Source: an uncultured Ruminococcus sp. (GTDB taxonomy: Bacteria; Bacillota; Clostridia; Monoglobales; Monoglobaceae). From it: a stretch of 64,000 nt of DNA. The stretch's first letter is position 1. The number at the start of each line of letters is the position of its first letter. The stretch lies in NCBI GenBank assembly GCA_902766745.1, contig CACXES010000041.1, forward strand, positions 1 to 64,000, read 5' to 3'. Positions 1 through 64,000 of the stretch are shown here, one piece after another. Below the pieces are notes generated by a model. That model was not told the DNA's origin. It saw nothing but the letters and a program-made list of their open reading frames with translations, and made no database searches. The position numbers were made by a program, and so were the translations under genes.

Positions 1-1
1 G

Positions 2-1273
2 GTAAAAGACTGCTTTGCGGAGAACGAAACGGCGTACATGATAATGGAATATCTCGACGGCGTAAGTCTTAAAGAATACTTAAATCGAAAGGGCGGAAGG
101 CTTTCGGTTTCGGATAGCATTTCCATACTTGCGCCTGTTATGGATGCGCTTTGTGCGGTGCACAAGGAAGGAATAATACATAGGGATATAAGCCCGGATA
201 ATATATTTATAACCACAGACGGCAGAGTCAGGCTTATAGACTTCGGTGCAGCAAGGCAGACGATGGGCGGACAGAAAAGCCTGTCGGTAATGCTAAAGCC
301 AGGGTATGCCCCGGAGGAGCAGTATCGAACACGGGGAAATCAAGGACCGTGGACAGATGTGTATGCGCTGACGGCAACCCTTTACAGAATGATAACGGGA
401 GAGGTTCCGCCGGACTCACTCGAAAGAGTAATGGAGGATACCCTTGATATACCCGCAGATTTGCCGCAGAACGTACAGACAGCACTGCGAATAGGCATGG
501 CGGTTAGAGCGTCGGAGAGATACAGCTCGGTTGAGCAGCTTCGGGCGGCCTTAAACGGACAGCCGCCGACAAACGAGGAACCTGTTCGAAACAGCGTTCC
601 TGCTCAGAACGCTGCACCTGTCCGAAACAGCTATAACTACGAAAATCAATCCGTGGAAAAACGTTCTTTGGGACTGAAAATCACTTTGATTTTAATTTCG
701 GCAGCACTTGTCGCCGCAATTGCATCGGGAGCGATTTTGATTTTTTCAAAAGGAAGACAGGAGGAAACTCCGCCTCCCGTTCCGGTCGAGTCAAGTGCTA
801 AAAGCGAGCAGGAGGTTCATCCTACGCCGGTTTTCACAACGATAAACGCATCCAACTCTACCACGCCGTCAAACAGCAACCGTTCATATTCCCCGGAAAT
901 GGCTGTGGATAAAAACGCAGCAACAGCCTGGAACGTTCCTAACGGTATCGGCGAATGGATAATGCTTTCGGCATCCTCGGAGCAATATGTAAAGGGTGTA
1001 AAGATTCTCAACGGGTATACCAAGTTTAGTCCGACATATAATATGTGGATTTATTACGCTAACAGCCGCCCATGTGATATTGAGCTTAGCTATTCGGACG
1101 GAACTGTCAAGTCATTTACAATGGAGGATATATTTGACGAAGAGAATTTATATTATCAGACGCTGGATTTCGGAGATTATGTAAAGACTACATATATAAA
1201 GATTCGGATAAAAAGCATTTATAACGGAAGCAAATGGAATGACTGCTGCATTTCAGAGATTGAAGTATATTGA
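2..1273 (+). CDS. Membrane Ser/Thr protein kinase, 5' end outside window
   Basis: The reading frame is open from base 2, so the gene starts upstream and the glycine-rich loop and ATP-binding lysine are not visible. The rest of a Hanks-type kinase is clear: the catalytic loop HRD at 179-187, DFG at 239-247, and a P+1 region ending in GYAPEEQY. One membrane helix is encoded at about 672-750. The exterior part has the look of a discoidin/NADase-type glycan-binding domain (a YSPEMAVDKN repeat-like start, then ILNGY and a DG turn). It carries no PASTA repeats, unlike PrkC/PknB. The kinase would act at the membrane, phosphorylating Ser/Thr on partners such as the FHA proteins downstream. It is followed closely by a PP2C phosphatase. 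The kinase call is firm; the glycan-binding call is tentative. Confidence 0.93.
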   Translation, partial: VKDCFAENETAYMIMEYLDGVSLKEYLNRKGGRLSVSDSISILAPVMDALCAVHKEGIIHRDISPDNIFITTDGRVRLIDFGAARQTMGGQKSLSVMLKPGYAPEEQYRTRGNQGPWTDVYALTATLYRMITGEVPPDSLERVMEDTLDIPADLPQNVQTALRIGMAVRASERYSSVEQLRAALNGQPPTNEEPVRNSVPAQNAAPVRNSYNYENQSVEKRSLGLKITLILISAALVAAIASGAILIFSKGRQEETPPPVPVESSAKSEQEVHPTPVFTTINASNSTTPSNSNRSYSPEMAVDKNAATAWNVPNGIGEWIMLSASSEQYVKGVKILNGYTKFSPTYNMWIYYANSRPCDIELSYSDGTVKSFTMEDIFDEENLYYQTLDFGDYVKTTYIKIRIKSIYNGSKWNDCCISEIEVY

Positions 1274-1292
1274 CATACCGGGAGTGATTTTT

Positions 1293-2114
1293 TTGAGACG
1301 TACAGGTGAGAGCAAAAGACTCACAAAGAGAGAGGATAAGATCAAAACCGTATCAATGAACGAAAAGATCGGCATGCTGTATGTAATGCCCGATAATGCT
1401 CAGGAGCTTGGCTGTCGTGAAGAACAGCAGGACTATTTTGCATATAATGATATTTTTGATATGGATGTTGTAAAAAAGTTCGGATGTGCGGCGGTACTTT
1501 CCGACGGAATGGGCGGCTTGAAAAACGGCAGGGATGCGGCTGTTGCCGGAGTGGAGGCTTTTTTGCAGAGTTACCGCGATTATGCGGATGAGAGTGATGA
1601 TATTGATTCAGCCATGAGAGAAGCACTGCTTGATGCGAACGAGGCGGTTAAAAGGTGTACGGGTGCCGGTGCGACCATGGTCGCAGTTATTGTGAAGGGT
1701 TCTTGCCTGAACTGGATATCAGTAGGTGACAGCCGAATATATCTGTTTCGGAACAACTGCCTAAGACAGTTAAATCGGGAACATACATATGCCGAGGAGC
1801 TCGATTCCATGTATCGCCGCGGTGAGATCAGCCGTGAGGAGGCACTTAATAATCCTGAACGCCGTGCATTAACATCGTATCTCGGCCTTCCGGAAATAGT
1901 GAATATAGATCAGAAGAGTGACTTTCATCTCCTGCCGCATGATATTATCATGCTGTGCAGTGACGGCTTATACAACACTCTTTCCGATGACGAGATTTCG
2001 TATATTTTATCGTCCGAGTCCGAGACTATTGCCGAGGACTTGACAAGGGCTTCGCTTATGAAGAATAATATTCAGCAGGATAATATAACGGTTGTTTTGC
2101 TGAAAATAATATAA
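1293..2114 (+). CDS. PP2C-family Ser/Thr phosphatase 1
   Basis: This is a cytosolic metal-dependent phosphatase expected to reverse the neighbouring kinase. Metal-binding and core motifs are in order: EEQQD near residue 43, DGMGG near 71, GDSRIYL near 145, CSDG near 222 and a final QDN near 262. I chose the TTG at 1293 because a GGGAGTG ribosome binding site lies 6-8 bases before it. A longer frame from 1239 would overlap the kinase, and the ATG at 1356 has no well-placed site. The 273-residue length suits a single-domain PP2C. It is the second gene of the signalling cluster, 19 bases after the kinase stop. Confidence 0.93.
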   Translation: MRRTGESKRLTKREDKIKTVSMNEKIGMLYVMPDNAQELGCREEQQDYFAYNDIFDMDVVKKFGCAAVLSDGMGGLKNGRDAAVAGVEAFLQSYRDYADESDDIDSAMREALLDANEAVKRCTGAGATMVAVIVKGSCLNWISVGDSRIYLFRNNCLRQLNREHTYAEELDSMYRRGEISREEALNNPERRALTSYLGLPEIVNIDQKSDFHLLPHDIIMLCSDGLYNTLSDDEISYILSSESETIAEDLTRASLMKNNIQQDNITVVLLKII

Positions 2115-2139
2115 TCATAATACATACAGGAGGAAGATT

Positions 2140-3273
2140 ATGAAAAGAATTGGTGTAATATTTTGTGTTTTGGGATTATTGTTGTTTCAAATGATGTGCT
2201 ATGCTGCGGAAACACCGTCTGCGGTTCTTGATGTGCGCAAAAGCGTGGTAAGGGTTATAGCCGAGGATTCCTTCGGTCAACGTATGGGAAGTGGCTTTGC
2301 GGTCGGAACGTCGCAGCCGGTGCAATATATCGTGACTAACAACCATGTCATTGACGGGGCAACAAAAATATCAATTTTGCTGTCCAGAGATAATATAATC
2401 GAGGCATATGTTCAGACCTCGCTGCCCGGCTCGGATCTGGCGGTTCTGAGGGTTGCCACTCCATTGCATAATGTCAAGCCGGCTGTCATAAACGATAAGA
2501 CTGCAAAAGAGGGAACGGCAGGATATGCCCTTGGATACCCTGCTGCATCATCAGCCCTGTCGCAGCAGATTACCGGAAACACCGAGGATGTGACCATAAC
2601 TGACGGAATTGTCAGTGCGTTGCAGTCGGTTCCGTATCTGAGCGGATTTCAGCCGGTCAATGCATACCAGGTAAATGTCGATTTGAACTCCGGAAACTCA
2701 GGAGGACCGTTTGTCAACAGCAAGGGTGAGGTTATAGGAATTTGCTCCTGGGGAGCGGTAGACGCACAGGGAATCAACGCTGCCATACGAGTATCTGAGC
2801 TTACGAATGTTCTTTCGCAGAACGGTATTCCGTATCTTACCGCATCAAACTTAAACATGGTCAGAATTATTTTGATTGCAGCCATCGTATTGGTGATTCT
2901 CGCCCTGGTATTTTTGATTATTATGCTTATAAAGAGGAACAAGAAGGCAAAGGGAGTTTTATACGGGATCAACGGAGAGTTTGCCGGAGAGAGATTTTAT
3001 ATTCCGGACGAAGGAGTGAATATAGGCAGGGATGCTGCAATGTGTCAGATCGTTCTGCCGGTGGACAGCGCAAAGGTGAGCCGTTCTCATTGTAACCTCC
3101 GATATGATTCACATAACAAGACATTTATACTTACGGATCTTGCCTCGGCAAACGGTACATATTTGTTAAACGGTATCAGGCTTGAACCGAAAAAGCCGGC
3201 TATTCTGTCAGGGGGGACAAAATTTTATTTAGGCGATGAAACAACAACGTTTCGCGTAGGAATCGAGGAATAG
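2140..3273 (+). CDS. Membrane trypsin-like serine protease fused to FHA domain
   Basis: The order is a signal peptide or anchor (residues 1-22), a chymotrypsin/HtrA-like protease (about 30-235), a membrane helix (240-264) and a cytoplasmic FHA domain (about 273-370). The catalytic triad is visible: His69 in NNHVI, Asp99 in GSDLAV and Ser187 in GNSGGP. FHA residues include IGRD, SRSHC and ANGTY. There is no PDZ domain, which sets it apart from HtrA/DegP. The topology puts the protease outside and the phosphothreonine-binding FHA inside, so it could couple kinase state to extracellular proteolysis; that coupling is inference. The ribosome binding site AGGAGGAAG precedes the ATG. Confidence 0.9.
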   Translation: MKRIGVIFCVLGLLLFQMMCYAAETPSAVLDVRKSVVRVIAEDSFGQRMGSGFAVGTSQPVQYIVTNNHVIDGATKISILLSRDNIIEAYVQTSLPGSDLAVLRVATPLHNVKPAVINDKTAKEGTAGYALGYPAASSALSQQITGNTEDVTITDGIVSALQSVPYLSGFQPVNAYQVNVDLNSGNSGGPFVNSKGEVIGICSWGAVDAQGINAAIRVSELTNVLSQNGIPYLTASNLNMVRIILIAAIVLVILALVFLIIMLIKRNKKAKGVLYGINGEFAGERFYIPDEGVNIGRDAAMCQIVLPVDSAKVSRSHCNLRYDSHNKTFILTDLASANGTYLLNGIRLEPKKPAILSGGTKFYLGDETTTFRVGIEE

Positions 3274-3276
3274 TTT

Positions 3277-3999
3277 ATGGATGCAATGAAATACTGCGAT
3301 ATAGGCGGCAGGGCCCTGAATGAGGATTATGTTGTTGCCGCCGGACGCGGTGAAATCGGAATATTTGTTGTTTGTGACGGCCTCGGAGGACACAACTGTG
3401 GGAATATTGCTTCGGAATATGCGTGTGAGACCATGAAGCATGAATTTTTTACAAATCCCGTATGCGGCGGAGACAGGATCACGGAGCTGTTAAACGCCGC
3501 ACAGGACAAGCTTCTCGCCATGGGGGAGGAAGATCCAAGCCTAAAGGGTATGAGAACGACAGCTGTTGTTCTGACGATTGCGAACGATAAGGCTGTATGG
3601 GCGCATATAGGCGACAGCCGATTATATATGATACATGAAGGTAAGATAGCTCCTCTCACGGCAGATCATTCCGTTGCTTACCTTGCGTATGCGAGCGGTG
3701 AAATAACCTATGATGAAATCAAAAACAGTCCGGATCAAAACAGACTAATTCGTTCTATGGGTAGCGAGGACAAATATAAGCCTACGGTTGGAAATGTAAT
3801 TGCCGTGTCGCCCAGGGACGCATTTCTGCTGTGCAGTGACGGGTTTTGGGAGTTTTTGTCGCAGAAGGAAATTCTTGATGCGTATAAAAAATCCAAAACC
3901 GCATCAAGGTGGATGGCAAAGCTTGTGAGAATGGTAAATAAAAACAGCGAATGCGTTTCCGATCGAGATAACTGCAGTGCGGTTACGGTCATAATATGA
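3277..3999 (+). CDS. PP2C-family Ser/Thr phosphatase 2
   Basis: A second soluble PP2C of 240 residues, clearly distinct from the one at 1293. Motifs include a NED near the N-terminus, DGLGGH at 34-39, GDSRLY near 112, CSDGFW near 190 and a C-terminal RDNCS. Its ribosome binding site (GAGGAA) overlaps the end of the protease gene, three bases upstream, so translation is probably coupled. Two PP2C enzymes beside one kinase may act on different substrates or have different signal inputs. Function by family is secure; the division of labour is unknown. Confidence 0.92.
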   Translation: MDAMKYCDIGGRALNEDYVVAAGRGEIGIFVVCDGLGGHNCGNIASEYACETMKHEFFTNPVCGGDRITELLNAAQDKLLAMGEEDPSLKGMRTTAVVLTIANDKAVWAHIGDSRLYMIHEGKIAPLTADHSVAYLAYASGEITYDEIKNSPDQNRLIRSMGSEDKYKPTVGNVIAVSPRDAFLLCSDGFWEFLSQKEILDAYKKSKTASRWMAKLVRMVNKNSECVSDRDNCSAVTVII

Positions 4000-4079
4000 T
4001 TGTTTAACATTATTTTCGACTTAAATACAGGGTTAGCTTATTTAAAAAATTCAGATAAACAGAAAGGTAATGATTTAAA

Positions 4080-4694
4080 ATGGCAATGAAGAGATGTAAC
4101 AACGGACATTTTTATGACAGCTCAAAACATTCGGTATGCCCGTTCTGCGGCGTTCGCAGCGTGGATGTTTCGGTAACAATGCCGGCGAGAAATATTCCGC
4201 AGCCGAACGGTGTAAATATGCCCAATAATAACGGACAGAAAACGGCTCCCTCGGCTTCGTCGGGAGGGGCAAGGATAGAAAAAACAGAGGCGATGAGCAC
4301 CTCTGCGGCTGATGGAAAGACAATAGGAATAATGCGCAGTGAAATGGGCTTTGAGCCGGTTGTCGGTTGGCTTGTCTGCATAAAGGGTCCCGACAGAGGC
4401 AAGGATTACCGCTTGAAGAGCGAAAAAAATTTCATTGGCAGAGCTGCAAATATGGATGTTTGTATTCGCTCAGATGCGGGAATATCGAGAAACAACCATG
4501 CGGTAGTCAGCTATAACCCGAAAAATAACAGCTTCAAGCTTTATCCGGGTGAAGGGCATGGTCTTTTATATCTGAACGGCGATGAGGTTGCCATGCCGGC
4601 GGACTTACATCAAGGAGACTGTATAGAAATGGGTGAAACAGTTCTTGCGTTTGTTCCGTTTTGCGGGGAGGATTTTGTATGGAAAAAAGACTAA
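4080..4694 (+). CDS. Zinc-ribbon plus FHA domain protein
   Basis: This is a soluble 204-residue protein. The N-terminus has a CxxGH...CPFCG pattern (residues 5-24) typical of a small zinc ribbon, then a low-complexity Asn/Pro/Ser linker, then an FHA domain (about 100-195) with IGRA, SRNNH and LNGDEV. FHA domains bind phosphothreonine peptides, so it is a likely cytoplasmic adaptor of the kinase. An 80-base gap precedes it, the largest in the cluster, and its 3' end overlaps the next gene by 16 bases. Confidence 0.85.
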   Translation: MAMKRCNNGHFYDSSKHSVCPFCGVRSVDVSVTMPARNIPQPNGVNMPNNNGQKTAPSASSGGARIEKTEAMSTSAADGKTIGIMRSEMGFEPVVGWLVCIKGPDRGKDYRLKSEKNFIGRAANMDVCIRSDAGISRNNHAVVSYNPKNNSFKLYPGEGHGLLYLNGDEVAMPADLHQGDCIEMGETVLAFVPFCGEDFVWKKD

Positions 4695-6166
4695 AATTAT
4701 GGATTGTGCTGCTCGCCTCACTGCTGATCGTTCCAAGCTCTGCTTTTGCACAGGCGGTAGACAATGTCAATATCCGTCAAATCTTTTTATACTCAGACGC
4801 CATGCATGCTTATGTTGACATTTCGGGCGGCGGAGAAGCAATCGATACTCCGGCAAACAATGAGATTATCGCCACTGTTGACAATAAGCGAATGAATGTA
4901 AAAAATGTAAGTACGTTCAGCGATTCCGGCGAGGGAATGAGCTATGTATTTCTGATAGATATTTCCGGCTCGCTCAGCGGAAGGCAGTTTTCGGCACTGA
5001 AGAATGCAACCAAGACATGGGCAGACAAGCTGAGTGAACAGGACAGAATGGCGATATTGACCTTCGGTAATGAGGCTGCGGTAGTTCAAGATTTTACGGC
5101 AGACAAAGACTCTATATGCAGCTCTGTTGACAGCATTCAAAATAACGACGGAAATACAAAATTATTCGGAGGAATAGAGGAGGCGCTCAAGCTTTGCAGC
5201 AGAAATGATGCCGGACTTCCGAAGCGCAAGGCTATCATACTTCTGACCGACGGTGTAAATGATTTTGCCGGCGGAATAGGAGAGGCGGAGGTAATAAAGG
5301 AGGCACGCGAGTCCTCGGTTCCGGTATACAGTATATGGACTCCGGGAGGACAAAGCGGTGTAGGAGAAAGCTTTTTGAACACCTTGAGCGATTCAACCAA
5401 CGGCAATGTTTATAACCTTTCCAAACAGGATATAGAGTCAATTTATACTACGGTATTCGACGGCTTTCACAAGTCCTTCGTTATTGATCTTAGTTATCCG
5501 TCGGATATTGCCGACGGAGGGCTTCATTCAATAAAGTTTACTGTTCGCCATGAGGAGAAGGAGGCATCTGACGATACAGACTGCGTATTAAAACCGTCGA
5601 GCGAAAACATGATTTCTATTCCGACGGCGGCCTCTACCTCGGCTAATACTGAAAAGGAGAACGGTTTTATGTCACCTGTTATACTAACAATACTTATAGC
5701 TATTATTTTACTCTTTGTCGCAATAGCAATATTCGTTGTTGCCATTTTAAGCAGAAAGAAAAGGACAAAGTTTGACTATCCTATGTCGGCACGCATTGAC
5801 TATACGCCGCAGAATGCGAACATTGGCAAGGAATTGCCTTTGGCAGAGCCGGCTCTGCCAAAGAGAAGCGGACGCAGCGGAATTGGATTTACTCTCACGG
5901 AAATAGGCGGAAAGAAGGTATTTAACGGAAATCTTTCTGACATCACGGTCATAGGTCGTTCGGAGGACTGCGATGTTACAATCCATGACAGTAAAATCTC
6001 GGCACGGCATTGCAAAATTACTCATGAAGAAGGACAGGTCATGATTGAGGATTTGAATTCCACCAACGGTACAATCGTAAACGGTATAGCAATTTCAGCC
6101 AAAGTAAGGCTTGAGAACGGCGATTTACTTCTTCTCGGAGGTCGGGAATACAGAATAAACTATTGA
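4679..6166 (+). CDS. Membrane VWA-domain protein with C-terminal FHA
   Basis: The order is a signal peptide (residues 1-24, ending AFA), a von Willebrand A domain (about 88-270) with the MIDAS motif DISGSLS at 94-100 and a LTDG later, a membrane helix near 330-356 and a cytoplasmic FHA domain near 400-490 (IGRSEDC, SARHC, NSTNGT). The ATG at 4679 has GGGGAGG seven bases before it; an in-frame TTG 18 bases upstream lacks one. The VWA domain would sit outside and bind a protein or surface ligand through a metal ion, with FHA reading phosphorylation inside. It shares topology with the protease-FHA protein two genes upstream. Confidence 0.9.
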   Translation: MEKRLKLWIVLLASLLIVPSSAFAQAVDNVNIRQIFLYSDAMHAYVDISGGGEAIDTPANNEIIATVDNKRMNVKNVSTFSDSGEGMSYVFLIDISGSLSGRQFSALKNATKTWADKLSEQDRMAILTFGNEAAVVQDFTADKDSICSSVDSIQNNDGNTKLFGGIEEALKLCSRNDAGLPKRKAIILLTDGVNDFAGGIGEAEVIKEARESSVPVYSIWTPGGQSGVGESFLNTLSDSTNGNVYNLSKQDIESIYTTVFDGFHKSFVIDLSYPSDIADGGLHSIKFTVRHEEKEASDDTDCVLKPSSENMISIPTAASTSANTEKENGFMSPVILTILIAIILLFVAIAIFVVAILSRKKRTKFDYPMSARIDYTPQNANIGKELPLAEPALPKRSGRSGIGFTLTEIGGKKVFNGNLSDITVIGRSEDCDVTIHDSKISARHCKITHEEGQVMIEDLNSTNGTIVNGIAISAKVRLENGDLLLLGGREYRINY

Positions 6167-6189
6167 GATAAAAATCGGAGAAAATTTAC

Positions 6190-7008
6190 ATGATTAAGTT
6201 AAAAAAATACTTGTGTGTATTAGCTATTGCCTTAGTTTCCGTGTCATCGGGCTGCGGCAGCAAAGCCGAAAGCTCAGTTGTTCCGCAAACCAATATCCAT
6301 CAAAATACGAATAAGACACAACCCCAAAATCCAACAGATCCAAACACATCAGGAAACGCTGTATCGGATGAAGCATCTGATAGGTCGGCACAGGACATAA
6401 ACCATGGCGGAAGGGGTACCAAAATGGATATTCCTCCGGATATCAGACAGGTTATGGCAGGTGTGTCTCTGCCGGAGGGTGTGGTAATAACATTTGAGGA
6501 TTTATCCTATCTTATTATTCCGCATTATAATTTTAGCGGTACTGTTCAAAACGGATATATGGTTGTAAACAAAAAGCTTGCGGATGAGGTGCTTGACATT
6601 TTTGCAGAATTATACAGACTTAAATATCCGATAGAGAGAATGGAGATTATCGATTACTACAACGGAAGCGATTTTGAATCGATCGAAGCCAACAATACCT
6701 CGTCATTTAATTATCGAGTATCAACAGCAAACTCCGGGAAGCTTTCGGCACATGCATATGGGTGCGCTATTGATATTAACCCTCAAATTAATCCGTATGT
6801 AGGTCAAGACGGCACCGGCTCGCATCAAAATGCAAAGGAGTATTGGAGCCGTAACACAGACTTATGGACAAGCGAAACCGCCAAAAAAGCGTTTATCGGT
6901 GAAAATACAGCGATATACGATGTATTTGTAAACAAACACGGCTGGACCTGGGGTGGCTCGTGGAGCTCATATCGGGATTATCAGCATTTTGAAAAGCGAG
7001 TTTATTAA
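6190..7008 (+). CDS. M15-family peptidoglycan peptidase lipoprotein
   Basis: The signal peptide ends in the lipobox VSSGC, so the protein should be anchored on the outer face of the membrane. After a Gln/Asn/Pro-rich linker comes an M15-type carboxypeptidase/L,D-endopeptidase domain. Its zinc ligands are visible as HAYGCAIDIN (SxHxxGxAxD pattern) and a C-terminal YQHFE preceded by WTWGGSW, as in VanY/CwlK-like enzymes. The likely substrate is the peptide stem of peptidoglycan. It lies 23 bases after the VWA-FHA gene and ends the cluster, so it may be the output module. A terminator follows at 7099. Confidence 0.85.
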   Translation: MIKLKKYLCVLAIALVSVSSGCGSKAESSVVPQTNIHQNTNKTQPQNPTDPNTSGNAVSDEASDRSAQDINHGGRGTKMDIPPDIRQVMAGVSLPEGVVITFEDLSYLIIPHYNFSGTVQNGYMVVNKKLADEVLDIFAELYRLKYPIERMEIIDYYNGSDFESIEANNTSSFNYRVSTANSGKLSAHAYGCAIDINPQINPYVGQDGTGSHQNAKEYWSRNTDLWTSETAKKAFIGENTAIYDVFVNKHGWTWGGSWSSYRDYQHFEKRVY

Positions 7009-7098
7009 GAGGTTATCTTATAATATCTGATTAATAGATTTGTTTATTGCGTTTGATTTTATAGATTTATTTATTATTTTGATTTTAAGGTAAAAAAA

Positions 7099-7130
7099 CT
7101 CCCCGAGCTTGATATTTCAGCTTCGGGGAG
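7099..7130. terminator. Bidirectional terminator
   Basis: The hairpin pairs CTCCCCGA with TCGGGGAG, extended by an inner GCT/AGC with one bulge. It has an A-run on the left and a T-run on the right. It sits between the convergent M15 peptidase and alpha-galactosidase genes. Confidence 0.85.
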
Positions 7131-7136
7131 AAATTT

Positions 7137-9326
7137 TTATACTCGGTCAAAGATCAGCATGGTAGCGTCAAAGTCTCTTTTTTGGTCTATTTTTATCCCG
7201 TAATTTTCAAGCACTGCGCCGCTGTATACCTCATCACTGCCGCGGAGTCGATAATGTGCCTCGGTGTCAATGCCGCGAAGACGCACACGCCTCGGAAGAG
7301 TTGACGTATGTACCATAAGCTTGAATACAAACAGCACCGCCTCAGACTTGTCCTCGGCAACGTAAGCCCAACTGCAATTTTCGCTTTCAAACGGCGATTC
7401 AATACGATACATATCACCGTTATGGATCACACTGCGTACTTCCTTGTATTCATCTATCTGCAGCTTTACCTCTGCAAGCTCCTCATCGGACATTTTGGTA
7501 ACATCAAGCTCATAGCCGAGCTGACCGCCCATGGCTACATACCCTCTTGTTTCGAGGGGAGTGGTACGGTTCACCTGGTGGTTCGGTACGGCGGAAACAT
7601 GTGCACCCATGAATGTCGATGGCATAACAAGGCTTGTGCCGTACTGAATATACATACGCTCTGCTGCGTCGGAATCGTCGCTTGTCCAATACTGGTTAAA
7701 GTAGTACATCATGCCTGCATCGAATCGTCCGCCGCCGCCGCTGCAGCCCTCAAACAGTACATCGGGGAATGCGGAGGTAATCTGCTCCAAAACGTCGTAT
7801 AATCCGAGCATATACCGATGATAAACCTCTGGCTGACGCTCGGGAGGAAGCTTTGCGGAACCGACACAGGTCATGTTTCTGTTCATATCCCATTTAACAT
7901 ATTCAATATTGGCAGAGCTTAAAACATCGGTCATAAACGACACGATATAGTCACACACGTCCGTCCTCGACAAATCAAGTATAAGCTGATTACGGCCGAG
8001 GCTTCTGCCCCTGCCCTCGACGTGCAGACACCAGTCGGGATGGGCGCGGTACAGGTCGCTGTCAGGGGAAATCATTTCCGGCTCAAACCACAATCCGAAC
8101 TTCAAGCCAAGCTTATTTACACCGTCTGCAACACCCGAAATTCCGTTAGGAAGCTTATTCGAATCCGGATACCAATCCCCAAGGGAGGTTGTGTCATCGT
8201 TGCGCTTGCCGAACCAGCCGTCGTCAAGAACCAGCATCTCAATTCCTGCCGATTTTGCGGTCTTTGCAATTTCAAGTAATTTCTTTTCGTCAAAGTTAAA
8301 GTAGGTCGCCTCCCAGTTGTTTATCAGAACCGGGCGTTCCATATCGCGCCACTTGCCACGTGCAAGACGCTGTCTGTACAGACGGTTGAATTCCCTCGAC
8401 ATTTTACCGAAACCGCTGTCAGAGTAAACGGCTACCGCCTCGGGAGTGTTAAATTCCTCGCCCGGCTCAAGACGCCAGTTAAAGTCAAAGGAATTGATCC
8501 CCATAAACGCCCTTGTGCGGCCGTAGGTGTCGACCTCTGCACCCGCTTCAAAGTTTCCGCTGTAGACAAGGCTGAAACCGTAGACATCGCCGCGATCCTC
8601 GTCGGCGTTACGGCTGCACAGTGCAAAGAACGGATTTTGGTGATGAGAGCTTGATCCGCGGCGGCTTTCGACCTTGGTCGTTCCCGTGCCCAGACTGCGG
8701 CGCTCAAGCCATCTCTCCCTCGCCCATGCGCCCGAGAGATTTACAAAGTCAAAGCCGCTTCTTTCAAAATCGATATTGAGGCTCATGACGGACTTAAGAT
8801 TTACCGTCTGTGTGCCGTCATTTTTTACGGTGACACTTCTCGTGATTGCGTTATATGTATTAAACGCTGTGTATCTGTAAACGAGCACCAATCCCGTCAG
8901 CTCATCGCGAACGGTAAGCTCTAAGGTATCCGCCTCGTTGTCCGACTCGGTATATGTGGACGGAAGTCCCGGAAGCTTAGGCTTGCCGGCAAAGATTTTA
9001 TGGGATACATACTTCATTTTGGTAATCCTGCTGCCGTCCTCATATGCAGCGTGAAACGAAGGCTTACGCATATCGCAGCTTCCGAAGAAGGAGTATTCTG
9101 TAAGAGAAAGCTCCGTTGAAAGTTCAATGCTATTGTCATGGTATTCGAAGTTATGTGACGCAAAAGCTGCATCGTTTTCTTTGAACGGCTCTATCCCGTC
9201 AATATCAGACAGGCGAGGCCCAAAATATAAGTGTTCAACAATATAATCGCCATACATACCGAACACATATGATGTGTCCGGAGTTTGGAGATGGAATATT
9301 CGTTTTTTTTCATCATAGAAAATCAT
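7137..9326 (-). CDS. GH36 alpha-galactosidase
   Basis: This retaining alpha-galactosidase of glycoside hydrolase family 36 cleaves terminal alpha-1,6-galactose from raffinose-family sugars or galactomannan. Its 729 residues equal the usual length of bacterial AgaA/RafA enzymes. The nucleophile is Asp480 in YVKWDMNRN and the acid/base is Asp550 in WTSDDSDA; LVLDDGWFG near 366 marks the barrel. There is no signal peptide, so it is cytoplasmic. The ribosome binding site GAGAGAGG precedes the ATG. The gene stands alone, without a visible sugar transporter or regulator, so its substrate must enter by a system coded elsewhere. A weak -35 and an upstream tandem repeat suggest activator control. Confidence 0.95.
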   Translation of the reverse strand: MIFYDEKKRIFHLQTPDTSYVFGMYGDYIVEHLYFGPRLSDIDGIEPFKENDAAFASHNFEYHDNSIELSTELSLTEYSFFGSCDMRKPSFHAAYEDGSRITKMKYVSHKIFAGKPKLPGLPSTYTESDNEADTLELTVRDELTGLVLVYRYTAFNTYNAITRSVTVKNDGTQTVNLKSVMSLNIDFERSGFDFVNLSGAWARERWLERRSLGTGTTKVESRRGSSSHHQNPFFALCSRNADEDRGDVYGFSLVYSGNFEAGAEVDTYGRTRAFMGINSFDFNWRLEPGEEFNTPEAVAVYSDSGFGKMSREFNRLYRQRLARGKWRDMERPVLINNWEATYFNFDEKKLLEIAKTAKSAGIEMLVLDDGWFGKRNDDTTSLGDWYPDSNKLPNGISGVADGVNKLGLKFGLWFEPEMISPDSDLYRAHPDWCLHVEGRGRSLGRNQLILDLSRTDVCDYIVSFMTDVLSSANIEYVKWDMNRNMTCVGSAKLPPERQPEVYHRYMLGLYDVLEQITSAFPDVLFEGCSGGGGRFDAGMMYYFNQYWTSDDSDAAERMYIQYGTSLVMPSTFMGAHVSAVPNHQVNRTTPLETRGYVAMGGQLGYELDVTKMSDEELAEVKLQIDEYKEVRSVIHNGDMYRIESPFESENCSWAYVAEDKSEAVLFVFKLMVHTSTLPRRVRLRGIDTEAHYRLRGSDEVYSGAVLENYGIKIDQKRDFDATMLIFDRV

Positions 9327-9361
9327 GGTTTAAACCTCTCTCTCGTAATCAATAAACTTTT

Positions 9362-9367
9362 ATTATA
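9362..9367 (-). promoter_or_regulatory. -10 element of the alpha-galactosidase gene
   Basis: TATAAT on the minus strand, 36 bases before the start codon. No good -35 lies 17 bases upstream (ACATGA there; TTTACA only with a 20-base spacer), as in activator-dependent promoters. Confidence 0.5.
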
Positions 9368-9400
9368 GTAGCATATCTTATGACTCATGTAAATATATCA

Positions 9401-9520
9401 ATTTCAACATTTATAGCAATATTTCACCTATATATCAATATTTCACTTATATAGAAATATTTCACATATATCATGATTTCACCTATATCAGAATTTCGCA
9501 TATGCAAGAATTTCACCCGG
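9401..9520. repeat. Seven-copy imperfect tandem repeat with ATTTCAC core
   Basis: ATTTCAC-like cores start at 9401, 9421, 9440, 9459, 9476, 9493 and 9510, giving spacings of 20, 19, 19, 17, 17 and 17 bases. Each is followed by an A/T-rich TATAT tract. The array lies 34-153 bases upstream of the alpha-galactosidase -10 element. Beyond it, to 9655, there is only a weak CCTAAG/CTTAGG inverted pair (9546-9576) and no gene. The array could be operator sites or simple-sequence drift. Confidence 0.7.
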
Positions 9521-9655
9521 AGGTGTGCGATTCTGTTTATTATAACCTAAGTGCAGATGAACCCTCGCTGCTTAGGCGGCGTATTGCAAGCATCACTTTG
9601 CATTGCTCCGATATAAAATAATCTGTTATTATTTTATGTGCCGATCTAAAGGTGT

Positions 9656-10423
9656 TTATTTTGCATTGATTTTCCCGGTCAAATCCTTTATAACCTCACC
9701 TGCAATAATCAAGCCGACCACAGAGGGAACAAAGGCATTGCTGCCCGGTACCTGTCGTCGCTGAGTGCATTTTCTCGCTGTTCCGGGAGGGCAGATGCAA
9801 TTGGTGCGGCAGCTAATTTCCATGTCATCGATGGGTGTTATCGGCTTTTCTTTTGAATACACAACCTTAAGCCGTTTTACCCCTCTGCGTTTAAGCTCAT
9901 AGCGCATAACCTTGGCAAGAGGGCACACGGAGGTCTTGTATATATCCGAAACCTCAAAGGCGGTAGGGTCGATTTTGTTTCCTGCACCCATGGAGCTTAT
10001 AATAGGTGTGCCTGTGGCATTTGCGTTCATAACAAGCTCTATTTTACCGGTTACGGTGTCTATTGCGTCAACGACATAATCGTAGTCTTGAAAATTAAAA
10101 TGTTCTGCTGTTTCAGGAGTATAAAAGGTTTTGTATGTGCAGACCTTTGTGTCGGGATTGATCTCAGCTATCCTCTCTGCGGCAACGTCAACCTTGTATT
10201 TGCCAACCGTTTTCCTTGTTGCGTAAAGCTGTCGATTTATATTGGTAAGGCAAACCTTATCATCATCAATTAAGTCGATGGCTCCGATTCCCGAGCGCAC
10301 CAACGCCTCAACCGTATATCCGCCGACTCCGCCTATCCCGAAAACGGCAACACGGGAGGAGGCAAGCTTTTCCATTGCCTCGCGTCCGAATAAAAGCTCA
10401 GTTCGTGAAAATTGATTAAGCAT
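9656..10423 (-). CDS. tcdA: tRNA threonylcarbamoyladenosine dehydratase
   Basis: This ThiF/E1-like enzyme (255 residues) cyclises t6A37 of ANN-decoding tRNAs to ct6A, using ATP. The nucleotide-binding GIGGVGG is at residues 29-35, followed by LIDDDKV and TNINRQ, which are typical of the TcdA/YgdL branch. A CPLAKVMR motif and a later Cys pair (CRTNCICPP) are also present. The start codon overlaps the end of the upstream small gene by eight bases, indicating translational coupling. Confidence 0.9.
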   Translation of the reverse strand: MLNQFSRTELLFGREAMEKLASSRVAVFGIGGVGGYTVEALVRSGIGAIDLIDDDKVCLTNINRQLYATRKTVGKYKVDVAAERIAEINPDTKVCTYKTFYTPETAEHFNFQDYDYVVDAIDTVTGKIELVMNANATGTPIISSMGAGNKIDPTAFEVSDIYKTSVCPLAKVMRYELKRRGVKRLKVVYSKEKPITPIDDMEISCRTNCICPPGTARKCTQRRQVPGSNAFVPSVVGLIIAGEVIKDLTGKINAK

Positions 10424-10649
10424 TTGTATACTCCTCCGTTACGGTAAAGTGAAGTCCGTTATCGGAAAAGACTGCGCAAAGCCCTTTTTCGGAGAGATAA
10501 TTCTTGATAAATTCCGCCGCACAGGCGTCTGCCTCATTTAACGAAAAAGACTGTCCTCCGCAGCAGTAATGGAAATGAACCTCGGTATTAAATCGGCTTT
10601 TGACTGTTTTTTTCAGCTCAGCCGCTTCGGATAATGTAAGTGTACTCAT
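10416..10649 (-). CDS. Small RDAC-like protein coupled to tcdA
   Basis: A 77-residue protein starting at MSTLTL, with GAAAGGA nine bases upstream; a longer in-frame start at 10703 has no such site. The core, HFHYCCGGQSF near residues 25-35, resembles small Clostridia proteins annotated as the RDAC family (HLRDACGGQSF-like), with the RDAC signature changed to HYCC. The C-terminal half has a regular alternation as in a small alpha/beta fold. Function is unknown. Overlap with tcdA suggests a role linked to the dehydratase, perhaps as sulfur or metal partner, but that is a guess. Confidence 0.7.
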   Translation of the reverse strand: MSTLTLSEAAELKKTVKSRFNTEVHFHYCCGGQSFSLNEADACAAEFIKNYLSEKGLCAVFSDNGLHFTVTEEYTNA

Positions 10650-10696
10650 TGTGCCAATCCTTTCTGTATAACTTATATAAAATTTCCAAAAGTATC

Positions 10697-10729
10697 GGCG
10701 CATCCGTAAAATTTACATTCGGATGCGCC
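10697..10729 (-). terminator. Hairpin upstream of the RDAC-like gene and downstream of the GLUG gene
   Basis: A perfect 10-bp stem (GGCGCATCCG/CGGATGCGCC) with a 13-base loop. It lies just after the GLUG-protein stop on the minus strand, with only a broken T-run, so it is a plausible but weak terminator. Confidence 0.55.
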
Positions 10730-10754
10730 TTATGTGTCCTTGTATATTTTATCG

Positions 10755-13700
10755 TTATGTCTCTGTTTTGTCAACCGCTTTTTTAGATTTTTTCTTCTTA
10801 ATAACAATGAAAAGAATCAATATCGCCGCAATTGTGATAAAAATAATCAGCACAATCCCGAAATTTGACTTTGTGTATTGAAGACAAACTGTGTTCTGTG
10901 TACCTTTGGTTTTTATTATAACATATTTGCCTCTGGTTTCGATATCGGTCTTTTCCCAGATTCCTTCTTTGCAAATCCATGCCTTGACCTTGTCGCGGTT
11001 TTCGTTTATCATTCGTATATTTACTTCATCGCCGCTTTGTATATTCGTATGCTCCAGCTTAACATCGTATGTTTTAATATTCCCGCGGGCATCTGCCGGC
11101 GGTAGAGTAGAACTGATGCAGGCATGAAGCTTTGCGCTGTCCGTAAAGTGTCCTTCTGCAAGGGCAATCGAAAGCTTTCCGTTTTCGTTTTTCTCCTCGG
11201 AGGAGAGAATCGTGATATAGGGCTTGTATTCACAGGTTATTTCAAGGTTTTCGGTTATTATATTCGAACCTAAGGGCGGCCATACACCGAACATACCCTC
11301 CTTTTCGGGGATGTCAGGATATTTTATGCGCTCGACACCTTCGCCGTACTCCATGGACTGAGAACCGATAACAGCTCCGTCAGCTATAAACGTAACGGTA
11401 AAGCTTACAAACCTGCTCGGAATGTTCGGCATATTTACAAGCTCCTCGAATTCTATAGGCTCCGCACAGCCGCTGTAGCTGATGCCGTCCGCCGCTCCGA
11501 GGCCGTTGTCTACAAATCGATTTCCGCGGAGCTTAGACGTATTTTCCGCATCGCCGCAGACGGCGCCGGTATATTCGTTTCCGCTCACGACGGAAATGGA
11601 GTACGAAGTGCTTATATCGTTCGCCTTACCTGCAATGCCGCCTGCGTATCTTTTGCCCGCAACGCTGCATTTGGAATAACTCTTTCGTATCGAAGCTTCA
11701 CTTTTTCCGGCAATTCCTCCGACATAGTTTCCGTTTGTGCTCTCCGCCGAACCGTAATTTTCACATTCGTAGACCGTTCCGAGCTCCGATAAGCCGACAA
11801 TTCCGCCGGCGCAATCCTTTTTGCCCTTTATCGAGCCATCATTGATGCAGTCCTGAAGAATAGCCTTCGTAAGATAGGTAAAGTTCAGACCGTCAGGCTT
11901 TTCCGCTTCATCCTCGGGATCCTTGGAATATTCTATCGCCATACTGCCGACAATTCCGCCGGTGTTGCGGTCGGCCTCTACATTTCCGAGGTTCTGACAG
12001 CCGTCAATTTTTCCCTGCTTGGTATTTTCAATATTTTCCTCCGATACGTCAACAAATATATCCGTTAAGTCATTGCCGGTTAAATCCTCAGCCGCTCCGG
12101 TCAGCATATTCATTACAGAATTAAAGGCTCTGCTGATTTTTGTAATATCAGTGCTTAAGTTGTCGCCGCTGTTTGACAGCGTGGTTTTAAGGTTTCGTAT
12201 GCTAGATGAAATACCGGTAAGCGCATCAAAAAGGTTTTCGCTGTCCTGCTTAAAGTCGTCACCGAGCTTTACAAAGCTCAAGACCTCCTCGTTCGATAAA
12301 TCGAATATAATCTGTTTTATTGTATCTATTGCAGAGCATATATCGTCCACGGAGTAGGCAAGATTATCAGCCGTCTCCGATAAATCATTCTTTGCGTCAT
12401 TTAATTGATTGCTCACGTCATCAGTGTATTCTCCGAGCTTATCCGAGGCAGATCGCAGTGCGGAGCTGATTTGGGTCATCCCTTTTGTTATGTATCCCAT
12501 TGCGTTTTCGAGTGAGGTCAATGCTGTGTCCATATTGCTTGCCGCCGAACGGAACGAAGCAAGGCTGATATCAAGATTTTTCGCCATTGCGCTCAAGGAA
12601 TCATGGACAGTTTTCAAGGCGTCAACCGTATCACCGATATTTTTAGAGATATTTTCAAGCTCAGATAATATTACTTTTACATCAATATATAAGGCTGCAA
12701 AGCTGTCCGGCTTTGACTTTATTATTTCTAAAACAGCATTGACCGATTTTTGAATATCCTCGCGTGACTTCACAATATCGGACAGGGCTTTTGCAAGATC
12801 TTCAGCAGCCCTTCTCACGGCAGTTACATCGTTGAAGCTTATTGCGCTGCTTAAATCATCAATAGCCCACCTCGCCCTTGAGGCCGCACGGGTAACACTG
12901 CTCTCGGCACGGGACATGGTGTTCAGTGCATCACAGATTTGATCTATTTCGTCGGTCAAATCAGGTGTATAAACATTAATCTTATCGAGGGCATCACCTA
13001 TCTCGCCTATGGCGTCCGCTGTACCGCCGCCTGCATCCTCCAAGGCTTCAAATGCCGGGGTAAGCTTATCGAGTGTGTTTGAAAGTACGGCTGCCTGAGC
13101 GTTTATCTGACTCAGGTTGTCATCTGCAAAGTCAGTGCTGCGATCGGTCAGCGATTTTGCACTGCTTTTGGCGTTTTCTGCCTGAGCTATAATGCTGTCA
13201 AAATCCTTTCGGAACTCGTCACCGAGGTTATCTGTATCACCGACAAGGCGGTCAACCGTTGTATGAAGCTTATCCAGTTCGCTCTGAATGTTCTGCATGG
13301 AATTTTCGGAGGTTTGAAGCAGAAGATAAGGCTCTGCTTGACCGCTGATTCCGCCGACATCCTTTCTGCCTTGAACAAAGCCTTTGTTGACGCAGCCCAA
13401 AATATAGCCCGACTGTCTGCCGGATATTCCGCCAACATTATACCCGACATGCCGGTAACCTACAGAGGCGTTGTTTATACAGCCCTGGATAATACCGGAG
13501 TTATAGCCTGTGATACCGCCGGTATCGGTATGACCCAATATACTTTCCTCTTCGTTTTCCTCCTTTTCGGTTTTGTAGTTTTCCAAAGGAGCGTCAGCCT
13601 CTATATCCATTTCGGACAGATCTTTTTTCTTTTCCTCATAGCTTGTATTTACATCCGCATTGTTTGCACAATCCTGCAGAAATCCTTCGTTTTTTCCGAC

Positions 13701-14258
13701 TATACCACCGGTTGAGTTTTCGCCGATAATACTGCCAAAGCTGCTTGATGAAATAATTCTGCCGTTTTCGCAGTTAAGTCCGACTATTCCTCCGACAAGA
13801 TTTTCACCCTTGATATTTCCCTCAAAGGTACAATTTTCTATAGTTCCGCTGTTTTCGCCGGCAATGCCGCCGACATGACTTTTTGTGCCGCCGGGAGTAA
13901 TATCACCCTTGACATTCAGCGATGAAATTACCGCTCCGTTCTGAACGCAACGAAATAAGCCGATTCGAGAGCCGTCACGTTCAAGCTTTATTCCGGATAT
14001 GGTATAGCCGTTGCCTATAAAGCGGCCTCCAAAGGTAGGAATCGGCGAAAAATCCGTACCGCTGAAGTCAATATCACATTCCAAGCTTACCGTTTTTCCG
14101 CGTGATGCGGTATCAAGCGTACATAGTTTTGAAAATGCAATAAAATCGTTAAGAGAGGTTATTGTCAGCGTACTTTCGTCTGCAAATACCTGAGGAATAG
14201 AGGATATAAGCAAAACGACAGCAATTATTCCGGATAATGACGAATGTAATATACGCAT
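10755..14258 (-). CDS. Secreted GLUG-repeat/coiled-coil membrane protein, MMPL partner
   Basis: A 1,167-residue protein with a signal peptide (first ~26 residues ending VFA), an N-terminal beta-helix-like GLUG region (repeated GGIVG-type turns such as VGGIAGENSG), a long central helical segment of about 450 residues rich in Leu/Asp/Ser heptads, a second GLUG block, a small Ig-like region and a C-terminal membrane helix followed by Lys-rich residues. I use the ATG at 14258, which has GAGGAG nine bases before it and lies one base after the MMPL stop; an ATG 15 bases upstream would sit inside the MMPL gene. It is probably held outside the cell by the tail anchor. Pairing with an MMPL exporter suggests an extracytoplasmic accessory role. 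No known family function is recognised. Confidence 0.8.
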   Translation of the reverse strand: MRILHSSLSGIIAVVLLISSIPQVFADESTLTITSLNDFIAFSKLCTLDTASRGKTVSLECDIDFSGTDFSPIPTFGGRFIGNGYTISGIKLERDGSRIGLFRCVQNGAVISSLNVKGDITPGGTKSHVGGIAGENSGTIENCTFEGNIKGENLVGGIVGLNCENGRIISSSSFGSIIGENSTGGIVGKNEGFLQDCANNADVNTSYEEKKKDLSEMDIEADAPLENYKTEKEENEEESILGHTDTGGITGYNSGIIQGCINNASVGYRHVGYNVGGISGRQSGYILGCVNKGFVQGRKDVGGISGQAEPYLLLQTSENSMQNIQSELDKLHTTVDRLVGDTDNLGDEFRKDFDSIIAQAENAKSSAKSLTDRSTDFADDNLSQINAQAAVLSNTLDKLTPAFEALEDAGGGTADAIGEIGDALDKINVYTPDLTDEIDQICDALNTMSRAESSVTRAASRARWAIDDLSSAISFNDVTAVRRAAEDLAKALSDIVKSREDIQKSVNAVLEIIKSKPDSFAALYIDVKVILSELENISKNIGDTVDALKTVHDSLSAMAKNLDISLASFRSAASNMDTALTSLENAMGYITKGMTQISSALRSASDKLGEYTDDVSNQLNDAKNDLSETADNLAYSVDDICSAIDTIKQIIFDLSNEEVLSFVKLGDDFKQDSENLFDALTGISSSIRNLKTTLSNSGDNLSTDITKISRAFNSVMNMLTGAAEDLTGNDLTDIFVDVSEENIENTKQGKIDGCQNLGNVEADRNTGGIVGSMAIEYSKDPEDEAEKPDGLNFTYLTKAILQDCINDGSIKGKKDCAGGIVGLSELGTVYECENYGSAESTNGNYVGGIAGKSEASIRKSYSKCSVAGKRYAGGIAGKANDISTSYSISVVSGNEYTGAVCGDAENTSKLRGNRFVDNGLGAADGISYSGCAEPIEFEELVNMPNIPSRFVSFTVTFIADGAVIGSQSMEYGEGVERIKYPDIPEKEGMFGVWPPLGSNIITENLEITCEYKPYITILSSEEKNENGKLSIALAEGHFTDSAKLHACISSTLPPADARGNIKTYDVKLEHTNIQSGDEVNIRMINENRDKVKAWICKEGIWEKTDIETRGKYVIIKTKGTQNTVCLQYTKSNFGIVLIIFITIAAILILFIVIKKKKSKKAVDKTET

Positions 14259-14259
14259 T

Positions 14260-16590
14260 TTAGATCTCCTCATTATTTGTTTCGCCTCCTGTCATGATAT
14301 GCTCGTGAAGCTCTTCACGTATGTCCTTAAGGTTAAAGGATGTCTTCTCTATAATAAAGTCACAGAGAACCAAAAGCTGCGGCAAAATTCCCATAACAAG
14401 CACTATGGATATGAGAGTTCCCCTGCCGAGACAAATTCCGATTGAAGATATTGCTGCATCCGATGACAAAAGCCCGATGGCAAACCCTGCCGATGCAAGT
14501 ATTGAGCCCGATGTGAATATTGTCGGAAAAGCAAGGCTGAGAGATTTTTTTATCGCCTCATACTTATTCATTTTCCGCCTAAGCTCCGTATATCGGTTTG
14601 TGATTACAATGGCGTAGTCTATATTCGCACCCATCTGTATGGAGCTTACCACAAGATAGCTCATGAAAAACAACGGCTCACTTTGCAGTGTCGGGAACGA
14701 AAAGTTTATCCATATACTGCCCTGAATCACAAGTATTAAAATAAAAGGTATGCCTGCCGACCGGAACGTAAAAAACAGCACAATAAGTACAAAAAGTATG
14801 GATAAAATGCTTATTATAAGATTATCCCTTCCAAATGTCGCCGATAAGTCGTAGTCGCTTGTGGAATTTCCGGCAAGAAGAACATCATCGCCGTAATACT
14901 TCTTTGCTGTATCACGTACAACATTCAGAAACGCAAAGGTTTCTTCACTTTCTTCCGGTATATTTAGGTTAAGCACAAGACGTGTATGCTTATCGCTCTC
15001 CAGCTGATGCTTTCCGTCTGTGATCTGCTCGTGGAGCTCGTCAAGATTGTCCTGCTGCTCGGAGGTAAGCGTAACATAGCCATCCTCGGTCACGCTGTAG
15101 ATAAAGTCAAACAGGTCGAGAAGAGCGATCCGATAATCGTCAATGCCGCCCACTATTTTACCGTAGCTTTTGTTATCGGCGGCATAGGCAGAATATATCA
15201 GTCTTACAAGCTCAATATCAATATCCGTAAGCTCCGAAAATTCGCGTGGGGACAGCTTATCACCGACGGAATAACCGTCTATGGCTTCGACAGAAGCAAG
15301 CCCTGTTACAGTGTCAACCTCGGGGTATGCCTCAAGCTCTCTTTTAAGCTCCTGTTCGCTTTGATAGTCGCCGGATGGAACCATAACGGCAAGAATGTTT
15401 TGTGTGCTGAAGGTATCGTTTATTTTCTCCTTAGCGATCTGGGATTCGTTTTTGGTGATTGTTGTAAGATTTGTATAGCTGTACGCATACGGACACCTTC
15501 CGGATAGGAAGAAGCCGAAGATAACTAAGATTCCGAATATCCACGGTGTGATGAATCTAAGCTTCACTACCATATTGTTCCATATGTCAATTTTCGGGAT
15601 AAAATTTCTGTGATGAGTTTTATCTATCAGGCTTGAAAATGACATAAGAAGCCCCGGCATAAGCGTGAAAACGGTTAAAATGCTTATTACAATGGCTTTT
15701 ATCAGTACAACGCTCATATCCATTCCGATCTTAAACTGCATAAACCCCATTGCCGCAAGCCCGGAAAGCGTAGTCAGGCAGCTGCCGGAAATCTCTGGAA
15801 TTGCTTTGGCAAGTGCGGCAATCACCGCTTCTCTCGCCTCCTTGGTTTGACGCTCTTCGGTATATCGGTGGCAAAGTATGATCGCATAGTCTATTGCCAA
15901 GGCAAGCTGGAGGACCACGGCTATTGAATTTGAAATAAACGAGATTGTACCAAACATATAGTTTGTACCCTTGTTCAAAAGCGCTGCCGCACCGAAGGTC
16001 AGTATCATAACCGGAATTTCCATATATGTACGCGAGGATAGAAGAAGAACCGTAAGGATAATTACACAGGCAATAAGCATTACGATGTTCATTTCCCGCG
16101 CTATTCTGTCCGCATTTGAATTTCCGAGCTCCGCTGAAATATATGTGTCATAGTCAGCGGTTTGTGCTTCTATATCGCTTAAGGCACATGCGCTTATCTC
16201 ATCATCGGCAGTTCCTGTAAACGTAACGGAAAATAGTGCAGAGGCATCAACATAATGCTTTGATGTATTATCAAATGCTATTTCTTTTACTCCGTTGATT
16301 TTTTCAAGCTCTGCTTTGAGCTTTTCCGCTTCATTGTACGAGATGTTATCGATCATCACCTCTGCGGTAGCGTAGGTTATAAACTCATCCTCCATGAGGG
16401 TTAGTCCTCTGCGCGTTTCGGTTTCGTCTGCCAGGTAGTCGGTAATATTATTATCAACCGATACCCAGGTCGAAGAAAATAAGCTGAAGATAATAAGTAT
16501 AATATATATTAAATAAAAAGCTTTGCGCCTGTCCACTATGAATGCGGCAGCTTTTTCGATTGGGCTTGACTTGCTGTCGGAACGACTCAT
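14260..16590 (-). CDS. MMPL/RND-family exporter
   Basis: A 776-residue polytopic protein with two similar halves, each with one helix, a large extracytoplasmic loop and five clustered helices, as in RND/MMPL transporters. Signature stretches include ALAIDYAIILCHR in the first half and MGANIDYAIVITNRY in the second. MMPL proteins use the proton gradient to move lipids or hydrophobic compounds outward. It is the first gene after the TetR-controlled divergent region, with AGGAGGGG as ribosome binding site, and is followed after one base by the GLUG/coiled-coil gene. The substrate cannot be read from sequence. Confidence 0.9.
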   Translation of the reverse strand: MSRSDSKSSPIEKAAAFIVDRRKAFYLIYIILIIFSLFSSTWVSVDNNITDYLADETETRRGLTLMEDEFITYATAEVMIDNISYNEAEKLKAELEKINGVKEIAFDNTSKHYVDASALFSVTFTGTADDEISACALSDIEAQTADYDTYISAELGNSNADRIAREMNIVMLIACVIILTVLLLSSRTYMEIPVMILTFGAAALLNKGTNYMFGTISFISNSIAVVLQLALAIDYAIILCHRYTEERQTKEAREAVIAALAKAIPEISGSCLTTLSGLAAMGFMQFKIGMDMSVVLIKAIVISILTVFTLMPGLLMSFSSLIDKTHHRNFIPKIDIWNNMVVKLRFITPWIFGILVIFGFFLSGRCPYAYSYTNLTTITKNESQIAKEKINDTFSTQNILAVMVPSGDYQSEQELKRELEAYPEVDTVTGLASVEAIDGYSVGDKLSPREFSELTDIDIELVRLIYSAYAADNKSYGKIVGGIDDYRIALLDLFDFIYSVTEDGYVTLTSEQQDNLDELHEQITDGKHQLESDKHTRLVLNLNIPEESEETFAFLNVVRDTAKKYYGDDVLLAGNSTSDYDLSATFGRDNLIISILSILFVLIVLFFTFRSAGIPFILILVIQGSIWINFSFPTLQSEPLFFMSYLVVSSIQMGANIDYAIVITNRYTELRRKMNKYEAIKKSLSLAFPTIFTSGSILASAGFAIGLLSSDAAISSIGICLGRGTLISIVLVMGILPQLLVLCDFIIEKTSFNLKDIREELHEHIMTGGETNNEEI

Positions 16591-16620
16591 AATACCCCTC
16601 CTTAAATTTTAATTGACAAA

Positions 16621-16708
16621 TGTTGATTAAACGATTATAATTAATTATATCAACTTGTGCATCAGAATACAATAATCAGATAAATTAAATTATGTCTATT
16701 AATCAACA
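16621..16708. promoter_or_regulatory. Divergent TetR/MMPL control region with inverted repeats
   Basis: TGTTGATTAA at 16621-16630 and its exact complement TTAATCAACA at 16699-16708 bracket the space between the divergent genes. A second looser pair (TTGAT at 16623, ATCAA at 16649) surrounds a plausible MMPL promoter (TTGATA, 16-base spacer, TTTAAT on the minus strand). These are candidate operators for the TetR-type regulator. Confidence 0.55.
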
Positions 16709-16742
16709 TATGAGTAATTATTGTTAATTAGGAGGTATAAAA

Positions 16743-17312
16743 ATGTCTCAAAAAGAGGATCGGCGTGTCCGAAAGACAAAAAAAGCCATGACTGAAGCCT
16801 TGGCGGAGCTTATGCTCGAAAAGCCGCTGAACAGTATAAGTGTGCGAGAAATTTCGGAGCTTGCCGATATTAACCGGGGAACGTTTTATCTGCATTATCG
16901 GGATGTATACGATATGGTTGATACCTTGCGGAGTGAAATGTTTGAGCAGTTTGACGAGATAGTCGAAAAGCATAGCGGTACGAAGAATCCGAATGAGATT
17001 TTTCCGCTTTTGGTGGAGCTGTATAATCTCTTGGCAGAAAACGCCAAACTTGTACATGTTCTTATAGGGAAGAACGGAGATGCGGGTTTTGTGGACAAGC
17101 TTAAAGAGGTTATACGAGAAAAGTGCTTTGCCGATATTCAATCACGGCTTAATACAAAAAACATCAGCGAGTATAAATACCTATGTAATTATATTGTGTA
17201 CGGATGTATCGGAATATGCGGTACATGGCTCGAAGACGGAATGAAGGAGACGCCGAACGAAATGGCGGAGATAACAGGAAGAATCATACTTATGGGAAAT
17301 GAATACAAATAA
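16743..17312 (+). CDS. TetR/AcrR-family transcription regulator
   Basis: A 189-residue protein with an N-terminal helix-turn-helix (VREISELADINRGTFYLHY near residues 35-53) typical of the TetR family, and a divergent ligand-binding C-terminal part like that of DhaS/TetR_C regulators. The ribosome binding site AGGAGG is clear. It is divergent from the MMPL-GLUG operon, which it most likely represses and also autoregulates through the inverted repeats in the shared region. A terminator follows at 17324. Confidence 0.92.
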   Translation: MSQKEDRRVRKTKKAMTEALAELMLEKPLNSISVREISELADINRGTFYLHYRDVYDMVDTLRSEMFEQFDEIVEKHSGTKNPNEIFPLLVELYNLLAENAKLVHVLIGKNGDAGFVDKLKEVIREKCFADIQSRLNTKNISEYKYLCNYIVYGCIGICGTWLEDGMKETPNEMAEITGRIILMGNEYK

Positions 17313-17323
17313 AATCTGAGTAT

Positions 17324-17362
17324 AAATAATAAAAGCTCCGCAGTGCGGGGCTTTTATTATTT
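17324..17362. terminator. Bidirectional terminator
   Basis: AAATAATAAAAGC pairs with GCTTTTATTATTT around a CCGC/GCGG top. It lies between the convergent TetR and mgtE genes and touches the mgtE stop codon. Confidence 0.9.
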
Positions 17363-18908
17363 ATGCAAGATGCATTACGTTAAGGAGCAAGAACCAACTC
17401 ATTCCGTAGTAGGTTATAACGGCGACAAGGTCGCTTGTTGTAGAGATAAGCGGACCGGAAGCCACAGCGGGGTCTACGTTGATTTTCTTAAAAAACAGAG
17501 GAATAAGCGTTCCGACAGCACTGGAGATCAGCATTGCAACCATGAGCGAAATTCCCACGCAGCCGGAAACCGAATAAGCGTAAAAGAGAGGCTTATCCTT
17601 AAACAGGAAAATGTACAGGCCTATCAATGCGAATGAAATAGCACCCAAAAGAAATCCATTGCACATTCCGACTCTCATTTCCTTGAAAACCAGACTTATC
17701 TTATTTTTAAGGGTCAATGATTCGTTTGTTAATACGCGTATGGTGACGGCAAGAGACTGGGTTCCGACATTTCCGGCCATGCCGAGTATCAGCGACTGAA
17801 ACGCCATAATAAGCGTAAGCTGAGATATTACCGTTTCAAACAGACTTACAACAGACGAAACGGCAAGCCCCAATCCGAGCAGGACAAACAGCCACGGCAT
17901 ACGCTTTTTCAGGCTGTCCTTAAGCGGTTCGTACAAATCCTCCTCCATAGTAAGACCTGCCAGCTTCGCATAGTCCTCACCCATTTCATCATCCACAACT
18001 TCTATGATATTCTGCGATGTAATTACACCGAGCAAACGATTACTGTTGTCCAGAACAGGAATGGAATCCTCCGAGTAATCCTTGAGGCGTTCTATACAAT
18101 CGTCAATATTTTCGTGACCGTAGACATACGGAAACGAGGTAATAATCAAATCATCGAGGGAGTCGTCTCTCCGGGCAATAATAAGATCCTTCAGGTTTAT
18201 TGCACCGTAAAAGGTATCGTATTCATCGGTGACGAAAATCATTGAAATATTATCGTTCTTTGCCGCTTGCTCGACGAGCTCGGACATGGCTTCCTTGATG
18301 CTGAGATTTTCGCGAATAGAGATATAATTTGTTGTCATCTTACTTCCGATCTCATCGTCATCAAAGGATGCGATAAGGGCAACGTCCTGACGTGCGTCTA
18401 TATCCATGAGGTCGATTATGATAACCCTCTTGTCGCGGTCTATTTCGCGCAGGATATCAACGGCAGTGTCTGCCTCCATATGGTTAAATACGGCGGCGGC
18501 ACGCTTTAAATCCATTTCCTCGAGATACTTTCCTGCGTCCTCTTCCTCGGTATATTCAAACACCTCCGACAGAGCCTCGATGTCCAAAACACGATACAGC
18601 CTTGTTCTTTCAAGGGGTGTTAAAATCGACAAGACCTCAGCAATATCGTTTTCGTGGTAATCGCTGAGCCTGTCGCGCATATATTTGGGCGACGCATTGC
18701 TCCGTATTATATTTATGATTTCTGTTGTATAATCGGGCTTCGGAGCGGTCTCAAAGCTGTGGTCGCCGTCATCGTCATCGCGGTCCTGCTCAATCATATC
18801 CGCCGTGTTTTCCGATTCTTCGTATTTTGGAGGAATAACTTCTACTTTATTTCCGTTTTCCTCCATATCGTCGTTTATGTTGGTTTCGTTGGTGTTATCG
18901 TTGTTCAT
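17361..18908 (-). CDS. mgtE: MgtE magnesium transporter
   Basis: A 515-residue MgtE channel for Mg2+ uptake. After an acidic N-terminal extension of about 75 residues come the MgtE N superhelical domain (YHENDIAEVL, then MEADTAVDIL), a tandem CBS pair (about 195-325) and five C-terminal membrane helices with GNVGTQS near residue 395, which forms part of the pore. The start has GAAAGGATGG upstream. The N-terminal extension is longer than usual and very rich in Asp/Asn/Glu. I see no M-box riboswitch in the leader. Confidence 0.95.
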   Translation of the reverse strand: MNNDNTNETNINDDMEENGNKVEVIPPKYEESENTADMIEQDRDDDDGDHSFETAPKPDYTTEIINIIRSNASPKYMRDRLSDYHENDIAEVLSILTPLERTRLYRVLDIEALSEVFEYTEEEDAGKYLEEMDLKRAAAVFNHMEADTAVDILREIDRDKRVIIIDLMDIDARQDVALIASFDDDEIGSKMTTNYISIRENLSIKEAMSELVEQAAKNDNISMIFVTDEYDTFYGAINLKDLIIARRDDSLDDLIITSFPYVYGHENIDDCIERLKDYSEDSIPVLDNSNRLLGVITSQNIIEVVDDEMGEDYAKLAGLTMEEDLYEPLKDSLKKRMPWLFVLLGLGLAVSSVVSLFETVISQLTLIMAFQSLILGMAGNVGTQSLAVTIRVLTNESLTLKNKISLVFKEMRVGMCNGFLLGAISFALIGLYIFLFKDKPLFYAYSVSGCVGISLMVAMLISSAVGTLIPLFFKKINVDPAVASGPLISTTSDLVAVITYYGMSWFLLLNVMHLA

Positions 18909-19646
18909 ACATCAAACCATCCTTTCTGTTCCGTATTTAAGAAATTGTCTACCGAAATCTAAGTATTTGTCTGCCAAAATTTCTTATCGGCAATAGCTGT
19001 TTTGCAGCACAAAATATAAGCCGGCATATTTAACGCCCTCTTATACAAATATTCGGTTTTACACATCTGTCGGTAATTTTAGGAAAATCAGATACATTCC
19101 GTATCACGGATGGCAAAATGAGCCTTACAAGTCAGAACCTACAAGATAAGCATATTGCACGGCAAAGAGTGCCGATATATTAAGCATTATAGCCAATATA
19201 TTAAGCCTTATATTGTAAGCAAAGGCGCAAAGCAAACTGCCGCAGAAAAGAACATGCGGCATACCGTCCGTAATGTACCGGTACAATGTCTGCTTCGCCC
19301 GCAATTATCACAGCTATCCACTCTGCCCACCTCACTTATTTTTGTAATAAATAATAATTTTAATTCTCGAAAATCCGAAAATAATTAAATCGCAGAAACG
19401 CACGCATAGGAGGCGTGAGTAAATCTGTACTCGGGTTATATTTTCGAATAAAATTCCGATTATTATTATAATAACACAGTGAGATTAAATCCGCAAGTAT
19501 TTTTTTAAAAAATTTAGATTTTCAGTTAAATGACACCAAGTGCATATTGATTATATTCAGATTATAAGCGAATACAGAGAATCCACGAAAATTTTCGCTT
19601 ATTTTCCTTTTGATGTGGAATAAATATCCAAGCATACAAATTTGCC

Positions 19647-19670
19647 GACAAAAATATTTATATATTTGTC
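19647..19670. repeat. Imperfect palindrome upstream of the GT2 promoter
   Basis: GACAAA and TTTGTC form the ends of a 24-base A/T-rich inverted repeat, 22 bases before the -35 element of the next gene. It is a possible operator. Confidence 0.4.
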
Positions 19671-19692
19671 ATATTAATGTAATCTTTTGGGG

Positions 19693-19721
19693 TTGCAAAG
19701 AGGTGCGATTTGTATTATAAT
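19693..19721 (+). promoter_or_regulatory. Promoter of the GT2-glmS unit
   Basis: TTGCAA, exactly 17 bases, then TATAAT, about 46 bases before the GTG start codon. Confidence 0.75.
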
Positions 19722-19767
19722 AATATGGGTTTGCATAATCGTATAAAAATCGGACAGGGGTGAGTAG

Positions 19768-20940
19768 GTGGAAACATACATTACGTTTGCAGCTGTTGAT
19801 ATTTTTTTAACTGCTTCGATTCTATTCGGGATGTATTATCTCGCAACAGCGATTTTTTCACTTATAACCGTGAATTTTCCGATACCGGAACACCGAAATT
19901 ACAAATTCGCCGTTGCTATACCCGCTCACAACGAGGAAAAGGTCATAAGTCGGTTGATAAAGAGTATACGCACATGCGACTATCCCCAAGACTGCATCGA
20001 GATTTTTATTGCAGCGGACGAATGCAGTGACAGAACCGCTCTCTTTGGCGAGAAATGCGGTGCGCATGTTTTGAGCAGGAATACGTCGACCTGTAAGGGT
20101 GATGCCCTCGGCGACTTATTTGAATTTATTGAAAACAGCGATTTTGATTATGAATATGTGGCTGTGTTCGATGCGGATAACATAGTCGGAAAACACTTCT
20201 TTTCCGAGATGTCAGATAAGCTTTCTATGGGACATCGTGCAGTACAGGGATATGTGGATTCAAGTAATTCGAACATATCATGGGTGGCAAACGCCCACTC
20301 GGTATGGTACTGGATAACAAATTGCACCATGCAAACGGGAAGAGATCGCTTATCCCTCGGCTGTCGGCTTGACGGAACCGGATTTGCGCTGGAGCGCTCC
20401 CTTTTGAAGGAAATACCGTGGAAAACAATCACAATGGCAGAGGACAGGGAGTACACATGTATGCTCGCCGAATCCGACATAAAGATTGCTTACTGCGAAA
20501 CTGCGGTTGTTTATGACGAAAAGCCCGTTACGTTTTCCGACTCGGTTGGGCAGAGGATAAGATGGTCAAAGGGTGCAAGTGACGTTCAGGGCAAATATGG
20601 TCTGAGGCTGCTCGGCAAACTCAAATTTAACGCTTTTATGGGACTTTGGTACGAAGTTTTTTCGTTTTTGTCCTATAATATAACACTTTTTTCGATATTG
20701 TTCGGTATCGGAACAATATGGCAGACTGCCGTCGGCAAGTCAACGGGATATTTTTATCTTATTGCAAATATAATAGTTATTATGGCGGCGCTTATAAAAG
20801 ATAAAAAAACAGATAAAAAAATTATGCTCAATCTTTTTGGGTTTATACTTTATATGGTAAGCTGGCTTCCGATTGGATTCTTTGCATTATTCGGAAAAAA
20901 TCGGGGTTGGTATCACACAGGACACGGAGACAGAGTATGA
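19768..20940 (+). CDS. Membrane GT2-family glycosyltransferase
   Basis: A 390-residue processive-type family 2 glycosyltransferase. It has one N-terminal membrane helix, the donor-binding AIPAHNEE near 51, DADN near 134, TGFALE and EDREYT in the acceptor region, then QRIRW (the QxxRW motif) and two or three C-terminal membrane helices. It should transfer an activated sugar to a lipid or growing glycan at the inner face of the membrane. Translation starts at GTG 19768 with GGGGTGAG before it. It is followed after 34 bases by glmS, which makes glucosamine-6-phosphate, so an amino-sugar surface polymer is a fair guess. Confidence 0.9.
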   Translation: METYITFAAVDIFLTASILFGMYYLATAIFSLITVNFPIPEHRNYKFAVAIPAHNEEKVISRLIKSIRTCDYPQDCIEIFIAADECSDRTALFGEKCGAHVLSRNTSTCKGDALGDLFEFIENSDFDYEYVAVFDADNIVGKHFFSEMSDKLSMGHRAVQGYVDSSNSNISWVANAHSVWYWITNCTMQTGRDRLSLGCRLDGTGFALERSLLKEIPWKTITMAEDREYTCMLAESDIKIAYCETAVVYDEKPVTFSDSVGQRIRWSKGASDVQGKYGLRLLGKLKFNAFMGLWYEVFSFLSYNITLFSILFGIGTIWQTAVGKSTGYFYLIANIIVIMAALIKDKKTDKKIMLNLFGFILYMVSWLPIGFFALFGKNRGWYHTGHGDRV

Positions 20941-20974
20941 TTATGACTGTCTCAGTCACGAAGGAGGTATATTT

Positions 20975-22801
20975 ATGTGTGGTATAGTTGGATATGTAGG
21001 TAAAAAGCAAGCTGTTCCCATACTGCTTGACGGACTTTCTAAGCTGGAATACAGAGGTTATGACTCTGCCGGAATCGCTGTTATGCAAAACGGAGAGATT
21101 AGTATAAGAAAATCCAAGGGACGTCTCGCAGTGCTTAGAGAGAAGCTTGAAGCGGGCAACCCGATCAGCGGTGTTATGGGAATAGGACATACTCGCTGGG
21201 CAACCCACGGTGAGCCGTCGGATACAAATTCTCATCCGCATCTCAGTCGTTCGGGACGCTTTGCGGTTGTTCACAACGGTATCATAGAAAATTATATAAA
21301 GCTTCGGCAGCGTCTAACCGAAAAGGGTTTTGAGTTTATTTCCGAAACTGACACCGAGGTTATTGCTCATATGGTTGAATACTATTACAACGGCAACATA
21401 ATCGAAACCGTCGCAAAGGTAACGGAAAGACTCGAAGGCTCATATGCTCTCGGAATACTTTGTGCGGATATGCCTGATACGTTTGTTGCCGTTCGCAAGG
21501 AGAGCCCCCTGATCGTCGGAATCGGTGAGGGAGAAAACTTTATTGCTTCGGATATACCGGCAATACTCAGCCATACAAGAGATGTTTATTTCCTTGAAAA
21601 CAACGAAATAGTTATGCTTTCGGCAGATAAGGTAGATGTATACAATCTTGATGGAGAGATAATTGAAAAAAATCCATTCCATGTAGACTGGGATATTTCT
21701 GCGGCAGAAAAGGGCGGATACGAGCATTTTATGTTCAAAGAAATTATGGAACAGCCCAATGTAATTCGCGATACAATACAGCCCCGTATACGCAATGGGA
21801 AAATTGTTCTTGACGATATTTCACTTACTGCTGACTATATTAAGGGTATAAATAAAATTTATATTGTTGCTTGCGGCAGCGCATATCATGTGGGCGTTGT
21901 CGGAAAGTATATCATCGAGGGAATTAACCGCATACCGGTGGAGGTTGCCGTTGCGTCGGAATTCAGATATATGAATCCTGTTGTTGACGACAAGACACTG
22001 ACTGTTGTAATAAGCCAGTCCGGAGAGACGGCCGATACTATCGCAGCTATGCGTGAAGCAAAACGACTCGGCTCGCGTACATTCGCTATTGTAAATGTTG
22101 TCGGAAGCGCAATTGCTCGTGAGGCGGATGATGTGCTTTATACATGGGCCGGCCCCGAAATCTCTGTTGCTACCACAAAAGCCTACAGTACACAGCTTAC
22201 CGCAATATATCTTTTATCGCTGTATATAGCTCAGGAGCTTGAACAGCTTGATGATGAACAGTTTCGTATGCATATAGAAACGCTGGAGGCTCTTCCGGAT
22301 AATATTGCCAAGATTCTTGATAATAAAGGTGAAATTCAATACGCCGCATCGCAGTATTATAACGCAAAAAGCGTATTTTTCCTCGGTCGAACGTTAGACT
22401 ATGCAGTAGCTCTTGAAGGTTCGCTTAAGCTTAAGGAAATTTCATATATACACTCCGAAGCGTACGCTGCAGGAGAACTGAAGCACGGAACCATTGCGCT
22501 TATAGAAGACGGTACGGTTGTTGTTGCTTTATGTACTGTAAAAAAGCTTTTCGAAAAGATGCTGAGCAATATTAAAGAGGTAAAGGCAAGGGGAGCTGTT
22601 GTCATAGCGATAGCGGAAGAGGGTCATACCGAAATCGAAAAAGAGGCGGATCATGTAATCTATATTCCTAAATGCGGAGAGCTTGCCATCCCTTCCGAAA
22701 CCGTCGTGCCTTTGCAGCTTTTTGCGTATTACATTGCATCGCTTAAGGGACTTGATATCGATAAGCCGAGAAATCTCGCAAAGTCTGTTACTGTTGAATA
22801 A
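20975..22801 (+). CDS. glmS: Glutamine-fructose-6-phosphate aminotransferase
   Basis: This enzyme makes glucosamine-6-phosphate for peptidoglycan from fructose-6-phosphate and glutamine. The start at 20975 gives MCGIVGY, placing the catalytic Cys at position 2, with AAGGAGG upstream. The glutaminase half contains HTRWATHG, and two SIS sugar-isomerase domains follow (SQSGETADT near 350). It ends in the usual AKSVTVE. The 608-residue length is normal. No glmS ribozyme fits in the 34 bases before the start. A hairpin follows the stop. Confidence 0.97.
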   Translation: MCGIVGYVGKKQAVPILLDGLSKLEYRGYDSAGIAVMQNGEISIRKSKGRLAVLREKLEAGNPISGVMGIGHTRWATHGEPSDTNSHPHLSRSGRFAVVHNGIIENYIKLRQRLTEKGFEFISETDTEVIAHMVEYYYNGNIIETVAKVTERLEGSYALGILCADMPDTFVAVRKESPLIVGIGEGENFIASDIPAILSHTRDVYFLENNEIVMLSADKVDVYNLDGEIIEKNPFHVDWDISAAEKGGYEHFMFKEIMEQPNVIRDTIQPRIRNGKIVLDDISLTADYIKGINKIYIVACGSAYHVGVVGKYIIEGINRIPVEVAVASEFRYMNPVVDDKTLTVVISQSGETADTIAAMREAKRLGSRTFAIVNVVGSAIAREADDVLYTWAGPEISVATTKAYSTQLTAIYLLSLYIAQELEQLDDEQFRMHIETLEALPDNIAKILDNKGEIQYAASQYYNAKSVFFLGRTLDYAVALEGSLKLKEISYIHSEAYAAGELKHGTIALIEDGTVVVALCTVKKLFEKMLSNIKEVKARGAVVIAIAEEGHTEIEKEADHVIYIPKCGELAIPSETVVPLQLFAYYIASLKGLDIDKPRNLAKSVTVE

Positions 22802-22818
22802 ATTTAATTCTATAATAA

Positions 22819-22843
22819 ATGGCGTCCATTTTCGGACGCCATT
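22819..22843 (+). terminator. Terminator of glmS
   Basis: ATGGCGTCC and GGACGCCAT form a perfect 9-bp stem with a seven-base loop; the T-run after it is short. Confidence 0.65.
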
Positions 22844-22893
22844 TATCAGTATGTCTTTTTCATCCATATATTTTGTATTCTCTGCTTACAAAT

Positions 22894-23060
22894 AAAGTGC
22901 AAAATAACAAACGAAAGTCTTGCACGCCATGGACATTATGACATATCCGTGACATACAAGACCTTGCACTTAATATGATTGAACAGCTGTGTACCGAACG
23001 GTACTCACAGCGGCGTGTGAGCAGGAGGCTAATCAATTAATGGTTAGCCTCCTGCTCGAT
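22894..23060 (+). ncRNA. 3' remnant of a group II intron (domains V and VI)
   Basis: A run of helices ends in what looks like intron domains V and VI. Domain V: AGC triad at 22985-22987, helix up to GTACC, GAAC tetraloop at 22996-22999, GGTAC, and a two-base TC bulge at 23005-23006. Then GTGTGAG leads into domain VI, a 14-bp stem at 23019-23057 followed by CGAT, a common intron 3' end. The usual bulged branch-point A (CCTACTC) is replaced by a C-G pair (CCTGCTC). Upstream there is only a nested 90-base stem (AAGTGCAA/TTGCACTT enclosing GTCTTG/CAAGAC) and no reverse transcriptase, so it is probably a 5'-deleted, inactive relic. Confidence 0.6.
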
Positions 23061-23074
23061 TATTTAAGGCTAAA

Positions 23075-23722
23075 TTATTCCGCATAGCTTTCTCCCGTTG
23101 TGTAGTCTATGCACACGCCGGGCTGAACATTATATACAAAAACGTTGAAGCATATCCCCTCACCGTGATCCTCGACCGAAATCGCCTCCATCTGTACACC
23201 GCGTGCGACAAGCTCAGAACCTTCAAATCTTGGCGTAACCCTGTACAGAACATGATTTTCAGTCTCTTTTACATAATCGGCAACCATATTTTCAAATGGC
23301 AGCATTCCTTCTGTATTCATATACCGAGTACCCGTTATCAGGTTAAGCTTGTTTGCGTTTTCCGCGCTAAGCTGATAGCCGATCAAATGGCATCGGTTAT
23401 AAAGATATTTTCCGTCAACAAAATCGTATTTTACCGAATGCCAGCCTGTGGGCTTAATACTTCCGATATTACCGCGTTTTTCCGTTGGCATAATTTCCGT
23501 TCCGATACAGGCATATGCAGGACCGCACCGTCCGAGTTCGTCAAGCTCACTATATCTTTCAAAAGCTTCGCTTTTGAAATCCTCTGCCGGGAATACAGGA
23601 TTATTGTTATTTACAACAGAATACGCTTCCGTACCGTTATCTGACGGAGTTGAAAAATTACATCCCGGTACCGCAATCATCATGTAGACGGCAAGAGTCA
23701 TGCTCAAAAATTTTAAAAACAT
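23075..23722 (-). CDS. Secreted DNA/RNA non-specific nuclease lipoprotein
   Basis: The start at 23722 is chosen because GGAGGAAG lies four bases before it. The signal peptide ends in lipobox AVPGC, so the enzyme is surface-anchored. The nuclease domain is of the beta-beta-alpha-metal EndA/NUC1 type: NRCHLIGYQL contains the catalytic His in the position of the usual RGHL, followed by NLITGTRYMN, where the second Asn is the metal ligand. It should degrade extracellular DNA or RNA for nutrients, competence or defence. The length of 215 residues is normal. It lies 16 bases after the gene at 23739 and is probably co-transcribed with it. Confidence 0.85.
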   Translation of the reverse strand: MFLKFLSMTLAVYMMIAVPGCNFSTPSDNGTEAYSVVNNNNPVFPAEDFKSEAFERYSELDELGRCGPAYACIGTEIMPTEKRGNIGSIKPTGWHSVKYDFVDGKYLYNRCHLIGYQLSAENANKLNLITGTRYMNTEGMLPFENMVADYVKETENHVLYRVTPRFEGSELVARGVQMEAISVEDHGEGICFNVFVYNVQPGVCIDYTTGESYAE

Positions 23723-23738
23723 TTTTCTTCCTCCAAAA

Positions 23739-24155
23739 TTATTTTGCATTGATCTTCTCATATACATTTACCGTTATTTTATCATGGGATTTTCCGGTCA
23801 ATTCATAGGATTCGGTAAGGGAAAACATAGATAAATCCGCATCAAATTTAAAATCTGACGGATAACGTCGATTCCAGCAATAGACAATCAGCCTATCGAT
23901 TTTATTAATATCCTGCGACAACCCCACATTTTCTGCGAAGCAAATATCGTCTTTGCCCGCCGTTTCCAAGAAATATTTACTTTCCGAGTAATTTATACTT
24001 GCCTGTTTGAAAAGCTGCACCGAAAATTCGTTTATGCGTATAGCTTTATCGCCTGCATTCTTTGCCAAATCTCTCAGCACAGCCTCATCCCGACTTACAC
24101 GTCGATTATTGAAAAGCATTCCGCCATTGTCATCTATGCATACAGCAACAGTCAT
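23739..24155 (-). CDS. Conserved protein of unknown function
   Basis: A soluble 138-residue protein. The N-terminus reads VAVCIDDNGGMLFNNRR, followed by DEAVLRDL and later YCWNRRYPSDFKFD and SHDKITVNVYEK. This pattern matches a family I have seen as short Firmicutes proteins, sometimes labelled ribonuclease Z without basis. No metallo-beta-lactamase motif is present, so that label is not used. It precedes the secreted nuclease gene in the same direction. No function can be assigned. Confidence 0.75.
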   Translation of the reverse strand: MTVAVCIDDNGGMLFNNRRVSRDEAVLRDLAKNAGDKAIRINEFSVQLFKQASINYSESKYFLETAGKDDICFAENVGLSQDINKIDRLIVYCWNRRYPSDFKFDADLSMFSLTESYELTGKSHDKITVNVYEKINAK

Positions 24156-24186
24156 TGAAGTAACCTCCGTTACAACTGAATATTAG

Positions 24187-24987
24187 CTATTCTCCGTAAT
24201 AAAACGGCTTTCCGATAAATCCGCTTTGTCTGAAGGCTTTATACTCATTTCTTATTATATAGTCTATGTACGATTCGACCATCAGTGCCGTAAGTCGATA
24301 GCCGGCAACATTCATATGACCGCCGACAAAATATCTGTCATAAAATTCTTGGTCGTAATCAGGCGCATATTTTCTGAAATCCAGAACATAGCAGTTTGAA
24401 AATTTTTCGGCGATATCACTTATAAGCTTTGCGTGAAGATCGTATAACTCGGCTCTTTTTGCGTCATCAGTATGACTTTTGGGCATCGTCATAAGAAAAA
24501 ACTTTGCATGAGGTTCTATTTCTTTATATTTACTGATAATTCCACCGTACCAGCCGGCAAAATTCGGCTTATTCCGGGTATAATCGGCAGGATTAATATC
24601 ATCTGCACATCCGAGCTCATATGAATTACCGAGTATCCCCGATACATCGTTTACTCCGAGAGCAATTATATATGCCTGACACGCTTTTTCTCTTGACCAA
24701 AAACCCTGTGCTTCTGCAAATTCCTCCATATATTCTCTTGCGGACATTCCGCCACGCGAAAAGTTATATACCTCGCAGCCGGCGTCTCTCGCTATAAACT
24801 GACCCCACGAGTACTCAAAATAATCATGATATCCGCGCTTGCCAAGCTCAAGGGACTCCAGCTCTCCTGAAGAAAGACTGTCTCCTATACATCCTATCTT
24901 TCTGAAAATTGAGCAAAAGCCTCCGTTTGAGACAATATTATCAAGAGGCTTTTCTCCCGGTACCGACATATATATTCTTTTATCCAT
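24187..24987 (-). CDS. SGNH/GDSL-family hydrolase
   Basis: A 266-residue esterase-like protein. Block I is CIGDSLSSGE with the catalytic Ser, block III is ALGVNDVSG, and the C-terminal GGHMNVAGY supplies His. These enzymes cleave acyl esters on lipids or glycans. I use the ATG at 24987 (GGAG 9 to 11 bases before); a longer frame to 25065 would start inside the promoter, so its hydrophobic leader is not translated and the enzyme is cytoplasmic. The closest relatives I know are annotated only as SGNH/GDSL hydrolase. Confidence 0.88.
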   Translation of the reverse strand: MDKRIYMSVPGEKPLDNIVSNGGFCSIFRKIGCIGDSLSSGELESLELGKRGYHDYFEYSWGQFIARDAGCEVYNFSRGGMSAREYMEEFAEAQGFWSREKACQAYIIALGVNDVSGILGNSYELGCADDINPADYTRNKPNFAGWYGGIISKYKEIEPHAKFFLMTMPKSHTDDAKRAELYDLHAKLISDIAEKFSNCYVLDFRKYAPDYDQEFYDRYFVGGHMNVAGYRLTALMVESYIDYIIRNEYKAFRQSGFIGKPFYYGE

Positions 24988-25036
24988 TTTACTCGCTCCT
25001 TTTAACTGCGTAAACAGCAATATTATTTCAAATATC

Positions 25037-25065
25037 AGTATACAGCATTTGTTTTTCATTGTCAA
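25037..25065 (-). promoter_or_regulatory. Promoter of the GDSL hydrolase gene
   Basis: On the minus strand TTGACA (25060-25065), 17 bases and TATACT (25037-25042), 50 bases before the start. The exact -35 shows that the upstream in-frame ATG cannot be the start. Confidence 0.8.
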
Positions 25066-25143
25066 GGCGTATTTCCCATAATTTATTAGAACCGGCTTTC
25101 GACAACGAGGATGTAAAATGTTTTGGAAACGTCACGCAAAGTA

Positions 25144-25172
25144 TTGTATTTTAGAGGTGTATGTGGTATACT
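25144..25172 (+). promoter_or_regulatory. Promoter of the M42 peptidase operon
   Basis: TTGTAT, 17 bases, TATACT, 35 bases before the ATG at 25208. Confidence 0.65.
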
Positions 25173-25207
25173 TAAGGAAAAGACTTCTGCTGAATAAAGG
25201 TGAAGAT

Positions 25208-26266
25208 ATGGAGAATATAAGCATGGCGGAAAATAGCATGACAGATAAAGACACAAAAAGAATTATGCAAGTGGTCGAAAGGCTGACCTCTTTGTTTGGA
25301 ATAAGCTCTGATGAAGGCAGTGTATGCGATTGCCTCATACATGAATTCGGTATTTTATTCGACAGTACCGAAATTGATTCAAACGGAAATTTTATCGGCA
25401 AAATTTCTTCCGAATATAAAGATGCCAAAACGCTTTTGATCGAAGCGCATATGGACAGGGTAGGACTTATGGTAACGCACATTACTGACGAGGGACGTAT
25501 TAAATTTACTGCTCTCGGCGGAATTGACACAAGAATTCTTCCGTACTCACGGGTTATTTTTGACAACGAAAGTCATTTGACGGGAGTTATTATGCAAGAA
25601 GAAAACAGCGACAGTTCCGAGATTGATAAGATGTATATATTTACGGGTAACTCCAAGGCTGAGCTTGACGGTGTGCTATACGTTGGAGACAGGGCGGTTT
25701 TAAAATCAGAATTTAAGCCTTTGTGCGGCGGTGAAATATCAAGCGGTGCTCTTGATAACCGAGCCGGGATTGCGGCTGTTATATGCGCGCTCGAAACACT
25801 TGACCGCACTAAGCCTGCATATAATTTAACCGTCTTATTTTCGACGGAGGAGGAGCTTGGGCTTCACGGAGGCTATACGGGAAGCAAAAGCCTTGCCGCC
25901 GATGCAGCAATTATTGTTGATGTGACTCACGGAAAAACGGCGGACACAAAAGATATGACGAATGTATTTCCTTTAGGCTGCGGAGCGGTTATCTGCCGAG
26001 GACCGAATCTTCACTATCAAATGACAAAGCGTTTGCTTACTGTCGCGGACAAAAATAACATAACAAACACGATAGAGGTTGCTTCATCCCACAGCGGTAC
26101 AACCGCATGGGCAATACAAACATCCGGCATGGGAATACCGTCAATGCTGATTTCAATTCCGTTAAAATATATGCACACAAATGTCGAGGTAGCCGAATTA
26201 AGTGATATTAAAGCGGTTTCGGATTTGATATCCGCAGTTATAAGGGAGGGAACTGTAATTGATTGA
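25208..26266 (+). CDS. M42-family metallo-aminopeptidase, apparently intact
   Basis: A 352-residue member of the M42 (FrvX/TET) aminopeptidases, which form hollow tetrahedral dodecamers that trim peptides. Metal and catalytic positions are visible: EAHMDRVG, SGALDNRAG (Asp ligand), STEEELGLHG (catalytic Glu-Glu), DVTHG and a C-terminal YMHTNVE (His ligand). The ATG at 25208 has AAAGGTGAAG before it and lies downstream of the promoter; the longer open frame from 25118 does not. It overlaps the next M42-like gene by eight bases, the first of three paralogues in a row. Confidence 0.92.
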   Translation: MENISMAENSMTDKDTKRIMQVVERLTSLFGISSDEGSVCDCLIHEFGILFDSTEIDSNGNFIGKISSEYKDAKTLLIEAHMDRVGLMVTHITDEGRIKFTALGGIDTRILPYSRVIFDNESHLTGVIMQEENSDSSEIDKMYIFTGNSKAELDGVLYVGDRAVLKSEFKPLCGGEISSGALDNRAGIAAVICALETLDRTKPAYNLTVLFSTEEELGLHGGYTGSKSLAADAAIIVDVTHGKTADTKDMTNVFPLGCGAVICRGPNLHYQMTKRLLTVADKNNITNTIEVASSHSGTTAWAIQTSGMGIPSMLISIPLKYMHTNVEVAELSDIKAVSDLISAVIREGTVID

Positions 26267-27251
26267 TATATTATCTGAAATAAACGGCGTCTCCGGGGCA
26301 GAGTGCAAGGTAAGTGAGTATATAAAAGAAATGCTCGACGGCGTTGGATTTGATATTACGGAAGATGGCATGGGCAATTTATTTGTCTGCTCCGAAAAAG
26401 TCGAAAATGCATCGACCGTTGTTTTGTCAGCTCATATGGACGAGGCGGGCTTTATAATAACTGCCGTGACGGATGACGGCTACCTGAAATTCGATACAAT
26501 AGGAGAAATACCGGCAGCATCGCTGCTTTCAAAGCGTGTATCGGTCGAAGGAGTTCCCGGAATAATTTCGGCAAAGGCTGTTCATTTGCTGAGCAAGGAG
26601 GATAGAAATACCCCGGTAAAGATCGAGGACCTATTTATTGATATAGGAGCGGCATCATACGCAGATGCAATATCACGTGTCAAACCCGGAGATTATTGCA
26701 GCTTTGACAATGATTTCTACCGTTTAGGATACGATTATATATCAAATAAGGCATTGAGTGACAGAAGCGGATGTGAAATTCTGCTTGATATACTGAAAAA
26801 TATTGATACCAAGAACATAAACATAACTGCTATATTTACAACCCAAAAAAATGTTTCATCAAGAGGGATGAAAACCGCATTGCATTCGATTAAAGATGCA
26901 GATTTGGCTATTGTATTCGACTGTGTTGAGGTTCGCGAAAAGGAGTTGTTTGAATACGATATAATGGTTTTGATGCCAAACATTTCGACTGACCCAAGAT
27001 GCAGTGAATATGCAAAAAAACTTATTTCGGCAGCAGAGTGTTGTGGGATAAAATGCAAAATTGAAGCTGCCGATTGCATAACAGATGCTGATATATTTAT
27101 AAATGAACGCCCTTATATTCCGGCGATTATTGCCGCCGTACCGTGCCTAAACAAAAATACTCCGTCTGAAATAATAAAACAGAGAAGTATAAGTGCGGCA
27201 GTAAAGGGAGTGCTAAAACTTACGGAGGGGTTAAAAAATGGAATACTATAA
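26259..27251 (+). CDS. M42-like protein with altered catalytic residues
   Basis: A 330-residue paralogue of the preceding peptidase. SAHMDEAGF and ALSDRSG keep the first His and the Asp, but the catalytic Glu-Glu position reads TQKNVSSRG instead of the usual TxQEEVGxRG, and the C-terminal His ligand region (YMH) is replaced by NKNTPSE. It is therefore likely inactive as a peptidase, perhaps a structural or regulatory subunit of a mixed complex. It overlaps both neighbours (8 and 14 bases), so the three genes are translationally coupled. Loss of catalysis is inferred from motif loss only. Confidence 0.82.
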   Translation: MIDILSEINGVSGAECKVSEYIKEMLDGVGFDITEDGMGNLFVCSEKVENASTVVLSAHMDEAGFIITAVTDDGYLKFDTIGEIPAASLLSKRVSVEGVPGIISAKAVHLLSKEDRNTPVKIEDLFIDIGAASYADAISRVKPGDYCSFDNDFYRLGYDYISNKALSDRSGCEILLDILKNIDTKNINITAIFTTQKNVSSRGMKTALHSIKDADLAIVFDCVEVREKELFEYDIMVLMPNISTDPRCSEYAKKLISAAECCGIKCKIEAADCITDADIFINERPYIPAIIAAVPCLNKNTPSEIIKQRSISAAVKGVLKLTEGLKNGIL

Positions 27252-28125
27252 TTATGAGGATATATACAAAAAATTTTTCGAGTTAAAAAATAATAAATTT
27301 GAAATTGAAAAGGATTGTCTTTCAAATATTATTTTCCGCTCAGAAGGGATGGGAAAAAAGATTCTTGTGTATCCTGTCTTTGATTTAAAAAGGCTTATTG
27401 TAAAAAAAATCAGCAAGAAAGAGGCAGAGCTTGAGGCTGTCGGCTATATGGACACAGGTATTCTGAAGGATAAGGAGGCTTTTTATAACGGCACTTCCGT
27501 TGGAATTATTCGCGAAAGAAAAGGTGAAGAAAACAAATCGGTATATTATGTCGAATTGTGGGATGAAAACACTGTAAAGCAAGGTGATTTACTTAACATT
27601 TCGACGTATATAAGATGTAAAGATGATTTACTTTACAGTAATAATATTAATTTGGGTATTGCTGAATATTTATGCAAAAATCTTATGCGTCAAAAACTTA
27701 GTTCTGTAAATCATATTTACTTTACAGTAAGTTTTGATATAAATTCTGTAATATCAATAGCAAATCGTATTGATGCGGATATAATACTCCCTGTTTATGC
27801 AGCGAAGGCCGGTGATTCGTTTGAATCGGAAAAGGGCTGCGGTCTCGTTTTAAAAGACGGGGGATTTGTATTAAGAAGTGATCATAAGAAATTTTTCGAG
27901 GATAATTATACTCAGTTAAATTTTGCGGAATCATATAAAGCTTTTCAATTTTTTATCGGAAGTCAGTGTCCGATAATTGAAAGACTAAGTCTTTTATGCA
28001 GGGGTTGGGTTTACCCGTTAGCAATCCCCGCAAAGCATTTAGGCAGCTATGCGGAGCTTGTCAGCAGTAAAGATATTGACTCGGCAGCCGAATTGATATA
28101 TAATATTATAAATACGGAGGTATAG
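27238..28125 (+). CDS. Highly diverged M42-like protein
   Basis: A 295-residue protein whose ends keep the M42 outline: GCGLVLKDGGF resembles the GxGPxIxxG segment, and IPAKHLGSYAELVSSKDI resembles the final IPxRYMHSxVExxxxxDI. The metal-binding HMD, DR and EE motifs are missing. Assignment rests on position and this outline, so homology is likely but not proven. The product should lack peptidase activity. It starts 14 bases inside the preceding gene and ends six bases before a PLP enzyme gene. Confidence 0.65.
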   Translation: MEYYNYEDIYKKFFELKNNKFEIEKDCLSNIIFRSEGMGKKILVYPVFDLKRLIVKKISKKEAELEAVGYMDTGILKDKEAFYNGTSVGIIRERKGEENKSVYYVELWDENTVKQGDLLNISTYIRCKDDLLYSNNINLGIAEYLCKNLMRQKLSSVNHIYFTVSFDINSVISIANRIDADIILPVYAAKAGDSFESEKGCGLVLKDGGFVLRSDHKKFFEDNYTQLNFAESYKAFQFFIGSQCPIIERLSLLCRGWVYPLAIPAKHLGSYAELVSSKDIDSAAELIYNIINTEV

Positions 28126-28130
28126 CACAA

Positions 28131-29408
28131 ATGATAAACAAACTTTTAAATAACGAATTTAATATAAGCGATGAGGCACTGCGGCTTTTGGGAGCTGCGG
28201 AGGATGCAATTCGTCCTATGTTTGAGGAAACAGAGCGTATTGCTGCATACAATCAAGCGAAGGTTCTTGCGGCATTTAAAAACAACAGAGTTTCCTATGC
28301 GCATTTCGGAGAAACATCCGGTTACGGCTACGATGATATGGGGAGAGATACTCTCGACATAATTTTCGCCAATGTATTCGGCGCTGAAAGTGCCATGGTG
28401 CGCCATAATATAGTGAGCGGTACTCAGGCCATAGCAAGCTGCCTTTACGGCGTACTGCGTCCCGGTGATACGATGGTGTCCGTTGTGGGTAAGCCGTATG
28501 ATACAATGGAAGAGGTGATCGGACTCAGAGGTGATAATGACTGCGGATCACTGAAGGATTTCGGCATAAACTACGAACAGATTGACCTTTTGCCCGGCGG
28601 TGAAATTGACTTTGATAAAATAAAAACACTTTTTTCGGAGAAAAATATAAAGCTCGCATTGATCCAGCGTTCGCGCGGATATGACTGGCGAAGCTCTCTT
28701 ACGGTTAATAAAATCGGAGAGATAATCAAAACAATAAAATCCGTATCGCCTGAAACGATATGCATGGTAGATAACTGCTACGGAGAGTTTGTTGAAACAA
28801 AAGAGCCGACCGAAGTCGGCGCAGACATTATTGTCGGTTCACTTATAAAGAATCCCGGCGGAAGTCTTGCGTTGAGCGGCGGTTACATAGCGGGGCGAAC
28901 TGACTTAATCGAGAAAATCTCATATCGGCTGACTGCTCCCGGGCTCGGACGTCATGTGGGGGCAAGTCTCGGGTTTAACCGAAATATGTATCAAGGATTT
29001 TTCATGGCACCGCACGTTGTGGCTCAAAGCATAAAAACGGCTGTTCTGTGCGCCCAAATATTCTCGGATTTGGGCTATGATGTCTGCCCTTCTCCGTCAG
29101 AAAAGAGAAGCGATATAATTCAGGCAATAAAGTTTAAGGATCCTGATAAGCTTATAAAGTTTTGCCGTGCAATCCAGAGCGGTTCGCCTATTGACAGCTT
29201 TGTAACGCCGGAGCCGTGGGATATGCCCGGCTATGGCGATCCGGTAATAATGGCGGCGGGGGCATTCGTTCAAGGGGCGTCAATTGAGCTTTCGGCAGAT
29301 GCGCCTATTTGTGATCCGTATATTGCCTATATGCAGGGCGGAATTATATATGATGCCGCAAAAATCGGGGTTTTAAAGGCTGCGGACGCATTGATGTCCG
29401 ATAATTGA
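28131..29408 (+). CDS. Aluminium-resistance/methionine gamma-lyase-like PLP enzyme
   Basis: A 425-residue fold-type I PLP enzyme of the YnbB/aluminium-resistance family. Recognisable segments are YAHFGETSGYGYDDMGRD near residue 56, SGTQAIAS (phosphate binding), DNCYGEF, and the PLP lysine in GSLIKNPGG near 245. These proteins resemble cystathionine lyases, but their reaction is not well fixed; C-S lyase activity on sulfur amino acids is the usual suggestion. It is the fourth gene of the M42 operon, six bases after the third, which suggests a role in peptide or amino-acid breakdown. Confidence 0.88.
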   Translation: MINKLLNNEFNISDEALRLLGAAEDAIRPMFEETERIAAYNQAKVLAAFKNNRVSYAHFGETSGYGYDDMGRDTLDIIFANVFGAESAMVRHNIVSGTQAIASCLYGVLRPGDTMVSVVGKPYDTMEEVIGLRGDNDCGSLKDFGINYEQIDLLPGGEIDFDKIKTLFSEKNIKLALIQRSRGYDWRSSLTVNKIGEIIKTIKSVSPETICMVDNCYGEFVETKEPTEVGADIIVGSLIKNPGGSLALSGGYIAGRTDLIEKISYRLTAPGLGRHVGASLGFNRNMYQGFFMAPHVVAQSIKTAVLCAQIFSDLGYDVCPSPSEKRSDIIQAIKFKDPDKLIKFCRAIQSGSPIDSFVTPEPWDMPGYGDPVIMAAGAFVQGASIELSADAPICDPYIAYMQGGIIYDAAKIGVLKAADALMSDN

Positions 29409-29486
29409 TTTTAAATTTGATTGCGTTGTATTAGCCGGCAATATACGAAACCTATCGTATTACGCAGGAAGAAGGAGTTGAATGAT

Positions 29487-29729
29487 ATGTCTGTAAAAAA
29501 ATGTGTACTGGACGAGCGTAAAATATGTGATGACTGCGGCGACTGTGATTACTGTGACCTAAATCCTTTTAAAATATGCGATAATTGCGGAAAATGCATA
29601 GGTCTTGACGAGGAATTTCGTGAAATAAAGATAGACGATGTGGTTATTAACGGCAAGTCTAAAAAGTCAAAGCTCAACGAAGGCGGCTGCGATTGCTGCG
29701 GACACGGGCATCACATACACAAGGATTAA
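29487..29729 (+). CDS. Cys-rich small metal-binding protein
   Basis: An 80-residue protein with the start at 29487 (GAAGGAGTTG upstream). The first half has CDDCGDCDYCDL and CDNCGKC spaced like two Cys4 zinc or iron sites, then an acidic stretch, and the tail CDCCGHGHHIH adds more ligands. The density of Cys and His points to metal binding. I recognise the pattern from small Clostridia proteins of unknown function. It sits between a PLP enzyme and rubrerythrin. Confidence 0.8.
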   Translation: MSVKKCVLDERKICDDCGDCDYCDLNPFKICDNCGKCIGLDEEFREIKIDDVVINGKSKKSKLNEGGCDCCGHGHHIHKD

Positions 29730-29804
29730 ATTGGGGCTCTTTGAATAAATAATACATATCTGCGGACAATAATACCATCAAATTAAATAGGAGGCAGATA
29801 TGAT

Positions 29805-30407
29805 ATGGCTACTGATTTTTCAAAGAGCATGACCAAGATCAATTTACTAAAAGCATTTGCGGGAGAGAGTCAGGCGAGAAACAGATATACGTTTGCGGCA
29901 AGCTGTGCGAAGAAAAACAAGGAATTTGTTATTGAAGCGGTTTTCAAGTTCACCGCTGAGCAGGAGCGTGCTCATGCAAAGATTTTTTATGATTTTTTAA
30001 AGGAGTTTTCCGGCGAAAATATTCAGATTAACGGGACATATCCCATAGACAACTACGATAACGTTGAAAAGCTTCTAAAATCGGCACAACACAACGAGCT
30101 TGAGGAGTACGAAACCGTATATAAGAGCTTTGCGGAGACAGCGGAGGAGGAGGGCTTTCCTCAAATTTCAGCTGCGTTTAAAAACATTGCGGAAATCGAG
30201 AATACTCATGCAGAAAGATTCGGAAACCTTGCAAGCCTGTTGTCGGCAAACAAGCTTTATGTATCCGATTCAAGCACAAAATGGATGTGCTTAAACTGCG
30301 GTTATATATTCGAGGGGACGCAGGTTCCCGATCAATGCCCCGTATGTCAACATGATAAGGGCTACTTTATTCGAGTTGAGCTTGCCCCTTACACAGCAAT
30401 GCAATAA
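29805..30407 (+). CDS. rbr: Rubrerythrin
   Basis: A 200-residue non-haem diiron peroxidase that reduces hydrogen peroxide in anaerobes. The N-terminal four-helix bundle has the ferritin-like ligands GESQARNRY, EQERAH and EIENTHAERF. The C-terminal rubredoxin-like domain binds iron through CLNCGY and CPVC. The ATG at 29805 lies ten bases after GGAGG. It is preceded by the Cys-rich small gene, which may be co-transcribed. Confidence 0.96.
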   Translation: MATDFSKSMTKINLLKAFAGESQARNRYTFAASCAKKNKEFVIEAVFKFTAEQERAHAKIFYDFLKEFSGENIQINGTYPIDNYDNVEKLLKSAQHNELEEYETVYKSFAETAEEEGFPQISAAFKNIAEIENTHAERFGNLASLLSANKLYVSDSSTKWMCLNCGYIFEGTQVPDQCPVCQHDKGYFIRVELAPYTAMQ

Positions 30408-30532
30408 TATTTTTATTGTGCAAAACATCTAAGCAGACTTGAAATAAATTACCTGTTTTTGTTTAATTGTATGATTTTTGTTTATGTTGCCTAAAAAACC
30501 GCAAATTTTTTATCGAAAATGGAAAAAAACTA

Positions 30533-30561
30533 TTGACTTATTTCAATTTTTTTAGTATCAT
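30533..30561 (+). promoter_or_regulatory. Promoter of the HPr gene
   Basis: TTGACT, 17 bases, TATCAT, about 72 bases before the start codon, in A/T-rich sequence. The long leader holds no clear structure. Confidence 0.65.
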
Positions 30562-30633
30562 AATATTATTAGCGATGTAATTTACAGTTATAATTATGCA
30601 ATACCATTGTTTTAGAAAAGGGAGCGGTTTTTA

Positions 30634-30894
30634 ATGTATATGAAAGAAGTAGTGGTTCAGAATCAAGTCGGTCTACATGCCAGACCCGCAACTTTTTTTA
30701 TACAGAAGGCAAATGAGTACAAATCCAATATATGGGTTGAAAACGACAATCGACGCGTGAACGCCAAAAGCCTATTGGGAGTATTGTCTCTCGGTATCAC
30801 TAAGGGACTGAATATTACCATTGTTGCCGACGGCGCAGATGAGGAAGAGGCTGTTGCGGAGTTGTCCGATTTAATATCATCGAACTTTGCTTGA
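30634..30894 (+). CDS. ptsH: HPr phosphocarrier protein
   Basis: An 86-residue HPr. The phosphorylated His15 lies in VGLHARPAT, and a Ser at position 47 in NAKSLLG corresponds to regulatory Ser46, so both PTS relay and HPrK/CcpA-linked catabolite control are possible. It sits alone, without PTS enzyme I. GGGAG precedes the ATG by nine bases. A Crh-type protein would lack the His, so this is HPr. A strong terminator follows. Confidence 0.93.
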   Translation: MYMKEVVVQNQVGLHARPATFFIQKANEYKSNIWVENDNRRVNAKSLLGVLSLGITKGLNITIVADGADEEEAVAELSDLISSNFA

Positions 30895-30919
30895 TGATTT
30901 GTATATCAATTTAAAATTA

Positions 30920-30964
30920 AAAGAGCAGGTCGTTTGTCTTTTGGTGAAACGACGTGCTCTTTTT
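30920..30964 (+). terminator. Terminator of ptsH
   Basis: AAGAGCA..GTCGTTT pairs with AAACGAC..TGCTCTT around a short loop, followed by TTTTT. Confidence 0.9.
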
Positions 30965-30992
30965 AAAGTAAACGTGTCTGAGGTAAACGTAT

Positions 30993-32870
30993 ATGGATAA
31001 AATAAAAGAAAAGCTCAAAAATCTTCCGATGTCTCCGGGCGTTTACATTATGCGTGACTCCTCGGGAGAAGTTATATATGTTGGCAAAAGTAAGCTTCTG
31101 AAAAACAGAGTAAGCCAGTATTTTATGCACTCAAAGAACCATACGCCGAAAACGCTTGCTATGGTTGAGCATATTGCTGATTTTGATTATATAATGACCG
31201 ATACGGAGGTCGAGGCTCTTGTCCTTGAATGTAATCTCATAAAAAAATATCGGCCGAAATACAATATACTGCTTAAAGACGACAAACAGTACCCTTATAT
31301 AAAGCTTACTCTCGGTGAGCCGTATCCGCGTGTTTATATTACTCGGAAGGTTATACGCGACGGGTCAAAATATTTCGGACCATACATGAGCGCATATAAC
31401 GTGAAGAATGCTCTTGATACCATTAAAAGAGTATTTAAGGTTAGAAGCTGTTCAAAGCGGCTTTCACCTAATCAATGCAGCTTAAGACCGTGCCTGTATC
31501 ACCATATAGGACAGTGCTCGGCACCATGCAGCGGTAGTATTTCTCAGGAGGAATACAGAGATACATTTAATCGGATCGAAGCGGTTCTTGACGGAAAGTA
31601 CAATAAAATCACCTCAGAGCTTGAGGAGATGATGTACGATGCTTCAGACAGGCTTGAATTTGAGAAGGCGGCGAGATACCGTGACAGAATCGAGGCATTA
31701 AAAATTCTCGGGGAAAAGCAGAAGATGATTTCAACAAGCGTGGATAACCGTGATATAATCGGTATCTATAAGGGCGAGCTTGAATATTGTATCCAAATTT
31801 TTTATATGCGCGGTGGTAAGATACAAGGCTCCGAATACTTTGTGATTAATGAGATTGACTCGGAAAAGGCAGAGGTTCTGTCGGAATTTGTTAAGCAGTA
31901 TTATTTTACAGCGACAAATATCCCGAGGGAAATTTTGCTCTCTGACAATATTGACGACATTGATGAAATCGAAGCGTGGCTCTCTGAAAAAACCGGTCAT
32001 AAAATCAAGCTGCTTGTTCCTGTTCGCGGCGAGAAGGCTAAGCTTATAAATACTGTTCTTAAAAATGCGGAGGAGTCGCTCCGTCAGCATATATTTAAGA
32101 TGAATCGAGAAATAAGTGAGCAGAATGATGTACTTGCGGAGCTTTCAAAGCTGCTCTCGCTGAATAAGATACCGTTTCGGATAGAATCCTATGATATATC
32201 TAATATTTCCGGTGCGGAAAGCGTTGGAGTTTGCGTAGTATATAACAACGCAAAGCCTGCAAAAAAATGCTACAGAAAGTTTAATATTAAAACGGTGGAG
32301 GGTGCTGATGATTACGAAAGCACAAAAGAGGTCATTTCAAGACGAATAAACAGAGCCTATGCTGAAGCTGAAGCGATAGAACGAGGGGAGCTTGCAGAGG
32401 ACAAGGCTAAGTTTTTACCCTTGCCGGACCTGATTTTACTTGACGGGGGAAAGGGTCATGTTTCCACCATACGCTTGCTAATGGAAACGCTGGGTGAGGA
32501 TATAGAGGTATTTGGCATGGTCAAAGATGATAATCATCGAACCCGTACAATAACCGATGACACGACTGAATACGACATTGATACCGACAGCCGTCTGTTC
32601 AGATTTTTATATGAGCTTCAGGAAGAGGTTCACCGATTTGCGATAGAAGCCTTTCGAAAGAGACACGAAAATACATCGGTTTTTTCCGCCCTTGAAGCAA
32701 TAGATGGGGTAGGTCCGGCAAAGCGCAAAAAGCTCCTAAATGTCTTTATGAGCATTGACAGAATCAAAACGGCAGATATTAACGAGTTGGCTGAGGTTAT
32801 AGACAGACATACAGCCGAAAATGTATATAATTATTTTCATGAAGGTGATGATAACGATGGACAAGCATAA
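30993..32870 (+). CDS. uvrC: UvrABC excision nuclease subunit C
   Basis: A 625-residue UvrC, which makes both incisions in nucleotide excision repair. The N-terminal GIY-YIG domain reads PGVYIM..VIYVGKSK, followed by FGPY, a Cys-rich CSLRPCLYHHIGQC segment, a UVR coiled region (EFEKAARYRDRI), the RNase H-like endonuclease (ESYDISNISG, LILLDGGKGH) and a C-terminal helix-hairpin-helix (IDGVGPAKRKKLL). Length and domain order are normal. The M20 gene overlaps its last 14 bases. Confidence 0.97.
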   Translation: MDKIKEKLKNLPMSPGVYIMRDSSGEVIYVGKSKLLKNRVSQYFMHSKNHTPKTLAMVEHIADFDYIMTDTEVEALVLECNLIKKYRPKYNILLKDDKQYPYIKLTLGEPYPRVYITRKVIRDGSKYFGPYMSAYNVKNALDTIKRVFKVRSCSKRLSPNQCSLRPCLYHHIGQCSAPCSGSISQEEYRDTFNRIEAVLDGKYNKITSELEEMMYDASDRLEFEKAARYRDRIEALKILGEKQKMISTSVDNRDIIGIYKGELEYCIQIFYMRGGKIQGSEYFVINEIDSEKAEVLSEFVKQYYFTATNIPREILLSDNIDDIDEIEAWLSEKTGHKIKLLVPVRGEKAKLINTVLKNAEESLRQHIFKMNREISEQNDVLAELSKLLSLNKIPFRIESYDISNISGAESVGVCVVYNNAKPAKKCYRKFNIKTVEGADDYESTKEVISRRINRAYAEAEAIERGELAEDKAKFLPLPDLILLDGGKGHVSTIRLLMETLGEDIEVFGMVKDDNHRTRTITDDTTEYDIDTDSRLFRFLYELQEEVHRFAIEAFRKRHENTSVFSALEAIDGVGPAKRKKLLNVFMSIDRIKTADINELAEVIDRHTAENVYNYFHEGDDNDGQA

Positions 32871-34056
32871 TTTTATACTGAAATCTCTTGATGCCGTGAG
32901 CATAAACGCCGTGCGGCACCGCAGATTTATACACAGTCGACCGGAGTTGTCGTTTAACGAATACGGCACTGCGTCATACGTCTGTAAGGTGCTTGACGGA
33001 TTGAATATTCCGTATGTAAATAATATTGCGGGAACAGGGATTTGCGCCGTCATTCACGGCAAAGCGAACAAATCGGCAGCTGAGCCCAAAACGCTGCTTT
33101 TGCGTGCGGATATGGACGCACTTCCGATAACAGAGGTATCGGATAAGGAATATAAGTCGCAAAACAAAGGAGTAATGCACGCTTGCGGTCATGACGCTCA
33201 TACGTCAATCCTTCTTGGCATCTGCGAAATACTTAATGCATCAAGGGATAAATTCGGTGGATGTGCGAAGCTTGTGTTCCAGCCCGGTGAAGAAACGAGC
33301 GGAGGAGCAAAGCCGATGATCGACAGCGGAATTCTTGAAAATCCCAATGTCGATGCCTGTATCGCCCTCCATGTTGATCCTGAAATTGATACGGGGAAAT
33401 TAAGGATTAAATCCGGTTCGCTGTATGCGTCGCCGGACGACTTTAAAATAACGGTTCACGGCAGAGGCGGACACGGCGCCGAGCCCGAAAAGTGTGTAGA
33501 TCCAATTGTGATCAGTGCTGATATAATTCACGCGCTTATGAACTTAGTCAGCCGTGAGATCAATCCCTTTGACAACGCAGTTATTACCGTCGGCTCAATT
33601 TGCGGCGGTACGGCAAGCAATATTATACCCGACACGGTTGAAATGACAGGTACTGCGCGTTCGCTTACAAATGATGTCAGAAGTTATCTGAAGCGTCGAA
33701 TCGGCGAAGTTGCAAGAGGGATTTGCGCCACATATAATGCGCAGTGTGACTATGAATTTACGGAGCTTTTTCCGCCGCTTATCAATGATGCAGAGCTGTC
33801 GGAAAAACTATATAAAAGTGCATGCAAAACCATCGGCACAAATAATTGTATATTGGGTGGAAACGCAACAATGGCGGGAGAGGACTTTGCGTATTTCTCA
33901 CAGGAGCGGCCTTCGGTTTTGGTCAAGCTCGGCTGCAGAAATGAAGCTATGGGCATAACCGCACCTATCCACCATTCGTCATTTGATATAGACGAGTCTT
34001 GCATGAAAACCGGTATCGCTGTATTTTCACAATTTGCTCTTGACTATTTAGGTTGA
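32857..34056 (+). CDS. M20-family amidohydrolase
   Basis: A 399-residue zinc amidohydrolase of the hippurate hydrolase/N-acyl-amino-acid hydrolase group. Motifs: RADMDALPITE, MHACGHDAHTS, QPGEETSGGA, ALHVDPE and a final APIHHSSFD. It removes acyl groups from amino acids or peptides in the cytoplasm. I use ATG 32857 with GAAGGTGATG upstream; a start at 32821 lacks one. Translation is coupled to uvrC by a 14-base overlap. Its 3' end overlaps an antisense small gene by 13 bases. Confidence 0.93.
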   Translation: MDKHNFILKSLDAVSINAVRHRRFIHSRPELSFNEYGTASYVCKVLDGLNIPYVNNIAGTGICAVIHGKANKSAAEPKTLLLRADMDALPITEVSDKEYKSQNKGVMHACGHDAHTSILLGICEILNASRDKFGGCAKLVFQPGEETSGGAKPMIDSGILENPNVDACIALHVDPEIDTGKLRIKSGSLYASPDDFKITVHGRGGHGAEPEKCVDPIVISADIIHALMNLVSREINPFDNAVITVGSICGGTASNIIPDTVEMTGTARSLTNDVRSYLKRRIGEVARGICATYNAQCDYEFTELFPPLINDAELSEKLYKSACKTIGTNNCILGGNATMAGEDFAYFSQERPSVLVKLGCRNEAMGITAPIHHSSFDIDESCMKTGIAVFSQFALDYLG

Positions 34057-34193
34057 TTTTTGCAGCTGAAATACACACAATCTTTATTGTTATGCATTAA
34101 ATCTTTAGCGGCAGACGTGGGCGTTTCAAGTGTACATAAGCCGTCTTTATGATGCAGACAGTCCGAGTTGAGACACGGAACCGCAGAAATCAT
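34044..34193 (-). CDS. 49-residue Cys-rich small protein, antisense to the M20 3' end
   Basis: A small minus-strand gene with a strong GGAGGTG six bases before its ATG. The product has CLHHKDGLCTL near residues 12-22 with an earlier Cys7 (PCLNSDC) and a later Cys pair (CVYFSC). This Cys/His pattern resembles tiny Clostridia proteins that carry a CxHNxxGxCTL motif, sometimes wrongly labelled as hydroxymyristoyl-ACP dehydratase. It probably binds zinc or an Fe-S cluster. Its end overlaps the M20 gene on the other strand by 13 bases. Confidence 0.72.
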   Translation of the reverse strand: MISAVPCLNSDCLHHKDGLCTLETPTSAAKDLMHNNKDCVYFSCKNQPK

Positions 34194-34260
34194 TTCAGAC
34201 ACCTCCGAAGTTGGATTTGCATTTATAGTGTTTACGCTAACCGCATAATATATGCAGTCT

Positions 34261-34289
34261 AAATCGGCTCGGAATGTCCGAGCCGATTT
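34261..34289. terminator. Terminator-like hairpin
   Basis: A perfect 13-bp stem, AAATCGGCTCGGA/TCCGAGCCGATTT, with a three-base loop and a T-rich tail. It closes the uvrC-M20 transcript and lies upstream of the antisense small gene. Confidence 0.8.
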
Positions 34290-34391
34290 ATTTATTATAA
34301 AGAGTAAGCACGGTACCGTTTACTCGTCTATATATCATATGTGGACAAAAATTTTTTGTGAAACAGAATTTGAAAAAGGAAGTGATTCGGG

Positions 34392-35081
34392 TTGAATTTT
34401 ATTGTTGATAAGCGCATGCCGACTAATATGATTCAGCGATTGAACGAGCTTGGCCGCATATACACGTCCACTTATATAAAGACCGAGGATGCGGCAATAT
34501 GTGCACATCCGGATATGCAAATTCATTTTGTTAATGAAAATACCGCCGTTACTGCACCGGAGGTATATGACTATTACGCACAGGTTCTTCCGAATTCAGT
34601 CAGCTTAATAAAAGGTTTTTTGCCTATCGGCTTCACCTATCCAAAAAACTGTGCATATAATATAGCAAGGATAGGCAGCAATGTTATATGCAATATCAAA
34701 TATGCCGAACCGCAAATAATTGAATTTTACCGAGCCTTGGGATATAGGATAATAAATGTTAAGCAAGGCTATGCAAAATGCAGTATTTGCCCTATTTCCG
34801 AAAATTCATTTATAACAGAGGACGTCGGTATATATAAAGCGGTGTCGCCGCTATCCGGAATCTCGGTGAAATTAATACCTTACGGCTCGGTTAGACTGGA
34901 CGGATACAGCTACGGTTTTATAGGCGGGGCCACCGGTCTCTGCGGAGATACCGTGGTATTCTGCGGAAATGCGTTTAAAAATCCGTATTTGAAGAAAGCA
35001 GCGGAGGAGGCGAAGATTAAAACCTATATGCTGTCCAATGACAATTTGTACGATTACGGCAGCATTATATGCTTTTTATAA
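34392..35081 (+). CDS. DUF6873-like protein (predicted GME fold)
   Basis: A 229-residue cytosolic protein starting at TTG 34392, with AGGAAGTGA upstream. It has DKRMPTN near the start, CAHPDMQIHF, a CSICPI segment and GGATGLCGDTVVFCGN near residue 185. I recognise the outline of the family called DUF6873, predicted to share the fold of guanidine-modifying enzymes such as arginine deiminase. The conserved Cys, Asp and Gly residues would fit an active site, but no activity is known. It is followed by a YtxC-like gene. Confidence 0.65.
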   Translation: MNFIVDKRMPTNMIQRLNELGRIYTSTYIKTEDAAICAHPDMQIHFVNENTAVTAPEVYDYYAQVLPNSVSLIKGFLPIGFTYPKNCAYNIARIGSNVICNIKYAEPQIIEFYRALGYRIINVKQGYAKCSICPISENSFITEDVGIYKAVSPLSGISVKLIPYGSVRLDGYSYGFIGGATGLCGDTVVFCGNAFKNPYLKKAAEEAKIKTYMLSNDNLYDYGSIICFL

Positions 35082-35109
35082 TATAAAACTCTGTATCGGA
35101 GGCGTTGCT

Positions 35110-35928
35110 TTGATTGAGGAAATTTCACTCAAATCAAAAGATGACCTTGAACCCTTGGCAATAACAATGCAGATACATCTTCTGGAAAAATATAGGCTCT
35201 GCAACAAAATTAATTTTATAAAAGAGCACGGATACAGTTATGTGAATATTGATAAACACTGCTTTGATAAAGCGGCGGAAGCATTTTCCGAATATATAAT
35301 AGAAAATATGGTATTTTTCTTTATTTTGGACGTTTTGGACGAATATATATACGAGTTTACGAAAAGCGGTACATGTATAATAATGGAAAAAATAAGAAGC
35401 TTCAAAACCTCAGATGAGGTTTTGGAAATAAAGTGCGAGATTCGGGACAGATTAATGTATTTTGCTAATGAATACAATCAAATAAACGTCACCGGATTTT
35501 TAAACTTTTCGATTAATGACTGCAAAGAGAAGTTTTATGTAATGCTATACAATATAATTTCGGATTTAAGCGCAGAGGAGTCGTATTGCGAGATCATTGA
35601 TTACCTGAACGCTTATATCGAATCCGAGCCGTCAAGCTTTGATGTTCTGAACATATTTATATTCGAAGACGGCAGAATAAAGTATTACGATAAAAATTAT
35701 ATAGATATAACCGATAATCGGCCTTTATGCGAGATACGCACGAGCGAGTCATGCCGCAGTGATGATTATTCGATGCAAGGCGATAATCTGCTTGAAACCT
35801 TAATGCGGATTCTTCCGCAGCAGATAAATATATATGTATGCTGTGAGCGGACAAACGAACAGATCCTGACTACAATCAAGGCGATTTTCGGCAGGAGGGT
35901 TTTTATTTCCGAATTAGACCCTTTATAA
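35110..35928 (+). CDS. YtxC-like sporulation-associated protein
   Basis: A 272-residue soluble protein, starting at TTG 35110 with CGGAGGCG 7-8 bases before it. It is rich in Ile/Glu/Lys helices and ends with a small strand pattern (FIFEDGRIKYYDKNY) that resembles the C-terminus of YtxC, a protein grouped with sporulation genes. The match is by general character rather than a catalytic motif, so treat it as a family guess. It lies 28 bases after the DUF6873-like gene and is probably in one operon with it. Confidence 0.6.
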   Translation: MIEEISLKSKDDLEPLAITMQIHLLEKYRLCNKINFIKEHGYSYVNIDKHCFDKAAEAFSEYIIENMVFFFILDVLDEYIYEFTKSGTCIIMEKIRSFKTSDEVLEIKCEIRDRLMYFANEYNQINVTGFLNFSINDCKEKFYVMLYNIISDLSAEESYCEIIDYLNAYIESEPSSFDVLNIFIFEDGRIKYYDKNYIDITDNRPLCEIRTSESCRSDDYSMQGDNLLETLMRILPQQINIYVCCERTNEQILTTIKAIFGRRVFISELDPL

Positions 35929-35966
35929 GACAATATAAGTGTAAGATAATTGTAATCTAATTTGAA

Positions 35967-35995
35967 TTGAAATGTTACGAAAGAGGCGGTATAAT
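35967..35995 (+). promoter_or_regulatory. Promoter of the Xer-type recombinase
   Basis: TTGAAA, 17 bases, TATAAT; the expected start site falls at the left edge of the palindrome at 36003. Confidence 0.75.
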
Positions 35996-36002
35996 TTAAG
36001 AT

Positions 36003-36039
36003 ACATAATTGCACAAAATAAAAATTTTGTGCAATTATG
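36003..36039. repeat. Perfect 17-bp palindrome in the recombinase leader
   Basis: A perfect 17-bp inverted repeat with a three-base loop, ending ACATAATTGCAC.../...GTGCAATTATGT. It begins about seven bases after the promoter -10 and has no T-run after it, so it is more likely an operator, recombination site or leader hairpin than a terminator. Confidence 0.8.
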
Positions 36040-36075
36040 TAGAGGATGTTTTCCTAATATGAATTATATAAATTT

Positions 36076-36113
36076 AATGAGTGTGATTTAAATGAATGAG
36101 TGTGATTTAAATG
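36076..36113 (+). repeat. Exact 19-bp tandem duplication ending at the recombinase start
   Basis: AATGAGTGTGATTTAAATG occurs twice in direct succession. The second copy contains the start codon (36111) and a weak GAGTG ribosome binding site; the first holds an out-of-frame ATG. Confidence 0.9.
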
Positions 36114-37100
36114 GATAGTTATTCGGGCATTCCTGAGCCGCTTTCATCGTTTTTGATATATATCGAGAGTATTTGCGGCAAGTCAGAGCTGACCGCTGAA
36201 GAATATTACTATGACCTACGCATTTTCTATAGATTTCTTGCGCTTTATTTTGGACTTGCGGATGACGCCGACGAATTTGATAAAATCGACATAAATCTCA
36301 TTGATATATCAGTTTTGGAAAAGGTCGACCTAAACATATTATATGAATACATAAATTTTCTGAACCGTGTAAGGAATAACGCATCGCCGTCTCGAGCACG
36401 TAAAATCGCATCGCTCAAATCATTTTTTAAATATGTTTGCAGCAAGGCTAAGCTTTTGGAGGTAAACCCGACTGCAGAGCTTGAATCGGTAAAGATAACC
36501 AAGCAGCTGCCAAAACATTTTTCGCTTGAAGACAGTATACGGCTGTTAAATGCTGTTGACGGTAAAAACTACGAAAGAGATTTTTGTATCATAACACTTT
36601 TTTTAAACTGCGGAATGCGCCTGGCTGAGCTGGTCGGAATAAACATAAGCGATATTCAGGGTGACAAGCTGACCGTTATCGGAAAGGGCGGCAAGGAACG
36701 AACAATTTACTTGAATGATGCGTGTGTAGCTGCGATCAATGCCTATATGCCGGAGAGAGAGAAAATTGACGTTTCTGCAGCCGACAAGAAAGCATTGTTT
36801 GTCTCATCACGAGGAAATCGTATAAGCCGCCGTACAGTGCAAAATATGGTCGAAAATAATGTTAAGAAAATCGGCCTTGACCCGCGGAAATATACAACTC
36901 ATAAGCTTAGACATACCGCCGCAACGCTTATGCATCAATCCGGAGTTGATATCAGAGTCCTTCAGGAGGTTTTAGGTCACAAGCAGCTTTCAACGACCGA
37001 GATTTATACACATGTAAGCAACACAAGCCTGCGCGAGGCAGTAAACTCCAATCCTTTGTCCTCTGCTCAAATAAAAACAAAAAAGAATACCTCGAATTAG
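36111..37100 (+). CDS. Tyrosine recombinase, XerC/XerD-like
   Basis: A 329-residue Xer-type recombinase. It has an N-terminal SAM-like core-binding domain and a catalytic domain with Arg in NCGMRLAEL, Lys in GKGGKERTIYL, HKLRHTAAT, LGHKQLSTT and the nucleophile Tyr in IYTHV. This is one of two Xer proteins in the window; the other (62502) sits beside spoIIM like chromosomal xerD. So this one may be the XerC partner, or the integrase of a small element, given its palindromes. Its start lies in a tandem duplication, and its stop lies inside another palindrome. Confidence 0.9.
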   Translation: MDSYSGIPEPLSSFLIYIESICGKSELTAEEYYYDLRIFYRFLALYFGLADDADEFDKIDINLIDISVLEKVDLNILYEYINFLNRVRNNASPSRARKIASLKSFFKYVCSKAKLLEVNPTAELESVKITKQLPKHFSLEDSIRLLNAVDGKNYERDFCIITLFLNCGMRLAELVGINISDIQGDKLTVIGKGGKERTIYLNDACVAAINAYMPEREKIDVSAADKKALFVSSRGNRISRRTVQNMVENNVKKIGLDPRKYTTHKLRHTAATLMHQSGVDIRVLQEVLGHKQLSTTEIYTHVSNTSLREAVNSNPLSSAQIKTKKNTSN

Positions 37101-37132
37101 GTTTACATAATATTATTATGTAAACCTAATTC
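37094..37132. terminator. 39-bp perfect palindrome holding both convergent stop codons
   Basis: A perfect 18-bp inverted repeat around ATT, with GGTTTACATAA/TTATGTAAACC inside. The stop codons of the recombinase (37098) and the YlmC-like gene (37126) lie symmetrically in its arms. It should act as a bidirectional terminator; the TTATGTAAA arms also resemble a Xer binding half-site. Confidence 0.75.
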
Positions 37133-37368
37133 TCTTTTGTCTCAATAATTACCAAATCATCACCTATTTTCTTTATATCCTCCCATTTGATCGTTCGTTC
37201 AGGTTCGCGGCCAAGCAAGCCCATTGCCCGATACGCCCCGGGAACACATAACGAAATAATCCTGCCGCTCTCGGAATCTATTTCCATATCCGAGATAAAG
37301 CCTATTCTTTCGCCCTCGGCAATGTGTATTACTTCCTTGGATTTCAGATCGCTGAATTTATAAATCAT
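37126..37368 (-). CDS. YlmC/YmxH-family PRC-barrel-like protein
   Basis: An 80-residue PRC-barrel-like protein (MIYKFSDLKSKEVI, IGFISDMEID, then IKWEDIKKIGDDLVII) matching the YlmC/YmxH family linked with sporulation or cell division in Firmicutes. I prefer ATG 37368 with GAGGTG eight bases before it over the GTG nine bases upstream. The biochemical role is unknown. It is convergent with the recombinase. Confidence 0.85.
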   Translation of the reverse strand: MIYKFSDLKSKEVIHIAEGERIGFISDMEIDSESGRIISLCVPGAYRAMGLLGREPERTIKWEDIKKIGDDLVIIETKEN

Positions 37369-37395
37369 ATAACGCACCTCGCATAAGTGTAATAG

Positions 37396-37431
37396 AAAAA
37401 TATCTCATAGTAATGCCTATGAGATATTTTT
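37396..37431. terminator. Terminator hairpin
   Basis: A perfect 15-bp stem, AAAAATATCTCATAG/CTATGAGATATTTTT, with a six-base loop. It lies after the minus-strand gene at 37499. Confidence 0.85.
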
Positions 37432-37498
37432 GATTAATATTCGTATATAAAATAACTTTTTGAATACGTTAGCGCTCGGGTTATATACCTTCGCACAG

Positions 37499-37855
37499 CT
37501 ACAAGCAGCAGTGATGTTTTAGCAGCTCCTTTTCTTTATTAACAAAAGCAGTGTATTCGTTAACGGTCATACAAGTTGCAAATCCGAATTGTGAGGCAAG
37601 AAGCTTTACAGCACAATCCTCTTCCTCTCTGTCGCAGCAGCTTATAATAATTGTATCGGTCAAGTCCTCCTTTAATGCGGCACAGCGCAAAAACGCCTCA
37701 GCATCTCCTGTATCCTTACCGACAAACACGATCCTATGTACGCTTATTTCGGATGTTTCCTTAGGCTCCGACGCCCTTTCAATACAATCATATAATATAG
37801 AAAAGACACCGTAAATTGTAAAAAAACAAATAATTACGCTAATTACCGCTTCCAT
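37499..37855 (-). CDS. Unknown protein with one membrane helix
   Basis: A 118-residue protein. The first 22 residues form a membrane helix, then comes a soluble domain with alternating strands (HRIVFVGKD, TIIISCCDRE) and a Cys-rich tail HHCCL. AGGGGTG precedes the ATG. I recognise no family. The position between a YlmC-like gene and an HD protein gives no clear hint. The alternating strand pattern would suit a small Rossmann-like domain. Confidence 0.7.
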   Translation of the reverse strand: MEAVISVIICFFTIYGVFSILYDCIERASEPKETSEISVHRIVFVGKDTGDAEAFLRCAALKEDLTDTIIISCCDREEEDCAVKLLASQFGFATCMTVNEYTAFVNKEKELLKHHCCL

Positions 37856-37905
37856 AAAATCACCCCTTTGTATTATTATATGCCGGGTGAGATTTATGTG
37901 CTTAT

Positions 37906-39087
37906 CTAAATTGCAAAATAATCGAATATCAAACCGAATTCAATGCCGCAAATGCAGGAATTCTCGTATTTTTTTCTAAGCTCACGGTTTCCTATCTGAA
38001 GTGCGTGAGTGGTAATCCCGTATATATGAGAAAAATATGTTTCAATACACGCCGCCAAATGGTCACATGCTCTAATTAACTCACCGTCAACCGGAAAATA
38101 CTCGGCAGTGTTGTATCTTTCGTCAATCTCATTACTTGTAACAATTATTGGCTGTCCGTCTATAATTACCTTGTTGCTGAATTCGTCGTTGGTGAAATAG
38201 GAAATCTCGCTCTGCCATGCCTCAGGTATCAGCGGATATAAGATATGCTCCATCTGATCCTGCTCTATGCCCTTAATTATCTCGTCAAGACCTTCAATCG
38301 AGTTTTTCACGGGCGACACAATATCCCTTGTAAGCACCTCGGGAATATCGTGGAACAGGCCGCCTAAAAAGTTGTTGGTGATTCTTTCGGGAGAGGCATT
38401 GGTGTGGCACGAAAACACATAGGATAAAACCGCAACAATCAGCATATGACCGATTACCGATGTTTCGGGGATTCTGGGCGAACGTGACCAACGCTGCTGA
38501 AATCTTAACTCGCCGAGCAGGTTTGTAAACCCCCTGAAATTGTCATTGGCAATAAACGTATCGAAGCATTTAAGCCCCTTAAAGGAATTTAGCTTGTTGT
38601 CAATCTCTGCTCTTGTGCCGTCAATACCGTAATAACTTCGACACATATCAAAGATAATGTCAAATTCCCACTTTGTCGCCAGGTAGTGAGCCGCCTCAAG
38701 AATTTCTTTTTCATGCTTTGCATATGTTTCGTCCATAAAATAACGTTCCATCTTTTGATAAAAATCATGCGGAATATTAATGACATCATTTTTGATTGTT
38801 TCAAGAGCCCAGTGGTTAAGCTCCTCGCCCTTTACCTTCATAAGACGGTGGAAAACGGGCGGCTTTATGTCTGTAAGCACAAGCCTGTGAAAGAACTCAA
38901 ATATTCCGCCTTCGACTAACCGGTTCATGTCAACATTTCCGTCAATTTTCGAGAGTACATATGCATAAATCATCTTGTGCGACTGCTTGTCAAGCTCCGT
39001 AAACCCTCGTGACGGACGGATATGGTCGTTCCAACGCTCGATGGACGCCGCTTCAAATATAAACTCAATCAAAGACTTTTTTATCAT
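37906..39087 (-). CDS. HD-domain metal-dependent phosphohydrolase
   Basis: A 393-residue HD-superfamily protein. Key residues include a first His in SVIGHMLIV near 216 and the HD pair in LFHDIPEVLTRD near 250, which resembles the YfbR-like 5'-nucleotidase/HD_3 group. The N-terminal half is helical and has no recognised motif. The start at 39087 has GGAGTG before it; the frame extends 21 bases further without one. It is likely a cytoplasmic nucleotide or phosphate-ester hydrolase; the substrate is unknown. Confidence 0.85.
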   Translation of the reverse strand: MIKKSLIEFIFEAASIERWNDHIRPSRGFTELDKQSHKMIYAYVLSKIDGNVDMNRLVEGGIFEFFHRLVLTDIKPPVFHRLMKVKGEELNHWALETIKNDVINIPHDFYQKMERYFMDETYAKHEKEILEAAHYLATKWEFDIIFDMCRSYYGIDGTRAEIDNKLNSFKGLKCFDTFIANDNFRGFTNLLGELRFQQRWSRSPRIPETSVIGHMLIVAVLSYVFSCHTNASPERITNNFLGGLFHDIPEVLTRDIVSPVKNSIEGLDEIIKGIEQDQMEHILYPLIPEAWQSEISYFTNDEFSNKVIIDGQPIIVTSNEIDERYNTAEYFPVDGELIRACDHLAACIETYFSHIYGITTHALQIGNRELRKKYENSCICGIEFGLIFDYFAI

Positions 39088-39126
39088 ATAAATCACTCCG
39101 ATCAACAAATTTTATTTTAAGCTTGA

Positions 39127-40290
39127 TTACTTTAAGTATATAGGATAGCTCTTAATATTAATTGTATCATCTATAGACGAACGTGGAATTTCATAGATAC
39201 TGCCGCGCCCACTGTTTGTAACCGAGAAACCGCTTTTGTAATAACGCCTTGCACGGCTTAAAACCTTATCGTTAAAAAATCCGTACGGATACGCTATTGA
39301 TGTAACCTCTCTCTTGGTAATGTTATATATTTTGTCATTTGACAATGAAAACTGCTCGTCAAGCTCGATTTCGGAAAGCTGTCGCAAATCCGAATGCTCC
39401 GTCGAATGTGAGTAAATTCTGAAGACCCCACTGTCGCTCATTTCGAAGAGCTGTGCATCGCTGCAGTAATCATCTTCGCCTATTTTATCCGAAACCATGA
39501 AAAGCGTAGCCTTTGCGTTATACTTTTTTAAAATCTGATATGCAGTGCTGTATGTTTGTACATATCCATCATCAAATGTCAAAACAACACACTTTTTAAG
39601 CTCATCAGCCATCGAAAGCTCCTCAGGAAACAAAAACGTATACCCGTTATCATACAAATACTTTATTTGCTGTTCAAAGTTCTCCGGGCTGACATACACA
39701 TAGGAATACGGCCCGGACGGCTGATCTATAACGTGGTACATAAGCACCGGAAGCCGCCTTTGATTTCGGCGTCCGTTTTTTGATCTCTTACCAAAGTCCT
39801 GAGCGTGTACGGCGAGCTTTACATAATATGATGCCATTCCCTCGGATATGACGGCTCTCGGATGAAGATAGCCGGAGTTGTTCCAAATATCAATCGCCGA
39901 CAGAAAAGCAATCTGACTTTGATATTCGGGCGCAACCTCGTTTTGATCGTAGTGCCATTTTATTTTTTGATTGTCATAAAATAAGTCCGGTGCCGAAATA
40001 TCCAGCGCACGTTTGAGCATAATTAAAAATTCCTGTGTGGTGATTGTTTTATCCGGTACAAATGTATTTCCGTATTCGGCACCCAAAACCTTCATACTGC
40101 GGTAATACGCCGCCGTTTTATCGTCCGTATCATCAAATTTCGGCGCATCCCTCCATGCCGGTAAAACTCGGCTCAGCATATGAACGGCACCTAACTTCGT
40201 AAGTGCGGAATTTTCATCAGCAAACACATTAACCGCCGTAAAATTTAAAACAATGACAATCGTTAGTATATAATAAATTATACGATGCAA
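39127..40290 (-). CDS. Secreted polysaccharide deacetylase with SLH-like N-terminus
   Basis: A signal peptide (ending VFA) is followed by about 150 residues with SLH-like alternation (FVPDKTITTQEFLIMLKRAL) and a NodB deacetylase domain. Motifs are LTFDDGY (catalytic Asp and metal Asp), SHSTEH (two metal His) and AYPYG. It should remove acetyl groups from a cell-wall or surface polysaccharide, anchored by its N-terminal region. The SLH call is weak because only parts of the signature are visible. Confidence 0.85.
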   Translation of the reverse strand: MHRIIYYILTIVIVLNFTAVNVFADENSALTKLGAVHMLSRVLPAWRDAPKFDDTDDKTAAYYRSMKVLGAEYGNTFVPDKTITTQEFLIMLKRALDISAPDLFYDNQKIKWHYDQNEVAPEYQSQIAFLSAIDIWNNSGYLHPRAVISEGMASYYVKLAVHAQDFGKRSKNGRRNQRRLPVLMYHVIDQPSGPYSYVYVSPENFEQQIKYLYDNGYTFLFPEELSMADELKKCVVLTFDDGYVQTYSTAYQILKKYNAKATLFMVSDKIGEDDYCSDAQLFEMSDSGVFRIYSHSTEHSDLRQLSEIELDEQFSLSNDKIYNITKREVTSIAYPYGFFNDKVLSRARRYYKSGFSVTNSGRGSIYEIPRSSIDDTINIKSYPIYLK

Positions 40291-40402
40291 GTATATCAGT
40301 CCAATTCATGTAAATCTATTTTCATACGAATTATATAATAACACAAAAAAATATCATTTTCAAGTATTATTACAAAATTAATGGAATTTTAAGCCAAAGT
40401 AT

Positions 40403-40431
40403 TTGACCAAAGTAAACTCGTATGCTATAAT
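40403..40431 (+). promoter_or_regulatory. Promoter of the uridine-kinase-like gene
   Basis: TTGACC, 17 bases, TATAAT, 24 bases before the ATG. Confidence 0.8.
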
Positions 40432-40455
40432 GTATTTTATAGGAATGGTGATAAT

Positions 40456-41040
40456 ATGGTTAGAATTTCCGAGAATGCGGAGATAATATTAAACAAAATA
40501 AATTCCGCAAAGAAGCATAATAATAGAATAATTATTGCAATAGACGGCGAGTGTGCCTCGGGGAAAACAACGCTTGCTGCGGAAATTTCGCAGTTTCTTT
40601 CTTGCAGCGTGGTTCACATGGACGATTTTTTTCTGCGTCCGGAAATGCGAACTCCGGAGCGTGAAGCTGAGCCGGGCGGCAATGTTGATTATGAGCGAGT
40701 ATTAAAAGAGGTACTTCTTCCTCTTTCGCAAAATACGGCGGCGGAATTTCGGCCTTATGAATGTAAAAATATGCGAATGGGAGAGAAAAAAGAAATCCTT
40801 CCTGCAGACGTAAATATTATTGAGGGAGCATATAGCTGTCACCCGGCATTGCGGAGCTTCTATGATTTGAGAATATTTGTTTGTGCCGAAAAGAAAATTC
40901 GCCTTGAACGAATAAAAAGCCGCAATGGTGCCGAAGCTTTGAAAATCTTTGAAAATAAATGGATTACCATGGAAGAAATGTATTTTAACGCCTTTGACAT
41001 AAAGAATCGCTGTGATTTGATTATTGATAATTCAAAGTAG
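40456..41040 (+). CDS. Uridine-kinase-like P-loop protein
   Basis: A 194-residue P-loop kinase. Walker A is IDGECASGKTTLA near residue 29, followed by HMDDFFLRPEMRT, as in uridine kinase and related small-molecule kinases, and a later NIIEGAYSCH. It would phosphorylate a nucleoside or similar substrate using ATP. The typical Udk lid differs, so substrate is open. AGGAATGG precedes the start. Confidence 0.85.
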   Translation: MVRISENAEIILNKINSAKKHNNRIIIAIDGECASGKTTLAAEISQFLSCSVVHMDDFFLRPEMRTPEREAEPGGNVDYERVLKEVLLPLSQNTAAEFRPYECKNMRMGEKKEILPADVNIIEGAYSCHPALRSFYDLRIFVCAEKKIRLERIKSRNGAEALKIFENKWITMEEMYFNAFDIKNRCDLIIDNSK

Positions 41041-41072
41041 TTTTTCTGTGGAGATCTGAGTTCGTGCGATTG

Positions 41073-41160
41073 AAAATCGAAAGAATTTTATTTAATATCG
41101 CCCAATGCCCTGTTCCGACCTGCCGTTCCCGGTCGGCAATGTAAAAATTATTTCGATTTT
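41073..41160. mobile_element. Short diverged relative of the MITE-like repeat
   Basis: Ends AAAATCGAAAGAATTTT and AAAATTATTTCGATTTT resemble the 17-base terminal repeats of the larger element. The inside keeps GCCCAATGCCCTG and GGCAATGTAAA. It lies 33 bases after the kinase stop and 105 bases from the full copy. Confidence 0.55.
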
Positions 41161-41264
41161 GAAGCGTTCCGCTTCACCGACTCCGTTGTTATTCGTTGTT
41201 ATTATGGAGAAAAAATTCACGTTTATCCCGTGGCAGAAATACTTATGTATACCACAGCATTTGT

Positions 41265-41453
41265 AAATCCGAAATAATTTTTACTTTGCAGTTGGCATTA
41301 GGGTTCCCAAAAAGCGGAGGGTTGTACCCGACGTTTTTTGGGAAGAGGAGACACGGCGGAGCAAGCGACAATGCGAACAAATGAGCATTAAGCAAGCGCA
41401 GCAAGTGTCGACGAGGGCATAGGGCAATTATTCAAAAAAATTATTTCGGATTT
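41265..41453 (+). mobile_element. MITE-like repeat, copy 1
   Basis: About 189 bp bounded by inverted AAATCCGAAATAATTTT and AATTATTTCGGATTT ends. It is inverted relative to the copy at 49961 and closely similar across the whole length. No transposase is encoded. An internal CCCAAAAA/TTTTTTGGG pair can form a hairpin. Confidence 0.85.
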
Positions 41454-41485
41454 TTAGGCAATCATCATACTGTACATAGAATAAA

Positions 41486-41509
41486 CCCCCGCATAATGAA
41501 ATACGGGGG
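41486..41509 (-). terminator. Terminator of the SLH protein gene
   Basis: CCCCCG/CGGGGG stem with a 12-base loop, followed on the minus strand by TTTATTC. Confidence 0.7.
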
Positions 41510-41522
41510 ATATATTTATATT

Positions 41523-43196
41523 TTATTTTGCGGAATGTAATCTGTAGATGATTGTTGCCACTTCCGCACGGGTTGCATTCGCAATGGGTGCGAAATTATT
41601 ATATTCGTCGCCCTGCATATATCCCGCCTTACGCACGGAATATACATAAGCATGCGCCCAGTCGGAAATCTGTGCATCATCGGCAAATGTATCTTCTGCC
41701 TGCTCGGAAAGCTCAAATGCACGTGCGAGAATGGTCGCAATCTCCTGTCTTGTAATGTTATTATCCGGCGAGAAGCTTGCTTCATCAGTGCCGTTCACTA
41801 TACCGGCATCAACAAGTGCACCGATATAAGACTTTGCCCAATGCTGATTTGCATCGGCGAACTTCTCCGCCGCACCGGGGTTATCCGCAAGCTTTAAAAA
41901 TCTTGACATAACCGTTGCAAATTCCGCACGAGTGATGTTATTCTGCGGTCCGAAGGTACCGTCCTCATAGCCGTTCATCAATGCGTGGTCATAGACATAT
42001 TCGATATTTGTCTTTGCCCAATGCTCCGCTATATCAGACGGATATGTAACGGCAGGCTTTTCCGGCTTTTCGGGTGTCTGAACCGGCTCGTCCGGCTTTG
42101 TAACGGTGGTCGGCTTATCGCTAAGGCTTATACTGCTTCCGCTGCCTCCTCCGCTTCCGCCGCTCGAACTTCCGCCGCTCGAACTTCCTCCTCCGCCGGT
42201 GCTTCCATTGCCGCCGTCAGACGGTTTTTCCGGTTCTTCCGGCTCAGGCTCGGGCTCGGGTTCGGGTTCGGGATCTTTAGGCTGTGTCGGATCCGGGTCG
42301 GGATCCGGAATTACAACAGGTGCATCCTTTTCAAGGATTTCAAAATTACAGCTGTTTGAAGTAATTCCATAAGTTAGCATTAATTTATACATTCCGGGAA
42401 TATAAATATCCTCTGAAAGTTCAAAGTCAACACTGTATCGTCCCGTTGATAATATTGCATCCTTTTCCTCGATTAGCTGCTCTCCGCTGTATATAGAAGC
42501 TTTCAGCGGCTCGTCACTGTTTGGATCTATTATACTTTTTCCGCTTATACGAAGAGTTGAATTTTGTTTTTTACTTCCTACACCTGTAAATTCAAATGGG
42601 GGAGTGATTTTTAAATCAAGCTTTTCAGCAGATATATCAAGAACGGCATCTCTGTTATTTACATTAATCTCCGGATTTGTAATTTCGAGGGAGGTGTATA
42701 TCGAACCGGTAATTTCATACTCCGGCCGTACTCTGAATGCAAACTGCGCAATAGGACCGGGAGTATAGATATCTCCGGTTTCTGCACGACTTGTATATAG
42801 AAGTATAAGTGTATTTCCGCTATCTGCCATTCTTACAGAGAATGAATTTTCATCTCCGATATCTCCGTATATATAATATTTACCTTCAACCGGCAAACCG
42901 TTTTCATCAACCTCTATCGGCTGCATTGTGTTAGGATCAAGAAGTTCAAGATAGTCCGGATCAAATTTCAATCCATGCCTGTACACCAAAATACCGTTTG
43001 CATCCGCAAAGGTGTCATCAAAATTCAACATGGTGTTTACCCGGAAGCTATCGCCCGACATAAGCTGTGCTGACTTAATCTGAAAACCGATGTTTATCGG
43101 AAGCTCGCCCTCGGCATTAACGCTTATCATACCCAAGGCTGAGATTGTCATAAATACGGCAAGCATTAATGATAAAACTTTAATTTTTGTTTTCAT
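41523..43196 (-). CDS. Cell-surface protein with cohesin-like and three SLH domains
   Basis: A signal peptide (ending VNA) is followed by a cohesin-like beta domain (about residues 28-190), an Ig-like part, a long linker of Pro/Glu/Asp and Gly/Ser repeats, and three C-terminal SLH domains (about 375-557). SLH signatures are HWAKTNIEYVYDHALMNG, HWAKSYIGALVDAGIVNG and DWAHAYVYSVRKAGYMQG, each with a TRAE/TRQE-type motif. SLH domains bind pyruvylated cell-wall polymer, so this protein can fix the others to the wall. The start at 43196 has GGGAGATGG before it. It carries no enzyme. Confidence 0.88.
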   Translation of the reverse strand: MKTKIKVLSLMLAVFMTISALGMISVNAEGELPINIGFQIKSAQLMSGDSFRVNTMLNFDDTFADANGILVYRHGLKFDPDYLELLDPNTMQPIEVDENGLPVEGKYYIYGDIGDENSFSVRMADSGNTLILLYTSRAETGDIYTPGPIAQFAFRVRPEYEITGSIYTSLEITNPEINVNNRDAVLDISAEKLDLKITPPFEFTGVGSKKQNSTLRISGKSIIDPNSDEPLKASIYSGEQLIEEKDAILSTGRYSVDFELSEDIYIPGMYKLMLTYGITSNSCNFEILEKDAPVVIPDPDPDPTQPKDPEPEPEPEPEPEEPEKPSDGGNGSTGGGGSSSGGSSSGGSGGGSGSSISLSDKPTTVTKPDEPVQTPEKPEKPAVTYPSDIAEHWAKTNIEYVYDHALMNGYEDGTFGPQNNITRAEFATVMSRFLKLADNPGAAEKFADANQHWAKSYIGALVDAGIVNGTDEASFSPDNNITRQEIATILARAFELSEQAEDTFADDAQISDWAHAYVYSVRKAGYMQGDEYNNFAPIANATRAEVATIIYRLHSAK

Positions 43197-43274
43197 ACGT
43201 CCATCTCCCATAAAAGATTTGTTTACTGTAATCTATTATACTATGGTTTTAAGCATATTTCAAGTTATTTTTTA

Positions 43275-43306
43275 AAAAAGGTGCGGCACATTTGCCGCAC
43301 CTTTTT
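43275..43306. terminator. Terminator hairpin
   Basis: Perfect 14-bp stem AAAAAGGTGCGGCA/TGCCGCACCTTTTT with a CATT loop, downstream of the minus-strand gene at 43365 and before the SLH gene. Confidence 0.9.
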
Positions 43307-43364
43307 AATCTTAAATTGTTCACCTATAAGATTATATAATTATTACTACTGAATTTCAGTCGTC

Positions 43365-46085
43365 TTATTTATTTAATACATCAAAGGTGTATGTTCCGGG
43401 CTTCTCGCCTGCTCTGATGGATCTGATAAGTTCAGCTACATCATTAGAATCAAGACCGAGGTTACCGTTTACATCACCGGAGAAGAGACCGCCGGTGAAA
43501 TTGTTAGCAGTCGTCGGAAGTACAGGAGTTTCGCTTGCACCTACAACCTGTCTTACCATTGAGTAGTCAATGATGTTGAAGCGCTTATCATTGTTCGGTG
43601 ACGGCATATTTGTCTCTTCTACGATAGAGAACTTATATGTAGCAGACGCCTTATCTGTTGTATCGGTATTATGAGCGGTTGTGATTGTCAGCTCATATGT
43701 ACCAATATCTGTGATAGCGGTACCTGCTGTATAAGCAGCAGCCGTTGCAGCATCCTTAGACAATGTCATAGTATTTGTATAACCAGAAGGTGCTTCATCA
43801 GCAGTTATTGCAACATATCTGAATGAACCATTAGAACCACTGTATGTAGCCAATTCGGTAGCATTGGATGTCTTGAAGCCTGCGGCAGCAGTTGCTCCGT
43901 TGTACAGTGCAACCTTGATTCCGCTTGCAGCATCAATCTTATTGAACGTTGCGTCAACGCTTGCAGCAGCCTTATGACCTGCAGCATCAGCAACTACCAT
44001 GTAGTATCTGCCTGCAACTTTTGTATTGTAGGTTGCTTTTCCTTCAGCTACAGTTGCAGCTCCTTTATTTTCAAGTTTCTCAATTTCAGAAACAGTAGTT
44101 AAAGCCTCTCCTGTAGTAGAAGCACTGTAGTATACCGTAACAGACAGCGTACCGCCTGTTACACCGGAACCTGTATCTGCAACAGATGCAGTGATATCCT
44201 TAGAACCGTCTGTCTTAACTTCACCTACAGTCATACCTGTAATTGTAGGATCATCAGCATCAAGCTTAAGATCTACGCCTGTACTCTCTGCAGTGTTTCC
44301 GGCTTTATCTGTTACTCTGAATTTAACAACACCGCTGAAGTTCTGAGCAGGGATTGTTACGCTTGTTGCATCAACCTCTGAAATTGCAGTGTATTCTGTT
44401 CCGTTTAATGTGTATTCAAGCTTATTAACTCCGCTGAGTGCATCGGATTTTGTAAGTGCGGATATAACAAGTACATAATCAGCCTTAGCATCCTGAATAC
44501 CGCTTACGGTAATATTGCTGTCGCTGACTGTAGGAGCAGTACCATCATACCAAGCACTTGCTCCGGGAACAAGAGTTCCTACATGCTGATATACAAGATT
44601 ATCGCCTGTACCAATAGCAGCAACTATAACATATTTTTCCTCACTGTTAACTGTAACAGTATCACTGTCAATTGCAGATGTATTTTCATACATAGCCTCT
44701 AAATCAGCCTGTGTACCAACAGCAGGTGTGGCATCCTTAGAAACCTTAACATACTTTACATTTGCAGCATCTACAGGTGTAACAACTACATTATATTGTG
44801 AATTTTTCCAAGCTGGTGTTATGATATCTGCGGGAAGTGTAGCAAAGGTTTCCGGAACGATAACTATAGTTTTTGTTCCGACAGAAATACCAATCGGATC
44901 CTTTGTCGGATCTATAGCCTGCTTAACAAGTGCAAGCTTAGCATTATCGATCACTATTTCAGATGCTCCGTAAGCCGCATCACTCTTTACAGTAAAGTTA
45001 AGCGTTGCAACAGTTGCATCGGTTGCAAGACCGGATGAATTTGCTTTGTCTCCGTATACAACAGTACCATCAGTGTATGAAACATTAGCGCCGAGCGAAT
45101 TTGTATCGAGTTCAAGCTTTGCAGGATCATAAGTAAGGGTGAAGCTTACCATAGCAGCCTGCGCAGAAGCAAGACCGGAAATCTTAACCGGTACTGAAAC
45201 AGTTGCACCAGCCTTATAGCCTGTTTCTGCCGGTGTTAATTCAAGTGCCAGCTGCGCTGAAATAGTATCGGTAGAAAGAGTAAATGTCTTTGTTTCAGCA
45301 TTTTTACCCTTAACCTTTACAGCTACAGTATATGCACCGGCTGCTGTAATCGAGTATGTATAAGAAGAACCTGCAGTTGATGTTGAAGACTCAATTACTG
45401 TTGCCGGGTCAGTAGATGTGTTTGTAACTGTTACCGTTTCAATATTTGTACCTGTAACAGCAAGTGTAAATCCATCTGCATCATAATAGGTCATACCATC
45501 ATTAAGAGCTACGTTATCTACTGTTACAGCGTATGTATTATCTACAACTTTAATTGTATAACCAGCATCTACAAGATTATCGTCAGCTTTTGTGTACCAG
45601 TCAATAGCAGAACTATTTTCAACAGTAAAGCTTGAATCATCAGCAATACAAGATGATGCATAAACTTTTGCGGCCGCAGTATCATTTACCGTGAAGTTAA
45701 GTGTAGCAAGAGTAGGAGTAGTCTCAGCACTATTCGTAAGATTTGCGCCGCCTGCACCTATCAAGCTTACATAAGATGTAGAACCATCAGTGAGCTTTTT
45801 GAGTCTGATGCTTTCTTCGTTTGTTACAGTGAAAACAGACGCATCATAGCTAAGGTTTACAACATAGTCATAAACAGCTAAAGTTTCAACACTTGAAACA
45901 GCCTTTACATCAACAGTGAAAGTGTCACCGGGATGTACTTCTGTTGCACTGGGTGAATACGCCATAGTAATTGTACCCGATGCTTTATCAAGCAGGTCGA
46001 TGGATGCGGCGAATCCTGAAATCGGCAACGCCATGGTTGCGATGATTAGTGCCAGTGAAAGCACTAAACTTAGAACTTTTTTCAT
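43365..46085 (-). CDS. Secreted scaffold with two cohesin-like domains and a C-terminal dockerin
   Basis: A 906-residue secreted protein (signal peptide ending GFA). The first cohesin-like domain lies at about residues 30-200 (SPSATEVHPGDTFTVDV, LNFTVND), the second at about 285-415 (YKAGATVSVPVKISG, LTYDPAKLEL, LNFTVKS). Several Ig-like segments follow, and a dockerin-type tail at 835-906 has NDKRFNIIDYSMVRQVVG and GDVNGNLGLDSNDVAELI, i.e. one degenerate and one good calcium loop. There is no catalytic domain. Cohesin-dockerin pairs assemble multiprotein complexes; who binds whom here is unknown. Confidence 0.82.
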   Translation of the reverse strand: MKKVLSLVLSLALIIATMALPISGFAASIDLLDKASGTITMAYSPSATEVHPGDTFTVDVKAVSSVETLAVYDYVVNLSYDASVFTVTNEESIRLKKLTDGSTSYVSLIGAGGANLTNSAETTPTLATLNFTVNDTAAAKVYASSCIADDSSFTVENSSAIDWYTKADDNLVDAGYTIKVVDNTYAVTVDNVALNDGMTYYDADGFTLAVTGTNIETVTVTNTSTDPATVIESSTSTAGSSYTYSITAAGAYTVAVKVKGKNAETKTFTLSTDTISAQLALELTPAETGYKAGATVSVPVKISGLASAQAAMVSFTLTYDPAKLELDTNSLGANVSYTDGTVVYGDKANSSGLATDATVATLNFTVKSDAAYGASEIVIDNAKLALVKQAIDPTKDPIGISVGTKTIVIVPETFATLPADIITPAWKNSQYNVVVTPVDAANVKYVKVSKDATPAVGTQADLEAMYENTSAIDSDTVTVNSEEKYVIVAAIGTGDNLVYQHVGTLVPGASAWYDGTAPTVSDSNITVSGIQDAKADYVLVISALTKSDALSGVNKLEYTLNGTEYTAISEVDATSVTIPAQNFSGVVKFRVTDKAGNTAESTGVDLKLDADDPTITGMTVGEVKTDGSKDITASVADTGSGVTGGTLSVTVYYSASTTGEALTTVSEIEKLENKGAATVAEGKATYNTKVAGRYYMVVADAAGHKAAASVDATFNKIDAASGIKVALYNGATAAAGFKTSNATELATYSGSNGSFRYVAITADEAPSGYTNTMTLSKDAATAAAYTAGTAITDIGTYELTITTAHNTDTTDKASATYKFSIVEETNMPSPNNDKRFNIIDYSMVRQVVGASETPVLPTTANNFTGGLFSGDVNGNLGLDSNDVAELIRSIRAGEKPGTYTFDVLNK

Positions 46086-46222
46086 GATTGGAAAATCCCC
46101 CTTGTATAAATATTATATTTTATTGTATGTCACAAACGGCTATATATCTTATGTAATCGAATGGGACACCTAAGGTACATAACCTTATAATGTACAAATT
46201 TAATAATCAATAAATTTTTATA

Positions 46223-46254
46223 TCGGGCTTAAAGCTATCCGGCGATAAGCCCGA
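46223..46254 (-). terminator. Candidate terminator after the EF-hand/Ig protein gene
   Basis: TCGGGCTTA/TAAGCCCGA, 9-bp stem and 14-base loop, 18 bases beyond the stop at 46273; the T-run is poor. Confidence 0.55.
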
Positions 46255-46272
46255 ATTTGAATTTTAAATTAA

Positions 46273-47625
46273 TTATTCAGCTGAGCTCGGATTAGCCTTG
46301 TCAATCCATGTTTGTCTGGAGTTTACCATGTTATCAGCTCCAAATCCTTCTGCTCCTTCAAACATAAGCTTAAGCATACGATACTCTGACAGTGTAACGT
46401 CACCGTTTAAGTCATAGTCGACAGCGGAATTGATTGCCGCATCCGGAGTACGTCTGTCAAGTGCATAGTTAAGAGCTTCTGCCTTGATACCGGTCATCTG
46501 TGTCTCAGTAAGAGCTGCATTAGACAAAGCGGTTGATGAAGCAAATGCATCCGCACCGTTCGAGTCTGAAATCAAGTCGAGGTTACCAAAGGAAATATTT
46601 ACATTCGGATCAGCTACAAGATATATATCCTTTGTATCCTTAACCTGACCGTTCTTACCTACGGAAGCGCTTACTGTAACCTTTGCCGCAAATACACCGG
46701 ATTTAAGAGCAATAGTGTTGTCTGTTAATGTAACTTTTTCCTTATTCGGATCCCCGTCCGGGATTGAATATGCTACATCATAATCGCCTGCTTTAGCAGG
46801 TAATTCAGCGGATGTTCCGCCCTGTACCACTTCATCTAAGCCATTACCAAGTGCAGTTTCAACATTGCCAACATCACCCACAGGAATTTCAACAACTGCA
46901 GAATTTACAACAACCGTCACTGCCTTATCGTTATATCCGGCTGCTGAAATAACAAGTTCATGGCTTTTAACTTCGGTTAATCCTGTTATTGTAAGCGTTG
47001 TTCCGGAATAGCTTACCGCTGATGAATCTAACGCAGTAGAACCTTCTTTAACAACAACGTTAGTCATACCTTCCGGTACAGTAAATACTGCCGATTCACC
47101 TGACTTTATTGTTACTGATTCAGGATAAACAGTCATGTCTTCTTTAGGAGTCTCAACTGTGTAATTAAATTCAGCAGTAGTTGCAACATCAGTTCCGCCT
47201 GCCTTAGCTATAAAGGAACCAACTCCTTGTGTTCCTATTGACATTCTCGGTCTAAATGTGATTGTAGCTGTACCATCGGTTGTTGATACTGTCTGCTGAT
47301 CAACATACTGGATAGTGCTGTTATTAAGTGTAACACTTTCTCCGTCAATGTTTGAGAGGAAAGTTACATCGCCCGCAGCTACAGCAGGGTTCTCTGCTTC
47401 ACCGTTAGTTAACTTAACAGTAACCTGGAGCATTTGCTCTGTGTTAAGTTTAACGTTTCCAATTACTCCCGTTTCTGCATTTTTAAACGAGGTTCCGCTG
47501 TCATCTGCACTGTTCAAAACCTTAACATCAACAATCTCCACTCCGTTTGCCCAACCTGTTACCATTGAGCAGGACATTGCCAATGCGGCCGCCCCTGCCA
47601 ATAGCTTCTTACCACGTTTTTTCAT
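46273..47625 (-). CDS. Secreted Ig-like protein with a dockerin/EF-hand-like segment
   Basis: A 450-residue exported protein (signal peptide, first ~26 residues). It has several beta-rich Ig-like segments, one resembling bacterial Big domains, and a C-terminal stretch DYDLNGDVTLSEYRMLKLM that fits a dockerin-type calcium loop, preceded by a second weak helix-loop (LDRRTPDAAINSAV). The tail is therefore a probable dockerin. It may dock on a cohesin-like domain of a neighbour. No enzyme domain is seen. Confidence 0.75.
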   Translation of the reverse strand: MKKRGKKLLAGAAALAMSCSMVTGWANGVEIVDVKVLNSADDSGTSFKNAETGVIGNVKLNTEQMLQVTVKLTNGEAENPAVAAGDVTFLSNIDGESVTLNNSTIQYVDQQTVSTTDGTATITFRPRMSIGTQGVGSFIAKAGGTDVATTAEFNYTVETPKEDMTVYPESVTIKSGESAVFTVPEGMTNVVVKEGSTALDSSAVSYSGTTLTITGLTEVKSHELVISAAGYNDKAVTVVVNSAVVEIPVGDVGNVETALGNGLDEVVQGGTSAELPAKAGDYDVAYSIPDGDPNKEKVTLTDNTIALKSGVFAAKVTVSASVGKNGQVKDTKDIYLVADPNVNISFGNLDLISDSNGADAFASSTALSNAALTETQMTGIKAEALNYALDRRTPDAAINSAVDYDLNGDVTLSEYRMLKLMFEGAEGFGADNMVNSRQTWIDKANPSSAE

Positions 47626-47702
47626 TTTTCTAACACCCCATTTGTGATAAAATGATTTATTTAAATTTTAATTTTTTTCAAAATCAATTGCACTCCGAAA
47701 AC

Positions 47703-48689
47703 CTAAGGTATATAAACGGTAACGGAATTTCCTTCGTAGGAAATCTTTGAACCGTTATATATAGCAGACACAAGCGATACCGGGATGAAGATTCTGTCAT
47801 TAACGTCTGCCGGTTTTATGTTGGAGGAACATTTTGCAGAGTTGATATAAACACAGTTGTCATTCATATTTATTTTTAATGTGCGATAATCGGCATAAGC
47901 CGCAGCAACTAATGTGTTGCCGTCCCATTCAACTTTCATTCCTGTATTCTCGGTTAAGTAGCGAACGGGAATCATCATCTCGCCGTCCTGTTTAAAAGGA
48001 GCAACGTCAATTTCTTGTGTAAAGTCATTTGCCTTTACAGTGCTTTCACCTTCTGTAAAGGTGATATACTTGTCAACACTGTTCGGAACCAAAAGAGGAG
48101 CTATATTATAGCCGCCGACATTAACGTCTATACCTTCAACGTTATACGCTCTGCCTACGCTATAGTCATCGAGCGAATATGTAATAACACCGAGCGAATT
48201 TTCGACAAATCGAATCGGATACGTATCAAAGGAGTTCCAAAGTGATTTGGGGTCCTTTGATACAAGGGTAAAAGAGAACAGTGTTCCATCGTTATCTATC
48301 AGATTATCCATAAGTGTGGAATCCATAAAAGTGATGGTGACATTTTCGCTTTCGGAATCAATTTTTGATTCGATATCATTTATGGATTTAACCATTGCAC
48401 CCTCATTGAGAGAAACATCTACTCCGTTATCATTAGTTTTTATGTCAAATTTTTCGCGATTAAAATTAAAGGCAAATGTAACGGCACATATAGAGCCAAG
48501 ATGTTTTGCAAGAGCAACATTTATATTTCTGATGTTGGCATCAACCGTTATCTCGCCTGTGATATCGTTCATTACATGGGGAGAGAAGTACAGCTGAAGC
48601 TTTGGTTCGACGCCTATTACGGTGATGGCTGATAAAGCTATTGCCGCACCGACAACCACTGATGCTATTTTCTTGAATAATCTGTTCAT
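47703..48689 (-). CDS. Secreted protein with cohesin-like and copper-amine-oxidase-N-like domains
   Basis: A 328-residue exported protein. After the signal peptide comes a cohesin-like domain (about 30-190, with AVTFAFNFNREKFDI). The C-terminal 100 residues resemble the Cu_amine_oxidN1 domain of many Firmicutes surface proteins (MIPVRYLTENTGMKVEW, RIFIPVSLVSAIYNG), thought to bind wall polymer or stabilise folding. It has no catalytic oxidase domain. The module pair joins a possible complex-forming domain to a wall-binding one. Confidence 0.78.
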   Translation of the reverse strand: MNRLFKKIASVVVGAAIALSAITVIGVEPKLQLYFSPHVMNDITGEITVDANIRNINVALAKHLGSICAVTFAFNFNREKFDIKTNDNGVDVSLNEGAMVKSINDIESKIDSESENVTITFMDSTLMDNLIDNDGTLFSFTLVSKDPKSLWNSFDTYPIRFVENSLGVITYSLDDYSVGRAYNVEGIDVNVGGYNIAPLLVPNSVDKYITFTEGESTVKANDFTQEIDVAPFKQDGEMMIPVRYLTENTGMKVEWDGNTLVAAAYADYRTLKINMNDNCVYINSAKCSSNIKPADVNDRIFIPVSLVSAIYNGSKISYEGNSVTVYIP

Positions 48690-48821
48690 CTAACGCCATA
48701 CCTTCCATTCGTAAATATTTTATATTTGCTTTATATCAGTCTTATCTCTTGCGAGATGATGCCTATCCATACATTGATTATTGATTTGCAAACATTCCCA
48801 AAATACTGATCCAAAATAAAT

Positions 48822-49691
48822 TTAGTTTCCTGTTGTAACTTCTGCGGACACATTTTCTGCAATTGCTTTCATGCTGAAAAATGATTTCCACAGATAATAA
48901 TCAATCTTTAAATTTGAGCTATTTGTTATACCCTCGAACGATACATTGATTGTATTTGAGGAATCTATCGTTTGAATCTTAGATTTCTTAACAAGACCGG
49001 ATGTTTTATCCCGGAGAACAGCGAACAGAACACCGGATTCGGATTCGGGAAGTCTGACATTGACCGAGCCGCTGACTGTATTATTATCAAATACGGCGGT
49101 AGGAGCTTCGATTACTCCGTCCACAATTTTTGCGGTGGCTTTTTCGCCCGCAGTACAATTAAGGCTTTCACCTTTATCAGCGGTTCCGAAAGGCTTGGTA
49201 ACAACATTTGTATATGCAATATCAAAGCTTGTTTCGATTGTGTCGCCCTTTGATGCCTTTACTTTAAATGAAGCCGTTCCTATTATCAGATTTCCGTTTG
49301 CATCAACGTCAGATAGAGCAACACCATCGGGACAGTTAAAAAATGCAACGATTACATTATTAAATTTCTCAGTAACCTGAAATCCTTTTTCGGTATTTGC
49401 AGATGTAAGCTTTTCGGACAAGCTATCGTTATAACCGCCACTGATATATTCGAGCTTACTGTTATCAAAATTCAAGTGAGTTTCAAAAGCACCGAGTTTT
49501 ATTCCGTCCGTCTTCTCGTCGTTAAGTCCCGTAAGGGTGATTGTCGCTGATGCGGTTTCACCGGTAACATACGATGATTTATTAAACGTCACCTCGATAC
49601 CGACATTGTTATCCGCAGCATATGTATACGGAATAAAGAGCATAATCGTCATCAAAATTATGCACACTGACACAGCAAGTTTTGCCTTCAT
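48822..49691 (-). CDS. Secreted cohesin-like protein
   Basis: A 289-residue exported protein (signal peptide ending TYAA). Residues about 28-190 have the nine-strand cohesin outline: VTGETASATITLTGL, then LNFDNSKLEYISGGYN and a later GTASFKVKASKGD. The C-terminal part (about 200-285) is a small beta domain without match. It is the first of the five surface genes in transcription order. No anchor is visible, so it must be released or held by another protein. Confidence 0.75.
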   Translation of the reverse strand: MKAKLAVSVCIILMTIMLFIPYTYAADNNVGIEVTFNKSSYVTGETASATITLTGLNDEKTDGIKLGAFETHLNFDNSKLEYISGGYNDSLSEKLTSANTEKGFQVTEKFNNVIVAFFNCPDGVALSDVDANGNLIIGTASFKVKASKGDTIETSFDIAYTNVVTKPFGTADKGESLNCTAGEKATAKIVDGVIEAPTAVFDNNTVSGSVNVRLPESESGVLFAVLRDKTSGLVKKSKIQTIDSSNTINVSFEGITNSSNLKIDYYLWKSFFSMKAIAENVSAEVTTGN

Positions 49692-49887
49692 TTTCCATCC
49701 CCCTGTACTCTAATGAATTACCAATATGCCCAAACAAACGGACACAATTTAACACTCTTATACATATAATTATATCAAACTTTTAATATTTCGCAAGTGG
49801 ATTAATAAACAGAATTATTGATTATTTTTTGTACATAATTACCAAACGTATGCTTATATCAAGTTTATAATAGCTTTTAATCGACAA

Positions 49888-49926
49888 AAAAGACAAATAT
49901 CGATGTTTTTGCCGATATCTGTCTTT
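49888..49926 (-). terminator. Terminator of the gene at 50199
   Basis: AAAAGACAAATATCG and CGATATCTGTCTTT form a stem with one mismatch; on the minus strand TTTTTTG follows. It now lies 273 bases from the gene because MITE copy 2 sits between. Confidence 0.7.
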
Positions 49927-49960
49927 AATTTTAAATCAGGAATTTGTATATGAAATTACA

Positions 49961-50150
49961 AAATCCGAAATAATTTTATTGAATAATTGCCCTGCGCCCT
50001 CGTCGACACTCGCTGCGCTTGCTTGATGCTCATTTATTCGCATCGTCGCTTGCTCCGCCGTGTCTCCTCTTCCCAAAAAACGTCGGGTACAACCCTCCGC
50101 TTTTCGGGAACCCTAATGCCCAACTGCTATGTAAAAATTATTTCGGATTT
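49961..50150 (-). mobile_element. MITE-like repeat, copy 2
   Basis: The 190-bp inverted counterpart of copy 1 with the same 17-base ends. It lies just after the stop of the gene at 50199 and before its probable terminator. It encodes no transposase. Confidence 0.85.
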
Positions 50151-50198
50151 TTGCAGAAGAATATGTGCGATTTTAATTCAGCCGAGATATGTTATGAT

Positions 50199-50810
50199 TT
50201 AGTTAAGAATAGCTTTTGTGGCGTTTTCTGCGTTCTGCATTTTCAGCTTTGACTCCGGCTTGTCCTTAATGCTGTCCGGCAATTTGACCATGCACCAATA
50301 TGTAGGCTCGTCAGCTTCAGACATTCCGAGAAGCTCGGCGCATTTCGGATTTTCGCGGATATCGAAGGACTGAATAAACATTTCTTCATCATTTTTCATA
50401 TACAAATCATACATTTCTTCGTTCAGGATATAGATTGCATACTGACCTGCGGCAAGCTCGGCGGTGAACTTCATATTTCCGTAGCCTGCGGCACCCATTT
50501 CGCTCAGTGAACCGGTACGAATTAATTTAACCGTTTTTTCCCCGTCTCCGTCCATATCATCGACATAGTCCTTAAGATAATCTTCAAGCGCAGCCGCCTG
50601 CTCCTCGCTTACCATCCTTGTGCCGTAAAATTCTATTTCAAGGTCATATTCCTCGGTGGTAATAATTTGATATACCGTAACGCCGATAAGTCCCAGAACC
50701 ACCAATGTAACGATTGTGTGGATTTTATAATAGTTCCAAAAATGAGCAAATTTTTCCTTGATGGTCATGTTCTTTACCATTTCTTTTGCTTCGCGAGCCT
50801 GCTTGTCCAT
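50199..50810 (-). CDS. Unknown membrane-anchored protein
   Basis: A 203-residue protein with a basic amphipathic N-terminus, one membrane helix near 33-52 (TIVTLVVLGLIGVTVYQII), and an extracytoplasmic domain rich in Glu/Asp. I see no catalytic motif or known family. The first 30 residues face the cytoplasm by the positive-inside rule. Its 3' end is only 48 bases from MITE copy 2. Function is unassigned. Confidence 0.75.
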   Translation of the reverse strand: MDKQAREAKEMVKNMTIKEKFAHFWNYYKIHTIVTLVVLGLIGVTVYQIITTEEYDLEIEFYGTRMVSEEQAAALEDYLKDYVDDMDGDGEKTVKLIRTGSLSEMGAAGYGNMKFTAELAAGQYAIYILNEEMYDLYMKNDEEMFIQSFDIRENPKCAELLGMSEADEPTYWCMVKLPDSIKDKPESKLKMQNAENATKAILN

Positions 50811-51000
50811 ATGTCATGCCGCCTTTCGTTATTTACACCGATTTTAAACAATTTATACTATTCTATCACATATAAAACAAATAATCAAGCTTATTTTTAT
50901 GTGTAAAAATGAACATTTTATTAACAATGCTATGTAAACACTTGATTCACAATATAGGTAATTGGAAAAATTCAAATTCGAAATTTGATGATTACATTAT

Positions 51001-51040
51001 AAATCCGAAATAATTTTATTGAATAGTTGCCCTGCGCTCT
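51001..51040 (-). mobile_element. MITE-like repeat, truncated copy 3
   Basis: Forty bases match the end of copy 2, from AAATCCGAAATAATTTT to GCCCTGCGCTC, then the similarity stops. It is in the same orientation as copy 2. Confidence 0.8.
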
Positions 51041-51086
51041 CTCGATTTTATGATTAGTTAACTTATGAAAAAAATGCATTTAAAAA

Positions 51087-51109
51087 CCCCCGAAGATATG
51101 CCTCGGGGG
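51087..51109 (-). terminator. Terminator of the amino acid ABC operon
   Basis: CCCCCGA/TCGGGGG stem with a nine-base loop, followed on the minus strand by TTTTTA. Confidence 0.85.
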
Positions 51110-51134
51110 GTAGGATATACCACTTGAAAGAGAA

Positions 51135-51953
51135 TTACTCTTCTGCGGTAACTGCGTATTGAGCAGCCAATTCATTTACAGTGCCATCTGCAAGCATCTT
51201 TTCAATAGCGCTGTTGATCTTGTCGAGCAGCTCGGTATTACCCTTAGCCACCGCAATTGCATATTCCTCTTTTTCAAAAGCCTCAGAATCTTCAACAACC
51301 TTGAGGTTTTCGTTATCATTTACATATTTCTGTGCCGTTGCCTTATCTATTACAACCACGTCTGCCTTGCCGTTTACAAGCTCCATAATTGCATCTGTGC
51401 CCTTCTTGAAGGACTGATAGCTATAACCCATACCCTGTACGGATATTTCGCCCGTATATCCCTGAATAACAGCTATATTCTTATCAGCCATATCTGTTGC
51501 CTTTGCGATGTCGGAATCGGATTTAACAATCATAACCTGCGTTGCTGTATAATACGGAGTAGAGAAGTCAACTGTTTCCTTTCTCTCGTCCGTAACGGTC
51601 ATACCGGCGATTACTGCATCGATCTGGCCGTTCTGCAGAGCAACAAGCAATGAATCAAATTCCATATTGTTAATCTCTGCGGTTTTTCCGCAGTCTTCTG
51701 CGATCTGCTTTGCTATTGCCATGTCGATACCGTCAAACTCGCCTATAACTCCGCCCTTTGCGGAAATAAACTCGAACGGAGGGAATTCTGCGTTTGTACC
51801 GAATACTATTGCGTCACTTTTTTCGGTTTTCGGAGCCTCCGCCGCGGGGGCGTCGGTCTTTGCCTCATCCTTCTTTGCACCGCAGCCTGCAAGTGCAGCA
51901 ATCGTCAGTGCTGCCGCAGCCGCAACAGCGATACCTTTTAGTAATTTTTTCAT
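51135..51953 (-). CDS. Amino acid ABC transporter substrate-binding lipoprotein
   Basis: A 272-residue periplasmic-type binding protein (SBP family 3). The signal peptide ends in lipobox LAGC, so it is lipid-anchored outside. The ligand region starts at FPPFEFISAKGGVIGEFDG, and the core includes DAVIAGMTVTDER. It should bind a polar amino acid. I use the ATG at 51953 since AGGAG lies eight bases before it; the ATG six bases upstream is too close. It follows its permease and ATPase genes in one operon. Confidence 0.94.
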   Translation of the reverse strand: MKKLLKGIAVAAAAALTIAALAGCGAKKDEAKTDAPAAEAPKTEKSDAIVFGTNAEFPPFEFISAKGGVIGEFDGIDMAIAKQIAEDCGKTAEINNMEFDSLLVALQNGQIDAVIAGMTVTDERKETVDFSTPYYTATQVMIVKSDSDIAKATDMADKNIAVIQGYTGEISVQGMGYSYQSFKKGTDAIMELVNGKADVVVIDKATAQKYVNDNENLKVVEDSEAFEKEEYAIAVAKGNTELLDKINSAIEKMLADGTVNELAAQYAVTAEE

Positions 51954-52020
51954 TTTCATTTCTCCTTTTGAAATAGATTTTATTTTATTACCAATGGGAA
52001 TTTCCCAGTGTAATCTTAAA

Positions 52021-52743
52021 TTAAAGCATTTTACTTAAAAAGCTCTTTGTTCGATCGTTTTGCGGATTATCGAAAATTTCGGCAGGGGTGCCTTTTTCGA
52101 TAATATATCCGCCGTCCATAAAGAGTACCCGTGTGCTGACCTCTTTTGCAAAACCCATCTCATGAGTCACAATTACCATTGTCATTCCGCTCATGGCAAG
52201 CTCCTTTATTACGTCCAAAACCTCGCCGACCATTTCCGGGTCAAGTGCCGAGGTCGGTTCGTCGAAAAGCATGATTTCCGGCTCCATGGCAAGCGCTCTG
52301 GCGATGGCTACTCTCTGCTTCTGTCCGCCGGAGAGCTGTGCGGGGTATGATGAGGCTTTTTCTTCAAGGCCAACCTTTTTGAGAAGCTCTGTCGCTCCTT
52401 TTTCTGCCTGCTCCTTATTCATCTTTTTCAAGACGACAGGGGCAAGCGTAACGTTTTTAAGGATAGTAAGGTGCGGAAAAAGATTAAAGTGCTGAAACAC
52501 CATACCTGTTTTCTGTCTTATTTTATTAACATTAACGCCCTTGCCGTTAATCATCTCACCGTCAATATATATTTCGCCTTCGGTGGGATTTTCGAGTAGG
52601 TTCAGGCATCTTAAAAATGTACTTTTTCCGGAACCGGACGGGCCTATAACCGATACGACCTCACCCTGTGAAATATGCTCGTCTATACCGCGAAGAACCG
52701 CCAGGTCTCCGAAGCTTTTATGAAGATTATTAATCTGAATCAC
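52021..52743 (-). CDS. Amino acid ABC transporter ATPase
   Basis: A 240-residue GlnQ/HisP-type ATPase. Walker [10 protein letters not shown] near residue 34, the signature LSGGQKQR, Walker B IMLFDEPT and a switch His in VTHEM are all present. It drives import by the permease at 52755 and the binding protein at 51135. The spacing of 11 bases to the permease gene indicates one operon. Confidence 0.95.
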
Positions 52744-52754
52744 GGTTCTTCCTC

Positions 52755-53459
52755 CTATCTTACATCAGATTTCCTGAGAGATTTTTCAATCACACCCAAG
52801 AGGAGTGTCAGGAATTTTATGATTACAAAATATATAACTGCCGTACCGATAAGCGGAACAAAGGCGATAAACGTAGCACTTTTGATAAAGTCACCGGCCT
52901 TTTGTATATCCATAAGTCCAACGTAGCCCACTATTGCCGTTTCTTTTATCAGCACAATAAACTCGTTGCAAAGTGCGGGAAAAATGTTCTTCACCGCCTG
53001 AGGAATAACGATACGCGACATTGTTTGGAACCCGGACAGGCCGAGTGAGCGGCCGGCCTCCGTCTGTCCCTTATCAATGGACAAAATGCCGGCTCTGATT
53101 ATTTCGGAAACATAGGCACCGGAATTAATTCCGAAGGCTATGGCTGCAATTATCCACTTTTCCCATGAAACTGTGGCGAATACAACAAAGTATATGATCA
53201 TAAGCTGCGTTACCGACGGTGTGCCTCGGATAACATCTGTATACACCTTACCTATAAGTCTGATGCCCTTTCGCTTTGAAAGACTGCAGAATGCAATTGC
53301 TATACCGATAATAATTCCGATAATAACGGCGAGAAGGGACACCTTAATAGTTACGCCAATACCGTTCAGCAAAAGCATATAACGGTCATCTTTTATAAAG
53401 CATTTGTATAAATCCGCAGCAAGCTCGGACCACCATTGTGACAGCCAACCCATATACAT
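52755..53459 (-). CDS. Amino acid ABC transporter permease
   Basis: A 234-residue HisM/GlnP-type permease with about five membrane helices and the EAA loop ([20 protein letters not shown]) that contacts the ATPase. It is first in the three-gene unit. An AGGATGG ribosome binding site precedes the ATG. Substrate class is polar amino acids by family; the exact ligand is unknown. Confidence 0.93.
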
Positions 53460-53584
53460 ACACCCATCCTAACTTCAATATTATATCACATGAGATTTAT
53501 AATATCATATATTTTTGCGTAATGCAAGAGAAAAATGAAGATTAATCCCATAATTTAATATTTTTTGATAATATTTTCGAAAAA

Positions 53585-54715
53585 TTATACTCTTCTGCCC
53601 AGAATTTCAACAGCAGAGCGCTTAAAATCCGAAAATGTTCCATCATTTATCTCGCGGCGTATTCTATCCATAAGATGATTATAGAAGTACAGGTTATGGA
53701 TTACGGATAGGCGCATTGCCAGTAATTCCTTGGCTTTAAACAAATGTCTTATATATGCCTTTGAATGATTTCTGCATACGGGACAGCTGCATTTTTCATC
53801 GAGAGGTGTATCATCACGTTCGTATTTTGCATTCAGAATATTCAAAATCCCGCTTGAGGTAAATATTGTACCGTGTCTTGCGTTTCGGCTTGGCATTACA
53901 CAATCAAAGAAATCTATGCCCCTATCGACAGCCTCGATGATATTTACGGGCGTTCCGACACCCATGAGATACCGCGGCTTATCGCAAGGCATATACGGCT
54001 CTACCGTTTCGATTATATGATACATTTCTTCGGTACTCTCTCCAACCGCAAGTCCGCCTATGGCATAGCCGTCCGTATCCAGTTCCCTGATTCTCTTCAT
54101 ATTTTCAATTCTTAAATCTTCGTAGGTGCCGCCTTGATTTATCCCGAAAAGCATCTGATGTTTATTGATTGTTCTTTCCATGGAATTAAGTTTTTTCAAT
54201 TCGTTTACACAGCGTTCAAGCCATCTGGCTGTTCTTTCCGAGGAATTTTTTGCATAATCCCATTCACACGGATTCTCGATACATTCGTCAAATGCCATTG
54301 CTATTGTAGATGCAAGATTTGACTGTATGCGCATACTCTCCTCCGGACCCATAAATATTTTTCTGCCGTCTATATGCGAAGAAAAGTAGACACCCTCTTC
54401 TTTTATATTTCGAAGCTTTGCAAGTGAAAAAACCTGAAATCCGCCGCTGTCCGTTAAAATCGGCTTATCCCAGTTCATAAATTTATGAAGACCACCCATG
54501 TCATGCACTACATCATCGCCGGGTCTCAGGTGCAAGTGATAGGTATTAGAAAGCTCTACCTGACAGCCCAAATCCTTAAGCTCCGGAGCGGAAACCGCAC
54601 CTTTTATCGCTGCGGCGGTACCGACATTCATAAATACAGGGGTCTGAACCGTGCCGTGCACCGTTTCAAATTCACCGCAGCGCGCACCGCCGCATTTTGT
54701 AATAAGCTTATACAT
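53585..54715 (-). CDS. tgt: Queuine tRNA-ribosyltransferase
   Basis: A 376-residue Tgt, which swaps guanine 34 in tRNAs with GUN anticodons for the queuosine precursor preQ1. It has [11 protein letters not shown] with the catalytic Asp, the second Asp in [13 protein letters not shown], and zinc ligands CSCPVC with a later His. Its start overlaps queA by eight bases, so the two are coupled. Confidence 0.97.
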
Positions 54716-55754
54716 TTTTGTTTACTTCTCCTTCTATATACATTGCGTCGCCGAAACTGAAAAACCTGTACTTTTCGGCAACTGCAATCTTGTATGCATT
54801 TAAAATATTCTCCCTGCCTGCCATGGCTGAGACAAGCATTAAAAGCGTTGATTCCGGCAGATGAAAATTCGTAATCAAGCAATCAACAGCTTTAAATTTA
54901 TAGCCGGGATATATGAATATATCCGTTTCACCCGATTCTGCCTTGACTCTTCCGCAGGGATCGGCAACGGTTTCAAGTGTTCTGACAGACGTAGTGCCTA
55001 CAGCTATGATTCTTCCACCCCGCTCCTTTGCGGCATTGATCTTTTCAGCCGCCTCAGCTGAAATCTGATAATACTCGCTGTGCATTATGTGTTCTTCAAC
55101 ATTTTCGGCTGATACAGGGCGAAATGTTCCAAGCCCAACATGAAGCGTCAAGTATACGATATCAACACCCATTTCACCGATTTTAGCCAAAAGCTCACGA
55201 GTGAAGTGAAGTCCTGCTGTGGGCGCCGCAGCAGAGCCTTCGATCTTGGAATAAACCGTTTGGTAACGTTCCCTGTCATCAAGCTTTTCTTTGATATACG
55301 GCGGCAGAGGCATTTCGCCAAGCTTATCAAGTATTTCCTCCCACACGCCGTCATATTCAAATTTAACTATTCGGTTTCCGTCTTCGATTATCTTAAGCAC
55401 CTCGGCTTTAAGCAGACCTCCGCCGAATTCAAAACGGCTTCCCGGCTTTGCCTTCTTCCCGGGCTTTAAAATAACCTCCCATGTATCGATATCGAGTCTT
55501 TTAAGAAGCAGAAATTCAATTTTGCCGCCGCTCCCTTCCTTGCAGCCGTAAAGCCTTGCCGGAATTACTCTTGTATTATTCATAACAAGGCAGTCACCCC
55601 GTCGGAGATGACTGCATATGTCATAAAAATGTTCGTGTTTTACTGCGCCGCTTTCTCGATCAAGCACCAAAAGCCTTGATGCAGAGCGATCTTTCAGGGG
55701 CGTCTGGGCAATGAGTTCGGCCGGTAAATCGTAATAAAAATCATTAGTAGTCAT
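54708..55754 (-). CDS. queA: S-adenosylmethionine:tRNA ribosyltransferase-isomerase
   Basis: A 348-residue QueA, which adds the epoxycyclopentane ring to preQ1-tRNA. Motifs include [10 protein letters not shown]-type start ([14 protein letters not shown]), [20 protein letters not shown], and [14 protein letters not shown]. It works directly after Tgt in queuosine synthesis. AAGGAG lies about 13 bases before the ATG. It may share a transcript with the SpoIID-like gene upstream. Confidence 0.97.
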
Positions 55755-55817
55755 ATTTGATATAATATCTCCTTAGCTTTCGTGATATATTAAAATCGGA
55801 ATAAATCCCCCGATAAC

Positions 55818-57215
55818 TTAGTATGCGTTTTCAAGGTTTGTTCCGGGGAAGTAATGCAGAAGTATATCAACATAATTAAATCCTGCCTCCGCCATACCTT
55901 TTGCGCCGTACTGACTCATTCCGATACCGTGGCCCCAGCCAATTCCCTCGAATACAAATTCAGTATTTTCGCCGCTTCCTTCAGTTATATCGTATTGCTT
56001 CCTGTTTACCCCGTTAGTCGCAAAAAGCGATTTTGACGACAATGTGGAACGTCCGTCGGCTGTAAGAATTACGACCTCGTTAATTTTCAGCTCGGAGTTA
56101 TTATTTCCGTCTGTTGTGTGTATTGACGGCACGCTTTGCGAGCCACCGTTACCCGTGACCTTAAACTGCTGACTTTTGGTGACAGTGTTAAATACGGTCC
56201 TGCAGGCTTCTCTTTCGAATATCTTACTGCCGCGTGTTCCGGATACCTCAAGCTTTAAAACGCGACCGTTTTCCGTTGTCTCGAGTACACGTATTGAATT
56301 TACAGTCCCGATATCATAGCCTTTGTTACGCATTATCGTTGTCGCTTCATCCCGCGAAAGAGAACCCGCCCAAACTCCGTTGGGTATATTCGCTGTGTCC
56401 TCATAGCTGTTATCAACGCTTACAAGATACGGAACACTGTTTCCCCATACGTTTTTTACATCCTCGGTTCTTGATCCTGCGCTCGCCGAATAGTATAGCT
56501 GCGCCGGCTCACCCTTGTATGTAAGAAGCTGATTCGCCGTATCATCGACCGGAGCGTAAGAATTTTCTGTTTCATATCTCGTCCCCGAATAAGCCTGACA
56601 GCATACGTTGCAGCACAAATCGAATCCGTATTCGGAGTGCTTGTTCAGGTTATTCACGGCATAATTCCTTGCACAGACAGCCTGTGCCTTCAACGCCTCA
56701 GGTGCCCAGGAGGGACTCATTTCGCGAGATATTACTCCATAAAGATAGTTATTCATAAACACAACATTTGTGATAACATTGTGATCGTTAACCCGTTTGA
56801 AATCCAGTCCTCCGCGGTATTCAATTCCGTCAACCTTAAGCCGTCTTTCCATTCCGCCCACTGTCGGGAATACACCCAAGCCCTTTTCGGGATCATCGGT
56901 CTTATAAACATCGGTGCCGTTTGCCGAAACAACTATTGAGTTATCGGTGAATTTAACCGTTATTTCTGTCTCTGCTGAGCTTTTCTTCTGATTGAAATCC
57001 GTTCCGGAATATGTGCCGAAGAAAAAACCGTTTTCCGATGAAAGGTTAACCTCGTTTTTTTCGTTTGCTCCGTAGAACAGACCTATTCTCAAATATGACG
57101 GAATATCATAATCGGCATATGAAGATACATGTATTCCGGCTACAATCGCCAATAATGCTAAAGACGCAGCAAGCTTAATAAATCCGTTAAGTAATGTTTT
57201 TTTGTATAGATTCAT
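55818..57215 (-). CDS. SpoIID/LytB-domain sporulation protein
   Basis: A 465-residue exported or membrane-anchored protein (hydrophobic N-terminus). The SpoIID core has NNYLYGVISREMSPSW, EALKAQAVCARNYA, then YYSASAGSRTEDV and the C-terminal GWGHGIGMSQYGAKGMA. SpoIID is a lytic transglycosylase that helps degrade septal peptidoglycan in engulfment; LytB-type proteins stimulate amidase. The N-terminal 120 residues are specific to this subgroup. The catalytic Glu is in REMSP. Which paralogue it is cannot be said. Confidence 0.9.
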   Translation of the reverse strand: MNLYKKTLLNGFIKLAASLALLAIVAGIHVSSYADYDIPSYLRIGLFYGANEKNEVNLSSENGFFFGTYSGTDFNQKKSSAETEITVKFTDNSIVVSANGTDVYKTDDPEKGLGVFPTVGGMERRLKVDGIEYRGGLDFKRVNDHNVITNVVFMNNYLYGVISREMSPSWAPEALKAQAVCARNYAVNNLNKHSEYGFDLCCNVCCQAYSGTRYETENSYAPVDDTANQLLTYKGEPAQLYYSASAGSRTEDVKNVWGNSVPYLVSVDNSYEDTANIPNGVWAGSLSRDEATTIMRNKGYDIGTVNSIRVLETTENGRVLKLEVSGTRGSKIFEREACRTVFNTVTKSQQFKVTGNGGSQSVPSIHTTDGNNNSELKINEVVILTADGRSTLSSKSLFATNGVNRKQYDITEGSGENTEFVFEGIGWGHGIGMSQYGAKGMAEAGFNYVDILLHYFPGTNLENAY

Positions 57216-57646
57216 AACAATGCCCGAATCCTTTCCACCCGCAATAATAAATTTACAAGGCTCAATGCCGCAGCGCGGGCTGCCTCGGCACAGTGTTTTG
57301 ATGCAAAAATCAATTTTGTTTTACTTTGAACTTACTCTGAAAAGCTGTCGAAAATCTGAATTCTCGAGGAGCTATTCTTATTCTTTTTTATATAATAACA
57401 CAAATTTTATTTAAATACCAGTGTTTTTACGAAAAATAAGTGTACTATTTTGTTAAATTTTAATTACAAGTACGATATTTTGTCTATTATGCCTAAAAAT
57501 CAGCTTTAAATGAAAACATTTCTACCAAATTACCATTTGACATATTTGACAAGATAACATATAATAAATTAGAATAGAACATAAATGCATCTCTGAATGA
57601 ATAAATGAATATTAACAGTCGGTGCATAATTTAGGAGGAAGTAAAA
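57216..57646. other. Divergent intergenic region of SpoIID-like gene and asd
   Basis: No gene seen. It is A/T-rich apart from a GC-rich hairpin-like patch near 57264-57295. It holds the asd promoter at 57537. I find no lysine riboswitch or T-box signature. Confidence 0.6.
57537..57565 (+). promoter_or_regulatory. Consensus promoter of the asd-dapA-dapB-ACT operon
   Basis: TTGACA, 17 bases, TATAAT: both elements match the sigma-A consensus exactly. The GTG start is 81 bases downstream. Confidence 0.9.
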
Positions 57647-58726
57647 GTGAAACAATTTAATGTAGGTATCATTGGTGCAACGGGCATGGTAGGTCAGCGC
57701 TTTATTACTCTGCTTGAAAACCACCCGTGGTTTAATATAAAGGTTCTCGCCGCCTCTCCGAGAAGCGCGGGAAAGTCATATCTTGAAGCTGTGGGAAAAC
57801 GCTGGGCTATGAAAACCCCCGTTCCCGATGAAATCGGTCAAATGATTGTTTTGGATGCCGAAGCCGATATAGATAAGATTGCAGCGGCGGTTGATTTTGT
57901 ATTCTGCGCTGTTGATATGAAAAAGGATGAAATTCGTGCTCTTGAGGAGGCTTATGCCAAAGCAGAGTGCCCCGTTGTATCCAACAACTCGGCAAACAGA
58001 CATACGCCGGATGTGCCTATGATCGTTCCCGAACTGAATCCCGAGCATGCGGAAATTATTTCTGCACAGAGAAAGCGTCTAGGAACAAAGCGCGGTTTTA
58101 TATCCGTAAAATCAAACTGTTCTCTTCAGAGCTATGTTCCCGCTCTTCATCCTCTTATGAAGTTCGGAGTTGAACGAGTTTTGGCTTGCACATATCAGGC
58201 AATATCCGGTGCCGGTAAAACCTTTGAAACATGGCCCGAGATGACGGATAACGTGATTCCCTATATCGGAGGCGAAGAGGAAAAGAGTGAGCTCGAGCCG
58301 CTTAAAATATGGGGACATATCGAAGACGATAAAATCGTAGATGCACAAAGTCCGGCGATTACGACACAGTGTCTGCGTGTTCCTGTGTCCGACGGACATA
58401 TGGCGGCAGTATTCGTTAAATTCAAAACAAAACCGAGTATCGACGAAATAAAGCAGGCATGGAAGGAATTTAAGGGTGTTCCGCAGGAGCTTGGGCTTCC
58501 GTCGGCGCCGAAGCAGTTCCTCAACTATTTCGAAGATCCTAACCGGCCGCAGACAAAGCTTGACAGAGATCTGGAGGGCGGTATGGCGGTTTCTATGGGT
58601 CGTCTGCGTGAGGATACTCAGTATGACTATAAATTTGTATGTCTTTCCCACAACACCTTGAGAGGTGCTGCCGGCGGCGGAGTGCTTATGGCTGAGCTTC
58701 TTGCGGCAAAGGGATATTTCGACTAA
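57647..58726 (+). CDS. asd: Aspartate-semialdehyde dehydrogenase
   Basis: A 359-residue NADPH-dependent enzyme, the branch point to lysine/diaminopimelate and threonine/methionine. The NADP-binding GATGMVGQRF is at 10-19, and the catalytic Cys158 lies in KSNCSLQ. The length and the form of the motifs match the archaeal/eukaryotic-like ASADH type rather than the E. coli type. The start is GTG with AGGAGGAAG. It heads the operon with dapA, dapB and a free ACT protein. Confidence 0.95.
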   Translation: MKQFNVGIIGATGMVGQRFITLLENHPWFNIKVLAASPRSAGKSYLEAVGKRWAMKTPVPDEIGQMIVLDAEADIDKIAAAVDFVFCAVDMKKDEIRALEEAYAKAECPVVSNNSANRHTPDVPMIVPELNPEHAEIISAQRKRLGTKRGFISVKSNCSLQSYVPALHPLMKFGVERVLACTYQAISGAGKTFETWPEMTDNVIPYIGGEEEKSELEPLKIWGHIEDDKIVDAQSPAITTQCLRVPVSDGHMAAVFVKFKTKPSIDEIKQAWKEFKGVPQELGLPSAPKQFLNYFEDPNRPQTKLDRDLEGGMAVSMGRLREDTQYDYKFVCLSHNTLRGAAGGGVLMAELLAAKGYFD

Positions 58727-58767
58727 TGTCTGTATTTTATATAAAATAAATAAAAGGAGGAAACCCA

Positions 58768-59649
58768 ATGAAAACACCTATATTCACAGGCTCATGCGTT
58801 GCACTTGTCACGCCCTTTTGCGAGAAAGGCGTTGACTTCGATAAGCTTGGCGAGCTTATCGAATATCATATTGCACACAAGACCGATGCGTTGGTAATAT
58901 GCGGCACAACCGGTGAGGCTGCAACCATGCCCGATGCGGAACATATGGAAGTATTGCGTTTTTCCGTTGAAGCGGCCGGCGGACGTATTCCGATAATTGC
59001 CGGAACAGGAAGCAATGACACAGCCCACGCCATATACCTCAGCCAATATGCCGAAAAAATAGGAGCCGACGGATTGCTTGTTGTTACGCCTTATTACAAC
59101 AAAACCACTCAACAAGGATTGTATATCCACATGAAGGCGATTGCCGACAGTGTAAATATTCCGATTATACTTTACAATGTTCCGAGCCGTACCGGGCTTG
59201 GATTTAAGTTGGATACACTTAAAAAGCTTTCTAAAATCTCTAATATAAATGCCATAAAGGAGGCAAGCGGAGACGTTTCGTTTATGGCACAAATTGCCGC
59301 CGAAACCGATCTTAACATTTATTCCGGTGAGGATGATTTGATCGTTCCTTGTCTTTCGCTCGGCGGAAAAGGTGTAATTTCCGTACTTGCGAACGTTGTC
59401 CCGGAGGAAACTCACGATATATGCGAGAAATATTTCAACGGTGATACCGATGGTTCGAGGGAGTTATTCCTGAAATACTTGAAGCTTGCAAAAACACTTT
59501 TCATAGAGGTAAATCCCATTCCGGTAAAATGCGCGATGAATCTTATGGGCTTTAATATAGGCGGCTATAGGCTTCCTCTGTGTGATATGCTTCCGGATAA
59601 CCTGGAAACTCTCGAAAATGTTTTGAACGATTACGGACTTTTGAAATAA
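58768..59649 (+). CDS. dapA: 4-hydroxy-tetrahydrodipicolinate synthase
   Basis: A 293-residue DapA, condensing aspartate semialdehyde with pyruvate. Lys164 in AIKEASGD forms the Schiff base, Tyr136 lies in LYNVPSRTG, and GTTGEAA near 47 binds pyruvate. AAAGGAGG precedes the ATG. Second gene of the operon, 41 bases after asd. Confidence 0.97.
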   Translation: MKTPIFTGSCVALVTPFCEKGVDFDKLGELIEYHIAHKTDALVICGTTGEAATMPDAEHMEVLRFSVEAAGGRIPIIAGTGSNDTAHAIYLSQYAEKIGADGLLVVTPYYNKTTQQGLYIHMKAIADSVNIPIILYNVPSRTGLGFKLDTLKKLSKISNINAIKEASGDVSFMAQIAAETDLNIYSGEDDLIVPCLSLGGKGVISVLANVVPEETHDICEKYFNGDTDGSRELFLKYLKLAKTLFIEVNPIPVKCAMNLMGFNIGGYRLPLCDMLPDNLETLENVLNDYGLLK

Positions 59650-59680
59650 TTTATATACATATACACAAAAGGTGATACGA

Positions 59681-60439
59681 ATGACAAATATACTTATATG
59701 CGGCGTCTGCGGAAATATGGGTCACACCGTTGTACGTGCGGCAAACGGCAGATGCGATGTAAATATTGTTGCCGGATTTGACATAAAGCCCTCTTCCGAT
59801 GTGGATTTCCCGGTATATACCGAGCTTTCTCAGGTCAGCGAGCAGATCGATGCAATTATAGATTTTTCGCATCCGTCTATGACAGATGCAATACTTGATT
59901 ACGCAGCCGAAAATCATATACCGGCGGTGATATGCACCACGGGTCTTTCCGGAGAACAGATTGCTAAAATTAATTCTGTATCCGAAGAAACGCCCATCTT
60001 CTTCTCGGCAAATATGTCGCTTGGCGTTAATCTGATTATTGATTTGGTTCAACGTGCCGCAAAGATTCTCGAAGACAATTTTGATATTGAAATTGTCGAA
60101 AAGCATCATAATCAAAAGCTTGATGCCCCGAGCGGAACTGCGCTTGCCATTGCCGACGCAATATCCGATGTTCTGAAATATGAGCCGGAGTATACCTATG
60201 ACCGCCATAGCATCAGAAAAAAACGTGATAAGCATGAAATAGGCATTCATTCTGTCCGCGGCGGAACAATAGTCGGAGAACACTCGGTAATTTTTGCCGG
60301 ACGTGATGAGGTTATTGAGGTTAAGCACACTGCTTCCTCAAAGGAGGTTTTTGCTGTAGGCGCACTGTCCGCAGCGGTATTCCTGAAGGATGCAAAGCCC
60401 GGGCTTTACACAATGAAGGAACTTATTGCGGCACAATAA
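59681..60439 (+). CDS. dapB: 4-hydroxy-tetrahydrodipicolinate reductase
   Basis: A 252-residue DapB using NAD(P)H. Motifs are GVCGNMGHTV near the start, DFSHP, EKHHNQKLDAPSGTAL with the catalytic His/Lys pair, and GEHSVIFAG. Start at ATG 59681, with AAAGGTG six bases before it; the upstream GTG in frame overlaps that site. Third gene in the operon. Confidence 0.96.
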   Translation: MTNILICGVCGNMGHTVVRAANGRCDVNIVAGFDIKPSSDVDFPVYTELSQVSEQIDAIIDFSHPSMTDAILDYAAENHIPAVICTTGLSGEQIAKINSVSEETPIFFSANMSLGVNLIIDLVQRAAKILEDNFDIEIVEKHHNQKLDAPSGTALAIADAISDVLKYEPEYTYDRHSIRKKRDKHEIGIHSVRGGTIVGEHSVIFAGRDEVIEVKHTASSKEVFAVGALSAAVFLKDAKPGLYTMKELIAAQ

Positions 60440-60466
60440 TATAAATTTTCGGAAAGGACTGCTGAT

Positions 60467-60922
60467 ATGATTAAAACAATTACCCAGATAGACTATTTGG
60501 AAAATGTTGCTCTTGTTACGATTAACAATATTCCGAACAGCACAAAAAACATCTCGTTCATTTTGAACGAGATTGCAGCAAGAGATGTAACCGTTGATAT
60601 GATATGTCAGACTGCACCGTATAAGGATAAGATAAACCTTTCCTTTACCGTACCGCAGGACAGCTTGTCCGATGTTATTTCCGCTACAACGGCATTCAAG
60701 AATGTCAGTCCGGAAATATCAACGGATTTAAACGGTAACAATACAAAAATAATTCTCATTGGCGAGGGTATGCGTAATACTGCCGGTGTTGCAGCGGAAT
60801 TATTTGAACTATTAGCTTCTGCCGACATTCCGGTAAAGCTTATTACAACCGGCGAAACCGAGATATCCTGCCTGCTTGACATTAAGGACATAGATAAGGC
60901 AAAGAAGCTTTTAGCCGAATAA
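60467..60922 (+). CDS. Free-standing aspartokinase-type ACT-domain protein
   Basis: A 151-residue protein of two ACT domains, matching the regulatory C-terminal half of aspartokinase (VALVTINNIPNST near 15, VTVDMICQT, then GEGMRNTAGVAAELFELLASADI and ITTGETEISCLLD). No kinase domain is attached. ACT domains bind amino acids such as lysine or threonine. As the last gene of asd-dapA-dapB it may sense pathway products or regulate an aspartokinase coded elsewhere. A terminator follows. Confidence 0.88.
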   Translation: MIKTITQIDYLENVALVTINNIPNSTKNISFILNEIAARDVTVDMICQTAPYKDKINLSFTVPQDSLSDVISATTAFKNVSPEISTDLNGNNTKIILIGEGMRNTAGVAAELFELLASADIPVKLITTGETEISCLLDIKDIDKAKKLLAE

Positions 60923-60954
60923 AGTATAAAAATTAATACTATCACTAATAAATT

Positions 60955-60997
60955 CCGATGAGGTTTCTGTATACAGTAAACAGTCGAGCCTCATCGG
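60955..60997 (+). terminator. Terminator of the dap operon
   Basis: CCGATGAGG/CCTCATCGG stem with a 25-base loop that can fold further, followed by TATTTTTAT. Confidence 0.8.
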
Positions 60998-61119
60998 TAT
61001 TTTTATATTCTGAGCGAAGTGCTAACGCTCCGTTTACCACATATTTTTACGCTTATAACTTGAGAAACACCGTAAAGTTAAAACACTTTACACAATTTTG
61101 TCTATAACTCGTATGACAA

Positions 61120-61168
61120 AAAACAGCGTATAAATAATGCTGTAAAATGCTTATTTATACGCTGTTTT
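61120..61168 (-). terminator. Terminator of purD
   Basis: An 18-bp perfect stem, AAAACAGCGTATAAATAA/TTATTTATACGCTGTTTT, 13-base loop, beside the minus-strand purD stop. Confidence 0.85.
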
Positions 61169-61180
61169 ATACGTTATTGA

Positions 61181-62449
61181 TTATATATTCTTCTTTATGC
61201 CTATATCTTTACGGTAATGCATATCTGTAAAGTTAATTAGCTTTACATAATCATATGCGTTTTTGATAGCCGTATCAAGATCGGTTCCGAGTGCGGTGAC
61301 GCCCAATACTCTGCCACCCGCCGTCAAAATCTTTCCGTTTTCGTATTTTGTACCGGCATGGAATACAAGTGCGCCCATACTTTCTGCCTTGCATATACCG
61401 TCGATCTCGTATCCTGTTTTATACTTCTGCGGATAACCTCCCGAAGCAAGCACAACGCATACAGCCGCTCCGTTATTCCATTTTATTTCTATGTCAGAAA
61501 GCCTTTCATCTATAACTGCATCAAATATGTCATACAAGTCACTTTCCAACCGCGGCAAGACTACTTGTGTTTCGGGGTCGCCGAAGCGGCAGTTATATTC
61601 AATAACCTTTACTCCGTCTGCGGTTTTCATAAGACCGAAATAAAGAACACCTTTAAATGTCCTGCCCTCGGCATTCATAGCCTCCATAGTTGGAATAAAG
61701 ATATTCTTCATACATTCATCTTCAAGCTCGGGAGTATAAATTCTGCTTGGGGAGAATGTGCCCATACCGCCGGTGTTAAGCCCCTTATCATTATCCAAGG
61801 CACGTTTATGATCCTGGGCAGAGACCATAGGTTTTAATGTCTTTCCGTCGGTAAACGCAAGCACGGATATTTCCGGCCCGGTAAGAAATTCTTCTATAAC
61901 AACTTTGCCGCCTGCCGCTCCGAATACCTTATCGTCCATAATATCGGAAACCGCTTTTTTTGCATCTGCAAAATTTTCGGCTATGATAACTCCCTTTCCG
62001 AGAGCAAGACCGTCAGCCTTTATAACAATCGGAAATTTGTTTTGACGTTCAATATACGCAACTGCATCCGCACTGTTGTCAAATACCTCATAATCCGCTG
62101 TCGGGATGTTATATTTCTTCATCAGGTTCTTTGAAAACGCTTTGCTTCCCTCAATTATTGCCGCTGCCTTATTAGGGCCGAAGGCACGTATTCCCTCCGC
62201 CTCAAAGGCGTCAACCGCTCCCGCGGCAAGCGGATCGTCCGGCGCAACCACAACCATATCTATTTTATTTTCCTTGGCAAAGTCGACAAGCTTATCAAAT
62301 TCCATAACCTTTATCGGAACACATTCCGCAAGCTGTGCTATGCCACCGTTCCCCGGAGCGCAATATATCTTTGTTACCCTTTTACTTTGATTCAGTTTCC
62401 ATACTATAGTGTGCTCTCTTCCTCCGCTTCCAATAACCAATACCTTCAT
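61181..62449 (-). CDS. purD: Phosphoribosylamine-glycine ligase
   Basis: A 422-residue ATP-grasp ligase forming glycinamide ribonucleotide in purine synthesis. Motifs include VIGSGGREHTI at the start, CAPGNGGIAQ, KADGLALGKGV, EEFLTGPE and EYNCRFGDPE. The length is normal. It stands alone here rather than in a pur operon, with its own terminator at 61120. Confidence 0.97.
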   Translation of the reverse strand: MKVLVIGSGGREHTIVWKLNQSKRVTKIYCAPGNGGIAQLAECVPIKVMEFDKLVDFAKENKIDMVVVAPDDPLAAGAVDAFEAEGIRAFGPNKAAAIIEGSKAFSKNLMKKYNIPTADYEVFDNSADAVAYIERQNKFPIVIKADGLALGKGVIIAENFADAKKAVSDIMDDKVFGAAGGKVVIEEFLTGPEISVLAFTDGKTLKPMVSAQDHKRALDNDKGLNTGGMGTFSPSRIYTPELEDECMKNIFIPTMEAMNAEGRTFKGVLYFGLMKTADGVKVIEYNCRFGDPETQVVLPRLESDLYDIFDAVIDERLSDIEIKWNNGAAVCVVLASGGYPQKYKTGYEIDGICKAESMGALVFHAGTKYENGKILTAGGRVLGVTALGTDLDTAIKNAYDYVKLINFTDMHYRKDIGIKKNI

Positions 62450-62501
62450 TTTCAGTCATCCTTTCGTTTGTTTCATCTTATGCATTTATCTGAATAAAGT
62501 A

Positions 62502-63410
62502 TTAATTTTCACTTCCGGACGAGTGTTTTGTCCTTGGATGCGATTTATTATATACCTCATTCAATTTATTTTCTATTGCCTCTCTGTATACAAGTGTTGA
62601 TGCAATGTCGGAATGTCCCATCATTTCCTGAACAGACTTTAAATCCGCACCATTCTCCAATAGATGCATGGCAAAAGTATGTCTCAGAGTATGAGGAGTA
62701 ATGTCTCCTGACAATCCCGATACACGCTGGTACTTTTTGACCATCTTCCAAACTCCCTGCCGTGTCAAGGGCTTACCCTTAAGGTTTAAAAATAATATAT
62801 CGGTCTTGTCCGAATCCGGAATTTCCGAACGCCGTTCCACATATTTCCCGATACATTCACGGGCATATGCATATATGGGTATTATTCTCTCTTTATTATT
62901 GCCGGCTGAGCAATAAATATATCCAACCGACAAATTTACGTCGCTTGTTTTAAGATCAAGTAAGTCCGATACTCGCATACCCGTAGCATATAAAAGCTCA
63001 AGTATAGCCTTGTCGCGGCAGGTCTTGATTTTATTTCCGCTGGGAGCATCCAGCAAAACGTTTATCTGAAATTCGGTAAGTGATGACGGCATCCTCTTCT
63101 TCGCTTTAAATCCATGCATATTATCAGTCGGATTAGCTGTAACAACTCCTGCCTTCACCAGGTATTTAAACATAGATTTAATAGCAGACAGGGTTCTGCT
63201 TGCCGTAGCCGCCGAACTACCCATTGTTTGTATATGTAAAAGATAATCCAAGATTACAGTAGTACCGACTTCGGTCGCTGAGTTTATATTCATCTCACGG
63301 AGATAATCGGAAAATTTTGACAGATCATGTCTGTAAGACTTAATGGTATTAACCGATGCGTTTCGCTTGACCTTAATGTAATCCAAAAAATCTTCAACAG
63401 TCTTTTCCAT
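62502..63410 (-). CDS. xerD: Tyrosine recombinase XerD
   Basis: A 302-residue Xer recombinase that resolves chromosome dimers at dif. Catalytic residues: Arg in YATGMRVSDL, Lys near NNKERIIP, HTLRHTFAMHL, LMGHSDIAST-like (MMGHSDIAST) and Tyr in LVYREA. The usual TYTH before the Tyr is changed to VYRE, though Tyr remains. The start at 63410 has GGAGGGAG four bases before it. Position next to spoIIM matches the Bacillus/Clostridia arrangement of xerD, so the name is likely. Confidence 0.88.
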   Translation of the reverse strand: MEKTVEDFLDYIKVKRNASVNTIKSYRHDLSKFSDYLREMNINSATEVGTTVILDYLLHIQTMGSSAATASRTLSAIKSMFKYLVKAGVVTANPTDNMHGFKAKKRMPSSLTEFQINVLLDAPSGNKIKTCRDKAILELLYATGMRVSDLLDLKTSDVNLSVGYIYCSAGNNKERIIPIYAYARECIGKYVERRSEIPDSDKTDILFLNLKGKPLTRQGVWKMVKKYQRVSGLSGDITPHTLRHTFAMHLLENGADLKSVQEMMGHSDIASTLVYREAIENKLNEVYNKSHPRTKHSSGSEN

Positions 63411-63493
63411 TTTTCTCCCTCCTATCATACGCATATATATTGTACATAATTCTCTGCGTTTTGACAATAGCAAATTTAAAAAAATTTAAAATT

Positions 63494-64000
63494 TTATTGA
63501 AATCCGGTACACAATGGCTTGATAATTGCGGGAATTATATATGCTTCTATACAGCTGCACAAAATTATAACACCTACCGCCGCTGCTGTCAAGCCTCCGC
63601 TTCCGATAATGGCTTGTCTTTGACGCTGTTTCGAAACCGACCTTATATGTCGCGATGAAAGCGATGAATTTAATCTGTATGCGGAGTATATAACAAGCAT
63701 GGGAATAAATATAATATTCTGGAAAAAAAGCATCAGGAAGCCGAGTGCAAATCCACCGATCCCGCCCCATTCGACCATATATGCCACTGTATATCCCATA
63801 GACAGACTGCGTGAAGCAACTTCGATAAAATTGAGCGGAATCAGCCACAAAGCCCGTCCGGAAAGCCATATCAGAAAAAATATACGTCCGTAAGACAGAA
63901 GCGAACGAAGAAACACCTCTGTCACTGATATTCCGCGCATATTATAGGAATAAATAAAATCGTCGACACATTCAAAGCCATCGGAGGTATTCGTACCCGT
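63494..64000 (-). CDS. spoIIM: Stage II sporulation protein M, 5' end outside window
   Basis: The frame is open to base 64000 and continues beyond, so the N-terminal part is missing. The visible 168 residues have four probable membrane helices and the SpoIIM-type pattern LLSYGRIFFLIWLSGR, IPLNFIEVASRSLSMGYTVAYM, and GFLMLFFQNIIFIPML. SpoIIM is a polytopic protein of the engulfment complex with SpoIIP and SpoIID. It lies 83 bases before xerD in the same direction, as in related genomes. Confidence 0.82.
   Translation of the reverse strand, partial: TGTNTSDGFECVDDFIYSYNMRGISVTEVFLRSLLSYGRIFFLIWLSGRALWLIPLNFIEVASRSLSMGYTVAYMVEWGGIGGFALGFLMLFFQNIIFIPMLVIYSAYRLNSSLSSRHIRSVSKQRQRQAIIGSGGLTAAAVGVIILCSCIEAYIIPAIIKPLCTGFQ

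Follow-up and report, generated by a model that had tools for sequence, protein, structure and literature searches.

The window considered here, a 64,000-nucleotide stretch of a contig from an uncultured Ruminococcus sp., contains on its minus strand, between positions 41523 and 49691, five neighbouring genes that all encode exported proteins and among which there is no digestive enzyme. It is fairly probable that this locus encodes a small, non-catalytic, wall-attached assembly held by cohesin-dockerin contacts, and it is best read as one lineage's version of a mostly non-catalytic system, spread across the family, by which surface proteins are attached to the wall through cohesin-dockerin pairs encoded locally. 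Few known protein-protein fasteners are as strong as the cohesin-dockerin interaction, which has mostly been studied in cellulose digestion; in related bacteria, cohesins and dockerins appear to be used as general snap-fasteners for surface proteins.

The original observation of five consecutive exported proteins was borne out, as all five open reading frames are present and each carries a signal peptide, judged typical by reading the sequence. In the order of transcription, they are P5 (49691-48822, 289 aa), P4 (48689-47703, 328 aa), P3 (47625-46273, 450 aa), P2 (46085-43365, 906 aa) and P1 (43211-41523, 562 aa), the true start of the latter likely being the ATG at 43196, which is preceded by a GGAG motif; the features of these genes described below all lie on the minus strand. 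The genes form a cluster and not clearly one operon. Indeed, the gap between P2 and P1 contains a strong terminator hairpin (approximately 43280-43306; a perfect stem with a T-run, -22.3 kcal/mol, z -7.4), followed by a near-consensus promoter-like site upstream of P1 (TTGAAA-17-TATAAT, 43235-43263, matching at 11 of 12 positions), and because of this terminator co-expression is not assured. Another terminator hairpin lies downstream of P1 (41486-41509), and an Rfam search of positions 37000 to 53000 returned no RNA.

Cohesin-like domains had been noted in four of the proteins, and the evidence for them proved uneven, being strong in P2, provided by a family profile in P5, borderline in P4 and drawn from HHalign and a fold search in P1. 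P2 is made of two cohesins, an Ig-like middle region and a C-terminal dockerin, that is, it has the several cohesins plus dockerin of a polyvalent adaptor, and its two Pfam cohesins reach the number (at least two in one protein) expected in a cellulosome. The cohesin pair scored 71.4 bits in Pfam, with cohesin 1 at 45600-45950 (PF00963, 33.9 bits) and cohesin 2 at 44937-45224 (PF00963, 62.1 bits), the second of which also matched the PDB entries 5nrk and 5nrm (E 1e-6). The dockerin (43416-43595), which had been described as a good one, is present but weak: it straddles the PF00404 cut-off of 22.9 bits (19.3 bits in the protein scan, 23.0 bits in the genome search), but reaches 33 bits when a dockerin profile of the family is used, and its second calcium loop is canonical (DVNGNLGLDSND) whereas the first is degenerate (SPNNDKRFNIID). 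A genome-wide scan recovered two weak relatives of P2, in RUG467 and in Eubacterium callanderi, both of which sit in other cohesin/dockerin clusters where the scanned proteins were without CAZyme domains.

P1 has the layout of a wall-anchor protein, with a cohesin-like N-terminus, a beta domain, a Pro/Gly linker and the three SLH domains that had been noted (123 bits in Pfam; 41556-42038, with PF00395 at 41916-42038, 41736-41864 and 41556-41687). Neither Pfam nor the family cohesin profile gave an HMM match in its N-terminal domain, and a PDB sequence search with P1 returned nothing credible. A putative cohesin-like domain at residues 32-205 (42597-43118) was pointed to by HHalign (82%, reversed control 0.6%), which compared a profile of P1 and its one orthologue with one of the family cohesins. 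A low-confidence model of this N-terminus (pLDDT 52), whose underlying alignment contained true cohesins, had cohesin or cohesin-like structures as all of its top 21 PDB fold matches. The cohesin fold was in this way found for P1 by structure prediction with modest confidence, which supports a cohesin-like domain, short of proof. P1 would then join a cohesin to SLH domains, as SLH-anchoring scaffoldins do, with the cohesin part coming from HHalign and the fold search only.

In P4, a borderline cohesin match (48264-48506; PF00963, 25.2 bits in the genome search, within a range of 23.4-25.2 bits around the cut-off of 24.1; HHalign 88%) is joined to the expected copper-amine-oxidase-N-like domain (Cu_amine_oxidN1, residues 224-327, 47709-48020; PF07833, 71 bits), the combination found in Cu-amine-oxidase-type anchoring scaffoldins. 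The cohesins of P1 and P4 are thus putative assignments at low sequence similarity. P5, a single-cohesin protein, gave no Pfam cohesin match and nothing credible in a PDB sequence search; its cohesin was recognised at residues 38-107 (49371-49580; 33.4 bits, E 2.5e-8) by a profile grown from the cohesins of related genomes, with which reversed decoys were silent. As for P3, the tail that had been likened to a dockerin or an EF-hand does contain one canonical EF-hand loop near the C-terminus (DYDLNGDVTLSE, residues 403-414, 46384-46419), but no second loop and no dockerin profile match were found, so that the two calcium loops of a dockerin are not both present. The model of this tail (pLDDT 43) was left unused; Pfam detected no convincing domain in P3, and a PDB sequence search with it gave nothing credible.

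The cohesins and dockerins of the same genome were then surveyed by profile searches in an assembly of 2.85 Mb and 166 contigs, 93% complete. Dockerin loops are clearly present elsewhere, with seven Pfam loci including P2, plus B2, while SLH matches number at least 150 and cohesin matches occur at the study locus, at position 89453 of contig C41 and, below the cut-off, on contig C154. Locus B, about 35 kb away on the same contig, consists of cohesin-SLH3, dockerin and SLH2 genes; locus C, of a cohesin-SLH3 protein, a 1,799-aa subtilase with a dockerin and a third exported protein; and locus D, of a dockerin protein and an SLH3 protein. A dockerin, fn3 and SLH3 are combined in protein E, and contig ends (C152, C162 and C64) hold F, G and H, three dockerin proteins that are almost identical to one another. 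The N-termini of D2 (of this genome), E and F were unrecognised by the cohesin profile and were excluded from the cohesin counts. As had been proposed, the genome was searched for dockerin proteins with CAZyme domains: the proteins were found, domain scans of this 93% complete assembly detected no CAZyme domain in any of them, and the only enzyme domain was that of the one subtilase. The idea that the dockerin partners of the study locus are coded elsewhere therefore stands in that other dockerin loci exist, but the partners of each locus seem to be encoded within it, several of the dockerin proteins adjoining their own SLH proteins.

A broader picture was obtained from 38 genomes of the family, representing nine genera. 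Cohesins were found in 30 of them and dockerins in 32, at 1-10 per genome, and for 51 of the 95 cohesins a dockerin is encoded no more than 5 kb away, in every case on the same strand, compared with about 1.3 expected by random placement; in 31 of these 51 cases, the two modules belong to separate open reading frames. Most of these genomes contain similarly small, mostly enzyme-free cohesin-dockerin gene groups. One such group is a core operon of the locus B type, with a cohesin-SLH3 gene, a dockerin gene and an SLH2 gene encoding about 1,050 aa, often overlapping, which is unfused in six genomes of four genera (G000, G037, G002, G003, G018 and G019). In a fifth genus, g4, one fused gene of about 800 aa stands in place of the first two, beside the third, in all 12 genomes examined. 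Cohesin, SLH3 and dockerin were detected by profile in 10 of these 12 fusions; the exceptions are that of G015, without a detectable cohesin though its N-terminus aligns with B3, and that of G008, cut by the contig start. Such a fusion is classical evidence of two partners working together, and its confinement to one genus suggests that it probably arose in one event. The fusion evidence belongs to locus B and not to the study locus, which counts against the explanation preferred here for the latter. Single proteins bearing both a cohesin and a dockerin also occur in five further family genomes.

Adhesin-type or cell-wall domains predominate in the family's dockerin-bearing proteins. In a Pfam scan of 53 dockerin-region proteins, the prevailing domains are Ig-like, BspA leucine-rich, fn3 and SLH, and the enzyme-type domains, among the matches listed, amount to GH25 in three proteins and subtilase, M23, M60 and pectinesterase once each. 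The specificity of type I dockerins lies at loop positions 10-11. The dockerins of different loci differ at these positions, which is consistent with private cohesin-dockerin pairs. It might be proposed, as a tentative generalization that we regard as possible and somewhat doubtful, that this Clostridia family uses several mutually private cohesin-dockerin pairs, arranged as groups of anchor and partner genes, to mount mostly non-enzymatic proteins on an SLH wall layer, one pair being an ancestral core operon whose partners became fused in one genus.

As for the study locus itself, full-length orthologues of P4 are present in two congeners (41 and 39%), where they directly adjoin the same membrane-protein gene (50199-50810 in the window) with no P5 between, whereas P2 has no orthologue among the 38 family genomes, P3 has no homologue in the other 37, and the N-terminus of P1 has a single family orthologue (39%), located at a contig end in the congener G037. 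On these grounds, P4 looks older and the remaining genes look lineage-specific. Conservation of the five-gene locus is unsupported, given the lack of family orthologues of P2 and P3 and the absence of P5 beside the congener P4.

We infer binding, partner choice and surface function in the P1-P5 assembly along the following lines. P1 would be fixed to a wall polymer by its three SLH domains and would offer its cohesin-like domain, and the Cu-amine-oxidase-N-like domain of P4 might make it a second anchor. P2 would dock by its C-terminal dockerin onto P1, P4 or P5, and its two cohesins would face outwards for dockerin-type surface proteins, the candidate cargo being P3, with its reduced EF-hand tail, and the orphan dockerin proteins F, G and H. 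In the family layout, each locus would carry its own anchor and dockerin partner, the study locus being a lineage-specific copy. It could be argued that the cohesin-like domains are, instead, generic beta-sandwich adhesion or spacer domains, in related surface proteins without mutual dockerin binding. The cohesins of P1, P4 and P5 are indeed divergent, P3 is without a dockerin and that of P2 is degenerate in one loop, and the congeners keep P4 alone, without the other genes. However, the co-localisation of cohesins and dockerins far above chance and their fusion in one genus would be unexpected unless both work together, and this explanation is considered rather unlikely. There is, in addition, a slim chance that P2 molecules are chained head to tail, the dockerin of P2 entering the cohesins of P2, into a fibre or matrix on the surface that P1 and P4 would cap at the wall. 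The presence of cohesins and a dockerin in P2, as in single proteins of five other family genomes and in the fused g4 protein, would suit such a polymer, but adaptor scaffoldins of known cellulosomes also carry both modules and have been proposed to switch between types (PMC11557425).

The relationship with cellulosomes deserves particular attention, as the scaffoldin classes described in PMC11557425 include SLH-anchoring, Cu-amine-oxidase "nonSLH-anchoring" and polyvalent adaptor proteins. The locus resembles an Acetivibrio-type scaffoldin set in joining a putative cohesin to SLH domains (P1), a cohesin to a Cu-amine-oxidase-N-like domain (P4) and cohesins to a dockerin (P2), along with a single cohesin (P5). 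In contrast to that set, no CBM3, no many-cohesin primary scaffoldin and no dockerin-bearing glycoside hydrolase were found in the locus or the 93% complete genome. CBM3 was absent from all 38 family genomes, its control being positive in B. subtilis; a GH48 search matched neither any of the 38 nor any control genome. With its dockerin proteins found without CAZyme domains and CBM3 absent family-wide, the locus is not a cellulosome. A minimal or decaying one, of which the scaffold part is seen here and the genes for the dockerin enzymes lie at other sites in the genome, would account for the match of P1, P2 and P4 to the three scaffoldin types (PMC11557425), but the same two observations render it improbable, even considering that a 93% complete assembly could miss a few proteins. 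Of the two possibilities initially contemplated, a minimal wall-bound scaffold and a non-catalytic surface complex, both are compatible with the data, with a preference for the latter.

That cohesins and dockerins also exist apart from cellulosomes has been reported before, in PMC9012536, which cites Peer et al. 2009 and describes ANME archaea. The present modules resemble those cases in occurring in organisms or proteins that are not specialised for cellulose, and differ in forming adjacent-gene pairs with SLH wall anchors, which recur across a single family of bacteria and have become fused in one of its genera. Similarly, the "scaffoldin-containing" Paenibacillus guangzhouensis and Lachnoclostridium sp. 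MSJ-17 (PMC11557425) lack a conventional cellulosome, their proteins bearing few cohesins each and including SLH anchors or adaptors. However, glycoside hydrolases are frequent in the adaptors of P. guangzhouensis, and dockerin proteins number as many as 39 in MSJ-17 (PMC11557425), whereas the dockerins described here are few, largely local and mostly enzyme-free. A recent survey of 305,693 genomes demanded a multi-cohesin protein together with a dockerin-bearing enzyme (PMC11557425), so genomes with few, locally paired and mostly enzyme-free cohesins and dockerins would be passed over. Neither the family-wide layout of wall-anchored cohesin-dockerin gene pairs nor their fusion was found in the literature searched. 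A family with few, locally paired and mostly enzyme-free modules would reveal other uses of the fastener and supply natural pairs, possibly of different specificity, for engineering, and the g4 fusion offers a testable case of one polypeptide replacing two docking partners.

Finally, the whole five-gene set lies between two inverted copies of a MITE-like element of about 190 bp, at 41265-41455 on the plus strand and at 49960-50150 on the minus strand, complementary over 161 nt (95%) and 31 nt (94%). Their value as a special mark of the locus was weakened, because they are two among dozens of copies of a family dispersed in the genus; the inverted pair could have helped the locus to assemble, or be incidental.

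Genes P1-P5, which code for the five exported cohesin/dockerin/SLH proteins, are bracketed by two copies of a MITE-like element of about 190 bp (window 41265-41455 and 49960-50150), which are inverted relative to each other, are 94% alike and have AAATCCGAAATAATTTT as terminal repeats; a partial copy lies at 50998-51041. The 8.5-kb segment between the inverted copies could in principle undergo inversion. The element is common to the genus, and the source organism's own genome carries dozens of copies, both long and short. Further copies adjoin cohesin/dockerin loci C (L019:2289-2375 and L019:8727-8813), D (L020:7613-7788) and F (L017:2662-2700) of this genome.

At locus C, the cohesin-SLH3 gene is directly followed by that of an exported subtilase of 1,799 aa (L019:2464-7860), which carries a TIG domain and a C-terminal dockerin and is possibly a wall-docked protease. 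Near the five genes, an exported polysaccharide deacetylase is encoded at window 39127-40290; its N-terminal part resembles degenerate SLH repeats, and the SLH profile gave no match to it. The genome as a whole yielded at least 150 matches to SLH domains, often in pairs of adjacent ORFs, one about 550 and the other about 880 codons long, as on contigs C165, C59, C63 and C149.

Outside the family of related genomes, cohesin/dockerin genes occur in succession in RUG467 (L023) and Eubacterium callanderi (L024); the domains of their products are of lectin, Ig-like or Listeria-Bacteroides repeat type, and the proteins scanned in these two regions had no reported CAZyme domain. Within the family, the cohesin-SLH3 and dockerin genes of the locus B operon are fused, in genus g4, into a single ORF of about 800 aa (L084, L102-L110, L118 and L119), adjoined by a conserved SLH2 protein of about 1,040 aa.
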